This document shows positions 1-64,000 of a stretch of 64,000 nucleotides of DNA, in pieces. The translations under genes were made by a program, and so were the position numbers. Numbering within the stretch: the first letter of the stretch is position 1; every line of letters starts with the position of its first letter. Source of the DNA: Polytrichum commune (lineage: Eukaryota; Streptophyta; Polytrichopsida; Polytrichales; Polytrichaceae); the NCBI GenBank assembly GCA_950295325.1, contig OX485806.1:46309169-46373168 (forward strand). Reading direction: 5' to 3'. The notes beneath the pieces were generated by a model, which did no database searches, was not told the DNA's origin, and saw nothing but the letters and a program-made list of their open reading frames with translations.

Positions 1-1808
1 ACCTAGTGTAGTTAAATTTCCAACCTAATAATATCCAATTTAATCAATTATATGATTATATAATCAATCAATTATATATTTTCAACGATCTAAATGCCTC
101 CAATTGTCTCCAATGCCTCTAAATGGAATAAAATCTCCAATGTATAGTCACTTGAAACCAAACCATTATAACAAAATTCATGGTGAACACAATAACAAGA
201 AATATTTGCGATAGAACAAATTAGGTGACCTCATTGAATTAAAAAAACTCCGCATCTTGTGCATGATCAAACAATGGAAGGTAGTTTCTCAGATTTTTTC
301 ATACAAATAAATTGAATGGTTTTTACCTTTGCTTCCACCATTGCCTCTCAAAACCATCATTTTGTTTTCAGTGTTATTTTTTTATTGTGAGAGCATATCG
401 CCTTAATAGGTAAATCCACAACCTCATGCTACCAAAAACCCACACATCAATGGAATTGCATTAACATCTAGAAATAATGTATGGAAATGTTACACTAACA
501 ATAAAACCTTAAAATTTGTAAACAATGGCGACAATTGTCAAAGAACACCAAGTTGGTTTAGGTCATTTTTCCACACTCTTCTTGTGATTATTAACAAGTC
601 TGTGTTCCTTGAAATAGTTTGATTTGAAGGTTTTAAGATTGCATATGCAATGTGGTTTATGGGCGAGGTTGGATCTAATGTGATTGCTTTTGGTGGACCT
701 ACAATGGCATTTCATAAATGATCAAAACATAAAACACATGTATAATATTACCACAAGAATGTGGACACATGGAAAACCATATGGCACCAAAACTTAAAAA
801 GTTATGTTACGTATTCACATGGTGCATGCATCCAACAATACAACAACAAACCTAGAAATATTAAGACATATACAATGATTGGGGAAATGTCAATTTACTC
901 ATACATATAAATGCTCAATATGACAATTTCATACAATAAAACAATGATTGCCCTCCCATATAAACAACATTTTTTGCAACAAAGCATAGTCATCAGCAAA
1001 TAAGAGCACATTTTCAAATACATCATTAACACATTGCCAATGTATGCTTCAAGTGGCTTTGAGTTCATCAATGATATTTGACCAAGTTCCCTCTATGTTT
1101 GTTACTAAAACATGAAGATCCCTATCCCTTACGCTATGTCCATAAATAAATTTAATTTCTAGCTTTCACCTACCTCTGAGATTGCATGTACTATTGTTAG
1201 AGACATCGAAAACCACTTTGAAATTAACATCCTTGATTTACTAATAGGGGCCAAATGCAAATTGTCTACCATTAAATTAAATTTATGTTTTGGATTATTG
1301 GACCATCATTTGCTTGAGTGGGCATATCATGAGACCAACACAATCATATCAAAATTGTATATGGATGCTTAGAAATAGCGTGAAAATTAAAATAAAGTTT
1401 TGAACCCATTTGGTTTTAGACCTTAGCCATCTCAAAAAACCTCAAGAGAGGATTGATTATCAGATGTTGCCCCCATTTTCTTGGAGGAACAACCCACTTA
1501 ACTGGCTAAAGTTACTCCCATACTCCATTCAACAATGCCCATTTTGATTATGATAATGGCCACTTAATGATCCTCAAAATACTTGAAGATCCACACCTTA
1601 AACCTCATGCTCATTCAAGCAAACCACCTATTCCTCAGGGGGGTCATTGGCAAAAATCGGAGAAACAACGTGAGATAAAAATAAGTTGTAAGATATTCAT
1701 TATAGATGAATTTTGCAAACAATGTGCCTATAATATAGGAGATTTGATATCTAATTAATATGGATTCCCCATATGGCAAAGGTGGTCATTTTGGATCGCA
1801 AAAAATCC
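1..1808. other. AT-rich stretch with no recognisable gene
   Basis: I see no coding signal, RNA gene or named repeat here. The only open frame of note (1567-1758) is short and resembles nothing I know. The stretch ends where similarity to the distant segment at 49.9-50.2 kb begins. Confidence 0.5.
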
Positions 1809-4557
1809 ATAAATGTTACGTTCATGCACACACCTTACTTACAATCTAATGCATTTCTAGGTAATGCATCACTAGTTCTTTGTTGCACATTTCCACTAAC
1901 ACATTCAACACCTTAGCCTTGTCAACCCCAAAAAACATGTTAACTTACAAATAGATCAACAAATAGAGAATACCAACAATGAGTATATTTTTTAATCCCT
2001 TTCTCAACACTTTACTATTTGTTCATCAAGGATTGTTGTCTGCCACATATTTTCAGGGCGTTGAATGTCCAAATCTAAACCTAACAAGTTTACAAGGGTT
2101 GCAAGTATGGGAGAATTTAAAGTTTTACAACGCCGAGTAGTTGCTTAAATAAACTTCACGCATCATACAATGTTTTTGGTATTATTAACTTACTCTATCA
2201 ATATCCACAATAATGAGTTAAAAAACTTTAAAAAAAACCTAAATAAGTTGCTCAGTGAGAGACTTGTTAGTTGTTGATGTTTATTTGTACACATGGCATG
2301 CATGTTGTTATTAAGTAATCAATTTCATGTGTCAAATCCACTAAACTATGTGGAGGTTGTTCATTTATGCGGTTTTACTTGTCTTCTTTCACTGAATGGT
2401 AAAGTCAATGGCGTTTAATTATTATTTAAGGTTATTGGGATGGGCACAAGAAAATAGTACATGGTGTTAGGTTGTGTTGTTGGACATGGAAAACTAAATG
2501 AAGGATTGAAGTTAAGACAATGTCGAAGATCAAACAAACAATGAATTGAATTTGAAGATCAACAACACTGAGTCTTGACACAATCAACCTATCTTACAAA
2601 CTTCTTAAGTAATTCCGTGTGGGTGATATCATGTTTGTTTTGTTGTGGTGACTTGTACTATTTATATACTCTTTGTGGGTTTTGCATCTTTGTTGTCCAT
2701 GGTTAACATCTTTGTTTTTTGTTTCTATGAAACCATGTACATACATACAAACATACATACGCAATGATGCAATTTGTGCAAGCAATTTGTTGTTGTCATT
2801 TTGTTAACTTTTAGATATTTAATATCCTCCTACAATAGTCTTTTCACGATAATGGAAAGAAGAAGAATAAGGATTAAAACCCCTGGAAGAATATACGAGC
2901 ACTCATGATTAAATATTATTTGGTATTAAAAAATGCTTGTGTTGATGACCAAAATCTTAGAGTTCACAATAGGATGATGATATTTAAGTGTGCACTAGGA
3001 AGTCAATCATGTATGACAAATGATAATCATTCATGTCTACCTAAAAATTCTTGTTTGTAGTAAAATTCTCGATGTTGAGTGGCTCTTTAATAAATAAATA
3101 AATCCTAATTTCATTCCATCCGCAATTCCAAAGCATAGAAACTGTAATTCTTTCGGTAACTCTAACATCCAATCTACAATTGCATTCTAGAGTATTTTTA
3201 TAAAAAAATGTTGCCATTTTTTTATAATAATTTTTTTCATACATACCATTCATTTAAAAAATCTATAGGTGTTTCGTCATGTCCTTTTAGTGTATTTTTT
3301 CTTGTTATATTTAGGACAATCTCACGGCCAATGATCGTCCGCCTCAATGATCACAAAAATTTCTTCATAATTTACTTATACAAATAATTGTGAGCCACTC
3401 AAACCGCTCGCGGTTTGAGTTAAATCCCACGGTTTACAAAACATAAAGAAGTTAGTTATTAGGATTAGTCAATATATAGGTGGTTACTAGATTTTATAAC
3501 ATCCGTCTGTAGATGCGAGTTGTTTAAGAAACTGGTATTAGGTCTGGACCAATCCATGTTCAAATCCGATTGGTTACATTCATTCGTACTATCTTAAAAT
3601 AAACTAGTGTTAAAGCATGAATAATCTATAGGCGGATACAAAGAGGAAGTTATTACGCATGTGTTAGAAGTTAGTGGTTAGAAATTAGATTATGAATACC
3701 TAGTCAATATGAAGAAAACTAGACAATGGATCAAAAACAATGGAGGACAACGTTGAATGAATGAAGGATAACATAATACAACATCAAATGATTAATGGAC
3801 AACGTAAAATAACGTCAAATGGATGACCACGACAAACAAAAGATGGCGTCAAACAAATGAGACGTCGAGTGGATGAATGCATAAACGTAGGACGGCAACA
3901 AACGGATGACGGTGTTAAACGAATGAAGTCAAGCAAATTAAGGCCGTTGGATCAAACGGTTGTTGATTCACATTGCGTGAATAATCAAAATATGATAATT
4001 TTTTTAAAATTCTCAAAATCAAATCAATTGTCAAATCAAATAAAAAACAAATACTATGGTTTTTTGTTGCCTCTAAGAGAAAAAAAATCTCCACTTGTGA
4101 CAATAACCTCTTTGTTCTCAAACAAGGAACAGGTGTGAACGTGACTACTTGTACAATAGCAATAGTCTCTGCATATATAAAAAACACCATTGCTTTCAGA
4201 GGGGAGTCCAATGAGCTCATCAATTTTACACTACAAACACCAATTATCATATGAGTGAGAAACGACAAAAAAATGCCAATGAAAAAATAAAAACATTAAA
4301 AGAAAATCCAAAGAGAAACTCACAAACTCAAACAAGTTTTCTTAGCCATTTTTTTGACATGTTCTTCATCATCCTCTATGACCATGTATTGTGTTGGTAT
4401 TTGCACTCTAAGACGTTGAGCGGACAATGCACAAAATGGAGCAAGATGGGCATTAAAGATACGGGAGTTCGCCTCATACACAACAAGGTGATGACCAGTG
4501 TTAAAACACGCATGAACAAAAGCATATGCAAACACCATTGATATATATTTCAATATG
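1809..4557 (+). repeat. Left arm of a large inverted repeat
   Basis: This 2.75-kb block recurs in reverse orientation, in order, in four pieces: 1809-2090 matches 49879-50183, 2091-3120 matches 46972-48008, 3120-3583 matches 21764-22222, and 3765-4557 matches 14523-15326. Both strands carry almost the same short frames (for example 2594-2785 minus and 47311-47502 plus), with scattered differences. About 180 bases (3584-3764) have no partner on the right. The arm contains the tail of a DNA-methylase-like gene and a short minisatellite. Reading the block as a long terminal inverted repeat of a transposon is an inference; a plain inverted duplication is also possible. Confidence 0.85.
3735..3945 (+). 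repeat. Short minisatellite, unit about 19-20 bp
   Basis: Diverged copies of a unit like ACGTCAAACGGATGACG follow one another. The matching array on the other arm is at about 15150-15326 on the opposite strand. Confidence 0.6.
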
Positions 4558-6100
4558 GTAGACTTAGAAGTCAATTTGAACAAATCACCTAGTTTTGTTA
4601 CAGTTTAGAGAATGAACATGTTGATGCAATAACATCCACAACTACTCCGCTAGGCTTAGTTAATGATTCGATGAACATTTGGTGTATGGCTCTATGTTTT
4701 TCTTGAGCACCCCGCCACGACACCGTGCCATCCATCAATTGGTCATTCTCTAAAGTGTTGTTGAAGATAATATCATCATCCTTGATACATACATTTTTTT
4801 TACAAGGATTTCATTTTTATTAAATGGAACGACCATGTTATTTTTTTGGCTCAGCGGTACAAAAGAATGCGAGATCTCCTCGACTACAAAACAAAGAATA
4901 TTGTGGACATTAGTATATGAATGTATCTCACATCGATATTGATGCTTTCATGTAAAAAAATTAAAAAAATTATCAGATACACATACTTTTGCTGATGCAT
5001 CCACACCCGACTACAAATACGTGAAGTTGATGCCCCACCAATCTCTAACAGGAACAAATGCATAAGTTGCTGCAAATGTTCGAACATCAAGTCGAACATT
5101 TTTGGATTCTGGCATGAATAAGAGATTGTGTGCATCGTCATAAACAAAATGGAACGAAAATTAAAAAATTACTTCTATCTCATTACTACCGTGTTTATTC
5201 CACTATGGAATAGCAAATGGCGAGATAAGAAGCATGGGAAATCCTTCAGAAAGATCTGCGATCAACAAGTCAAATCTTTCATGGGAATAAGTTTCATTTG
5301 AAATTTGTGGTGTATGTACATCATCAAACTGCGGTCGCAAAAAAAATATTAAAGAAAATGATAATCATTTCATGTAAGGATAAGAAACTGACAACTAGAT
5401 ATAATTATTGAATCATGAAAAAAATAATGTAGTTGCTACTTGCTTTACAAAGTCGTAAGTCTTCAATATTAAAGGATGTGAAGGATTTGATATCAATTCC
5501 ATTATAGAAGGGTTTTCCAACAACACTTAAACAAGCAGTAAAGAAGGCCTTGCAGGTTGTTGAACCACAGTCGGGATATGTTGTGAGAATGAAAGAAATT
5601 TGTATACGTCTATAGGAGTAGATGTACACATTGCATCATCAGTGGTTGCGTTTGGAGGTGTACGTGGAATGTCAACATTCTTATCCATTTTATGTTTTTT
5701 GATTTATATGACCACACTTTCCTGTATGAGTTGGAGACCAATCTTATTGGTTTTAATTGTATCCTACGATCTAGCGAACGATGTACTTCCGATCACAACG
5801 TTACACTTAGCCTCTTCATTTGTTGGATAGTAAACAACATAACAATCCACAAACCAAGGACATTCTTGAAGAACAAAAAAATCCCAAAATTTTAATTGTG
5901 CGGGAGTGTAAATGCAATTTTTGTGGGTTTTGTCAATCCAAACATTTAAAAAAACATGCAAAGAGAATAAAGATTCTACACATATTAAAGTAAAGAATAT
6001 TTTATCCCGAAGCATAATACGCCAGTTCTCGACATAATCAGAGGCCTTCAGTATGTCATCCCTTCACTTGACTTTACCCAACTCTTTCCCAATATTCTCG
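4080..6100 (-). pseudogene. Broken DNA-methylase-like (N4/N6 type) gene
   Basis: Reading leftwards from about 6015, short frames give pieces of one protein. These are a Trp-rich segment (FWDFFVLQECPWFVDCYVV), a D-L-L-I-A-D-L motif near 5260 in the position of the methylase DPPY-type motif, a stretch ending SRVWMHQQKYVYL near 4990, then WRGAQEKHRAIHQMFIESL followed by VVVDV.AST near 4700. The last resembles the AdoMet-binding motif (usually DxFxGSG) of N4/N6 DNA methylases. An exon near 4500 (YEANSRIFNAHLAPF) and a Cys-rich exon at 4080-4250 (ICRDYCYC...HVHTC) follow, separated by an intron. In-frame stops and frame changes show it is not functional. The 3' part lies inside the inverted-repeat arm and is copied at 14524-15035. 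Family assignment is by eye from motifs; I have not seen what DNA or RNA it would act on. Confidence 0.5.
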
Positions 6101-7270
6101 AATTCATTTACAACCTCATTTTCCAATTACACAATAAATGAAACATAAATATACATAAAACCAATAAATAAAAATAAAAAACACATTAAGAAATCAAACA
6201 TTTACATGTGACATGAAATTGAAATATTTTGAAATACCTACGTCCATAGAGATGTTGAGGCAAGAAATGAATCCAAAAAAAATTCCTTTGCTGGAGAAAG
6301 AAGAAAAATTATTAGAGGTACGCAACATAGGGCTAGAATTCCACCATCACTACCACCGCATCTTATATGTGCCATGAGCCGCTGATGTAGCAATTTTCTG
6401 CAGTTTTTCCAATTTCATCTTCAACTCTGGATTGGAGATTCAATGCGTGTTGACTTGGATAAAAACTAAAATCATGAATATGTATCATGTATACAACAAT
6501 AATGTATGCAATAATAAAAATATGTAAAAATCAAGTATTCAATTATGCATGAATTTAAGTCTAAATGACTTCAAGTACCTAAGAATCAAATATACAAATA
6601 CACAAAAATTTAAGTATGTATAAATTCAAGCATGCAAAGTCCAAGTATGCAAGACCTAAGTATGCAGAAGTTACATATATTACAATCTAAAAATACAAAA
6701 ATCAAGAGTCAATTTTATAAAAATTCAAGTATGTAAGATTTGACCATGTTAAAAATTAAATATGAAAAAATGATAAGAAATAATTCATAATAAAATACAA
6801 TAAAAATGAGAAATGAAATTCACCTCTTCCAAAACTCCTCCCCGTTTTTTGGATTTGCAACAACTAGCAATTTCTCAAACTCTCTAGTTTTGATACTTTT
6901 GATGATTTACATATGTATCTTTGATATTACCTCTTCCAATCCTTGTTGTGACGTCTCCATGGAAGGTGTAGTCTCATTATAAACTCTACATGCCTCGTTT
7001 ATGGTCGCAACAACTTCACGTTGTACATACAAACACATAATAAGATTTCAAATTTTAACATAAATATGAAAACAAACATATAAAAATCAAACAAGAGTTG
7101 GAGATTGAACATTGTATAAAAATCCCAAAAATGGAATTACAATCTTGAATCTAAAAAAATTTACAAATCATTAATGATGAAATATTAAAATTCAATCACA
7201 CAAATAATAATGAAAAAATAAAGATTCAAATATGTAATTAAGTAAGCTTCAAATATTTAGAATTCAAATA
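6101..7270. other. AT-rich stretch without a clear gene
   Basis: This lies upstream of the methylase-like pseudogene and may hold decayed upstream exons or introns. Phrases such as ATTCAAGTATG and AAATTCAAGTATGCAA recur loosely between 6500 and 6740. I can support nothing else. Confidence 0.4.
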
Positions 7271-8617
7271 TACTAAATAAATGTGATTTCACACTCACAC
7301 ATATTATCACTCACACCCATCCATCCACACATACATATTACTACTCACACTCACATACATACTCTCATATATATGTTTTTTATTTATAATCACACACATT
7401 TATATTTTCATACATACACACTCACACATTCTCATTCACACTATCATATACATACATTTACACACTTAAGTACATATTATCACTTATACTTTCATAGAGA
7501 CACTCACATACACACTCATGTACATATTATCACTCACACTCATATACACACTCTCACACATACACACTCACATACATATTAACATTCGCACTCATATACA
7601 TACTCTCACACATACACACTCATGTACATATTATCACTCACACTCATATACATACTCTCACACATATATACTCACATACATGTTATCACTCATACTCTCA
7701 CACATATATACTCACACTCACATACATGTTATCACTCACACTCTCACATACATGTTATCACTCACACTCTCACACATATATACTCACATACATGTTATCG
7801 CTCATGTTCTCATACATATACACTTACACATATTATCACTCACACTCACACTCACATACACACTCTTACACATACACACTCACATATACAATTTTACACC
7901 TTTATACACATATTATCGCTCAAATTCACATTCTCATCCACACTCTTACATATACACACTTATACACATTCTCATCCACACATTCATACTTTTACACACA
8001 CACATTCTTATTCATATTTTTTCATATACACATATTTTCATTCACACACATATACATATGTCTTTGTCATTGGATTTGATTAGGTTGCACACCTAACTTT
8101 TGGGTTATCTTTCATACATACACCAACACACACATTCTTACACTTACATAAACATTCTTACTTATATCCATGCACACATTCGCATTCACACTCTCATACA
8201 TATATTTGCATTCACACTCTCACACACAGATTCTCATTCACTAATCTATGCACACCCACACAAATTCTCATTCACACTCTCTCAAATTCATACATATACA
8301 TTTTCATTCACACTCATACCCACATACACACATTTTTATTCACAAACACATACCTTTGTCATTGGATTTGGTGAAGACATTGGGTTCCACATTCCAAATT
8401 TCTAACTTTTGGCTTATCTTTCACACCCCTACTAACACTTTCATTCTTACACTCACACATACATTCTCACTCACATGCACATTTTCACTTAAATTCATAC
8501 ACATACACATTTTTATTCACACAAGCATACACACACATACATTTGTCATTGAATTTGGTGAAGACATTTGGGTTGCACACTTTAATTTCCTAACTGTTAG
8601 TTTATCTTTCATACCTA
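7265..8617 (+). repeat. CA-type satellite array with a higher-order unit, left part
   Basis: More than 1.3 kb of imperfect CACACTCACATACAT and ATTATCACTCACACTC units produces long low-complexity frames rich in His, Thr, Ser, Tyr and Leu that are not genes. A non-repetitive segment of about 80 bp, beginning TTTGTCATTGGATTTGGTGA and containing GGGTTGCACACT and TTATCTTTCA, recurs at about 8060, 8351 and 8543. The array is therefore a higher-order repeat. It is split by a solo LTR at 8618 and resumes at 9744. Confidence 0.85.
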
Positions 8618-9743
8618 TACGAGCCCAAAATGGTTGCTCATATTGGTTTTATGTTAGAATTTACTTAGAATTGCATTTGAAGTTATTATTCGAATCTCAA
8701 AAAAATATTAAAAAGAGTGAGGATTGGTGTGGATTTATGTTTTAGGCCTTAGGCTTATTTGGTGTGGTTAATTAAAGGATGAGTGGCATTAGGGGATTGG
8801 GTTACTTAAGTTGATAGCATGTGTGTTAAGTAAAGGGAAGTGCCTCGGAGTTTAAGTGTTTGAATTGGGACCTATTGTGTTGGTTTAGGGGGTGAAGGTT
8901 TAGTGGATAAAATAAGGTCCTACTAAGTAAGAGAGAGGTGAGGGGTTAAGCCCTCTTGGTTTTTTTTGTGTTTTTTGTGTTTTTTTTTTGTGTAGGAGCG
9001 GGGGTCCTAGTGGGAGTCTCTCTCTTGAATCCTTGGGAGAGGAGGCTCCGAGAATGTGGTTTAAGGGCCAAAGCCTGGTTGCATTCTGATTCTAAGGTGT
9101 GGCCGAAGCCTGGTTGCTTCTGATTCTAAGGTGGCAACCGAAGCTGGTTGCTTCTGATTCTAAGGTGGCAGCCAAAGCTTGTTGCATTCTGATTCTAAGG
9201 TGGCAACCGAAGCTGGTTGCTTCTGATTCTAAGGTGGCAGCCAAAGCTGGTTGCATTATGATTCTAAGGTGGTAGCCAAAGCTGGTTGCTTCTGACTCTA
9301 AGGTGGCTGAAGCTGGTTGCTTCTGATTCTAAGGTGGCCGAAGCCTAAGGGGTGGGGACCGAAGTGACATAATGGAGGTAGCTAATAGTGTTACACTAGA
9401 CTAGGTTATAGTTTAGTTAATTAGTTTCTTTCATAATATTAATTTAGAGAAGTGGTTCAATAACAAGTTAGGGAATCACTAGGCATTAGATGGTGGGATT
9501 AGGGGGTGAATTTTGATGTGAGTAGTTGTGGGGTCGCAATATGAGGTGTTAAAATTGTGATAAGGAAGAAGAGCGTTTGTTAACGCTTGTACTCATATTA
9601 TGGAATAAATTGGTATGCAAGAGTTGATGGGAAATGTGATGAGTATTTGCGAAGTTGGGAAGAGGGAGTTATGTGAACATGAATGTGATCCCCATTCCCC
9701 CACCCGGACTAGGACGCATAAGGGTGGGTAGTTTGGCCTCACA
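8618..9743 (+). mobile_element. Solo LTR with 5-bp target duplication ACCTA
   Basis: This sits between exact 5-bp direct repeats ACCTA (8613-8617 and 9744-9748). It starts with the family's TGTGAGCCCAAA-like end and finishes with CCCGGACTAGGACGCATAAG, then GGCCTCACA. The same ends are seen on the LTR of the gypsy element at 20283-21763, so it belongs to that LTR family. No internal region is attached. It is a retroelement fossil. Confidence 0.85.
9062..9355 (+). repeat. Minisatellite inside the solo LTR, unit about 35 bp
   Basis: About eight copies of a unit containing GAAGCTGGTTGCTTCTGATT and CTAAGGTGG follow one another with small variations in length. It is not seen in the other LTR copies, so it expanded in this copy or its sublineage. 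Confidence 0.85.
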
Positions 9744-10376
9744 ACCTACACTAACACTTTCATTTTTACACTAGCACACATATTCTCACTCACATACACA
9801 TTCTCACTTATACTCATATACATATTCGCATTCACATTCTTACACACTCACACACACATACACATTTTCATTCATACAAACACACACACACACATACCTT
9901 TGTCATTGGATTTGGTGAAGACATTGGGATTGCACACTCCACGTTCCTCTCTTTTGGTTTATCCTTTATACCCACATTAACACTCTCAATCTCACACACA
10001 CATTCTCATTCATTCCTACACATATTTATGATAAACCTTAATATTAAAAATATTGGGTTGCACACTCTAAGTTTGTCGCTTTTGGTTTGTCTATCATACC
10101 CACACTTACATTTCCATTCTCACACTTACAACTATATTCTCACTCACACCCACATACACATTCTCTCTTACATTCTCATTTATACAAACACACATATTCT
10201 CATTCACACTCCCACACTCCCATACTCCCATACTCACACACATACATTCTCATTCACACTTTAATACACTCACACTCCCATACACATTCACATTCATACT
10301 TTCACACACTCACTCACACTCACACACAAACACATTTTCATTCACACACTTATACACTTACACTCACATACACATG
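9744..10376 (+). repeat. CA-type satellite array, right part
   Basis: This continues the array at 7265-8617 beyond the solo LTR. Further copies of the non-repetitive segment occur near 9899 and 10028. It ends abruptly where the 185-bp direct repeat next to the transposase gene begins. Confidence 0.8.
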
Positions 10377-10562
10377 CTGAAATGATAATCCAAAATCATT
10401 CTGGATATTAGTTGTTTTTGTTGTGCACCAAGGGTGTCCGTCACACATCTTATCTATGCCATCCATAGAACGGCCATACGCCCTTGGAACTCCCATTGCC
10501 AAAGGGGGCAACACAAAATATGTCACCATTTAAAGAGGGTGGCAACTACTTGATATCACGGC
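10377..10562 (-). repeat. 185-bp direct repeat, copy 1
   Basis: This is about 90 per cent the same as 13031-13216, in the same orientation. On the - strand both read as the same protein segment (AMGVPRAYGRSMDGIDKM then CDGHPWCTTKTNIQNDFG). Copy 2 lies at the N-terminal side of the transposase gene and this copy lies just past its C-terminal end. That points to a truncated second gene copy in tandem or an internal duplication. Confidence 0.8.
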
Positions 10563-13030
10563 AAGTTCAAGTAGTCGCATGAGCTCGTTGTACGCATATG
10601 TTGGAGAGTGTATAAGCTTATCGTTGTGGTAATCTACCTTGTATAGAAATCTAAACACATAATAAAGATGTTTGTAGTGTACTCATTCCCCTTTATTTTC
10701 CAAAGCTTGAGATGACATTTTTGTGAAGTCTGGGCATATGCAATGCGGGATGTCACCAATTATGATACAGTATGGGATGTCCTCTTTGAAGATGATGTTG
10801 ATTATCACTCCAACAACATAGTAATTGGAACATGGCGTCTTTGAGCGCTAACACCTCCCCCCTGGAGAGATTGGTACCTATCTTCACCAGCCATGTGTTG
10901 GAGAATATAGGCCACTCTATAATGTATTTTTTTTGGTTGCCACTCACACAATGTTCAATGTCGTTGGGGCAAAACCAAAACTCGTGCTCCACATTGTTGG
11001 TGGAATGAAACTCCTTCAATCCTTTGTAAGTTGGAGCATGAGTGCCATGTTTTCCAATGTTGATTTTTGCATTGCCCAACATCTTTTGGCCAAGCTTAGG
11101 GGCAATCTAGCAATGTGCGATTGAGAAGCAAGGCAGTCACTCTCTAATATGGATGTGGTATGAGCCACACCATGCTCTCTAGAATTCAAGGACTCATCTA
11201 TGCATGCTCTTTTAGCCCGGCGAGTGTTAACGCGAGGTATGGAGTAGTTAATTTTGTATGGTCGATGTGAGTCACAATTGGCTTCGGTTGGCAAGTCAAG
11301 CTTCCGTTTGGTGGACTTAAACAACTCTGAGCCCTCCAAAGCACAATTTTAGTGTTAAGATCTTCTACCCCTAGATAAGACTTCATGGCATTTGCTAGCA
11401 GCTTGGGATCTTCACTTCTGGCAACAACCTTCAATTTCAAGGATGCGGAATCAAGGCCTTTACCACTGGCACCCCCTTTCAACTATGATCTTTAATTTGC
11501 AATTTGCATGAATGCACGGATCAAATCGTCCACTGTCGCTTTATAGGGACAAATCATCTTGTTGCCGGACTGTTGGAGCCATTTGTTGTGCACCGTCTCT
11601 GCAGGGTTACATGTTGGAATTTCCGGACATTCATCTATTGTCATATCTTGCGAACACCATAATTGTAAATTGTAATAGATTATATATATTTCTTAGGTGT
11701 TCAAAATGAAACAACACTCAAGAGTATAATTTAGCAATGCACTTACAATAAGCATATCACCACCCCATTGCCTGTAACGGAAGTGCCAAAATTCCAACCA
11801 CTCAAAAAGACCCGAGAATGTCGTTTTCTATAGCAGCTCCGGACAACAACCATCATGAACAAAGTCTATGATATTTAGTCTTAGCTTTGTCCATTGTCTT
11901 CACATCATTGTAATCCTCGCATATTTGGTTGTGCTAAAATTGCAAGGATGGTTTAATATACTTTTGCGTTACCTTATCCAAACTTGCATACCAATGGAGA
12001 AGACATATGCACTCACGATCGATCATGGGTAGATATGGGTCACTGTCCCCATAGATCTTCCTCACTGCTTTCCAATTAGCGTGAGCATTGTCTGCCATAA
12101 AACCCTTGAAGTTTATATTTGGCACTCCATTCTCCACCATGCCAGAATTCAAATTTTCCCATAACAATGTTTGTAATCTACCATCTTCAGATTGCATGTC
12201 AGAACATACAATCGTCAATACCTTACAATATTTGCTATTGTACACATGGCATGTTAAGGTGGTCCAGTCCTTCAAATGTTTGACATGGTCAAACATCATC
12301 CATGTATCCTCCATGTCCCCTCCAACTTGCATACGCTTCACAAGGTCCATACCACTCCCTGGAAGATGTATTGACATCTTGAAAATAAACACTTTATCTT
12401 TGGATTGCCCTGGGAACCTACTACCATGGATGTTTGAAACTTGAGTTGTTTCTTAATGCCATTATACTATCCATCGTACTCATTCCACTACAAACAAAAC
12501 GCTTCAAACCTTACACAAAATTACGACAATTTAGAGAAGCAAGACTACTAAATTTATCCATAACCACTTCTAATGACGAACTTGCCAAGTGATGGCCTTC
12601 ACCGTTTGATGGAGATTTCAGAAGATGGTATGCCAAGAATTGTTTGCTCGTTGTCAACACTGTAGCAGAGTTCTTGGTAGTGGGTGTTTTCATGATCTCT
12701 TGAGCAACGCACTTGTAAACCATGTCCAGTGACTCATGACATGTACCTTTGGACACATGGTGGTCATGTATACCTAGATGAATACAAGCCCTTGACATCC
12801 CAAGGGATGTGGAGTGGATGTATATTATGCGAGCATGACACAATGCAATGCACATAGGTGTTGACAGACATACCTTATAATCTATCGTTGATTTTTCAGG
12901 GGCCACATTTTTTACATAAAATGAAATAGAAGTTGATCCCGTCCATTTGCTGTTATTGCGAACCCCTTCATTGCGATACATATAATCACAATAATCATTT
13001 GGGCACTAGAGAAGACCAACATAAGAAAAA
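10563..13030 (-). pseudogene. MULE-like transposase gene with SWIM zinc finger, broken
   Basis: Reading leftwards, an N-terminal part at 12981-12511 has a STPMCIALCHARIIYIHS segment and HLGIHDHHVSKGTC. The catalytic-core region at 12392-11934 has CHVYNSKYCKVLTIVCSDMQ, then FKGFMADNAHANW and ECICLLHWYASLDK, like the DDE core of Mutator-like transposases. After 11930 come WHFRYRQWGGDM, a possible intron, HNKWLQQSGNKMICPYKA, a spacer, and near 10745 PHCICPDF with WVHYKHLYYVFRF, which fits a SWIM (CxCx..CxH) zinc finger. Frame changes and stops show it is no longer functional. The family is widespread in plants as a DNA transposon gene. It sits in the centre of the large inverted repeat and is the best candidate for the enzyme that once moved that structure, but this is an inference. 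Confidence 0.65.
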
Positions 13031-13216
13031 TGTCTGAATGATAATCCAAAATTGTTCTGGATATTAGTTATTTTTGTTGTGCACCAAGGCTGTCTGTCAC
13101 ACATTTTATCCATGCCATCCATGAAACGGCCATACGTCCTTGGAACTCCCATTACCAAAGGGGGCAATACAGAAAATATCACCATTTAAAGATGGTGGCA
13201 AGTACTTGACATCACA
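13031..13216 (-). repeat. 185-bp direct repeat, copy 2 (transposase N-terminal coding)
   Basis: This is the partner of 10377-10562. It reads on the - strand into the start of the transposase-like protein just before the frame at 12981, so it is probably the first exon of that gene. Confidence 0.75.
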
Positions 13217-13249
13217 AATATCAATGTTGTGAAAGTCAATAGTTGTAAG

Positions 13250-13871
13250 ATTAGATTTTAGACCTTTTCTTAGACTTTGTTAGTTTCTATGCCTCGACCA
13301 TATTCAAACTTGAACATGATACACAACGGTGCAAAGGTGGATGTTGAGATGGAGTTCCATGGTGAACCAACCTCATATAAAGTGGACTGGAAGGGGTTTT
13401 ATCAACATCTATAAAGGTTTTGGATGGACTCGGAGTTGTATTTCTAATAGGAAAGGTGACGTGCCATAGATGTGATCAACTCGTTCGTTAAAATCACAAT
13501 AGAAGTTTGCAATTAAGAATGAAAAAAATCCTATAATCCTAAATGTTCCCGAACCCAAAATCCATACATGACCATCCTCACTCCAGTTTTTTTGCATCAA
13601 TATTGTTTCCAATATATCACCATCCACATTGTACATCTCTTGCTCTACGTACATGGTTCCTATCTAGAGATTGAACCTCAAATCAAATAAATCCACGAGT
13701 GCAGATAGTTTCCATGATTAAAGAATAAATGAGATGCATGTTATAATGTGGACAAATGCACTTATTTGTATTGAGTGTCATATAGTGAAATACATATTTA
13801 GTTGGAAACCCTAGCCACCTCCTTTGACCCATGGCATATGGGTAGGTTAAAATGACAGTTCTTATAGTCAT
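13250..13871 (-). pseudogene. Fragment of an unassigned protein gene
   Basis: Two frames on the - strand, 13871-13683 and 13654-13409, look like protein rather than chance. The first has WLGFPTKYVFHYMTLNTNK then CICPHYN; the second has DGHVWILGSGTFRIIGFF and YCDFNERVDHIYG. The two seem to be consecutive pieces of one decayed gene. From memory the phrases remind me of the same plant family as the methylase-like gene at 4080-6100, but I cannot prove that here. Confidence 0.35.
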
Positions 13872-14224
13872 AATATTATAAAGGGGACTTACATAGAAAT
13901 TGGCAGGCGCTAGATCACCAAAACCCTAAACTCATAAGATACAAATTCAAATAAATGGAATACAATAAATTGTGTAGTTGATTATGACAAATGATGATAT
14001 TTAATATCAATGTCCAAAGTAACACAAAGTGAGAGCACATCATGTGAGCAAACAACATAAAAAAAATGAAGAAGTATTCTTTTCGGTTCTGTACCAAGAA
14101 AGAAAAGGGACACTGGAAGGGGACGTTGGAAGGAAAGCAAGTGAGGGGGGAGAACCAAAGAGCAAAAAGTAGAGGCAACAAGCCAAGAGCGTGAAGAACG
14201 GACCCTAAATTCCAAATCGTGAAC

Positions 14225-14435
14225 TCAATCCGAAGAGGGAAGAAACGATGAGAGGGGAGCCAAGAACGAGGAATTTGGAATGAGCAACCCAATATCTTCA
14301 CCAAATTCAGTGACCAAAGTATGTTTATGTTTGTGTATGTGTGTATCCGTATGCGCATGTGTGATTGAAATTAGATACAACATTAAATCTCTCACACACA
14401 CACACACACTCACATCCATACAACCTTAAACATGT
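14225..14435 (-). repeat. Inverted outlier copy of the CA-satellite higher-order unit
   Basis: On the - strand this carries the segment seen in the CA array (GTGAATTTGGTGAAGATATT as TCACTGAATTTGGTGAAGAT, then GGGTTGC) next to CACACACACACTCACATCC. It is the only copy in reverse orientation and lies 4 kb from the main array. Confidence 0.6.
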
Positions 14436-14522
14436 TTATGCATATTTTGGAAGTCTCAAATGTGGGTATGTATGAATCTTACTGTTTAATTTTGAGATCT
14501 AATTTTGAGATCTAATGTTAAT

Positions 14523-15326
14523 CATATTGAAATATATGTCAATGGTGTTTGCATATGCTTTTGTTCATGCGTGTTTTAACACTGGTTGTCACCTTGTTAC
14601 GTATGAGGCGAACTCCCGTATCTTTAATGCCCATCTTGCTCCACTTTGTGCATTGTCCGCTCAGCGTCCTTGAGTGCAAATACCAACACAATACATGGTC
14701 ATAGAGGATGATGAAGAACATGTCAAAAAATGGCTAAGAAAACTTGTTTGAGTTTGTGAGTTTCTCTTTGGATTTTCTTTTAATGTTTTTATTTTTTCAT
14801 TGGCATTTTTTTGTCGTTTCTCACTCATATGATAATTGGTGTTTGTAGTGTAAAATTGATGAGCTCATTGGACTTCCCTCCGAAAGCAATGGTATTTCTT
14901 GTATATGCAGAGACTATTGCTATTGTCCAAGCAGTCACGTTCACACTTGTACCTTGTTTGAGAACAAAGAGGTTATTGTCACAAGTGGAGATTTTTTTTC
15001 ACTTAGAGGCAACAAAAAAACATAGTATATGAATACATTTTTTTTGGTTTTGTTTTTTATTTGATTTGACAATTGATTTGATTTTGAGAATTTTGAAAAA
15101 ACTATCATATTTTTGTTAGACGCAATGTGGATCAACAACCGTTAGATCCAACAGCCTTAATTTGCTTGACTTCATTCGTTTAACAACGTCATCCGTTTGT
15201 TGTCGTCCTACGTTTATGCGTTCATCCACTCGACGTCTCATTTGCTTGACGCCATCTTTCATTTGTCGTGGTCATCCATTTCACGTTGTTTTATGTTGTC
15301 CTTTAATCATTTGATGTTGTTTTATG
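14523..15326 (-). repeat. Right arm of the inverted repeat, piece 1 (innermost)
   Basis: This is the reverse complement of 3765-4557. The innermost matching base is near 14523, paired with 4557. The gypsy element begins where the match stops near 15326. Confidence 0.85.
14524..15035 (+). pseudogene. Second partial copy of the methylase-like gene tail
   Basis: In + orientation this repeats the 3' exons of the gene at 4080-6100. First come YISMVFAYAFVHACFNTG-like sequence and FNAHLAPLCAL-type coding to about 14745. Then comes a probable intron ending TTGTTTGTAG near 14848, and then a Cys-rich exon (KIDELIGLPSESNG, CICRDYCYC, HVHTC, FENKEVIV) to about 15028. No 5' part is present because the arm stops at 14523. 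Having two copies helps locate the intron, as the exon parts are better conserved than the stretch between them. Confidence 0.5.
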
Positions 15327-16806
15327 CCAACCCGGACATACTAGGCAGTTTTGTCGAGTTGGGCAGAATCGCGATTAAAGGAACAATGGTGGCCCACCTC
15401 CACAAAATCCGAGAGTTCAAGGTCAGAATCAGTATGGGCAAGGTAATTATAGGGGACCTCTCCCTAGAGGGCAAGTTGGTCAGAATGTGGAGAGAAAGAA
15501 GTTCCATCCTTTTTGTGGGAGATGGCATGCACAAGGTCAGTGTTGGTCCGAAGGACAAGGTTATGGTTGTAGTAATTGTGGGGGAAACCATCCTTCGAAC
15601 GAATGTCGTCAACCTGACAAGGTTATTAGCATGCCCAATCCGGTAGCCAACCCACAATAACAAGCTAGAGACAACATGAGAGGAGCTAGGCCACAAGGTG
15701 TGTCTCCCAATGAGCTTAGACCACCGAATTTGTATTATGACCATGGGAATGCGAGGCAGACATTTCACCCTCCTACGGGATTGCAGACGACGAATGGATA
15801 CATTCCTATTCAGAATAGGCCAGGTGGTCCACAACAATTTGACAATAAGAAGCCGGATCCGTCTAATTCTCAGGATGTCAAGTTCATGGATGGTGTCACG
15901 GAGCCGCATCATGATGAGTCCATTTCTTTTCAAATGGGTGTCGGAGACGAGCAAGGTCAATGGCCTCCACACACCAATGTCATCACCTATGAGTTGAGGA
16001 GTTAAGATGATGGAGTCACTCATGAGGCCCCGGCATTGGCGGTCACCACTAGAGCTATGAGAAAAAACACTCAGGCGGAGAAAGATGTAGAAGGTCAGGA
16101 GGAATACTCCTTGGATGAGGGTCCTAACCTTTCAGATTTAGACAGGGTAGCTAGAGTAGCTAGGAGAGCCACTAGGGAATTAGAGAAGGAGAATGTGATC
16201 TTCCAAGATAAGGAGAGGCCGAATGTCATTCATGATTTAGAGGGTAGTGAGATGGAAGAATGGGAAGGACCGGGCATTCCTATGGACGAGTTTGATGGGG
16301 TGGGTAATGCCAAGGTGGAGAAGCCGAATGGTTATGATTTGTGGGCCGATCTTAGTTCGCTTAAGGCGGACATCACCTTTGGTCAATTATTAGAGATATC
16401 ACCCATGGCTCGTAAAATTCTAAAGGAAGGAATGCCGGTCACTAGGAGGACTAGGAAGGTGAAGACTAGGGTAGCCGCTAGAGTTCAATTGCAAGGAGGA
16501 GGACATGATGTCAAGGCAATAGTGATAGAAGTTATGGTGGTGGACAAATTGGTTCCGAATGTGCTAGTTGATGAAGGTAGTGGGCTAAACATCTTGCCGG
16601 AGCACACCATGAGGAGGTTGGGTTTTAGTCTTACGGGTCCATCACCTTTCATCATCAACATGACGAATCAAAGTCCGGCCATGCCTTTGGGAATGATTAA
16701 GGATTGTAGAATTAACACCGGAGGGGAAGAGTATGTGGTTACTTTTCATGTCATCAAGATGTATTCTAACAAGGATACATTTTCCATCTTGTTGGGTAGG
16801 CTTTAG
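15327..16806 (+). pseudogene. gag and protease region of the gypsy fossil
   Basis: A Gly/Asn/Gln-rich stretch holds a CCHC-type zinc knuckle near 15575 (CSNCGGNHPSNEC). Further on, a charged linker leads to a retropepsin-like segment near 16560 (VLVDEGSGLNILPEHTM). The Asp-Ser-Gly-type site and the following hydrophobic phrase match the clan AA protease fold. This is a retroelement fossil and is not expected to be functional. Confidence 0.7.
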
Positions 16807-17699
16807 TTGAGAATGTCGGATGCCATAGTGGATTGGGGAAGAGTCAAGCCATCCATTACATATGGTCCTAAGGATAATGGGGTCAAGGTCTCCATAGGGT
16901 CATTTGGGGGATGGGTGAGGAAGGAAATATCCTCACCATCGGAGGAAGAAGGTGATAACAAGGAGAATGATGAGAATGGTGAGGCACTAGTTGGAGTTGT
17001 TCATTCCGGTGGTCAAGGAACTATTATAGATTCAAGGTCAAGGAGTTTGGGTCCTAGTTTCTATCATTGGGAAGACAATGGAGAGTATGCACAATGATTG
17101 AGAGATTATCCCGAGTCGGAGTATGATGTGATGGTGACGTCCCACCATACATGTTTGAGCGATAAGAGGCTTAGTGCAAGGAGTAAGGAATATTCTTTGT
17201 TGGAGCCATTTGAGGTGCTCCCCGAGGAGGAATGGATTAGAGGAGGATTGACGCCTTGGATAGATAGTGTGGATGAAAGCGAGGTTAATTTAGTACATGT
17301 GGATGAGACTCATGATGAAAATGCTATTATTGAGGCTGCAAGGTTGGAGGAACCTTTGCACTTCAAAACCACGTCTACGGGGATAGTGACGGGTCAAGAT
17401 ATCAAGGATATTCCTAAGGTGCCTCCGGATTGGTATAGAAACAAGGATGAGCAAACACATGTATCGGAGGCGGATTGGAGGTATGTGAATGTCAAGACGA
17501 AGAATGGGAAGGTTCGACAAATGAAGATGGGGTCTAAGTTGGGAGAGAAAAAAATCAAGGAATATAGTGATTTGGTGGATGAGTTTAGCAACACCTTTAC
17601 TTTGGTCGTATGATGAGATTAGAGGGATCCCTAGGGAGATGGTGGAGCATCGCATTCCTTTGATTCTGGGTGCTAGACCCATTAGACAAAATGAGAGAA

Positions 17700-18950
17700 G
17701 GATGAACCTACAGTTATAATTGTTGGTCAAGGCAGAGTTAGAAAGATTGTTGAAGGCCGACTTCATTAAGCTTGTAGAAATTACGGATTGGGTCTCTCCA
17801 ATGGTTTTGGTGAAGAAGAAGAATGAAAAGTTGAGGGTGTGTGTGGATTATAAGAAGTTAAATGCTTGCACAGAAAATGACCACTTCCCGCTACCATTCA
17901 TTACACTATTGTTCGAGGAGGTAGGTGGTCATGCGAGGTACACATTCATAGATGGGTATACGGGCTACAACCAAATTTCTATTGCTCTCCAAGATATCCA
18001 CAAGACGGCATTCACTACTCCTTGGGAAACTTTTGTGTGAGTAGTCATGCCATTTGAATTGTGTAATGCGTCGGCCACATTTCAGCGGTTGGTCATGTAC
18101 ATCTTCACCGACCTATTGTTGAAATCCATGATTGTCTTCGTGGATGACTTTAGCACTCAGTCTAGCGCTAGCGAGCATTTACAATGTGTCAAGGAAGCTT
18201 TTATTAGATGTAGAAAAATGCAGCTAGCGTTGAATCCGGATAAGACTTTCTTGGGAGTTAATAGAGGAGTTCTACTTGATGTGGTCAGTGAGAAAGGAAG
18301 GGACCTGAATCCGAAAAAAATTGCGGTCATAGGTGGTTTGGCAACTCCAACCAATGCCAAGGGGGTAGCTAAGTTGCTAGGACATGTGGGGTGGTACCGG
18401 GAATTGATCCCGAATTTTGCTAAGATAGCGGTTCCTATCACCCAATTGCTTAGGAAAGATTGTAGGTTTGAGTGGACGGAAGCATGCCAAAGAGCATTTG
18501 AAGAGTTGAGGGATAAGTTGAACACTTATCCGGTTTTGAGGCCACCCGATTGGGATAAACCTTTCCACGTGTTTTGTGATGCTAGCAATGTGGCTGTGGG
18601 TAGTACACTTTGTTAGTCGACGGGGGAGAAATGTAAAGACCAACCCATTGCCTATGCTAGCAAATAATTGACAACGGCTGAGAGAACCTATTCTACCACG
18701 GAGAGGGAGTGTCTAGCAATGGTATTCTCGGTCAAGAAATTCAGGCATTACCTCATGTGTAACCCGGTTGTGTTTTTTGTGGATCACATGGCCATCAAAT
18801 ACTTGGTCAACAAAGCGGAGCTAAGTGGAAGACTAGCTAGGTGGGTTTTGTTGTTGGAGGAGTTTGATTACACGATGGAGTTGAAACCCGGTCGCATGCA
18901 TTTACAAACTGACCACTTGTCTAGGTTGTCAGAGGACATAGGCATTAGTC
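17700..18950 (+). pseudogene. Reverse transcriptase and RNase H region of the gypsy fossil
   Basis: RT landmarks are DWVSPMVLVKKKNEKLRVCV and DYKKLNACT near 17800, DGYTGYNQI near 17955, MPFELCNASATFQR near 18050 and the VFVDDF active-site box near 18140. RNase H follows with VFCDASNVAVGS near 18570, TERECLAMVFSVKKFRHYL near 18705 and DHLSRLSE near 18915. It is part of the broken gypsy element. Confidence 0.85.
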
Positions 18951-19129
18951 CCGCAGATAATAGATTAGTTGATGATAATTTTTTTGTTGTTATTGCACAA
19001 CCCGAGTGGTATGCCGGAATAGTAGAATGGACGAAAGAGGATAGAAGGAAAGTTAGAGTCAATAGTAGACACTTTGCAGTCATAGGCGATAGGTTGTTTA
19101 GGAGGGAAGCTGATGGATTGCTTAGGAGA

Positions 19130-20225
19130 TGTGTGTCAAAGGTGGAGGTGCCATCCATTCTAGCCGCATGGCATGATAGTGCATGTGGTGGACATTTTTC
19201 TCGCCAATTGACTAGCCAAAAGATTCTTAGAACAAGTTATTTTTGGCCTACCTTGTTAAAAGGATTCACATGATTATATCAAGCGATGTGATGTTTGTCA
19301 GAGGTATGCGAGGAATGACCTCCACATGGAAATGCCACTCCATGTGTCCTTACCTTTAGTTTCTTTTGAGAAATAAGGAATTGACTATCTGGGAGAAGTG
19401 CATCCTCATTCCTCGAAAGGAATGGCTTATATTGTGGTCGCCACCGAGTACCTCACCAAGTGGGCGGAGGCTAAAGCGGTCAAGACCGATATGGCGGCAC
19501 ATGCGGCTACATTCATGTACGAGAACATCATTTCCAGGTTTGGGTTCCCAAAGATTTTAGTTAGTGATAGGGGAACTCACTTTTTGAATTCTTGAATTCA
19601 AGAAATGACAAATAGGTTCCAAATAGACCATAGGAAAACCACTCCTTATCATCCGCAGACAAATGGTCAGACGGAGCGGGTCAACGGGACATTGGTGAGT
19701 ATCCTTCGCAAGACAATTATGGATTCTAAGAGGGATTGGGATGTCAAGTTGACTACGGCATTATGGGCTTATCGAACAACCTTTAAGGTGACGACTCAAG
19801 CCACTCATTTTTCGTTGGTGTATGGGTTGGAAGCTACGCTCCCCATTGAGTTCGAGGTGGAATCACTTCGAGTTGCGGGTGATTCACGCCTTACGGATAG
19901 TCTGTCATTGACGAGTCGACTGACAACATTGGAGGAACTAAACGAGAGGAGGCAAATGGGAGCTCAGCACATCGAGGCTATCCAACGGAGGAGGAATATC
20001 ACCTTTGACAAGCGGCACAAGAAGAAGGCACTACAACCAGGAATGATGGTGTTGATTCAAGATGCTAGGAAGCTTGAATTTCTGGATAAGTTTGATGTTG
20101 TGTGGTTGGAACCCTACCTTGTGCGGGAAGCGTTCCCAAATAATTCTTTACAATTGGAAACATTGAATGGGGAGAGTTTCCCAACACACACTTCAGGAAG
20201 TCGGTGCAAGGAGTACAAGGCATGA
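19130..20225 (+). pseudogene. Integrase region of the gypsy fossil
   Basis: It holds an HHCC-like zinc part (WHDSACGGHFSRQLTSQKIL near 19160), a core with VSDRGTHFLNS near 19560 and TPYHPQTNGQTERVNGTL near 19640, and a basic C-terminal part ending near 20220, just ahead of the LTR. It is part of the broken gypsy element. Confidence 0.85.
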
Positions 20226-20282
20226 TGTGGCACTTGCCTTCAAGCAAGGGATTCGAGATCAATCCCAGATGGTCGCCAATTA

Positions 20283-21763
20283 TGTGAGCCCAAATATGTG
20301 CCCCCATATGTTCTTAAGCTTAGAATGCATTAAGAACGGGCATTTGATTTTTTATTGCTTATTCTAAAAACATAAACATAGTGAAGTTAGAATGGATTGT
20401 GATTTAAAACTTTAGGCTTAGATGTTGGTTTTAGATTTACGAATTAAGTAAAGAATTAACTTAGGACTAGTTTAGATAAGTGTGAGAGTTGGGATTGAAA
20501 CTTTGGAGCTGGGTCATTGTGACCGAATTGGGATCGTCGGTGTTCGCATCGAGGGTGGGGTACTGCACCCCTAGAAAATTCCGGACTCGGGACTGGGGCA
20601 GGCTGTAGTTGGGAGTCGGCTGGCAGTCTTTTTCTCTGGTATGTGTGTGCGCTGGTGCGGGTGAGGAGCAAGCTCCAGTGCGGCGCGGGGGAGATTGCCT
20701 GATCAAGATGAGGAAGGTTGTCGAGAAGGAGGGCAACAGAAAGGCTGCGGAAGCAAGGGGAACAGATGTTTTCTCGGCCGCAGAGAGCCAGCATGTGACA
20801 AAATGCACCATAGCCAGGAAAATGAGAGACGGTATCTGAGGAATAATGGTTGAGTTGCCTTTGGGTATCTCATTATTTTTTTTCGGCCATTGCGACACAC
20901 AACCTGAACTGAAAAGGAGGGGCAGGTGATGAGCAAGGGAATTGGGACGCGGGCTGATTCATGCCGAGCCTCGAACAAGTTGGAATTCCGAGAACGAGTA
21001 AGGAATGAGAGGCCGCCTCTTCGATGGTTGAAGAATGCAGCACTGTTAGTCACTCAAAAAGAGGAGAGCATTCTGGAATCACAGTGAATTGGCAGCCATT
21101 CTTGTGTAGGCTACGCCAACGAGGATGGGTAAGAGGATTTGGACTTGAGGGGCAATTTCTGCCTTTTTCATTTGAGCTGACTGCCTACTAGCCACTGAGG
21201 GCAGTGCGGCAGAAGGGAAGGGGGGTCTCAGATCCAGGGCCACCGGCATCTTGCCCCTGAGGATCACAAAAGGGGGCGGGGCATCAGACATCAGGAAGGT
21301 GAATGCTTTTAGACCGAGGCTGCCGGAACTAAACCTTGGGCCTCTGCATAGATTTGGTATGAGCGGCAGCAAGCCAGTGGTCAAGGAGGGAAGCTGTAGT
21401 GAGGTCTGAACCTCCCAAAGGGCACACGGCTCTGGCATTGTAAGCCAAGGCCGAAGGCTGGACACAGGTCACGGCGAAGGCAGTTGGGCTCAACGACCGA
21501 GGGGGCTGCTATTTGAGTGAAAATCATATTAGGTTCGACTTGGAGGCATGAGATGTGTGTTAGGGATGACTACTTGTGGGTACAAGAGCATTTTTTAATG
21601 CTTGTAACTGTATTTTCTTTGGAGTAAAATATTATATGTGACACCAAAAGTATGGACATGGTGGTGATTCATGTCAAGGGTCAAGCGTGACCACTATTGT
21701 AGATGTTAGTCATGACCTCTCACCCGGACTACGACGCATTAGGGTGGGGGTTTGTGTCTCACA
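20283..21763 (+). mobile_element. LTR of the gypsy fossil, reference copy of the LTR family
   Basis: It begins TGTGAGCCCAAA and ends with CACCCGGACTACGACGCATT, then AGGGTGGGGG and CTCACA. It is about 1.48 kb long. The two ends are near inverse of one another (TGTGAG...CTCACA), as expected for LTRs. Six other copies of this LTR type, six of them without an attached internal region in view, lie in the window. Confidence 0.85.
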
Positions 21764-22222
21764 ATGTAACCAACCGGATTTGAACATGGATTGGTCCAGA
21801 CCTAATACCAGTTTCTTAAACAACTCGCATCTACAGACGGATGTTCTAAAATCTAGTAACCACCTATATATTAACTAATCCTAATAACTAACTTCCTTGT
21901 GTTTTGTAAACCGTGGGCTTTAACTCAAACCGCGAGCGGTTTGAGTGGCTCACAATTATTTGTATAAGTAAATTATGAAGAAATTTTTGTCATCATTGAG
22001 GCGGGCGATCATTGGCCGTTAGATTGTCCTAAATATAACAAGAAAGAATACACTAAAAAGACATGACGAAACACCTATAGATTTTTGAAATGAATGGTAT
22101 GTATGAAAAAAATTTATTAAAAAAAAATATGGCAATATTTTTTTTATAAAAAAAACTTTAGAATGCAATTGTAGATCGGATGTCAAAGTTACCGAAAGAA
22201 TTACAGTTTCTAAGCTTTGGAA
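21764..22222 (-). repeat. Right arm of the inverted repeat, piece 2
   Basis: This is the reverse complement of about 3120-3583. It begins immediately after the gypsy LTR and ends at the TIR of the 24.7-kb transposon. It includes the short palindrome CTCAAACCGCGAGCGGTTTG, which is present in both arms. Confidence 0.85.
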
Positions 22223-22504
22223 TAAACACTATGTTCGGTAATTGGAGAATTTTTGTTGATTATGAGACTATGTAAGGACGCACTTTTCAAATTTGGACCA
22301 GTAATGACAACCTAAAAATCATATATGTATTATTTTGGATACAATTACTAGACATAAAGGAATGAACAAAAATATGAAACATACATGAAAATAGTTGCGT
22401 ATGAATGGAAGGGAAGATGCGGGGAATGATTGGAAATTGTTTGAATTCAATGGGATTGAAATAAAAATACTATGAATGTCTTGAATAACTCGAAATAGAA
22501 TAGA

Positions 22505-22787
22505 AAGCAAGCAGTAAATCGTACTTAGGGAGTCCGTCCCATTAGTACGATTCTAGTCCCACTAATCTGTCCCCACTATTATTTTTTCGCGGCCTTGTCT
22601 TTGTTTTTGGCAACCTCCATGGCTCTGAAAATCTCCGGCCCGCGGCTGTAACCATTTTTGTTGATGGGCCCGGAATATGTGTCGTTCTCCCATATTTTGG
22701 AGCGCGCTCCCGAATTGTACAAAGTGGGATTGTGAGTGGAATAAGAGTGCGTTTGCGAGAGGGAACGTCTTGCGCTTCGGCGGAGGG
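22505..22787 (-). other. GC-richer stretch cut by a solo LTR, no gene assigned
   Basis: With 23860-24437 this formed one GC-rich block before the LTR at 22788 entered. Frames on the - strand (22562-22826) are open but Pro/Arg-rich and resemble no family I know. The left margin has alternating ATTAGTACGATTCTAGTCCC-like phrases. Confidence 0.35.
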
Positions 22788-23854
22788 TGTGAACCCAAAA
22801 TTGATGCCCACATTGGTTGTTAACACTTGTAAAACATTACAAGTAGTGTTTTGGTAATTTATGAATATTCACAAAAATATAAAAAGAGTGAAGCTTGAAG
22901 AAAGCTTAGTTTGAAGCATTAGGCTTTTGTGGAGTGGATTTAAGTAGGAGAAGGACAAACCTTGGTAAAGTGTGGTAGGTAGAAAGCCAAGGTTAGTTAA
23001 ATGTTTGAATTAGGATCCTTGTTGATCATTTGAGGGAGGAATGCTTAGGAGATAGGATAAGAGCCTACAAAGTAGGAGGAAATATCGAGGGCTTATCGTG
23101 AGCCTTGAGGGTGCTCACCCCTCAAACTCACTATATAATCCCTCATTCTTCCCTCACTCATCATCTCTTTCCTTCGTGCTCCTTGACACTCCACGTGTTA
23201 TAAGTGTGGGTGCGTGGGAAGCAAGATAGGAGCACGTGTGTGTGCATGGATGTAAGGTTAGGAGCCAAGGCTAGTTGGCCTTGAAGAGGGCTTGACCTCT
23301 TGTTAGTAATAGTTGGGCGTGAATGATTTAAAGTTCAATTTATGGCTTTGTTTGAATACTTGGATTTACATTGATTAGCCTTATACTTATGCGGATGCGC
23401 AAAGTCTCTTACTGGAGCATTTAGTTTTGTTGGACTTCATATGAATTTTTGAGAGCCAAAAAACCGAGACTATGTCCAAATTTCCAAAAACTAGTGAAAA
23501 AGTGTAGGTTCAAAGAGAACAGCGTAGAATTGCGACCATATACTTTGTGGCAGTAGAAATATTATTGCATATTCATGTAGAGGACTTCATTACCTATCCA
23601 TGGATACCAAGAACTCATTTTTTGGACTTCATATGAATTTTTGAGAGCCAAAAAACCGAGACTATGTCCAAACTTCCAAACTTCGAGATTAAGGAGTGTA
23701 AGAAGACATAGTATAGACTTGGCTAAGTTGCGTATATTCCAACGATAGATTGGAATCATACATTGTCTTACAAAGACAGAAATCTTTACATGTCATTATA
23801 AACTTCTCCATTCGGGCTAGGACGAAATTGAAGGGTGGAGGTTTTTTGGTGACA
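22788..23854 (+). mobile_element. Solo LTR with target duplication GAGGG
   Basis: GAGGG occurs exactly at 22783-22787 and 23855-23859. The start TGTGAACCCAAAATTGATGC and the end region with GGGCTAGGACGAAATTGAAG, GGTGGAGG and GGTGACA fit the LTR family of 20283-21763. About 23060-23290 is close to parts of the LTRs at 25339 and 63075, including CTATATAATCCCTCATTCTT, a likely promoter region. It is a retroelement fossil. Confidence 0.85.
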
Positions 23855-25338
23855 GAGGGCCAAACAACGATCGGACTCGGATGATGCAGCCTTGAGAGCA
23901 TGCCTATCCAAGGAAGACGTGGAGGAGGGCCGGCCACCAAGAGGGTAGCCACCTGCGAAACAACGCCATAGGAAAATAAGAATAGGAATGGAGTGGGGAA
24001 AATAATGAGGGCGGTTTGGGATGGGCGCTCGTAAGGTTATCGGCACGCACATGCAAGTCAAAGAAAACAAATGCAGGAAAGGGGTTTTAGGGTTTGAGGA
24101 GGGAACCTTGGCTTTGGGGACGTCCATGTGGGGGACGGTGGGCACGAGGCGGGCGTCGACAAAAGCATCCGGGGCCGATCGCACTATGGCACTGTTGAAT
24201 AACGGGTCGGAATGGAGGCGCGGAGGGCCGACGATCGCGGAGGAGTCGGCGGGGGAGGTGTGGCACCGGGGGCCTTCCATGCGGAGACGTTGGCTTGGCC
24301 CCCGACGAGCGACGATGTCGTCCCTCGAGGGTGACATGTGTCCCAAACGAACGAACGTCCGTTTCTCCTTGAAGAGGGGGGATGTCGCAACCCTTGCAAG
24401 CTCCCTTAACAATCTTGCCAATTTTCGTTTCTAGCAAAGGTTACGAGCGCTAACCATTCGCATTCCGCCATGCTAATGGATAGCTCCTCTTACCCCGGAC
24501 CAATAGTTCATAGGAGGGAACCAACCCTCCTACTTTGCTTTCGGGACTCACCCCTTAATCGGTAACCCATTTCCCCAATGTGGACTTCCATCCATGGAAG
24601 TCCAATCCTATGTTGATCATCGCGCTGCCGGAGCAACACTACAACAACCCGAACCATACTAGGCAACTATGGCCTCACATTAGGCCAATGCAAATGGAGG
24701 CCGTGCCGTTCGGCCTCGGGTGGGTGAGGCCACACCACCTCACCCATATAAGCCTCTAGGACTCTACGCGGGGCCCCTACCCCACCGTCAACCAACCTCT
24801 TGTCTCTCTACCAAGAGTTGGGGCCAAGTGGACATTCTCCTTTAGCTGCTGGGCCTAGAACCCCCCAGCAGCTTCAGACCATCATAACTTCCTTGTATGA
24901 TGTCTGATCATAACAACCAACCACTCTATCTTCATCTACGCTTCACGTAGATGCCGATGGACTCCTCACTTGCCCCATTTGGGCAAGTCTTGAGGAAGTT
25001 ATGCCTGTTTGAACCTTGGCAGTCCCGGGAATCACTCCCAGGCACTGCTGTACCAGGGCGCTGTCCCGGGACAGCGCCCCACTCAAATGGCCATAACTCC
25101 TAGCTCACACCTCCGATTGAGGTGTTCTTGAGCATTCTAGAATCACCACGCCATGAGCTACGCATAGCTCATGGCCTTACCCTTGTGCCTCCTAGTCTTT
25201 GTGGGTGGGAGGCGTTCCCAACGCCCGGGGCCCTCACCCACACTAGGATCACTTGGGCCCTCTCACCAAAGGCGCCACAAGTCCCGGGTGTCACTCCTTG
25301 TGCCCATGGTGTTTCGGGCACTCCTCATGGAGAGGTGG
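23855..25338. other. GC-rich block of unknown origin inside the transposon
   Basis: This has much higher GC than its surroundings. An open frame on the - strand (24421-23786, 211 codons) starts MARLLRELARVATSPLFKEK but is low in complexity further on, and overlapping frames are also open, as expected of GC-rich DNA. At 24400-25334 there are phrases such as CCCGAACCATACTAGGCAAC that recur near the gypsy internal region (15330). This stretch may therefore be a retroelement remnant. There is a perfect 24-bp palindrome at 25056-25079. No gene is claimed. Confidence 0.4.
25056..25079. repeat. Perfect 24-bp GC-rich palindrome
   Basis: The core is GCGCTGTCCCGGGACAGCGC, extended by GG/CC on each side. 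Its function is unknown. Confidence 0.9.
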
Positions 25339-26808
25339 TCTGAGGCCAAACCCCCCACCCTTAAGCGTCCGTAGTCCGAGTAGTGGGTTTGGGCTCACAT
25401 TCCTCCGCGGTATTGGATTTGGACTTGGATGAGTCCATAGTGCAAGGTTCACCCTTCAAGTGGTCTTGGATTTAACTAGCTCCTTCATAAACCCAGCTCC
25501 TTCATAAACCCAGCTCCTTCATAAACCCAGCTCTTTACTTTCTAACTAAACAAACCCAGCTCCTTCATAAACCCAGCTCCTTCATGAACCCACAACTTTG
25601 TAGTTGTAATCCCCAACTACCTCACTAATTATTCAAGCCCTTAACTAATCTTCCTACCTAATTTCCCTAATTCTACTAACAACCCCTTTCTAATCACACA
25701 ATTCTTCTCTAATCCTAAAATCCTAAAATCCTAGAGAGGAGAGGGGGAGAGAGAATTTCCTAACTTCACTAAGACTAACTAATCCACACAAGTATATTTT
25801 TGCACTCATCACAACATCAAGTGCTCAACTCTTAAACATGGAACTTGCAACCACGTGTATTCAAAACATGAACTTTAAGTACCACAAATTGGAATCATGA
25901 ATTAACTTTAAAATCCTTCACGTCAACACTAATTCTACCAAGAGGTCAAGCCCTCTTCAAGGCTAACAAGCCTTGGCTCTCAAACTAAAAACTAAGCACA
26001 CACATGTGCTCCAATATGGCTTCCCACACCCACACTTATAACTCGTGGGGTGCCTTGGAGCACAAAGGAAAGAGAGGATGAGTGAGGGAAGAATGAGGGA
26101 TTATATAGTAAGCTTGAGGGGGTGAGCACCCTCAAGGCTCACGATAAGCCCTTGAGATTTCCTCCTACTTAGTAGGCGCCAATCCTATCTTCTAAGCCTT
26201 CCTCCCTCAAATGATCAACAAGGATCCTAATTCGAACATTTAACTAGCCTTGGCTTTCTACCTACCACACTTTACCAAACTTGGGATGCTTCAACCCAAA
26301 CTTAGCCTCCTTCGCTTTCCGCCGCCATAACTTTCTCCCCTTACTTTCCCAAATCGTCGCTCACCACTTAATTCAAACCACGATGCTTAACTCGTGATTT
26401 GATTGGTGCTTTGAGAATTTGCTTATCCTCCACCTTGCATTCTTCCTTGGGCCTTCCCCATTAAGTGGCCATGATGAGGTGGTCCACTTGTGCGCTCCAT
26501 GTGATCCTCCATTCATCCCAATTCGAATGCACTTGCCTCTTGAGTCACTTTGGTTGTCTCCATCCATTTGTAATAGCCTACTCACTAACTACTCAATCCA
26601 AGTTCTCCTTACCTATCCTCATTCACTCAAATCCTTCCGAAGGTAAAAACACAATAACAACTCACATCCTAGCCTCTTACAACATGGTACTTCTAAGACT
26701 AACATTTCACTCTTTTTATATTTTTGTGAAGTAACATGCTACTTCAAAGTGCATCAACTAACGTTTCAAGGGTCTAAGACTAAATGTGGGCACCCTTTTG
26801 GGCTCACA
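25339..26808 (-). mobile_element. Solo LTR (reverse) with target duplication GGTGG
   Basis: GGTGG is found at 25334-25338 and 26809-26813. On the - strand it begins TGTGAGCCCAAAAGGGTGCC and ends with GGACGCTTAAGGGTGGGG and a GGCCTC end. The first 900 bases are almost the same as 63075-64000, and a shared 70-codon frame differs at only one or two residues, so the insertion is young. The stretch 25478-25590 holds about six copies of CAGCTCCTTCATAAACC. Confidence 0.9.
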
Positions 26809-27300
26809 GGTGGAAATGACGATGCATTAAGGGAAATGACGATGCATTATGGGAAAAGACGAGGAATTGGGGAAAAAAGTGCAAGGAGATTTTGCTCAAT
26901 GGCACACTTGCGAACAAGCGTTCGTGAATGAGGGTTGCGGGTGGCGGTGCGCATTATTTACGAGCGCTCGTTCGTGAGCGCGGCTACACAAACATTTATG
27001 AGCGTTCATTCGTGAAGGAGGTGGACAAGGGGTCGCACCCTTTTACGAACGAGCATTCGTCAACGAGGTGGGTATGGAAGTGTAAAGATGCGCATGAACA
27101 TACACAATACAATATGCGATACGATACAAGAAGTTGGGGGGATGCGACATAGAGATCATCTGCTCATATATTAATTCGATGAATATTTACAATTGTCTCA
27201 CGTGATAATCTATCACAATTTCCTAAGGCAACATAATGCCGTGTCCTACAAAATTTAGCGGCCTAAGGGACCAGGTAGGAAAGGGTCCTCGAGGGCCTCG
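26809..27300. repeat. Palindrome cluster at the left side of the unknown gene
   Basis: Two copies of GGAAATGACGATGCATTA occur first. Four diverged copies of the ACGAACG-NN-CGTTCGT palindrome then lie near 26905, 26957, 26993 and 27040, spaced about 35-50 bp. No coding gene is apparent. Confidence 0.7.
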
Positions 27301-27309
27301 TGATGCCGA

Positions 27310-30300
27310 TGGAGAGGAATCACCAAGAACAGAACACGCAGGGGTTAGTGGTTACGAACGCGCGTTCGTCAAATGAATGGTATTCTCAGAGGAGAGTTAC
27401 CTCGTCATCGGGGGGAGGGGCAGCGACACTGGACCAAGCAGTTCCCTCCTCTTCGATTCAGGAACGCGCGTTTGTAATGTCCATTGGGCCACCCGCCTTC
27501 GTCTCCATGGCCTCTGCTGCACGCTCCGCCTGAGACGCCTGGGTCTGCTGGATGAGCTCCGCGTCTTCGTCTTCTCCGCCTAGGTCAAGAGTCTCCATGT
27601 GAACATCCTCCATCCGCGCGGAGGGATGTCGTTCCTGCTCAGGGTTCTCCACGTCCATTCTTTGGAACCCTGTCGCGTCATTGGGGTTCCCCTCCGTATC
27701 TTCCACAATGACCATGTCAGTGTGTTGCGCAGTGTCATTGCCCTGCCTACCCACTACCATGGGGACGACGGTGAATGAACCCGTGTCCGTCTCTGATGGC
27801 AGTCCTACTCTTGAAGGTGGAGGGGTGAAGAGTGCAGGACCTGAAGATTCACGGACGCGCATTCGTAAATCCTCATCCTCTTGGATGGCCGCCGCGACCG
27901 CATCGTGGGAGGTGGTCGCGGGAGTGCCAACAGGCGTAGGGTGGGGCACCTGTTGGTGGAAAGGCCCTCTGGGAAACATGCCTGGTGGGGGGGACTGGGA
28001 GGGATATCCTTCAGGGAAGGGATAGGCCGGCTGGGGGGGGCGCCAAGAAGTTCTGCATCCGACTGAGCATGGCAAGGATGGCGTCCGTCTTCGCGTTTGA
28101 GGCCCTTAGCTCCTCATGTATGATGGACTTCTTCCTCGCGTTCTCTTCTGCAGTCGCCGCCATGTCTCCTTCATCTTTTGCTCGAGTTTGGCGTTAAGCT
28201 CGGCAACTGACAGCGCCTCCTCTTTGACCCTCTTGTTCTTGGCAAAGTCCAGCCCCAGCTCGACCATGATCTCCATGTCGCCCTCATCCTCATCAGAGAC
28301 CTCGACGATGGCCCCCTCCGGCAACTCCACGTAAGGGGTCTTCTTCATCCTCCTCCTCGTGTTGCGGAAGAGGTCCAAGGACGGCCGGGAGCGTTGGTCG
28401 AGAAGATCGAGGTTGTCCATCTTAGGAACCATGAGATGGGGCATGGGCGACACGGAAGTCGAGCATCCCCCGGGAGTGCCGAAGGGCTCCGCTCCAGACG
28501 TTCGCGCGGAGAAGACATCTTGGGTTGTCCCCGCCGACATATCCACCTGGAGTCCCCTCCACGTTGGATGGATTTCCCACCGACGCCAACATTCGGAGCG
28601 GGGTGACGTCGAACAACTGGACAATGGCGTCCATGTTGGCGGATGGAACGGGCTCGTCATCGTCTGTCTCCATGACGGGTATGCCCTCGTCAACGGGCAT
28701 GTTGAATTCCATCCTGGGGACGGACATGTCACCTAGATCCACTGTGGACGCCTTCGTCTTGTGGAGCTTATACTCCTCCTTGTCGACGGCGTCAACGTAT
28801 GTGTTGACGCATAGCCCCAACATCTGGGAGACAGAACCAAATGTGTTAGCAAATACGAATGCACGTTCGTAAATATCAACACTACGGGGGAGACTACAGG
28901 GTGAAAAAAATCTATGACAACATATATCAACCACTGAACATTGCGCAGGCATGAAAAATGCAACATACATGGCTTTACGAATGAGCGTTTGTAAAGTTTA
29001 GTAGGAAAGCTTACCATTGCAGCGTACATAAATTTGCTGCATCCAAAGACGTTGTGAACTGTCTCTCCATTCATCGCCAATTCCCGCAACACAGTTACGT
29101 AGAACTCCAACCTGAGCTCCAACGTTGGGTAGACCATGTACAACGTTTCCTGCAGCAGCTCCTTGGGAGGGGGGTGAAGGATGCTATAAATCTTCTTGAA
29201 CGTGTTGTTGGCCTTGACAGGTGCTCATCCATTCCTCAGCGCATTGTACGTCAAGAAGATGAGGCTGACCGCTCCCACCTGCTTGTTGGCCTTGGCCTTG
29301 TTAATCGCCACGATCCCTTCCATCTTGGCAGGCACGTATGTGTTGTGGAATATGTTGTATTCAAATTTTATTGTCTCCTCGTACAGCTCAATGACAACAG
29401 AGACCTTCTCTTGTTCAACAATCCATAGCCACACGTATGGTTTCTTCATGGCTGGAGATTTGCACTCCATGAATTTCGCCATGAAGGGGTTGTAAAAGGG
29501 CACCCCCTTCGCCCCCTGTCTAGATGCACCCGGGATCCCCCTGAAATGGAGTATTGTGAAGGGGCAACCCCTGCGGTGCTCCCTGACCTCGGCCCTGCTG
29601 ATGGTGCCGTCCCACTTGGAGAATGTTGTCCACTCCAACCCGGTTGTGACCACACAAAATCTGGCGACGCCCTCGAATGTGGCGTTTCTCTTCCTCTCCA
29701 AAAACGGGATGTACCGCTGCAGCTCATTGGGTTTTGTCTCCGTCTTTTTGGCTTTTTTGTTGCCTTTGAGTTTCAAAACGGTGATGTGCTCTTTCACTAG
29801 GCTTCGCATCGAGGCCCCGTTGATGTTGTACAACGACTTGAACTCCTTCCATTTGGCCTAGTTGATGTCACCGTCGGCATGGAAGAGTTGCATTTCTGGC
29901 ATGAGACCGCTCAACTCCCACATCGCAACTGTCTTCATCTTCTTGTGGTCGCACCACTCCTTGATGGAGTATGTTCCGGGCTTGTGTTTGGGCCTCTTCA
30001 AAAAAATCTTGGGATATGGGATTGTTCTTCCCACTGTGTTTCCAAGTACATGAACCACCTAACGTTTCAATTCCGACTCTGTGAGTCCTTGCAGGGTCCT
30101 GAAGAACTCCCTTAGCAGTGGAGGGGCCTCTCCGGTCTTGTCTGCGCTGTATTTCTCCTCTGTGTTTCTCCTCTGTGTCGGGGTTGACGAGATCGTCTGC
30201 ATTGTGCGCGTCAAAAAATTGTGTCCACAACTCCCAAGTGTCCCTGTTGCAGCAAATGAGACGAAGCTCACCCTTCAGCTCCAGCACTGATTTTGTGGTG

Positions 30301-30640
30301 GTGGACTTCATGTTGATGGAGGAAAATTTGTCCACCATCGCATCGCAAAATGCCTACAATGCAAAACAAATGTGTCAGTGTTACACTAAAAACGAACGCA
30401 CATTCGTGAAATAGAAACTTCAGGAAAAATAAAAAATTTCACGAAATTTTATAAGCTCAAAAAAATTGAAATGCAGAGTGACCTTTACGAACGTTCGTTC
30501 GCTCGTAAACTTACCTTCCACTGCAAAGATTGGGTCTTTGCGTTCTCTCTCTCCATTGGCGGGCACCCATGTGCCACCCAGACATTGATGCACCCCGTGG
30601 GTCGTTCCCTTGCAATTTAGCTCAAGAAGACTCACGGTGA
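27310..30640 (-). pseudogene. Large multi-exon gene of unknown family, 3' part, decayed
   Basis: Reading leftwards, an exon ends near 30515 (CLGGTWVPANGERERKDPIF). A GT-AG intron (30514-30354) follows. The next coding stretch, 30353 to 29015, includes SVLELKGELRLICCNRDTWE, WCDHKKMKTVAMWELSGLMP, FVVTTGLEWTTFSKWDGT-like and KKPYVWLWIVEQEKVSVVIE phrases. A second GT-AG intron (29014-28824) leads to a segment starting MLGLCVNTYVDAVDKEEYKL, then an acidic and coiled-coil-like region (AELNAKLEQKMKETWRRLQK near 28180) and a Pro/Glu/Asp-rich tail to about 27460. Stops or frame changes interrupt it, so it is decayed. I recognise no domain. Higher GC and clean splice sites show it was a real gene. Copies of the ACGAACG palindrome lie in both introns and within the coding tail. 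Confidence 0.6.
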
Positions 30641-32990
30641 GACATCACGTAAATTTATATTCGCTTGAGAACTACCGTGCCTCATTAATATGTTCGGTAT
30701 CGAATTAATAATCCCTCTCTTCTCCTTATGATATGAATATAATTATTGGAGTGAACACAATCTCATTATCTTAATTCTTACTCTCAATGTAAGGCATCAT
30801 TGATAATAAGAATCATTAGATTTAAAGAAAGCTTCAAGAGGTGTAACAATATCCTTGATAATAATATAGTATTCAATAAATTGTATGAATCCTTAATGTT
30901 AGTAGTTCATAAACATTAATCACACAAATGATAATAATCTTATAATGATGAAGAAGATCTAATATTCTTGAGTCTTCCTTTTTAAGCTCAAGTGTTACTA
31001 CTTATAATATTGTAACTTGACATGTATGCATATAGTAGTTATAATTTCCTGAACACATCATTGATTGTTTTGCAATGTCACGTTTAACATTCAAAGTGTT
31101 TTAATGACAAGAATAATTATAACTCTCTTGAGGTTTATTCAAGAGGAAGATCTCCTTTTTTATTGTTAATGACATCCAACAACTCACAAAGTATCTTAAG
31201 AGAAAAAATACTTTTACTACAAAGTGTTTCTTGATGACGAGAAGATAAACCTATCTCTCTTGAGTTTTGCTCAAGAGAGAGAGATCTTCTCTTGAATAGA
31301 TAATCCTTCAAAATGTAATGACATCCAACAATTCACAAAGAATCTTAAAGTAAAAAGCTTCAATAACAATTGTAGTAAGTAATATTACTTCATTCATATG
31401 TATTCAAACTTTGATATGAATTAATGTCTTCATCATTCTTGTTAATCATAAGTTCAACAATCCATATGTAGTATAATATGTATAATACTTATAAGTCAAT
31501 TATGTAGTTTTCAATAATAAGCTCCTCCTCTTTTGAAGGAGTTGCATTCGTTAAGTTGTTTTGCTTAAATCATAACATGCATATAATTCTTCAATCATTC
31601 AATCACATGTATATTTATAATTCCCTTTTGAGGAGATCAATGATAAGTTCCGCTTTGAGAGATAATCTTGTTTCCTTCACTCAAGTTTGACAATCGCTTT
31701 CTTAATTCAATCATTCTCAAAGTTCCATTGATTCTCCAATTTGTCTTGAGTGCTTTGTTCTCACCCTCATACTATCTTTTGAGTTCTTTCTCAAAAGAGT
31801 CTACTCAATCTATTCTACTCTCGGTTGCTCAATCACATAAGCTACAAAGTACCATTGACGACTCATAGTTCAATTTGAGAGAGAGGTAGAAAGATCACAC
31901 GCATTTGTAGAAAAGATAATGTATTGCAAAAATGCTCCGAGAGGAGAGATACAAAAAACTTCAAGTGTTTTTGACATTCAAATTTAAGATAACTTCGTTG
32001 TATAGAAAATGAGGTATAGGTCTCCTAAAATGCTTCCCTTATATAGTCTTTCTTACTTGATTCAAAATCTATATCCGCGGAGTCCCAATCTTTCCTATCC
32101 TAGATAACTACTCATCTATGACATCCGTGGATCGTATCTATCAAAAAACGGTTATAACCGTCGAAGCTCTTATATGTTCCTATTATGGGAATGCCACTCT
32201 ATCTTTGTCGTAGCTACATATCGTGTATTTTTATAATATTTAGACAATGCTTACATCATGCTTTGATCTCATATTATGAAGTTCCATAAGATCTTCATAA
32301 TGTATAGAAATCATTCTTACATCATTCCTATATTCTACTTCATAATGTTTCCAAAATTCTATATTCCTATATTCGGCCATCATGCCTTTTTAATGGTCTT
32401 TAAAACCTCAACATCCTATATCCTAACATACTTCATTAATGCTTCTTCAAAATGTTTTCAAATCCCAATCCTAATTATTTCATAATGTCTCTAGCTCGGC
32501 CTTAAATTTCCTAAATTCCTCTTACTAATCCCTGGTAGTCCCAATATCATGTAAAAAGGTCTTATAGCCGCGCGTAAGCCTTGTGTTTCCGTGACAGGGT
32601 CTAAACCCATGAGTAGAGGCCCCTGAGGCCGTGGGTCCTATCTCCGTGACCGAGCCCTAATGCCAAGCCGTCGTCTTCTTCGGCCAGCTCCCGATCTTCC
32701 CGCAACCTGCTCCATTCTCCTACAGCTCTCCTTCTCCTCCTTCGACCAGCTCCCAATTCTTCTCGTAACCAGCTCCATTCTTTATACGGTCACGGCTCCA
32801 TTCTCTTTACGGTCACAGCTCCATTCTTCAGTTCCATTCTCCTTTTTGGATCCGATTCTGTCTCTTTCTAGTGCCTTTCAATTTGGCTTTCTAAGTTCCA
32901 TTATCTGCTTGTATGTTTGCTTTAATGCTAAGTTTTGCACTTAACAGACATTTCTTGCAGCCACTATGTTTGCTGCCCACAACGCCTCAA
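30641..32990. other. AT-rich block splitting the unknown gene
   Basis: This separates the two coding parts of the gene and differs from them in base content, so it is either a long intron or a later insertion. It holds a direct repeat (AATGACATCCAACAACTCAC at about 31167, near copy at about 31317) and a hairpin (TCTCTCTTGAGTTTTGCTCA at 31254, with AGAGAGAGA completing the stem). A CT-rich stretch at 32640-32850 repeats CAGCTCC and ATTCTC phrases. No gene is supported. Confidence 0.45.
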
Positions 32991-34176
32991 ACGTCTTTAT
33001 CTTATTACCGGAATTCAAAAAAGTTGAAATCTTTTGGAGCTTGTCCCAGTCGTACGACCACACGAGGAAGGCCTTCTAGTAGCACAAGTCCGCCTTCAAC
33101 TTGTGCTGGAAGTTATCGCCTTTCAAGATGATTTGCGACGCCTCTAGGTTGTGTTGTCAATCTATGATCCAGAACTCACCATTCTGGATCCGGGGCCAAT
33201 CTTTTTCAGTCGGATGGGATGCGAGGCCCTTCGGCATCACGCAGACGGTCATCCTGTACCACTTGACGTTGTTCATCAAATTGTTAATTTGCCACTTCAC
33301 ACCCCCACTCTCACGAGACCTAACCATCCACTTGTTTGGCGATTTCTTGCACTTGAAGCAGTCTACGTTGAATGTAAAGTACCTTCCCATGGGCCAGCAA
33401 TCCTTTGAATAATTGTTGAAGTCTCTCAGGATTCTAGTAGCCTTCACGGCATTCGGATTTTCTCCCTTCTTCGAAGGGGTTGGCATTACGGGAGGCGAGC
33501 TCACCTCCGCCATCTCTGTTACTCCTGACTTCTCCATGTCATCCCTTGACCTTTTTGACAGCGTGGATTGTCTGTTGGGCCCCTCTGTCAGCCTGCTCAC
33601 GGATGGCACATGCCAGGGTGCACTTCTCGAACTTCCTGCACCGGATGCAGACAGTTTTCTTGGACTCTTCTTCTTCTTATTGGCCATTGCGACCACACTG
33701 TTGTACTTGGAGATGTTCAATGCCAAGGCCGTTAGCTTCCTCGTTGTCTAGTATTGGCTCAAAGCGAACTTTGTGAAGAGACCGTGCAAGTCGAAATGTT
33801 TGGCATCTTCTCCTACAGTCAGAATGGCGTAATTGTGGGAGAAGGAGTTTTCCAGGGAGTGCAACAGGAGGTTGATGTGGTCCTTTTTGTTTCTCATGTC
33901 CAAAATGACGTCATCTCCCTGGGCCTTTATTGACTATATTTCCCATGTCTTCATCTGCACCCATTGTTCTGGCTGGTCCGTTTTCGTCTCCAGCTCGTAG
34001 GTGAAACGCAGGACAAAGCGACCGTCTTCAATTTTCTCTGGGAGCGCCGTCCACACCCCCATGAAGTCGTCCTTTGGGACGTAATTGTCGTTGGCGTTTG
34101 TGTCCAACACTGACTGTGGCAGGTTGTCCACCTGCACCGCGAACATCTCAATGGCACTCCTGGTTGATCTAGCCAT
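32991..34176 (-). pseudogene. Large gene of unknown family, 5' part
   Basis: The likely start is at 34176 (MARSTRSAIEMFAVQVDNLP), 30 bases from a palindrome copy at 34208. Coding then continues leftwards through FVLRFTYELETKTDQPEQWV, a Ser/Lys-rich basic linker (KKKKSPRKLSASGAGSS near 33660) and a well-conserved-looking domain with DCWPMGRYFTFNVDCFKCKK, then WQINNLMNNVKWYRMTVCVM, then GEFWIID near 33160. It ends at about 32995, next to a possible donor GTAATA. The CFKCKK pair could bind metal, but there is no full zinc-finger pattern. The gene is interrupted in several places. It is probably the upstream half of the gene at 27310-30640, as base content and style agree and both are on the - strand. 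Its function is unknown. Confidence 0.55.
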
Positions 34177-34204
34177 CTACACAATGACATACACTTTTAG
34201 TAAA

Positions 34205-34680
34205 GTATTTACGAACGTTCGTGAGTGAGTGATATCACCAGGCCGCAGGCATTATTGTTTGCATTGTGGTTTTGGTTGTATAACATAACATTCATTCATA
34301 TATTTGATCTAGAAGCTTTTGATCATATTTACAAACGATCGTTCGTAAATAGGTGTTTTGATCGGTTAAATTTACATTTCACACTCTCACGAACGTGCGT
34401 TCGTAAGATTGGGTATTTTGTTCTAATTATTTCATAGTGATGGTGTTTTTATAACTATGACAGTATGGTGGTGTATAGGTTGGTGTTTTCCAGCGTATTT
34501 TACGAACGCGCGTTCGTAAAGTTCTGGATTTGTGCTTTGGATTTAGGGTATTTACAAACGCGCGTTCGTAAACTCCTTCACTTGTGCTTTGGGTACGGGT
34601 ATTTACGAACGAGCGTTCGTAAAAAGGAATTGGGTCAAACGATGTATTCGCATTTACGAACGATTGTTCATAAATGTGGC
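34205..34680. repeat. Palindrome array upstream of the unknown gene
   Basis: Seven copies of TTACGAACG-NN-CGTTCGTAA lie at about 34208, 34328, 34388, 34499, 34551, 34602 and 34653. The last four are spaced 52, 51 and 51 bp, and the spacers share TGTGCTTTGG. The copy at 34499-34520 is a perfect 22-bp palindrome. The position just upstream of the gene start suggests a binding array, but this is an inference. Confidence 0.9.
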
Positions 34681-35499
34681 TGGTTTGGTTATTTTCTCAC
34701 ATATTGTCCGTACATATACGTATTCGTATATATATGAATACATATATGGTGGACTGTGATTCTTCCTTTGAAGAATGCTTGCAAGTGCTTGGTCAAAACG
34801 ATTAAATTGAACAAAAAATAAAAATCACAACAGAATTGAGCTTCAGAATGATTTATTAAAGCTCATATTGCATGCAAAACCTGCCAAAGCTCATAATTCA
34901 AACAAAACAAATGGAAATCAACAATGAACCAATTCAGGATATAGGTTGTGAGTGTAGAAGGATTATTGTACTCACATTGAAGTGTTCTACAACAAAAATT
35001 GTTCTTCCCTTGCTGAAAAAACCACACAACAACACACAAATCTACAATGCCTGTTGTTGAGATGCGTCTTTGTACCACTCACTCCTTCACCACACTTTCA
35101 AACCCTCACTCTTTATGTACAAACCCCTAGCACCTATTCTGGTGTAGCTACAAGCTTCAAGCTTCAAGCTTTCAAACCCCAATATTCAAACTCCAGCTCT
35201 ACTAACAATCTTGCAACCCTCAAGCTCTCTACTCACAATAAGTCACCTCTCAAGCGAAATATGCAACTCAAACACAACTTGAAGCAATATAAAATAAGGC
35301 AGACTAAAATCTGACAGAGCTTCGCTCCGAATATTCTAAGCTCTCCTCTCCTCCTCTCTTTGTTCCAAATGAGAATGAGGAGAAGAGAGAAGGGGCGTGG
35401 GGTGGTAGCCGGCGCCGTTAGGGTTTCCCCACGGCTACCACGTGGCTTCGTGCCAATGGCGACGGTCCATTGCCGTCATTCCAATGGCAACGTTCCACG

Positions 35500-35690
35500 T
35501 GGCCTGTGGGGGGATGGGGGGATGAGGGGATGAGTGCATATGGGTGATGGGTGGAGATGGGTGATGGGGAATGGGGAATGGGGAAAATGGGAGCACGTGG
35601 CATGGGGAAATGGGGGGATGGGAGAAATGGGAGGAGATAGGATGGGGACATCGGGGGATGGGGGGAAATGCGATTGGAAATGGATGTACA
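35500..35690 (+). repeat. G-rich GGGATGGGG minisatellite
   Basis: Many GGGG runs separated by 2-6 bases make a strong G-quadruplex candidate on the + strand. The C-rich complement yields spurious Pro/His/Ser frames. Confidence 0.75.
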
Positions 35691-36526
35691 TGTAATGAAG
35701 GGGGGCGTAAATCATATGTATATGTATATGTATAATATGTAATGCAAACATTAATCACATTAACTTTAAAAACTTAGTATGAAGACATGAATTTTGTATG
35801 TCGTATGCCCTTAGTACATTTACAATTGGATTCCTTGTAAATATATTTTCAAAAATAACCTTAAGTTAATTTGTATTGCACAATGTATGTCATTTAGTGG
35901 GTTGTCGATGAAGAATCCACCCCCAAGGATATGTATATGGTGTTCTGCAGTATAGAATTTTCATGAACGAGATAACTTTAAGGTTGAACTATGGTTCTTG
36001 AAATATATATTACATAGTACATAAAGGACCCAATTTGTGATTGTTGAGAGGGGCTATTCATTTTCTTACAAGAGGTGGAGGAAAATTCAATCTATAATAG
36101 GACGTCAACTCATTTAATTGGGCGTCAACTTGAACAAAAAATTGTATAGTGCATTGAACTTTAATTTTCAACAATGATGTAATTGCATTTAACCAATGAG
36201 GCATATGGTCAGATATCTTGCTAGCATCAAATGTATGTCATAGGTTTTCAATGAAGAATACACCCCTAAGGATGTGTATATGATGTTTTCAAATATAGAG
36301 TTTTCGTAAACAAGATATCTTTCAATTTGGACCATGTTTTTTCAAATAAATGTTACATTCATAAAGGACCAATTTGAGATTGTGTAGAGGGGCTACCATC
36401 ACTGTGAGCTTGTCATAAATTAAGTTAGTGCGATACGGGTTTTTAGGAGTCAATATTGTTTGTGTGTGTAATATATCGTACTAACGACCAAATCCTAAAT
36501 CCTAAACCACATACACAACTATCACA

Positions 36527-36560
36527 AACCTTAAACCCTAACCCTAAACCCTAAACCCTG
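36527..36560 (-). repeat. Interstitial telomere-type repeat (CCCTAAA)
   Basis: About four to five units (CCTTAAACCCTAACCCTAAA then CCCTAAACCC) are preceded by degenerate ATCCTAAATCCTAAACC at 36492. This is the Arabidopsis-type plant telomere motif read on the complementary strand. It is too short to be a chromosome end. Confidence 0.85.
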
Positions 36561-37278
36561 CATCCCTACATCTTTTTTATCCTACCAACATTTCTCAATA
36601 TATGTGGCCATGTTGTGGTCTATGGGCATGTCAAAATGATCTACCGATGTTAGTTGGATTGGAAATTGCTTTATTCAGTTCCCAATAACTATAATAATTC
36701 AGAATCATGCCAATTGTCATTTTGAGATTCAAAATTAATAGATTTCGGGGAAAGCTTTGGTTCGGGTGAAAAGTGAGTGTTGAAATGGTCCATCTTTCCC
36801 CTTAATACTGTTGAGTGCTATTTGATCACACAATCCAAACTTAATCTCATTATAACATGCATGTCTTAAGACTTTAGTTTAAATCAACATTTTTATCTAT
36901 GAGCATGCACATACTTCTCGTAAGATGTAAAACACATAATTTTAAGTGTGACTTGTCGTAAGTATGATTTCATTTCTTATGATTAATCTATCATATTGAC
37001 CATTCCAAATTAATTAAACATTTTCACACATGCTATTTTAATTCATTATTTTCATACCTAGGGTTACATTTGAATTAAGTCCTAACTTACATCTAGGCAT
37101 GATTAGATTCATATTATCCTCAATCTACCCTAGTACAAGCCATTATGGATTAACCCATCTTTTTAATGGTTTTCACACATTTGTGAGCATATTACGGGCA
37201 TGTTTCGATGTGAATCATATGATCATCCCTATAATTTTAGGGGCCTCCACAACATGTTTTACCCAAGTTTACCTTATT

Positions 37279-37309
37279 GTGTGTGTGTGTGTGTGTGTAC
37301 ACACACACA
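37279..37309. repeat. (GT)n(AC)n palindromic microsatellite
   Basis: About ten GT units run directly into about five AC units with a central GTAC, so the DNA can fold into a hairpin. Confidence 0.9.
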
Positions 37310-37819
37310 ATCACATACATTCATAACATATATTAGGTCTCTATTGTCAATTAATTTGGACTTCACACCTTGGTCGTAAATCATTTAATATTCTGTATTG
37401 ACCAACATCATATTATGATATTATGTATCTATTATATACATATTTATATTCATGAGACCTTGGTAACACCTAAGGTTTGCGACCGATTTACATATTTTCA
37501 ATATCAAGTTGCGTGCATGCAATACATGTTCCTTACATAATGTTATTTATGTAATTGCGCATAGATAGAATGTCATACTGGTAGGTCAAAGTAGGCGGCG
37601 GGAATCCTCTTTTTAAAGAGCATCCAAGGATTTTTGAACCACCGTAGAGAAGTTTTTAAAGCTCTTCCCCCCACCGCAAAGCTATTTTCTGCGGCACACG
37701 CCGTGTGCGCTCTAGAAACCCGATAGAGTGCGCGGAAGCCATTTTCGTGTGCGCCAACCCCACACCTCCCAGGTACACGACAACCTGCACACCCCGCATA
37801 TACCGCCATAAATACCGGA

Positions 37820-39035
37820 AGTTTACGAATGCGCATTCGTAAAGCACACGATCTCGCACTTATATTATAAATGGGTCAGAGAAATAATGGTGGGTAGTTT
37901 ATGAACGTTTGTTCGTAAGTACCATATAAGAGCATAGTCTGCGTTCAGAGAGCCATATATATATACATATATATATGGGTAGTCACTGATATACGAACGC
38001 GCGTTCGTAAATATGCCAACCATCATCATAAAAATATATGTCTGTTATTCGACCATTCTTCCTTTTTCTCCAAATGCATATAGGATAGATGGGAATTTAC
38101 GAACGTGCATTCATAAAGACCACATGGGATTATTGTCCACGCATGCAACAACATCATTCATTGACGTCTATGCAGACTTTCAATATGGCAGCTATATGCG
38201 AACGGACGTTCGTCTTTCCCACACGGCCATTTCAACCGTATACTCTTAGATTCTCCAAATTTCCGAACGTGCGTTTGTAAATACCACCTGGGAGTATGAC
38301 CGCCGCATCCAACAATATACTTATAAACAAACACATTCCTGCATATAACCACACAGTACGGCAAAGAACTTACATACGCACGTTCGTAAATATGTCGTTC
38401 CCTGATTCACAATGGAACGTCGGGATGTGGTACAACCTGTCATTTGCCCTGATAGACAGGGTGGCATGTCTTCAGATAACGTATGGCCTGAGTTATCGAA
38501 ATTGCGACGAGTCCAAGTGTTTTTTACATATACTGTTTTAGCAAGAGCTTACGAACAACCGTTCGTATACATAACCGCCGCAAACATATGTGGGGGGTGT
38601 ACACACTACCCTTTATATTTCCCATCTGGGACTCTCTTTATCTTTACGGTGATCGACATGCATATTGTAGTGTGCAGACGACTATTATGTCTTCCACCCA
38701 TATCATTCGGAAGGTTCCTATAGTTATGTTTATTGCATGCGAACAAAGTCGTAAATATGAATATTGGGTGCTCCTCAAAATTGCGTATTCCATTTTCCAT
38801 GTACATTTCATCATTAATTGGGTTAAGTTTTTTGTCCGCGCGTTCGTCTACAATTGTGAATAACGTGTCCTTTGTTGGTGTGCAACCCTCGCCATGTTTG
38901 CACAAATCATATTAACACCCTTTACGAATGATATATATCTCAATGTGATGCCGGTGTCAATTGCCATGGGATTCCCCTACAGTGTTTCCATGTCTTTGTA
39001 TTATTTTCGAACGTGTGTTCGTCTTTGTGTGTGAG
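37820..39035. repeat. Second palindrome array, right side
   Basis: At least nine readable copies of the ACGAACG-NN-CGTTCGT palindrome lie near 37822, 37898, 37990, 38096, 38196, 38260, 38369, 38548 and 39006, with weaker ones near 38740, 38834 and 38920. Spacer text also repeats: ACCACATGGGATTATTGTCC at 38120 and ACCACCTGGGAGTATGACCG at 38284. The array is thus built from longer diverged units of about 160-180 bp. No gene is present. Confidence 0.85.
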
Positions 39036-39046
39036 GGCCTCCCATT

Positions 39047-40552
39047 CACTACAAGAAAAAAAATGGTTTTTAGTACAATGTTTTAGCAGGCATGTGCTAA
39101 TTGGACCAACATTTCATAAAAAAAAGAAATCTACATGTTCCTAGTATAAGTGTTGGAAAATAGTCATTGTTGACACATTCACGCCCCGATATTGTTTATA
39201 GGACAACTCACATCAACATCAAACAATTTGCCCAATTGATTGTGTGAATTACGGTAGGTAATTTTTAGGGCGTATGTGGAAAATCATGTACACAATAAAT
39301 AGTAGACAATTTCCACTATATAATAAATAAAAGACCGTTAATAATAAAATATTATATTATAAATAGTAAATAAGAATAACATCATAAATAGAAATAATAT
39401 AATGATAAATATCAGACAATAAATAGTAAATAATATACTATATACATTACATAAAAACAACATATTAAAAACAATAAATAATATACTATATAAAGTATAT
39501 AATAATAAAATACTATAAATAATAAACAGAAGACCATTTATATTACTAATATACTATAAATTTTAAAAATTGAATATCAGACCATAAATATTAAAAAATA
39601 ATAAATACTAAAGTATATAAAATACATAATAATAAAATAATAAACATCAGACCATTAATAGTAATAATATATTATAAATAGTAAATAGTAAATATAATAC
39701 CATAAATAGTAAATAATATACTATATACAGTAGATAATAATAACAACTTGAAAATAATATATAATATATATAATAAATAATGTAAAATACTATAAATAAT
39801 AAATAATATACTATGAATTATGAATAATAGGTAGTACATAGTAAATATGAGGCAATAAATAGTAGACAATAGGAAGTATACAACAAATATTGAACAATAA
39901 ATTATAAGCAGTAAATAATAGACACTAAATAATATATGCCATATATAGTAGATATTATATTGTATACAATAACTAAAAAATAAATAGTAACTTGGGGCCT
40001 TTATACAAATGTTTTAAATACTTCTAAAATATCATGCGCAGAGTGGTGGCTTAGTGGCTGAGGCCTCTATGTGGGAACCAAGAGATTCAAGGATCAAACC
40101 CCTTGGCCCTCCGCCCTTGGCTTAGCCTACTAGGTAAGTGGCTAGGCACTTAGAACTATAGGTGTTTATAGATGGCAAGGCTCGGGAGGTGAGGATTGGA
40201 CTTACTAATGGTGGATATCTCTTTTAAATGGCACTCATTTGTTAAAAAGTAGGACCACTCATTATTCAACATATCAACCAATGATAGCCCTACACATGCA
40301 TGCACGCTTTAACGTTAAGTAATAATTTAATGTGGAGCCCGTAGAATAATTAGTATATTCAGACATCATAAGCAATGGTCCTAAACATATTGGCTATGTC
40401 CAAATCAACGATTCATGGGGTGTAGGGCATGGTCCCCCAAGACATGTCGTAGACAACACAATTTCTAGTAATATATGATATTAAGTCACGTCTTCGTTTA
40501 CTTCAATAAATATCATGTTACATGTCTAGATTGTATACAATCTCTAGTAGTG
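39047..40552 (+). mobile_element. Non-autonomous CACTA element, 3-bp duplication ATT
   Basis: It starts CACTACAAGAAAAAAAATGG, the classic plant CACTA terminus, and ends CAATCTCTAGTAGTG, whose reverse begins CACTACTAGA. ATT is found on both sides (39044-39046 and 40553-40555). The interior (39300-39990) is almost pure A/T with TAAATAGTAAATAAT repeats and no transposase, so it depends on an enzyme from elsewhere. A SINE-like unit lies in its right half. Confidence 0.85.
40036..40230 (+). mobile_element. tRNA-derived SINE-like unit
   Basis: An A-box-like TGGCTTAGTGG at 40047-40057 and a B-box-like GATTCAAGGATC at 40084-40095 are spaced about as in tRNA genes and plant SINEs. The head GCAGAGTGGTGGCTTAGTGG followed by CTGAGGCC is typical of plant SINE heads. 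The 3' end and target duplication could not be fixed. Confidence 0.55.
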
Positions 40553-40635
40553 ATTGGTGTCCCAAAAGTTGTTTGTAAGTTCTGGGCCATATATTTAGAC
40601 AGATAATTTGTGCGGTCTTCTAAACATTACGATGG

Positions 40636-41714
40636 TTGTTGTTTGTTCATGCGATGGTTGTTTGTTTAAGTACAATGGCGATGCATGTGGGAGATATTTC
40701 ATTGGAGTTGTCGACTAATGCATCGTCCTCCGATAGTGAATGCGAACTATCTTTCATGTCGGCGGACGGTACTGACGTTACAAACGTGGTGGGGGTACCT
40801 GTGGATACATCCTCCCATGAGTCTTTTGAAGGGTACGAACAATCTCTACATTCCGAGGATGACCACGATGACATTCCGTTGTGCGTGAATTTTGGAAGAA
40901 AGTAATGGGTGGGCCTTGATGTCGTTCTACTTAACAACCTTGGTGTCCCGGTGGCAAATGGCATATGTAGAAACTCCAATCCCCGTGACTGTGTTGATGC
41001 CAACCCCCTCGGTGCCGATGATGTTGGTGTGTGCATCTTGAATTCTTTGCTTCCACTTGAGGTTCCGGTGACCTGGAGATTTTCCTTGCATCGATGGCCC
41101 CTTCGTCGAGTTCTACATGAAGAAGTAAGCTTGTGGGATCATGGGCGGCGGCACAAACAAACGTAATCAGCTTTGTTGGCCAAATTACCTCCTCGCAAAG
41201 GCCTCCGCAGATATGATTTTAACCGCGTGCCTCGCGGTGATAAGGAGCGATGACGGGATTGCATATTGGGAGACGATTCTATCCGTCTCGTGTCCGCCAA
41301 GGACTGTTGCGCGAAGAAATGTTGCCAATTCTTTCCACGCGAAAAAATTAGGTCTCTTCGTCAAGAGATGTGGCTTGCGGATTTTCGTATGAGATCTGCA
41401 AATAAACTCGAGGTCCACAAAAATTTGCACATTGATACCCATGACTATAAGGTGGTGACCCTTGAGAATGTGGAAGTGTGTTGTACAGTGTGGTATATCA
41501 TCCATGTTGTTTCCAAGGCTGACTTTTATAGGTTTAGGAAATATTCATCGATGGGTCGACGCTCTCGATTTCATGGCAACTCGGGCACAAAGAAACCTAG
41601 GGAGGCTACACTTCAAGCCTCTGCGACACTCTCCACCATCATGGTGTCATTGGCCGATGCAATGCCCTACAAAACGAGGACATTGTCATCAGGGGAGAAA
41701 GTTGTTCAAATGGT
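40636..41714 (+). pseudogene. DUF7869-like transposase-like gene, segment 1
   Basis: The N-terminal part includes an acidic Ser/Asp-rich region (40680-40900, LSTNASSSDSECELSFMSAD). After a poorly readable stretch comes a coherent frame at 41270-41710. It holds two Cys motifs (KDCCAKKCCQFFPREKIRSL), EMWLADFRMRSANK and a basic segment (RFRKYSSMGRRSRFHGNSG) and ends at KVVQMV, where an LTR has entered at 41715. Cys pairs before the core are common in plant members of this family. In-frame stops and at least one frame change show it is broken. It continues at 43016. Confidence 0.55.
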
Positions 41715-43015
41715 TGTGAGCCCAAAATGGTGCCCACATGAGGTATTAACCCCTTGAAACCATTAGGAGTTACATTTTGATGTTTTATGATTATTCTCAA
41801 AAATATAAAAAGAGTGAGGCTTGGTGTGAAGTTATGTTTAAGCCTTAGGCTTATGTGGTGTAGTTAATTAGAAGCTTAGCGGCATGAAGGAAGTTCTTTG
41901 GTTAGGTGAGTGTAGCATGTGGTGGACCAAGGGGAGCTCCTTGAGTTTAAATATTTGAATTGGGATCCATCTTGTTGGTTTAGGAGTTGAAGGCTTAGCG
42001 GATAGGATAAGAGCCTACGAAGTAAGAGAGGATCGAGGGGCTTACTTAGCGGATATGATAAGAGCCTACGAAGTAGGAGAGGATCGAAGGGCTTATCTTG
42101 AGCTTTGAGGGGTGCTTACCCCTTCCCCTATATATTCTTTTCTCTTACCTTCTTCACTCACTTGTGTTCCTATTCACTCTCTCTCCCTTCGCGCTCTTCC
42201 ATCTTGCGCGTGTGGGTGCACACATGTATGTGGGCACATGAGCATATTGTATTGAAAGGGGAGCGTGGGTAAAGGGGAGAGGTTCATACAAGGCCTCCTT
42301 ACCCTCTACCTTCCCCTCTCCTTCTCTATCTCTCCCTCTTGTTGTTCCTCTCATAGAATTGAGTTTTAGAGTTAGAATTGTGTGGGAATTAGTAGAAGGT
42401 TAGTGGAATTAGTAGAATTCATAGAGACTTGTAGGGGACTTAGTAAGGTTAAGTGTAGTAGTTGGTTGAATTAGTTGATAGGCAACTGATTTGATACTTA
42501 AGCCATGGGCTAAGACATAATTGATAGTTGGGTTAGGCTAGTGGAGTTAGGCTAATTGGGATTAGGCTAGTTGGATTAGGCTAGTTGGGGTAGGGGCCGC
42601 ATTAAGGAATGAACTTGGAAAGGGTTGTGAGGGACTTGTGGAAGAGGAGGCGATGATAAGTGATATAAGTGTTTTTTAACACTTGTGTTAGAGACTTATG
42701 TGCCTCATGGAGCCGACAAGCCATGGCCTCAACAAGATCACGAACACTAATGAGAAAACATTGGCCAAGACCAAGGTTTCAAGAGGAAAATCCTCCAGGG
42801 CATGTGTAGCCAAGGCTGTAGGGTGGACCCTTGAGAAGGCCAATGCTCTACCTATTCAAGATACTAGCATTAATAAAGCATCATGATTTCAAGTGAGTTG
42901 GAAGCTTGTTGAGATGGAAGTACATTCCATGTTACTACGAGCTTTGGTATGACACATGTGATTCTCAAAACCATTACCCGGACTAGGACGCTTAAAAGTG
43001 GTGGGTTTGGCCTCA
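41715..43015 (+). mobile_element. LTR inserted in the transposase-like gene (first)
   Basis: It begins TGTGAGCCCAAAATGGTGCC and ends around CATTACCCGGACTAGGACGC, then TTAAAAGTGG and GTTTGGCCTCA. Gene sequence resumes directly after it. About 42035-42090 holds a short internal direct duplication (AGCGGATATGATAAGAGCCT, near copy 50 bases upstream). ATGGT precedes it and ATGTT follows a few bases after its end, so the duplication is not clean. It belongs to the family of 20283-21763. Confidence 0.8.
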
Positions 43016-43773
43016 TATAAATGTTGCCTACGGGCATAAAATGAAAGAACATATTAACGGGCATCAACGAAGGGGGCCGCATAGCGGGATGTGGGCCCAT
43101 TTTTTTGTCCAAATTGGATGTGATTAAAAACCAACAGTTTGCGGAATACATTTTGAAGAGACCCGAGGATAAGTTCGCCAGGTGTACAACGTTTGAAAAA
43201 TACAAAGGTCTTCGAGATGCCCACCCCATAGGCACAAAATCTCATACCAGACACCAGACAAAATATATTGAGCATATCAACAACCAAGAGGCACACCGTC
43301 AATATTACTACAAGAATTGTGCTCTATCCACAATAAAACCCACAGAGGTTCTAACAATCATCCTTCATAAAATGGACCACGCCAAGACCGCATGCCCTTG
43401 TTATGCACGCAAAATAAAGGCCACGGATGGTCTCTTCAAGTTACACGTAGTTGTCACATGTTTGTATGAAATCACAACTAGGTGTTGAAAGTCTATCCAA
43501 TTTTCTTGGATGTGTTTGGCATATGTCCAACTCCATACATCTGTTTAGTGGTTATTTCATATTTTTGTTCACGCATCGTTTGTTTTTTCCAGGTATGATT
43601 GTCCACGGCCATGGGGACGTTAAATATGGCCATTATGGTCTGGATTTTTACCCTGAAGATGCTAACCACACGGTGGGTTCATTTGCAAAACTCTTGCGCG
43701 ATCTTAAGAAGCTATCGGTACATTCTTCTCGTGCACTTTTTGATGGTTGTGGAACGACACCCCTTTATGAGGT
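43016..43773 (+). pseudogene. DUF7869-like transposase-like gene, segment 2
   Basis: The frame at 43105-43488 reads SKLDVIKNQQFAEYILKRPE, then HPIGTKSHTRHQTKYIEHIN and ALSTIKPTEVLTIILHKMDH. The last phrase fits the region before the catalytic core in DUF7869 proteins. A probable intron lies near 43480-43592 (ends TTTTTTCCAG). Coding then continues GMIVHGHGDVKYGHYGLDFY and SFAKLLRDLKKL until the second LTR at 43774. Confidence 0.6.
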
Positions 43774-45229
43774 TGTGAGCCCAAGATGGTGCCCACATGT
43801 ATTCTTAACCCATACTATTTATTAAAACTTAGGTTCTGATTTCACATCAATTGATTAAAACATAAAAAGAGTGACAATGGACAGTTTAATGATTGTTCAA
43901 AGTAGCGTTGGTATGGGGATAGGTAGTGTTTTTGTGTGGGGGGGTTAAAGTAAAAGTTAGTTAGCAAGGTCCTTGGGCTTTATTCTTAAGATGTCAAGGC
44001 TGGGTTTAATGGACTCTTGAAAGGATGGGCATTGCCCATTTAAAGGTATCGGGGCCTATTCACCCTAGAGATTTCAGGGGACTACGAAGTCGGTGGTTGG
44101 AAAAGCAGCCGAATGTGTGGGTCTGTCACTCGGCTCTCTGTCTGGCTCTTGGCTCTGGGACGACAGAAGGAGGTTGTTGGTTTTCTCTTGCGGTGGCTCT
44201 CCAAAATAGGGATGGGCTGGTAATGGCGAAGGTAGGAGGTGGGCAGGAGCGACCCGGAGAAAAGGGAATAATGGAAGGAATGTGTAGAGAATGAGAATGT
44301 TGAGTGCAAGAGCGAGAGGGAGGAGGCAGGCCTTGGCATTTTTCAATCGAATCTCTGGTTGGCTGTCAAGGCAGGATTGCAACAAAAATAAGCTCATTAG
44401 TTGAGGGCATGTTAGATATCATTCTACAATCACAGCATTAGTTGATACATGTGAAAATGGCAAGGAGTGGGCACGTCGAAGTCAAAATTGAGCCGGGGGC
44501 ACTCAAGGTGAAAAATCAGACACACTGGCCGCATTTGGAATCAGCTAGGAAAGGTCAGAATTCGCCTTCGGAGGAGGAATGCAGGAGAGGCCAACAGGGC
44601 GAGGTTGCTAGACGGGATGCCACTGCTAAGGGTTGTGATTGAACGCCATTGGATTCAGGACTCTGGGCAAGGGCGGCGGAGCAATCAGGAGATACCAGCT
44701 GAATGCCGAAGACATGGTGGCTAAGGAAGCAGCAAAAGGGCTGCTGGAAACACTGGACCCCATGGTGTACAGGCTGGGAAGATCCGAAGGGAGGCAGTGA
44801 AGGGAAGGATGAGGCACAGGGCTGCTCGATTAAGCTGGCCCAGTGAAGGGCATTGACGGGCAGCTCAGGAGATGGAACAACGTACATTGTAAAGCAACTC
44901 TGAGGGACTGAGGCTCAAGGCTGGAGCCTTGTGGGACTTGGCACATGAGGTCTACTAGTTGGCTTGGTTAAGAGGTGGATTAGGCTAGGCTAGGGTAGTT
45001 AGGAGTTTGGTGTCATGAGCCAAAGAGTGGAGTAGTAGGAGTGGGAACTTAGGTTAGTAAGAGCATTTCTTAATGCTTGTACTTTGTGTTATTGAATTAA
45101 AGTTGTGAGTTGTGTGACACATGTGGAAACTCCACACATGTCAAAGCGTGGTGAACATTGAGCGGTGAGTGTTGGATACAGACTCCCATCCGATCTACAA
45201 TGCATAAGGGTGGGGGTTTGTGGTTGACA
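43774..45229 (+). mobile_element. Solo LTR in the transposase-like gene (second), GAGGT/GAGGC
   Basis: It begins TGTGAGCCCAAGATGGTGCC and ends ATGCATAAGGGTGGGGGTTT, then GTGGTTGACA. GAGGT lies at 43769-43773 and GAGGC at 45230-45234. Coding of the transposase-like gene resumes at once on the right. It is a retroelement fossil of the family of 20283-21763. Confidence 0.85.
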
Positions 45230-46572
45230 GAGGCAGTGCTTGCGGGGAAGGAGGTTTGTATGTCGTCATTGCCAGATGCACTCGGAGAACCCATTTGTGC
45301 AAAACCATTGCCTCCAACTCTCCACTTTCAACTTGATAATTGTACAAATGACAACAAATGTCGATACGTATTTTATTTTTGGTCATTGCTCATGGCGAAA
45401 GGAATCTTCAAAGAGGTGTTTGTGTCTTTCTTGATGGTGGGGCACACACACGACGACATTTATGCGTCATTCGGATGTTGGAGCATGAAGTTGCATGAGG
45501 AAGATTTTCCAACCATACCACTTCTTATGAAATAATATATGGATTTAGACCATATGCCGGTGATCCCGCACATGATTGAGGAAGTATCAAATTTCAAGGC
45601 CTTCATCAAGCCATACATGTTGAAGGGAGGGGACCATATGGTGGGACATACCAAAGCACAACAATTCCGATTCTATATGAGGGATGATGGTGTCCCGGAC
45701 ATGCAGTTCAAGCTTTTGTGCACATTTCCTAATTGGGGCCCGGATGATGGTATACTCGTATGGCGTCAAGACAACGATGGGAAATGTTTGATCCCGGATG
45801 GGGAACCAAAGCCTTGCAAACCCAATCCCATGAGGAATGGGCCGGAAATCATCAAAGGCATATCCGGATTCATTGAGTATTGGAAAGAATTGTGTGAGGA
45901 GGACATCACCAGACGTGTTAAAGATACCCATGCACTGTTGATCGCGTATTGGGATCGCATTCGCTCGGCTTTAATGACACTTGGTGGCGACACCCGTACG
46001 ACTTTGACACAAGAATTTTGGCCACAAAGTCGTTTGACGGTTGTCGAGTCCGACACCATGTTTTTCAGCAATGGAGACATTCGTGAAGAGTTCGCAATGG
46101 ACAAGCATTACGTTGGCCCGACGAGCAATCGGCCGGCACCATCGTTTTGTGTAGGTGTTGATTCCACGAAGTTTATATGGTCCTCGTACGAGTAGGAGAT
46201 GAGGAGCACCCCAAGACAATTTGGTTGGTGAAAGTATTGTCTTCACCCAATTTTGTTTGAACTAGCCCCAACTTTCGTCAAATTGAGGTGGAATATTGTC
46301 GTCCAAGCACCAAAGATCCGAACGTGCTTCACACTTATTTAGATTGGGACACCAAAAAGAATTTCAAGTGGACAGTGGACTCAGCTTACGGACCGGTTTG
46401 GATAAACACAGATACCATACTTTGTGCTTGGAAGTCGCGCAGGGAATCTAAATCAGAAACAATGACCATCCCCCCAAAACATATAGATTTTGCCAAAGAC
46501 AACTTGGCACGTATTGCAGGTGCGGAAAACAACGCCGAGAATGGATATGAAGCGGAAGATGGAGATGGGTAA
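45230..46572 (+). pseudogene. DUF7869-like transposase-like gene, segment 3 (core and tail)
   Basis: This part is the basis for the family call. LHFQLDNCTNDNKCRYVFYF near 45325 is followed by LLMAKGIFKEVFVSFLMVGH and THDDIYASFG near 45440. The spaced Asp, His and Asp residues match the LDN...GHT..DxxF signature of DUF7869, thought to be an RNase-H-fold transposase-like domain. The frame from 45539 runs 218 codons (IPHMIEEVSNFKAFIKPYML and PNWGPDDGILVWRQDNDGKC), with one stop between it and the core. A last frame, 46288-46572, ends in an acidic tail. It sits at the right end of the 24.7-kb element, 400 bases from its TIR, as an element-encoded transposase would. Confidence 0.7.
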
Positions 46573-46971
46573 ACATAACGTAGGTGGGAGTTAATGGCGA
46601 AAAACATGGGCGTGTGCTTACTCTTGGTTTTTAATAGACATAGTAGACTTGCCACATTCAATTGTGGCATACGATTGGGATGTGCCATCCAATTCCATAA
46701 GACCCTTAGATATGGGATGCGCACCCTAAACTCTATAATGACATAAATTCATTTGTTTTTGAGATTCAATTGTTATTTTTCACATGAAGTTCATGTTTTC
46801 ATTATAATTCAATGGCTTGCTATTTTTAATACTTTGAATATTCTCCACGTGCGAATTCATAATTCGTCATGTTCCTAATGTTCCGTATGCTCACAATATT
46901 GGCATCCCAAACTATGGGCATATTTTATTTTGAGACTTTCCAAAGTCTCCGATTAACGAATATAGTGTTAA

Positions 46972-48008
46972 TAGCGGACGGAATGAAATTAGGGTTTTTT
47001 TTTATCAAATAGCCACTCAACATCGAGAATTTTACTACAAACAATAATTTTTTAGTTAGACATGAATGATTATCATTTGTCATACGTGATTGACTTCCTA
47101 GTGCACACTTAAATATCATCATCTTATTGTGAACTCTAAGATTTTGGTCATCAACACAAGCATTTTTTAATACCAAATAATATTTAATCATTAGTGCTCG
47201 TATATTCTTCCATGGGTTTTATTCCTTATTCTTCTTCTTTCCATTACCGTGAAAAGACTATTGTAGGAGGATATTAAATATCTAAGAGTTAACAAAATGA
47301 CAACAACAAATTGCTTGCACAAATTGCACCATCGTGTGTGTATGTTTGTATGTATGTACATGGTTTCGTAGAAACAAAAAACAAAGATGTTAACCATGGA
47401 CAACAAAGATGCAAAACCCACAATGAGTATATAAATAGTACAAGTCACCACAACAAAACAAACATGATATCACCCACACGGAATTACTTAAGAAGTTTGT
47501 AAGATAGGTTGATTGTGTCAAGACTCAGTGTTGTTGATCTTCAAATTCAATTCATTGTTTGCTTGATCTTCGACATTGTCTTAACTTCAATCCTTCATTT
47601 AGTTTTCCATGTCCAACAAGACAACCTAATATCATCTTTCTTGTACTCTTTTCTTGTGCCCATCCCAATAACCTTAAATAATAATTAAACGCCATTGACT
47701 TTACCATTCAGTGAAAGAAAACAAGTAAAACCGCATAAATGAACAACCTCCACATAGTTTGGTGGACTTGGGACATGCAATTGATTACTTAATAACAACA
47801 TGCATGCCATGTGTACAAATAAACATCAACAACTAACAGGCCTCTCACTGAGAAACTTATTTAGGTTTTTATTTATTTTTTTAAATTCATTATTGTGGAT
47901 ATTGATAGAGTAAGTTAATAATACCAAAAACATTGTATGATGCGTGAAGTTTATTTAAGCAACTACTCGGCGTTGTAAAACTTTAAATTCTCCCATACTT
48001 GCAACCCT
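46972..48008 (-). repeat. Right arm of the inverted repeat, piece 3
   Basis: This is the reverse complement of about 2091-3110. It begins right after the TAA beside the transposon's right end. The stop in similarity at 48008 is sharp. Confidence 0.85.
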
Positions 48009-49878
48009 CCTACTTCCTAAATTATCCCATCACTCAGTTGGTAACCACCTTAATGATCATAGTGTATGTGTAAAGTAAGGTGTCAAAAGGCACCAAAAAA
48101 AATACGGACAATATAAGAAATCTTTTGATCTTGACATACATTCAAAATCATGTGCCCATGTGTATGCACTTCAATTGAACAAAGTCTAGCAGAGTGGACA
48201 TTGAAGTGGTTCAAATTACAACAATAACAACAACACGCAATTTTCTTGCAGAAACCCTAACCCTTGTTTCTATTTCATTAACAATGTGTGGTCAAATGTG
48301 AAATAATCCCATAGATGCCATCAAAAACATCTGCAAGTCAAAAAAAAAAACGCCAAAACCTTAACTTGCAAATTAAACCCTTGCTTCCATTTCATCTTTA
48401 ATGCATAGTTGTCACTAGAAATTTCCATATAGTAGACGTGTCTAAATTAAACACAACAATAATCTAGAAACCTATGATTGAGGTGGTATTTGATTAGGTG
48501 TGGATCTAAGAACTGGCACCAAAAGGACATGCGTTTAAGAAAAGATTTGACTATGTGCTTAAAATATGCTAATTATTCTAAAGTCAACATGATTGAGGGG
48601 ACCTATATGAGCACAAGAATCTTCATTTTGATAATGGATGAGATGTTCACATGAGCTCCAAAAATAATGAGGTAAATGGATTCGCTAATCATCTCGCACT
48701 AATCACATGCTTCATATCCTAAGAGAAATGTCGCCCACCAGGAATCTTTCCCAGACATGGAGATTTTACTTCCACTTCATCAACGGATCCTGTGGATGAA
48801 ATTGAATCAAAATAGCTTCCAACTGAGAACGATGACATAAGAAAATTTTCCCCTGACAAAATTCAATTCCTGAAATCTATGAAGATTCAGAGTCTATGGA
48901 CACTACAACAAATTCAAGTGAAGTTCTTGAGGATTTGGAGACTGCGGTTTCCATGGACAACAACAAAAAAAAACCATAACTTGCAGCTGAAATGACAAAT
49001 TTATGAGATTCAAGGTCACACAAAAACTCTTCCGTTAGTGAAAGAAGTCTAGGTTCTAGGGGTTCAAATCAAAAGTAGTGAATACTGACTATGATTTCCG
49101 TTTATATGTTGAGAAAGAAAAATCAAAGACCATTTAACTTCCTTCCTTTGGTGAGTTTCTTGTGTGATCCTTCTGGCCATGTAAGAGGTTTTTTTATGAG
49201 GTATTTCAATCTCTATGCTTTCCCATTCTCTGATGACCAACATCTACATGTGATTTGTGCTCATTACAAACCTACAATAACCATTGTCGGTGAAGAAAGA
49301 ATAGGAATATGAAAAGTGTGAAACCATGATTACTTTCAAATTCTTGAGTAGCTATGGTTTAACAAAGAAGAGGTACGTTGAGGTAGAATTTAGCACTATG
49401 TTATAGGAACATGACCTTGGTAAACCAACCTATAAAAACCGGACTAGATTGTGAGAATGGCTAGAAATGGCAGTTTAATGGCTAAAGTCAAATCTATCTT
49501 TAATATAACTAGCTCTCATAGTTTTCCTTCGTTGGTGTTTAATCATTTTATTACTTAACACTATTTTTGGTAGTGATAAATATGTGGCCTTAGTAGTTTA
49601 ACAAGTAGGATATTATTTGTAGGTCTTAAGTTATCAAAATGACATTGTGAATCTTTTACTAGTTGATTGTCTCTATGACCTTGTGTGCCAATTGATCATG
49701 AACTAGACATGGGACAAAAACATGTAAGAACATCTAGGTACATTGTTTTGTCAAGGTGTCAACTTACCAAGTTGAATTGTTAGTAAGTAGTTGTTTTGAA
49801 GTATATAATGATATTCCTAGAGCCTTTTGACTATCTTAGTTTATATGTCTGAATATAGGTTAGAAATTGTGTGTAAAC
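48009..49878. other. 1.87-kb segment present only in the right arm
   Basis: The left arm runs straight across this point (near 2090), so this is an insertion here or a deletion there. I see no terminal inverted repeats, no target duplication, no Helitron-type ends and no recognisable gene. Its base content resembles the surroundings, which slightly favours a deletion in the left arm. Confidence 0.6.
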
Positions 49879-50183
49879 TTGTTAGGTTTAGATTTGGACA
49901 TTCAACGCCTTGAAAATATGTGGCAATATAGACGGACAACAATCCTTGATGAACAAATAGTAAAATGTTGAGAAAGGGATTAAAAAATATACTCATTGTT
50001 GGTATTTTCTATTTGTTGATCTATTTGTAAGTTAACATGTTTTTTGGGGTTGACAAGGCTAAGGTGTTGAATGTGTTAGTGGAAATGTGCAACATAGAAC
50101 TAGTGATGCATTACCTGGTGATGCATTACCTAGAAATGCATTAGATTGTAAGTAAGGTGTGTGCATGAACGTAACATTTATGG
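49879..50183 (-). repeat. Right arm of the inverted repeat, piece 4 (outermost)
   Basis: This is the reverse complement of 1809-2090. A short internal duplication (GTGATGCATTACCTGGTGAT) distinguishes it from the left arm. Confidence 0.85.
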
Positions 50184-52980
50184 TAGGATGTCTCATGCAA
50201 GTGGTCAAAATTTCCTAAAAACATTACCGTAGGTTGGTAGGAGGTTAGAAAGGCCATATCCGGATTTTGTTTGCCAAAACCACCTCCAAAAATTGGCCAA
50301 TCTGACCAATGTCATTAGTTGGCTAGCAATATGAAAGTGCTTAGAATGACCCAAAAACTCTACCATAGGTTGGTGGAAGGCCCGAGGGGTCACTCTTGTA
50401 TTTTCTTAAAATTACTTGAGAACAAACATAGGATCCACTTTGAAGTTGCGACCTACAAATTATAAAACTTACATTTGTAACAAATACCCATTTAAGTACT
50501 ATTCTCTATGATATAGATAAATAAAGGCGTTTAAAATTTTGATCATATTAAAGAATTTCTAAAACTAACATACCATAGGGTTCATCACGGTGGGAATTGA
50601 AAATAATATATATATTAAGGCCCCACATTATGGATGAACACCATTCGATGATTTTCTATGGATGTATCTTTATAGTTGGATGTGATCCATCAAATTAGAT
50701 GTGATAAGGGATTTCAATTGGTTTGAGCATTTTTTTGGCTTTGTGTGTTTCCAATTAGGGTTTGCAAGACCACTCCAATGTTTTCATGTTTGTGGCAACT
50801 CTTATTTATTTTTTTTAACTTGGCGAATGGTGATGATTGATTGTGTAAGGCCTAGGAATAAGCGCATGCAAACAATCGTAGTCCTAAGGTGCGTCCATCT
50901 CAATATTCATTTCTCTTAATTTTGGTTTTTTGCTTGCTGGATAAATGGATAGAGTTTAAAGATTTTGATTTTGTTGTAAATTGTCATATTTATTGGATTT
51001 AGTTTTGATGCAAAGGAAGGGGGAAACATCAAGAGGAGGTGTTTGTGTGAATGACTTAAGATTTAGGGTCTTTGTGAGGTTGTTGGTCACAAATCAGGTT
51101 TGCAATGTCTTTAAAGTTGGATTTTTTTTTCATTTGCCAAATCCAATGCTAAACTAGAATTTATTGGACCTTGCGAGCGTGCATAGGGCGGCACATATGC
51201 CAAACTTAGACAAGTATTTGAAGGTATATACATTGTAGATTGGCCTTTTCAATTCTTTGATGTTGGAAATAAATGCAAGTTTAACTACAAGCTTCAGGGG
51301 CTCAATAGAGTTTTGCCACTAACTACACCCAACCTTGAATCCAAAAAATTCACGCGTATGTTTGACCTAGAGTTTGTTTTGACTCCCAACAAACCCTAGA
51401 ATGAATACTAGTAGAAAAAAAATCCAATATATTATCTTTTAGATGATTCCAACCAATCATTGCCTCCACATGTTGGTTTTAGCGTTAGTGGTCAAAGCTT
51501 TGACCATGTGACATGTGTCACAAAATCCATTTTGGTGAGTGTCAAGGTTCTTGTTAGATATTTGTTAGAATATTTTTTAAAAGATCTTGGAGATCTTTCT
51601 TAAATTTTTGTCCAATGGCATTTGAGGTCTTCATACTAGGCTCTATGCGTGTAGACTTGAGCATAGAAAATTGGATGTTGCTTATTGAATGGATCGAACC
51701 ATTTGACCTTGAACAATGACACAAATTGTTTCATGACCAAATGTGTAAACCCTAAACAACCTCCATAATTGGTTTTGGTTGGTTATGTTTTAGTGCTACA
51801 TGTATGTATGCAATTGTGCTATTAAACAAAAAATTGAAAGCTTTTGCATGTGTTTAAGAATGGAAGAATTTTATTACCATTTTCATTTACATATGTTCAT
51901 AATGAGTATATAGTCTACCCTCAATATATGCTAACAACTTCGAGCAAGGTTACTTATAACACTTATGTGTTAACACTTTAATACTTTGGGAGTAGCATTG
52001 ACAATTCATAGAACTTATATGAAAAACATTTGTGTGAGTTTGGAATAATAAAATAATATTTTTATTAAAAAAGAAGAAGAAGAAGAAGATATAAATGTCA
52101 TCATGTATGTGAGCATAATGGGAACATGAATTTATAGTGGTTTAATGAGATTTTTGTGCATACCAAGAGCCTTTTTTTTGAAGTGTTTGAATGTTCTAGA
52201 TGAACGATGTAACTTCAATAGGTTTATGTTCCCAAATAATTTCTTGGTCGCCAAAGCACATTCAACATCATTGAATCCTATTCCATCTACCACCACAACA
52301 CTAATTTGCATACTGTCAACATCTTCAGTGGTTCATTGTCAGTTGCATCACCTCCCCCATCAAGGATACTTGTAATTTCCTGCTCAATAGGTATATAGGG
52401 ATTGTGTAGATCAAATTTTAGTTCATAACCAATGAACTCATGTGCATTCAAAGTGGGCCTAATTTTATTATTCTCTAGATACCAATGCCAAGGATTGGAG
52501 GGAAAATTAGCTTGTTACTTGGTTACCTAGCTACTTAGTAATTTGGAAAAACAAGGAACTTGTTACTTTACAAATTGGTTACTTAAGATACTTACCTACT
52601 TGGGAGATAGGAGAGAATTTGTTACTTGGCAATTTGATTGCTTAAGATTCTTAGCTACTTGGCAATTTGGTTACTTAAGATACTTAGCTACCTAGGGAGA
52701 AAATTGATTTGTAACTTGGTTAGTTTAGCCACTTGAAGGAAAAGTTAATGAGCTACTTGAGAAGAAGTTGCAACATTACAACACACGAAAAGGAATTAAC
52801 ATGATTGAAATCAATGCTTAAGAAGTAACAATTGAGCTTAAAAAACAACTACGGCACATGAAAAAATCCAATACAAGAAAGAAATTACAAACATTCAAGT
52901 TAATAAACTCGAAGCAACACTTGGTCAAACATGGCTAGTTGAAGAGATATCACCAGAAGAAGATTTCATTATAACAAAAG
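50184..52980. other. AT-rich stretch, no gene recognised
   Basis: I find no coding or RNA gene. 52510-52745 has about four loose copies of a 50-55 bp unit built on TTACTTAAGATACTTAGCTA, CTTGG and CAATTTGG. Confidence 0.5.
52510..52745 (+). repeat. Diverged tandem repeat, unit about 50-55 bp
   Basis: GGTTACTTAAGATACTTACC, GATTGCTTAAGATTCTTAGC and GGTTACTTAAGATACTTAGC follow one another with similar spacers. Confidence 0.65.
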
Positions 52981-52989
52981 AAGAACTTT

Positions 52990-53655
52990 AAGTGATACTA
53001 AAAAACATAAGCAAACATATTGTTAAAGTATGGAACGATGGAAAAAATACTTTGTGGGAGTGCATGCCCATAACAACAAGACAAACCGGCTACCATTTTA
53101 ACCAAAAAAAATCTCTTACAACATATACTACAAAAAAGATCAAAATATCTATGTACGATGAAAATTATGAATATTAGTTTAGCATGATTGTGGAAGGGAT
53201 ATTACAAAGAATAAATAGGGAAGCAATAATCGAGAAGTGTTTCATGAGACCAAAGAATATATCTCGGTAAGATCAAAAGATCCAATGACCAGTGGAAAAA
53301 ATTAACTTGAAAGGATTATTCATTCATGTAAATGATGAAGAAGAGGTTGTGATCACCAAGGAGGCCGATCATTGGTTGTGGGATTTTCCTAAGTTCAACA
53401 AAAAAAGTCATATCGAGAGAACATGGCGGAACAACTATAGATTTCTAGAATTGATGGTGTCCATGAAAAAAGAATGTGGCAACAATTCAATGAAAGAGCT
53501 GTAGGATTTGGTTATAGATTGGAATTGAAAAACAAAATTTTAAAGAAACGAAAAGAGTTACAAATCAATATAGTTTCCAAGTTTTGAAATAGTGGACGGA
53601 ACGGAATAAGATTGTTTTTTATCAAAGAACCACTCAACATTGAGGATTTTAGTAC
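52990..53655 (+). repeat. Diverged extra copy of arm sequence; possible virus-like remnant
   Basis: 53340-53650 is related to the arm sequence at 22030-22222 and 46975-47040 (same orientation) and to 3060-3330 (reversed). Here it is better preserved as coding. Frames at 52992-53177 and 53292-53504 read NDGKNTLWECMPITTRQTGY and EADHWLWDFPKFNKKSHIER, the latter resembling a zinc-knuckle context of a gag or pararetrovirus coat protein. If so, the arms contain a fossil of a reverse-transcribing virus-like element. It is broken and old. The family call is weak. Confidence 0.35.
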
Positions 53656-53659
53656 AAAC

Positions 53660-55400
53660 AAGAAAACCTACTCTAAAACTTGTACTTTGAAAAAATCATA
53701 GTACCACAATATGGAGGTATAAGATAAATATAAGGATAAATGACAATTATTCATCAGCCAAAGATATTGCATGTTGAGATTCAAGATAGATCAGATTGAT
53801 TAAGATATTGCAATTGGTGCATAATTTTATTTCACATTCTTGGACAAACTGCCTTTTATTTTGGCATCACCAATATATTATTGTATTTTAAAATCTCATA
53901 TTTCCCAAAGCTAGTCCTTTGGTGTTTTTCCCTTTAGAGTTTTGATGTCATCTTTGGTTAATTGTTTTTCATAATTTTTTTATTTTATTTTGTTTTGTTA
54001 GTTCAAAGTCATCATTCTAGTATCCTTATTGTCAAAGAATCTTTATTTTCTTCATTTTCCTAGCTCTAGTTCCTGATTTGAGGTTTTTTCTTTTGCCTAA
54101 GTCATTGGTGGATAATGACATGGAAGATTTAATCGACACATGTGGAGGCCATCATTTGAAAAAATGTGCAAAAATTATAGGTGGTTTACACGAGGTTGGA
54201 AACAATCATTACACATGTAGACTCTTTAAATGACAAAAAAATCCTATGCACACAACAAATAATTATTTTTTTGCCTCTATTATACCAAAATAGCACCAAA
54301 CACTCATGTGTATCCAAGAATTGCTTAATTCCATCTACTTTATTTACAACTGCCCCTGCAAATTACTTACACAAGTCAAATTCCATTAGCTTATACAACC
54401 ATTGCCCCACATACACACTTACATTTCAATGTGACGTTGTACATATTTGTTTTCAATTGAACATTGTTGCATGGATCAATGTTGAGTGTGTCAAGAGAAG
54501 ATTGGCATGCAAATAGTTAAAAAACAATGCTATGACATGCTATTATAAATAAAAATGCATTAATGTTAGGTATAATGTGTTTGAGAAATAATTGTATTTA
54601 AATGGACCATATTACCAATGATTTAGGATGCGTGGTGGTCCACAATTATGGGCATTTTATTGAAATGACAAACATGCAATTGAAATATGAACTGTCTTAT
54701 TGTGACAAACATCCAAATAGTTGCATCATCCGTGGGGCATTACATTTCCTAGCGGAAAAATAAACTATTCTATATCCAAAATCATGTGTCTACGCATGTC
54801 ACTATCAAAACTATACGTTTGTTTTACGTTTGCTCTATGTTTTGATCAATGGATGGGAAAGTTGGGCATTTTACCCAAAAAAATGGCGTAATGATGGGGT
54901 TTCCCGTTGTTGTAATAAAAATCCAATGTTTTCCAATGCAAAAACCTCATTCCATGTAAGGTTTTTTTCAGCCTTTACTGGCCATATGGTCAAAAAATTA
55001 AGCCAATCAAAAATCATTTTTTTATTACCCTTCACACAACATTCTTTATTATCCTCGCAAAACCAAATTTTGTAGGCATGTTGTTGTAGGACTAGAATAC
55101 ATTCATCAAATCATTGTAAGTTGGTGCGCATGTTTATTCTTTCCCACCTTGGCCTTGCATGGATGCCTAGATTGTAATGTTATCACTTTGAAGTCATGTA
55201 GGTTGGTTGGTGGGTGCCTATGCTTAAGATTTGTTTGAAGGTTTGGGTTCAAAATCCTCCAAGGTCTTTTTGAAAGTAATTTATACCATCCACCCTAATT
55301 GAGACATAAACGGGGTTTAATTGTTGCCCACTGTAAAGTAACTAGAAATATTAATGGATGATTGAATATTCTAACCACATGTGCCAATGTACAAGCAAAG
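53660..55400. other. AT-rich stretch, no gene recognised
   Basis: Only short frames occur. The frame at 54181-54516 has no recognisable motif. Nothing else can be supported. Confidence 0.45.
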
Positions 55401-55404
55401 GATG

Positions 55405-55580
55405 ATGGGAGCTAGACAACTCCCAGTTGAAGATGAATGGATTGGAGTTAGACAGCTCCGCATTTAATGCATTGGAATTAGACCATTCCATATTGAGAAC
55501 ACGTGCACATGAGTTGGACAACTCTCAATGAGGTGCACTGGAGTTAGACCACTCCAAAGTTGGAATTAGACAGTTCCAAT
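55405..55580 (+). repeat. Six short inverted repeats GGARTTAGAC-NN-YTCC
   Basis: GGGAGCTAGACAACTCCC (55407), GGAGTTAGACAGCTCC (55444), GGAATTAGACCATTCC (55474), GAGTTGGACAACTC (55511), GGAGTTAGACCACTCC (55540) and GGAATTAGACAGTTCC (55562) each form a 5-6 bp stem around a TAGAC-type loop. Stem changes are mirrored (GGAG/CTCC versus GGAA/TTCC), which implies selection or copying by pairs. Confidence 0.85.
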
Positions 55581-55749
55581 TGGACGAATGAGATTGAGTC
55601 AAAAGATGGAAGATGGTTCTAGAATAACCAAAGATTAAAGATTCATAGTAGAACTAAAAGATAGAGCTATGAATAGAATCTTCTTACTATATGTGAAAAT
55701 AGAAAGTAAAAGTAGTGCCTTTGGCATAAGAGGAAGCTCGGGGGAGGAG

Positions 55750-56045
55750 AGAGGATCTTTTGTCTCTCTCTCCTATGGTCGGGTGGTCGAGCTTAGACCA
55801 AGACCTACTTGGTCTATGATTGTAATTTGACTTTACAAAGAAAATAAACTGAGTTCTTCAACTCATCGTTTTGATTGATAAGTGTTAGTGTGAAAGTTGG
55901 TGAAAAACTTGTGAGAGATTTGTTTCACCCACGTAACTCTAAGATTTTGTTTTAGACCAAAAATTTGCATTGTAATTGTTGGTCTGTTTTTTTGCCCTTG
56001 GATTATTTCCTTTTTTTGGGTTGCAATCTAAGATGGTATCCAAAT
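55750..56045 (+). mobile_element. Possible LTR end and primer-binding site of a retroelement
   Basis: 55850-56030 reads like a plant LTR 3' part, followed at about 56028 by ATCTAAGATGGTATCCAAAT, reminiscent of the TGGTATCAGAGC primer-binding site complementary to initiator Met-tRNA. No coding region of that element follows. It is a fossil at best, and the assignment is weak. Confidence 0.3.
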
Positions 56046-56159
56046 AGTGGTTGCCACTAGGTCAAGGAATGTATTTTAAAGTTCATGATTGTGTGGTTCT
56101 GATCATTTAAAGTAAGTAGGTGTCATGGTGTAATGTTTGTGAAAAATGTTACATGAAGG

Positions 56160-59100
56160 TTTTAACTAAGTTTAAATGGTGGCCTCTACCAACCATATTC
56201 ATAGTTTCTCAGTTTGGTTGGGGCACGGGTTGGGGGTTATTGGGGCAAATGTGAGGGGTTGGTTTAGGTTTCATGTTGTCATTTGTTGAAAATGAATGCG
56301 GACAATGATCTAATGGCAATTTGGTGTAGGTCTTTTTAAAGGGTATTGAATATGGTTGGGGGGGGGGGTGTTTGAGTTGAGCATAGAGAATTTTGGAAAT
56401 GTTTTTATAAATTCCACCTCTTTGCTTTGCAATGATGAAGATGAGTGGTTGGAGTCTCCAATTGTGTGTGGCAATGGCACTCATGAGGGAGTGTACTTGT
56501 CCCATTGGCATTGAATGGCTATTTTTGGAATATCTCATGGTAATATTTAAAATCAATGAATTGTAGGGAGAGGGTGTTGGAATAGTGTGAAGGGTGTGGA
56601 GCATGTGTGGGGAATCCATTCACCAAGAGTTTGTCAAAGTGTGGTTTATGTAGGGTTGGCATTTATGTGGTGGGGGGGAAATGCAATAGTTGGGGGGTAT
56701 CATGTTGGGCATTGTGTGTTCAACGGGGTAGTTAAGGATGGAGTTGCCATTCACGAGGCATTTCTATATTGTGAGATAATGAGTGAATATCATTTATTTA
56801 ATATGAAAGAAATTTGTTGTGTCTATCTATTTGGAATCATGAATGATCAGGTGTGCGCATGTGGCTAGAATTGTTGTCATACCTCCACATTGTGAAAGCT
56901 TGGAAAATAATACTATAGGTGGAAAAGAATTTTGTTGGCCAAAAGAAGTGAATTCAACAGTTACCCATATATTGACCATTGCAAAAATTGAGGGTTTGGG
57001 AGATCTAGATGAGGGTGATGCAATGGATTGTTCCATAGAAAATTGGATAGTGTGGGGTCAAAGTGCTCATTTTCCAACCATTTCTTGATGGAAGGGTGAT
57101 TGGTAGTAAAGAGAGGAAGAGGGGGAGGTGAGTGTCAAGGTTGCGGATGGGATTGGGTCGGAAAATATTACTGTATAAATAGTGGGGGGAGAGGTGGAAT
57201 ATATGGATAGGATTGCCGTTGAAAGTAGTGTCAAGTTGGCTAAGGAGAGGGGGTGAGTAGGTGTTTGGACTAAGGGGGTAATGAAAAATTCACAATTGAG
57301 GGAATGTGTATCCAATAGTGCATATGGATGCATATAAACAACATTGTTTTTGGTTCAAATTTGTGTATGTATATGGGCTTAAAGGCATTGGAATGGTATT
57401 GGAGGTTAATAAGTGGGAATTACGCAAGGATTTGGATGAGAAGATGGGGTGTGTCAATTGGGTTGGACTACTCCTTCCAATTGGTGTTCAAGATATGTAT
57501 ATTGTGATCGATTTTGGTTGGTGCATGTTGTTAGTTGTACCCATTTGATAGATTGTTGGGTGTTTGTATGGGGGAACATGTAATTCATTTCCCTTGCATT
57601 AGTGGGAGTGATTTGTGCATGTAAACCTGAAGATGTAGTCTTTTGCTGGGGATTTCAAATGGAAGAGAGTGAGGTTGGAAAGGAGCAATTGAAGTGGAAA
57701 ATAATGATGATGTCTAATAGTGGAGGATAAATTGTGGATTTAAAAAGAGCACATTCATGTTTTGTTAGTAAAATTGGAAGGTTTTAGGAGGATATCTTGT
57801 AGGTATTTTTTGAATAGCTAAATGATTTTCATGTTGAAATTTTCTTGAGGGAATTGTAGTTCAATATTTGTGACTGTGGTGTGGTATTGTTGCAATAACC
57901 ATAGTAGTCTTGGATATAGGATATAGTTGAGTATGGTGCCAAAAGCTTTGTGAATATATGCCATGGATTAAGAGAGTAAAATGGACTATGGTAGGGAAAA
58001 ATGCCATGGTCAGGGTTGGTTTTTTTGGTATTGATAGTGAGGCGTGGGATGTTCATCTTGGTGAAGTTTTTGGATCGTGGGCATGATCATTTTGTGGTGT
58101 GTAATGGTAAGGACATTGTTGTGGCCAACTATGTACTTGTCTTTGACAAGGGTTTTTAAAAAAAAAAATTGATGGTAGCATTTTGTGGGGTATCCGAATA
58201 GATTGCTATATGTTTCAATGGTATTTTTGAGTCTAGGTGGAAGGTGTGGGGAAAGGAAGTAGGGCAATGTGCATGGGTGGTGTGTTTAGTAGTAAAATAT
58301 GATGGAAATGATGTAAGGTTTTTTAAATGGGTAATGTGAGGGTTTTGTAATATTTATTGGAAGCATGGAGAAAATAAAAGTCAATTGTTTGAGCCTTCAG
58401 TAAATTGGGGGAAATGTGTGTTGTGGAGTTTGTTTAAGGTTTTGAATTTTCTTGTTTTCCATGTAGATTCCACAAGGTAGTATGGTTTGTATTTGAGAGG
58501 AGGTGGAGTGGTCCATGTTATATTTGGGTGGGAGGCTTAAGACCGGTGGGAGAGGGGATAATTTGGGTAGGAAGAATTTTTTAAATGTGAATTGAGATGT
58601 CAATGAGTTGTAGGATTTGAAGATTTTGTGAAACGGGAGTGGAAACATGTGGGGAATGGTAGGGTGGCAAGGCCCCCAATTTTGTTAGCAAGGTGGGAAA
58701 TAACGCCTCTATAGACGTGGCCCAACCCATGTACATCATTTAAGGCATTGGTGAGTTGTGTCTTGATCGTTTTTGTGTTGGAGACAAATATTGATGTTAA
58801 CCCCATGCCATATAGTTCTTGCTAGAGATGTGTAATAAAGTTGGGGATGGAGTTGAGTAATTTGCAAATAATTGGTGAGGCTCACGAGGCATCTATCTAC
58901 TATAACGTGACCAAAGCCTATGGAATGAAGAAAGGGACGGTGTGGATGAAGTATGTGATACATGATAAAATAATTGTGGAGAGCATGTGCATTTTTCTTG
59001 GCATTGATGTTGGGAAGGCCTGGAAAGCGGAGCATTTTTCTCTCGATGTATGCAGGATATAGTGATAATGGTGTTTCCAATTTAGTGTGCCATTGAGAAA

Positions 59101-60480
59101 GATGTCGAGGTAGATATGATTTGTGTAGAGAAGGTGTTGTGTAGAAAATCCACATTTGCTCACGAGTGATGTGTGGCTTCAGTGATGCACATTTGGGGAC
59201 TCTAAGGTTAAGGCTTGTCCCTTTGTTAAATGATTTTATTTTTTAAGTTTTCATTAAATTAGACATCATATGCGTAGGACCCACATGAATTCTACCTTAG
59301 ATGTATCTAGGTGATAATAATCAAGCCGAGGCATGAGGGGTTTTAGGAAGACAATGAATAGTAATGGGCTAAAATGTCACCTTGGATGGTTCCACAAATG
59401 ATAATGATTGGTTTTGTGGTGCCAAAGTATTGGCCATTGGAAAAGGTAATGGAGTATGTGTAGATATTTGAAATTGGAAGGATGCCTCTATGGGATAGCC
59501 AAGAGCCACCATGATGGAAAAGAAATGGCATGATCGATGAATCCAACAACATTTATGACATCTAGATAGTTGTATGTTTTTATTGGGTTGTCTAGCATAA
59601 GAGCGACAATGATGATTTGTAGTTTTCATGTGCAATTACATTTTTCTTTAAATCTTTTTACGAGTGGATTAAAAATCTCAAAGGTTTCATTATATGTGGC
59701 TATACCTTTTGCTAGGGTGCTCGTGAAATTTTATAGACCATATTTGCAAAGGGGACTAGGCATAAGAATGGAAGGAAGGTGGAGGTTTTTTTGGGTGCTA
59801 TAACACATATTTGCTATGTTTCCACTAGGCAATTATTCTTTAGTGTTTGTAGAAAAATAAAAAGGTAATATTTTTGTGGTTTGAGTAAAAACCGTTGGGA
59901 TGTTGTCGAGGCCAAGGGATTTGGAAGAGGTTATGTCAGGTAGGCATTGGTCATAAATTTCTATGTTGAACATGGAAAAAAGATGGATAAAAAAGTTCTC
60001 ATGTTTTTCAAGGTATAATTCATCAAAATCATGCCATGGAAATTTCTTTACATGACCATGATTTTAGGTGGTGGAAGTGAGAGCAAAATGGTTATGGTTG
60101 AAAGAAAACATTCATAGCAGTAAATCTCTTCATTGTGATATACAAATTGATTGGTATGAATACCAATTTACAATTTTATCAAATATTAAATGTTTTGATG
60201 TTTCTACGAGGTTTAACAAATTCCAACTTTTATATGGTCTTAGCCTCTTAATGCCTACCAATAAAATTATGCAATTTGTAAAAAAATAAATGAAAACCCA
60301 ATAAATGGTGAAAAATGTTCATTTGAATTGCTAATGAAAATGCGCCTTGTGTCATGATCACTATTGTCCAAATAAACTTCATTTTGGCAATTGCACCTAA
60401 GGCTTTTAAAGGTTTGAAATAAGGCATTGGTAATTCCAAACATATTGGTGCAAAACTTTTATATTTCAACACTCTCTTCA
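56160..60480 (-). mobile_element. Decayed LINE (non-LTR retrotransposon)
   Basis: Reading leftwards on the - strand are remnants of the reverse transcriptase of plant LINEs. A phrase SSKSLGLDNIP lies near 59910, and a GFIDHAISF-like segment near 59530. ICGTIQGDILAHYYS near 59370 corresponds to the usual RGTIQGDxLSPLLF box. A thumb-like part, YLDIFLNGTLNWKHHYHYIL with EKCSAFQAFPTSM, lies near 59080-59000, and TQLTNALNDVHGLGHVYRGV near 58760. Frame changes and stops are frequent, so it is long dead. The catalytic YADD box could not be located. The region 58600-56160 probably holds the C-terminal part but is too worn to call in detail. No poly(A) tail or target duplication was found. Confidence 0.6.
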
Positions 60481-61649
60481 CAAAAGCACCATTTTTTTGT
60501 TATTGAATAATCATTTCACCCTACACTAATGTTGGTCACATTCAACAAAATTGAATTTATAACGCATTTTTCAAAATCCACCATTAGGTGGTAGGTATGA
60601 ACAATTGTGATGGGAGGGGTTGAATGGGAAAAAAGTAGGTAACAAATAGCAAAAAGAGAAATAAGTTGATAACAAAGACCAAACCCATGAAAATACCAAA
60701 GAACTAGGTAACAATGAGAAGGAAGTAGAAAATACCAATGACCAAATGAAAAGAATCATGTGATCAATAGTAGCCAATCATCACATGAATCATAGCCCAA
60801 AATAAAGGTAATTGAAACAAAAAAAATTAGCTACATGATAATACTAATCGACCTAGAATATGGAAAAAAATAGTAGGGCAATCAATGTTGTTATCTCAAT
60901 TAACCATGAGACTGGAGAAGAGTCAACAATGAGGTTGTGCATTATAACAATCATCATCCAAAAATGAAGTTTAGGTATCCATTACATTTCAAAAGATACG
61001 GCCAAGGTTTTGGGTCATGAAACCATACCAACCTCTAGATGTTGGAACACCGAAGGGGCAACATTCACTTAGAGTAAGACATAGGGATAACCATTTTGCA
61101 ATTGTTTGCAAGAAAACTAATCAATAAAATGGTATTGATCAAGGAAAAAAACAAAAAAAAACCCAAAATTTGGCTATATGCAAGGTCATTCTAAAAAATG
61201 CATTACGAAGGTTTTAGGAAAGCATAAAAATGACTTTGAGCAAAAGAAAAATGCACGCCAAATGATCTAGAAGGGTAACAAAAATGACTCCAAGAACAAG
61301 GAAATGTCAATGAACCATTTGATACCCATAGTAAACATATTGCCAACAAATTAACCAAACACGAGGAAATTGTGTACGTTTTAGAAGTGGGCGGAAACAC
61401 ATTCAAAAGCTGCATGGGCAAAAATGTAAGATTAGGAAAATAATTTATCTAAAAGTTTGTCTATGGGTTGAACCTCAAATTTGGTGGCAATTCCATTTAT
61501 TTTTTTGGTTTTGTGAGATCAATGTAAACTTCGCAAAAATGTTTTGTGTGGAGTTTCTCAACTTTTCCTTAAAAAAACAACACAAGTTTTTATGTACCCT
61601 ATAAAGGAATGGGGGCATTAGGTATTCTATATTTTAGCCATATATGCAT
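60481..61649. other. AT-rich stretch, possibly the worn 5' part of the LINE
   Basis: No domain is readable. 60590-60780 on the - strand has a frame with Trp/Ser/Phe-rich, repeated phrases that looks like low-complexity translation. An endonuclease domain would be expected here if the LINE were full length, but I could not find one. Confidence 0.35.
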
Positions 61650-63074
61650 TGTGAGCCCAAAACTCTCACCTATGTGCATCGTAGTCCAGGTGAGGGCTTG
61701 GGCTCACATACATTCTCTTTACCTACCTTAGCCCTTGGCACTAAGCTTCCCACACTCCAACACATAATCATTGAACACCCAACTTTTATTCAAATAGCAC
61801 AAGGTCCAAGTATTTAGAAATACTCGTTGCTCCTATGATCATTGTCACCCATAATCATCCACCAAGCATCAACACCCACTCCAAACCTCAACCCTACAAC
61901 AATGTGCTACTAAACTACGCTAAGCTAATTCCTAAGGCATTAAGCAACACCAATTACACAAGTGGTTTGCCTACGCCCATCTCATTGATCATAACACTCA
62001 CTCTCTTTACCCCTCCACTACTTCATTAATTAACACTCCAACACCTACCCTAATTAATCCCTTCTCTAATCACTACTTAATATCCCAGCCTCCCCTGGTC
62101 CATTAGCTCTGCATCTTAAAGTGTATCGGCACTGCCATCCACTAAGCCCCCTTGTCAAACTGAAGTACAAGTAATAGCTCAAATGAAACCCCTTAATCCT
62201 ATGTATTCAACTCCCAGCAACAGACATGCCCTCGACCTTGCTGTAGGTTATGGGCTTCGAAGGTCCTGGCTGCGGCCTTCTCACAGCAATAACAACCTCC
62301 CGACTGCACCCAACATTTTCCACCATCCAACTAATTCTCCAACTAGCAATGCACAAGCGCCTGACTTCGAGGATGGAACTGGGAGGGATCCTGAATGTGA
62401 TTCCAGCAGATAAATCTGTGGCTGCAAATTCCCAGCCAGCAATGTGAATGGAAATCTCTGTCTGGAGGTATCATGCTCTGATTCAGTCTATAGAATGTGG
62501 GATGATGCCATACACGCTGAATCCCTTGGAACCACCGAGGTAGTCCAAACACGCAAGCACAGCAGTGAACAAAATTCCAATTTTGTCAGCCGTAGTGTCC
62601 CCTCTGCATTTCTACCCTCGCCATCTGTGCAATGAATTCGGTTAATCTCCTCACCTTAGTCTCCCGAGCCCTCCGAATTCAAACTCCCTCTATTCCCAAT
62701 CCCCTTAGCATCTCAGCCTGTTAGATTTTAGACGGCCTTCACCCCTGTCTCCCGAGCACTGCTGGAATGCAGTAGCTTGCCTCTTTTTCCTTGCTCTGAG
62801 CTCCTCGATTCTACTGCATCCCCTTCGGCCTTACTGGCTTGTGCCTAGATGTTGGCTCCCATCTCCTCTACACGATCGTCTTCTCACCCTCTAGTCGGAA
62901 CTGCCTCAGAGCCCCGATCTCACTTCGGAGCCCCCAGCTCCCGGTGCTCGCCTAGCAGACCTGCCGCCATCTCCGAATTCCAGCAAGAGAGTTCCTCTGT
63001 CGCCGTAACTCCTTACTGTCCCAACCGAACGCCCTCTCTCCTCTAATCCCAACCTCCTGAAATTTCTAGGGGTA
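61650..63074 (-). mobile_element. LTR (reverse), entered by another LTR at 63075
   Basis: On the - strand it ends CTCACCTGGACTACGATGCA, then CATAGGTGAG and TTTGGGCTCACA at 61650. On its right it is cut at 63074 by the start of a second LTR in the opposite direction. The last readable stretch, CCCTAGAAATTTCAGGAGGT on the - strand, corresponds to about position 290 of the LTR at 20283. The rest therefore probably lies beyond the window. The middle part (62140-63050) resembles the GC-richer middle of the LTR at 20283. Confidence 0.7.
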
Positions 63075-64000
63075 TGTGAGCCCAAAAGGGTGCCCACATT
63101 TAGTCTTAGACCCTTGAAACGTTAGTTGATGCACTTTGAAGTAGCATGTTACTTCACAAAAATATAAAAAGAGTGAAATGTTAGTCTTAGAAGTACCATG
63201 TTGTAAGAGGCTAGGATGTGAGTTGTTATTGTGTTTTTACCTTCGGAAGGATTTGAGTGAATGAGGATAGGTAAGGAGAACTTGGATTGAGTAGTTAGTG
63301 AGTAGGCTAGTACAAATGGATGGAGACAACCAAAGTGACTCAAGAGGCAAGTGCATTCGAATTGGGATGAATGGAGGATCACATGGAGCGCACAAGTGGA
63401 CCACCTCATCATGGCCACTTAATGGGGAAGGCCCAAGGAAGAATGCAAGGTGGAGGATAAGCAAATTCTCAAAGCACCAATCAAATCACGAATTAAGCAT
63501 CGTGGTTTGAATTAAGTGGTGAGCGACGATTTGGGAAAGTAAGGGGAGAAAGTTATGGCGGCGGAAAGCGAAGGAGGCTAAGTTTGGGTTGAAGCATCCC
63601 AAGTTTGGTAAAGTGTGGTAGGTAGAAAGCCAAGGCTAGTTAAATGTTCGAATTAGGATCCTTGTTGATCATTTGAGGGAGGAAGGCTTAGAAGATAGGA
63701 TTGGCGCCTACTAAGTAGGAGGAAATCTCAAGGGCTTATCGTGAGCCTTGAGGGTGCTCACCCCCTCAAGCTTACTATATAATCCCTCATTCTTCCCTCA
63801 CTCATCCTCTCTTTCCTTTGTGCTCCAAGGCACCCCACGAGTTATAAGTGTGGGTGTGGGAAGCCATATTGGAGCACATGTGTGTGCTTAGTTTTTAGTT
63901 TGAGAGCCAAGGCTTGTTAGCCTTGAAGAGGGCTTGACCTCTTGGTAGAATTAGTGTTGACGTGAAGGATTTTAAAGTTAATTCATGATTCCAATTTGTG
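63075..64000 (+). mobile_element. LTR or element start, runs off the window
   Basis: It begins TGTGAGCCCAAAAGGGTGCC and is almost the same, reversed, as 25880-26808 for its whole visible length. The candidate 5-bp target duplication on the left is GGGTA (63070-63074). Whether it is a solo LTR or the left end of a full element cannot be seen. Confidence 0.85.

Follow-up and report, generated by a model that had tools for sequence, protein, structure and literature searches.

The window analysed here (the whole stretch of DNA, 64 kb) contains a decayed DNA transposon with recognisable ends, two broken genes in divergent orientation, and an array of dyad-symmetric sites that are grouped in clusters and lie preferentially in non-coding DNA. 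The element, its genes and the sequences nested within it are as follows.

22221..22224, no strand: apparent left target-site duplication AATA, matching 46970-46973
22225..46969, no strand: 24.7-kb DNA transposon with nested insertions, which encloses the array and interrupts one arm of an older inverted repeat, between 22223 and 46970
22225..22248, plus strand: left terminal inverted repeat AACACTATGTTCGGTAATTGGAGA, from the end comparison
22788..26808, no strand: LTR-retrotransposon sequence nested in the element; read by eye, an LTR begins at each border, as TGTGAACCC at 22788 and as TGTGAGCCC in reverse complement up to 26808
27458..34176, minus strand: broken gene AB, possibly one gene, of no recognised family, from open frames, in-frame TAG/TGA stops and a 13-bp duplication
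~32930-34176, 30515-30640, 29015-30353 and 27458-28823, minus strand: exons of gene AB, borders by eye
40624..46572, plus strand: broken DUF7869 gene, candidate transposase, from PF25273 and open frames
~41715-43020 and 43774-45235: two solo-LTR-like insertions interrupting the DUF7869 gene, borders by eye
46946..46969, minus strand: right terminal inverted repeat AACACTATATTCGTTAATCGGAGA, from the end comparison
46970..46973, no strand: apparent right target-site duplication AATA, matching 22221-22224

The terminal inverted repeats span 24 bp (AACACTAT..., 21/24 identical) and are CACTA-like (AACACTATGTTCGG.../AACACTATATTCGT...), with CACTA two bases inside AACACTAT at both ends. A longer inverted alignment of the end pieces scores 46, where shuffles reach 45, and only the outer 24 bp are therefore counted as terminal repeat. 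An unoccupied paralogue of the target site (GGAATTGCGG, near 3123 on the minus strand) is best fitted by the 4-bp duplication AATA, whereas a 3-bp reading (AAT) requires unequal ends. The element extends well past 26905-39030, the bounds drawn in the initial annotation. Two other candidates for element ends were rejected. Both arms of an inverted repeat at 26707/41817 look like retrotransposon LTR starts (TGTGAGCCC...), and further LTR starts of the same family occur at 22788, 43774 (by eye) and 63075; the segments 25883-26808 and 63075-64000 are inverted copies with 99.8% identity, and 5-bp duplications flanking the LTR insertions were looked for with none clearly found. The second candidate, CACTACAAGAAAA at 39047, which we take to be an element end from its presumed consensus, faces right, with the array behind it, and nowhere in the window does an inverted partner of its first 200 bp exceed the shuffled maximum. 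Rfam and tRNA scans gave no match in the 64-kb window.

The DUF7869 gene is probably the transposase of the element. Family PF25273 matches an unbroken frame at 45155-45532 (E 3.9e-28, 98.8 bits) and read-through P0003 (E 2.1e-34, 119.2 bits, against a cut-off of 26). This is the sole convincing Pfam match in a scan of the larger frames of both genes, leaving aside shorter frames and 34700-40600, and the scan found no Mutator-type transposase (VANA). The name DUF7869 appears in no paper of the literature collection searched, and two pieces of the gene have no relative in viral contigs. Gene AB has no convincing match in Pfam, NCBIfam, PHROG or PDB, including to any DNA-binding family, and single-sequence structure models of two of its parts are worthless (pLDDT ~31). 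The PDB sequence searches gave matches only at E >0.1, or none. Two gene AB pieces lack relatives in viral contigs and one lacks relatives in phages.

The array consists of about 27 copies, in this decayed transposon, of a 22-bp palindrome, TTTACGAACG-NN-CGTTCGTAAA, distributed over the following features.

26907..27063, no strand: palindrome cluster, sites 26907, 26957, 26995 and 27042
27351..27478, no strand: two palindromes, 27351 and 27457, at the 3' end of gene AB, the second over its last codons
27848..27869, no strand: palindrome in the coding tail of gene AB, from the consensus scan and open frames
28824..29014, minus strand: probable intron of gene AB (GTAAGC...CAG, by eye), palindromes 28852 and 28974, each close to a different splice site
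30354..30514, minus strand: probable intron of gene AB (GTAAGT...TAG, by eye), palindromes 30389 and 30484, GTAAG immediately preceding the second
34208..34674, no strand: seven palindromes clustered ahead of gene AB's first ATG, at 34208, 34328, 34386, 34499, 34551, 34602 and 34653
37822..39025, no strand: palindrome cluster upstream of the DUF7869 gene, sites 37822, 37898, 37990, 38096, 38195, 38260, 38369, 38548, a weak site at 38829, and 39004

The initial annotation had reported about 30 copies of a shorter motif, some of them beside the splice sites of both introns and one inside the coding tail near 27850. All 27 positions that it named are real to within 4 bp, each of the two introns has a palindrome near either end, the coding-tail site is confirmed, and the conserved word extends further than first described, with TTT...AAA on the outside. 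The clustering of the sites had likewise gone unnoticed there. Scanning the window with the 22-bp consensus identified 27 places matching at least 15 of 20 letters, all within 26907-39025, compared with a mean of 0.05 in Markov-shuffled windows (n=20). Lowering the threshold to 14/20, where 0.9 places are expected per window, adds three: 30488 (an overlapping register), 38829 and 21830, the last of which is outside the region. The 16-bp core ACGAACGNNCGTTCGT, allowing up to three mismatches, has 31 matches in the window against 0.55 expected, the maximum over 100 shuffles being 4; 29 of these fall within 26910-39022, a few as overlapping registers of one site. The remaining two are overlapping registers, with 1 and 2 mismatches, of a single spot at 24347-24366 that scores 13/20 against the 22-bp consensus, a score at which 9 places are expected. 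The earlier statement that the motif occurs nowhere else in the window thus holds for the 22-bp form at 15/20 or better but not strictly for the core. Among anagrams of the half-site (n=210), the true half-site gives 31 matches, the runner-up 10 and the median 1. Of 1,500 half-sites sampled from the window, the top 12, the only ones reported, have 33-56 matches and are all A+T-only words.

Conservation drops sharply beyond the 22 bp and the flanks are not common to the sites, suggesting that these are sites rather than copies of a mini-element. The half-sites hold while the centre dinucleotide is free (CG 8, AG 4, TT 4, TG 4, CA 3, AT 2, CT 1, GA 1, AC 1), as initially described, and this free centre together with the sharp fall-off is what would be expected of a dimer on two half-sites. 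Compensating half-site changes show no excess, core positions being changed in both halves once against 1.8 expected, so there is no sign of actively kept symmetry in this copy. A 52-bp tandem duplication (34499-34623) has multiplied sites locally. By site centre, 26 of 28 sites are non-coding, though exons (borders by eye) make up 33% of 26809-39046 (P 0.0014). These sites lie upstream of gene AB, the closest ~30 bp from its first ATG, within each of its two introns close to either end, and past its 3' end, with a further group in front of the divergent DUF7869 gene; the DUF7869 gene itself and its probable intron near 43460-43592 contain none.

Of the CpGs in the motif, 85/112 are intact. 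CpG transitions account for 25 of 40 core substitutions, so that decay of the sites in this copy has followed the course usual for methylated DNA. The CpG observed/expected ratio is 0.58 for the window, 0.55 to the left and 0.42 to the right of the array region; between the sites it reaches 0.87, 0.58 and 0.78 in three clusters, compared with 0.74 and 0.87 in the exons of the element. With values between sites no higher than in exons, nothing marks the clusters as specially unmethylated.

We tentatively favour, at somewhat short of even confidence, the reading that the array is a landing or self-recognition address for a dimeric protein encoded by the element, controlling its own expression or silencing as VANC does in VANDAL elements. 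More specifically, the element at 22225-46969 would have carried two divergent genes, DUF7869 on the plus strand and gene AB on the minus, and one of its own proteins, most likely the product of gene AB, would have bound the palindrome as a dimer. With dense sites in front of both genes, within the introns of gene AB and on its 3' side, such a protein could single out its own element alone and, as VANC does, sustain its expression or keep methylation off it. In support of this reading, all 27 places at 15/20 or better lie within one insertion, with 0.05 expected per window. The free centre with its sharp fall-off, the preference for non-coding DNA, the site so close to the first ATG of gene AB, the 85/112 intact motif CpGs and the local tandem duplication also speak for it.

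VANDAL21 and VANDAL6 of Arabidopsis encode VANC anti-silencing proteins that, as described in PMC5735166 and PMC10398659, recognise a 9-base directional word, YAGTATTAY; the VANC21 motifs are arrayed in one orientation and VANC also binds terminal regions. Like the present array, according to the same papers, the VANDAL motif is short, dense, concentrated in one element, mostly non-coding (introns and intergenic sequence included) and multiplied by tandem duplication. Unlike it, the address here is a CpG-rich 22-bp palindrome without orientation, in an element with CACTAT ends, a DUF7869 gene and site-free terminal pieces, and anti-silencing is only putative. Judged by the frames scanned, the enclosing element is not a VANDAL. 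Several observations count against self-recognition: the terminal pieces, the DUF7869 gene and its probable intron are site-free, though VANC binds terminal regions; gene AB matches no DNA-binding family and its structure models are of no use; a single copy was examined; CpG ratios do not mark out the clusters as specially unmethylated, the sites of this copy show the decay of methylated DNA, and the half-sites lack compensating changes; and the DUF7869 element may merely be host to a separate, nested element that owns the sites.

Such nesting is possible, if rather unlikely: the array and gene AB would form their own element at approximately 26809-39046, a question of ownership that fits any function. 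All strong sites lie between the retrotransposon border at 26808 and the CACTACAAGAAAA end at 39047, and the body of the DUF7869 gene and the outer ends are free of them. However, no inverted repeats or duplication were seen by eye at the 26809/39046 borders, no other inverted pair of at least 40 nt occurs within 24000-42000, and each border is already the end of some other insertion.

The initial annotation had compared the array to CACTA elements and their TnpA, and we regard it as unlikely that a protein of the element acts on the palindromes in this way, pairing the ends or assisting excision as at CACTA subterminal repeats. The comparison stands for the CACTA-like inverted repeats. CACTA (En/Spm) elements such as soybean Tgmt* are likewise large, with terminal repeats starting (AA)CACTA and a repeated motif whose presumed reader, a protein of the element (TnpA/TNP1), belongs to no recognisable family; PMC2613891 describes palindrome-forming subterminal repeats in the 20.5-kb Tgmt* and little similarity among TNPA-like binding proteins. 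It fails for the position of the sites, which are internal rather than subterminal: the array begins ~4.7 kb from the left end and stops ~7.9 kb short of the right end, nested insertions included. The terminal pieces 22225-22784 and 46573-46969 contain no palindrome by the consensus scan, and no 8-mer exceeds 3 copies in them with both strands counted. The target duplication also appears to be 4 bp instead of 3, and no tnp2-type transposase was found in the larger frames of both genes. With outer ends that lack sites, the enclosing element is not a typical CACTA. Its duplication length and CAC...GTG termini resemble those of the Chapaev branch of the CMC superfamily, with 3- to 4-bp duplications and 5'-CAC...GTG-3' termini (PMC4079192, on animal elements). 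It differs by two extra As outside CAC, and its gene is DUF7869, which may or may not be akin to the Chapaev transposases.

Alternatively, the palindromes may be operators only: an element or host transcription factor would have regulated both genes through them, and neither silencing nor transposition would be involved. That each gene has a cluster upstream is consistent with simple autoregulation, but some 27 sites, including those in introns, in the coding tail and on the 3' side, seem far above the need of an operator, and we judge this quite improbable. Folding of the palindromes in RNA as an aid to splicing would agree with one palindrome near each end of both introns, and of the two, intron 30354-30514 gives a better fold than all but a few shuffles (z -2.3; 3/200 as good); intron 28824-29014, however, folds no better than shuffles (z 0.27; 120/200 as good) and 24/28 sites lie outside the two introns, making this explanation very improbable. 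The other suggestion of the initial annotation, a dispersed mini-element of palindromic form that inserted copies of itself here, is scarcely credible: it would account for the copies in the coding tail (27848) and over the last codons (27457), but apart from the one 52-bp local tandem duplication the sites share nothing outside the 22 bp, they are confined to one region, and the exact 22-bp form occurs 0 times in viral contigs and twice, as single matches in bacterial records, in genome contigs, collections that are not of the source organism.

Dense palindromes of ~16 bp bound by a dimer are also a feature of bacterial ParB/parS, which the array resembles in this respect. Here no ParB-family domain was matched in Pfam, NCBIfam or PHROGs with read-through P0002 as the query, though a domain distorted by the read-through or missing from these libraries may have escaped; a gene A stretch, IID-x-QHNLEAS, resembles what we take to be a ParB-type motif and is a lead only. 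The exact 16-bp core occurs in 98 stretches of viral contigs, not of the source organism, with one palindrome each in the 80 listed. We met no description of such an array in the literature searched on VANC/VANDAL, CACTA/TnpA, transposon superfamilies, palindromic transposon motifs, plant ParB/parS and DUF7869.

Returning to self-recognition, the most likely candidate source of the palindrome-binding protein is gene AB. We also consider, as an unlikely extension, that the locus preserves a second, independently evolved system of sequence-specific self-recognition or anti-silencing, here in a DNA transposon of DUF7869 type rather than a Mutator-like one, with a CpG-rich 22-bp address whose methylation could be a switch and with gene AB encoding a new dimeric protein. 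Sequence-specific anti-silencing by transposons has been described for VANDAL elements. If the present reading is true, there would be a second lineage that combines a different transposase domain with an orphan protein and a palindromic address; the strategy would then have arisen at least twice, and targeted epigenome control would gain a further protein-DNA pair. Even otherwise, a mobile-element setting with defined ends is obtained for DUF7869, a domain of unknown function.

Matches to the palindrome core ACGAACGNNCGTTCGT, allowing up to three mismatches, numbered 31 in the window against 0.55 expected and a maximum of 4 among 100 shuffles, and the best anagram of the half-site gave 10 matches versus 31 for the true half-site. 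Alignment of the sites revealed a longer conserved word of 22 bp, TTTACGAACG-NN-CGTTCGTAAA, which is retained with at least 15 of 20 letters at 27 places, every one within 26907–39025, compared to a mean of 0.05 in 20 shuffled windows. These are the 27 positions of the initial annotation, offset by at most 4 bp, and its description of the motif is confirmed. Later counts use 28 sites, comprising these 27 and a weak site at 38829 (14/20), with overlapping registers of one site removed. Beyond this region, 21830 (14/20) and 24347 (13/20) are both at about chance level for the long form. A lone overlapping core match, ACGAACGAACGTCCGT, with one core mismatch and 13/20 in the long form, occurs at 24344–24366 in a nested retrotransposon part.

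The array lies within a decayed DNA transposon, the DUF7869 element, which interrupts an older inverted repeat identified by self-comparison of the window. The left arm of this repeat (1807–4574) is nearly continuous, and the partner arm is in four pieces (50183–49872, 48008–46970, 22223–21763 and 15326–14505). The arms are approximately 2.8 kb long and 91–95% identical, one being broken by three probable insertions, and the inner part spans approximately 4575–14504; the repeat may be a large element of the terminal-repeat or foldback type. Left-arm positions 3125–3127 match both edges of the gap 22223/46970, indicating an insertion with a duplicated target. The left edge reads ...TTTGGAATA/AACACTATGTTCGGTAATTGGAGA..., the right edge ...rc(AACACTATATTCGTTAATCGGAGA)/AATAGCGG... 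and the unoccupied arm GGAATTGCGG, and the element therefore spans 22225–46969 with an apparent duplication AATA; a 3-bp reading (AAT) requires unequal ends. Terminal letters are identical at 21 of 24 positions, a value reached by 3 of 2,000,000 random pairs, and alignment of the end pieces found no convincing likeness further inward than the outer 24 bp. An inverted repeat at 26707/41817 was rejected as the element ends, as both are starts of one LTR family. The ends of the element are CACTA-like; Chapaev elements are reported to have 3- to 4-bp duplications and CAC...GTG ends (PMC4079192).

Other repeats in the window include a 926-bp pair of LTR starts (25883–26808 and 63075–64000), inverted and 99.8% identical, the second of which leaves the window; this retrotransposon family was probably recently active. 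Ty3/gypsy-like pol pieces occur on the plus strand at 16006–20222, in the gap of the split arm from 15326 to 21763, with a clear RNase H of reverse transcriptase (5.7e-19) and weak integrase matches below cut-off. Stretches of degenerate internal repeats at 7289–10375 have frames reading His/Thr/Ser-rich simple repeats.

The element encodes two broken genes:

~40624–46572, plus strand, broken DUF7869 gene, pieces joined into one gene
34176 down to 27458, minus strand, gene AB, probably one gene, broken frames
30354–30514 and 28824–29014, minus strand, probable gene AB introns, GT...AG borders by eye

DUF7869 was matched at 3.9e-28 on the unbroken frame 45155–45532 and at 2.1e-34 on P0003, a read-through protein piece of this gene. 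Two solo-LTR-like inserts interrupt the gene, and a stop breaks its frame at least once (between 45532 and 45536). Several stops (TAG or TGA), shifts of reading frame and a single 13-bp duplication occur across gene AB. A further insertion probably lies between 30645 and 32930, so the unity of parts A and B as one gene is inferred. Family searches of the larger frames on either side of 34700–40600 gave no convincing match for gene AB; no PDB relative was found and single-sequence structure models were meaningless. On the minus strand at 33000–33170, IID-x-QHNLEAS (x, stop) is followed by VWSYDWDKLQ, a stretch without library match that we take to resemble ParB-type domains.

Site centres are outside exons in 26 of 28 cases, exons making up 33% of 26809–39046 (P 0.0014) with borders a few bases off from those listed for gene AB. 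Seven sites immediately precede the first ATG of gene AB, with the closest approximately 30 bp from it, five lie past the gene's 3' end (26907–27351), one covers its last codons, and one more falls in its coding tail, consistent with the initial report. Adjacency to splice sites also holds, with one site near each end of both introns, one of these four immediately following GTAAG. A further ten sites (one weak) at 37822–39025 are upstream of the DUF7869 gene if 39047–40620, probably insertions (a CACTA-end fragment, an A+T-rich stretch and a SINE-like piece), is set aside. Here CACTACAAGAAAA at 39047, facing right approximately 20 bp past the last palindrome, corresponds to the canonical CACTA end of plants, and no partner end was found within the window. 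An A+T-rich degenerate repeat array of approximately 0.7 kb follows at 39293–39990, then what we take, by eye, as a possible tRNA-derived SINE head (40041–40110), in which ARAGORN found no tRNA. The sites likely belong to the DUF7869 element rather than to a second element nested in it, the main point for the latter being the absence of sites from both terminal pieces; the DUF7869 gene and its probable intron (~43460–43592) also have none.

Each of the seven core letters is retained in 47 to 53 of the 56 half-sites. For the outer TTT the figure is 41 to 47; next comes a weak A (31/56) and past it nothing clear. The centre dinucleotide is free, as first noted, and the half-sites showed no compensating changes. 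Since the recognition word is almost all that the sites have in common, with a 52-bp tandem duplication carrying sites (34499–34623) as sole exception, a self-copying mini-element is disfavoured and the sequences argue for putative protein-binding sites. CpG transitions account for 25 of 40 core substitutions, and the motif still has its CpG at 85 of 112 positions. Observed/expected CpG is 0.58 in the window, 0.55 to the left and 0.42 to the right of the region, and two clusters reach 1.83 and 1.3. Once the sites are masked, the ratio in three clusters is 0.87, 0.58 and 0.78, which is close to the values for exons of the element (0.74, 0.87). The excess stems mostly from the sites themselves, and this similarity to exons leaves special protection of the clusters from methylation without support.

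The array anatomy matches in several respects that of VANC21, the anti-silencing protein encoded by VANDAL21, which binds non-coding parts of its own element, introns included, via a dense short motif (PMC5735166; PMC10398659). Arrays bound by the CACTA protein TnpA fit less well, being subterminal (PMC2613891). Because of this resemblance to VANC21 and lesser fit to TnpA arrays, we posit that a dimeric protein encoded by the element, probably by gene AB, would mark its own element through the palindrome as an address, and may thereby control the element's expression or silencing.
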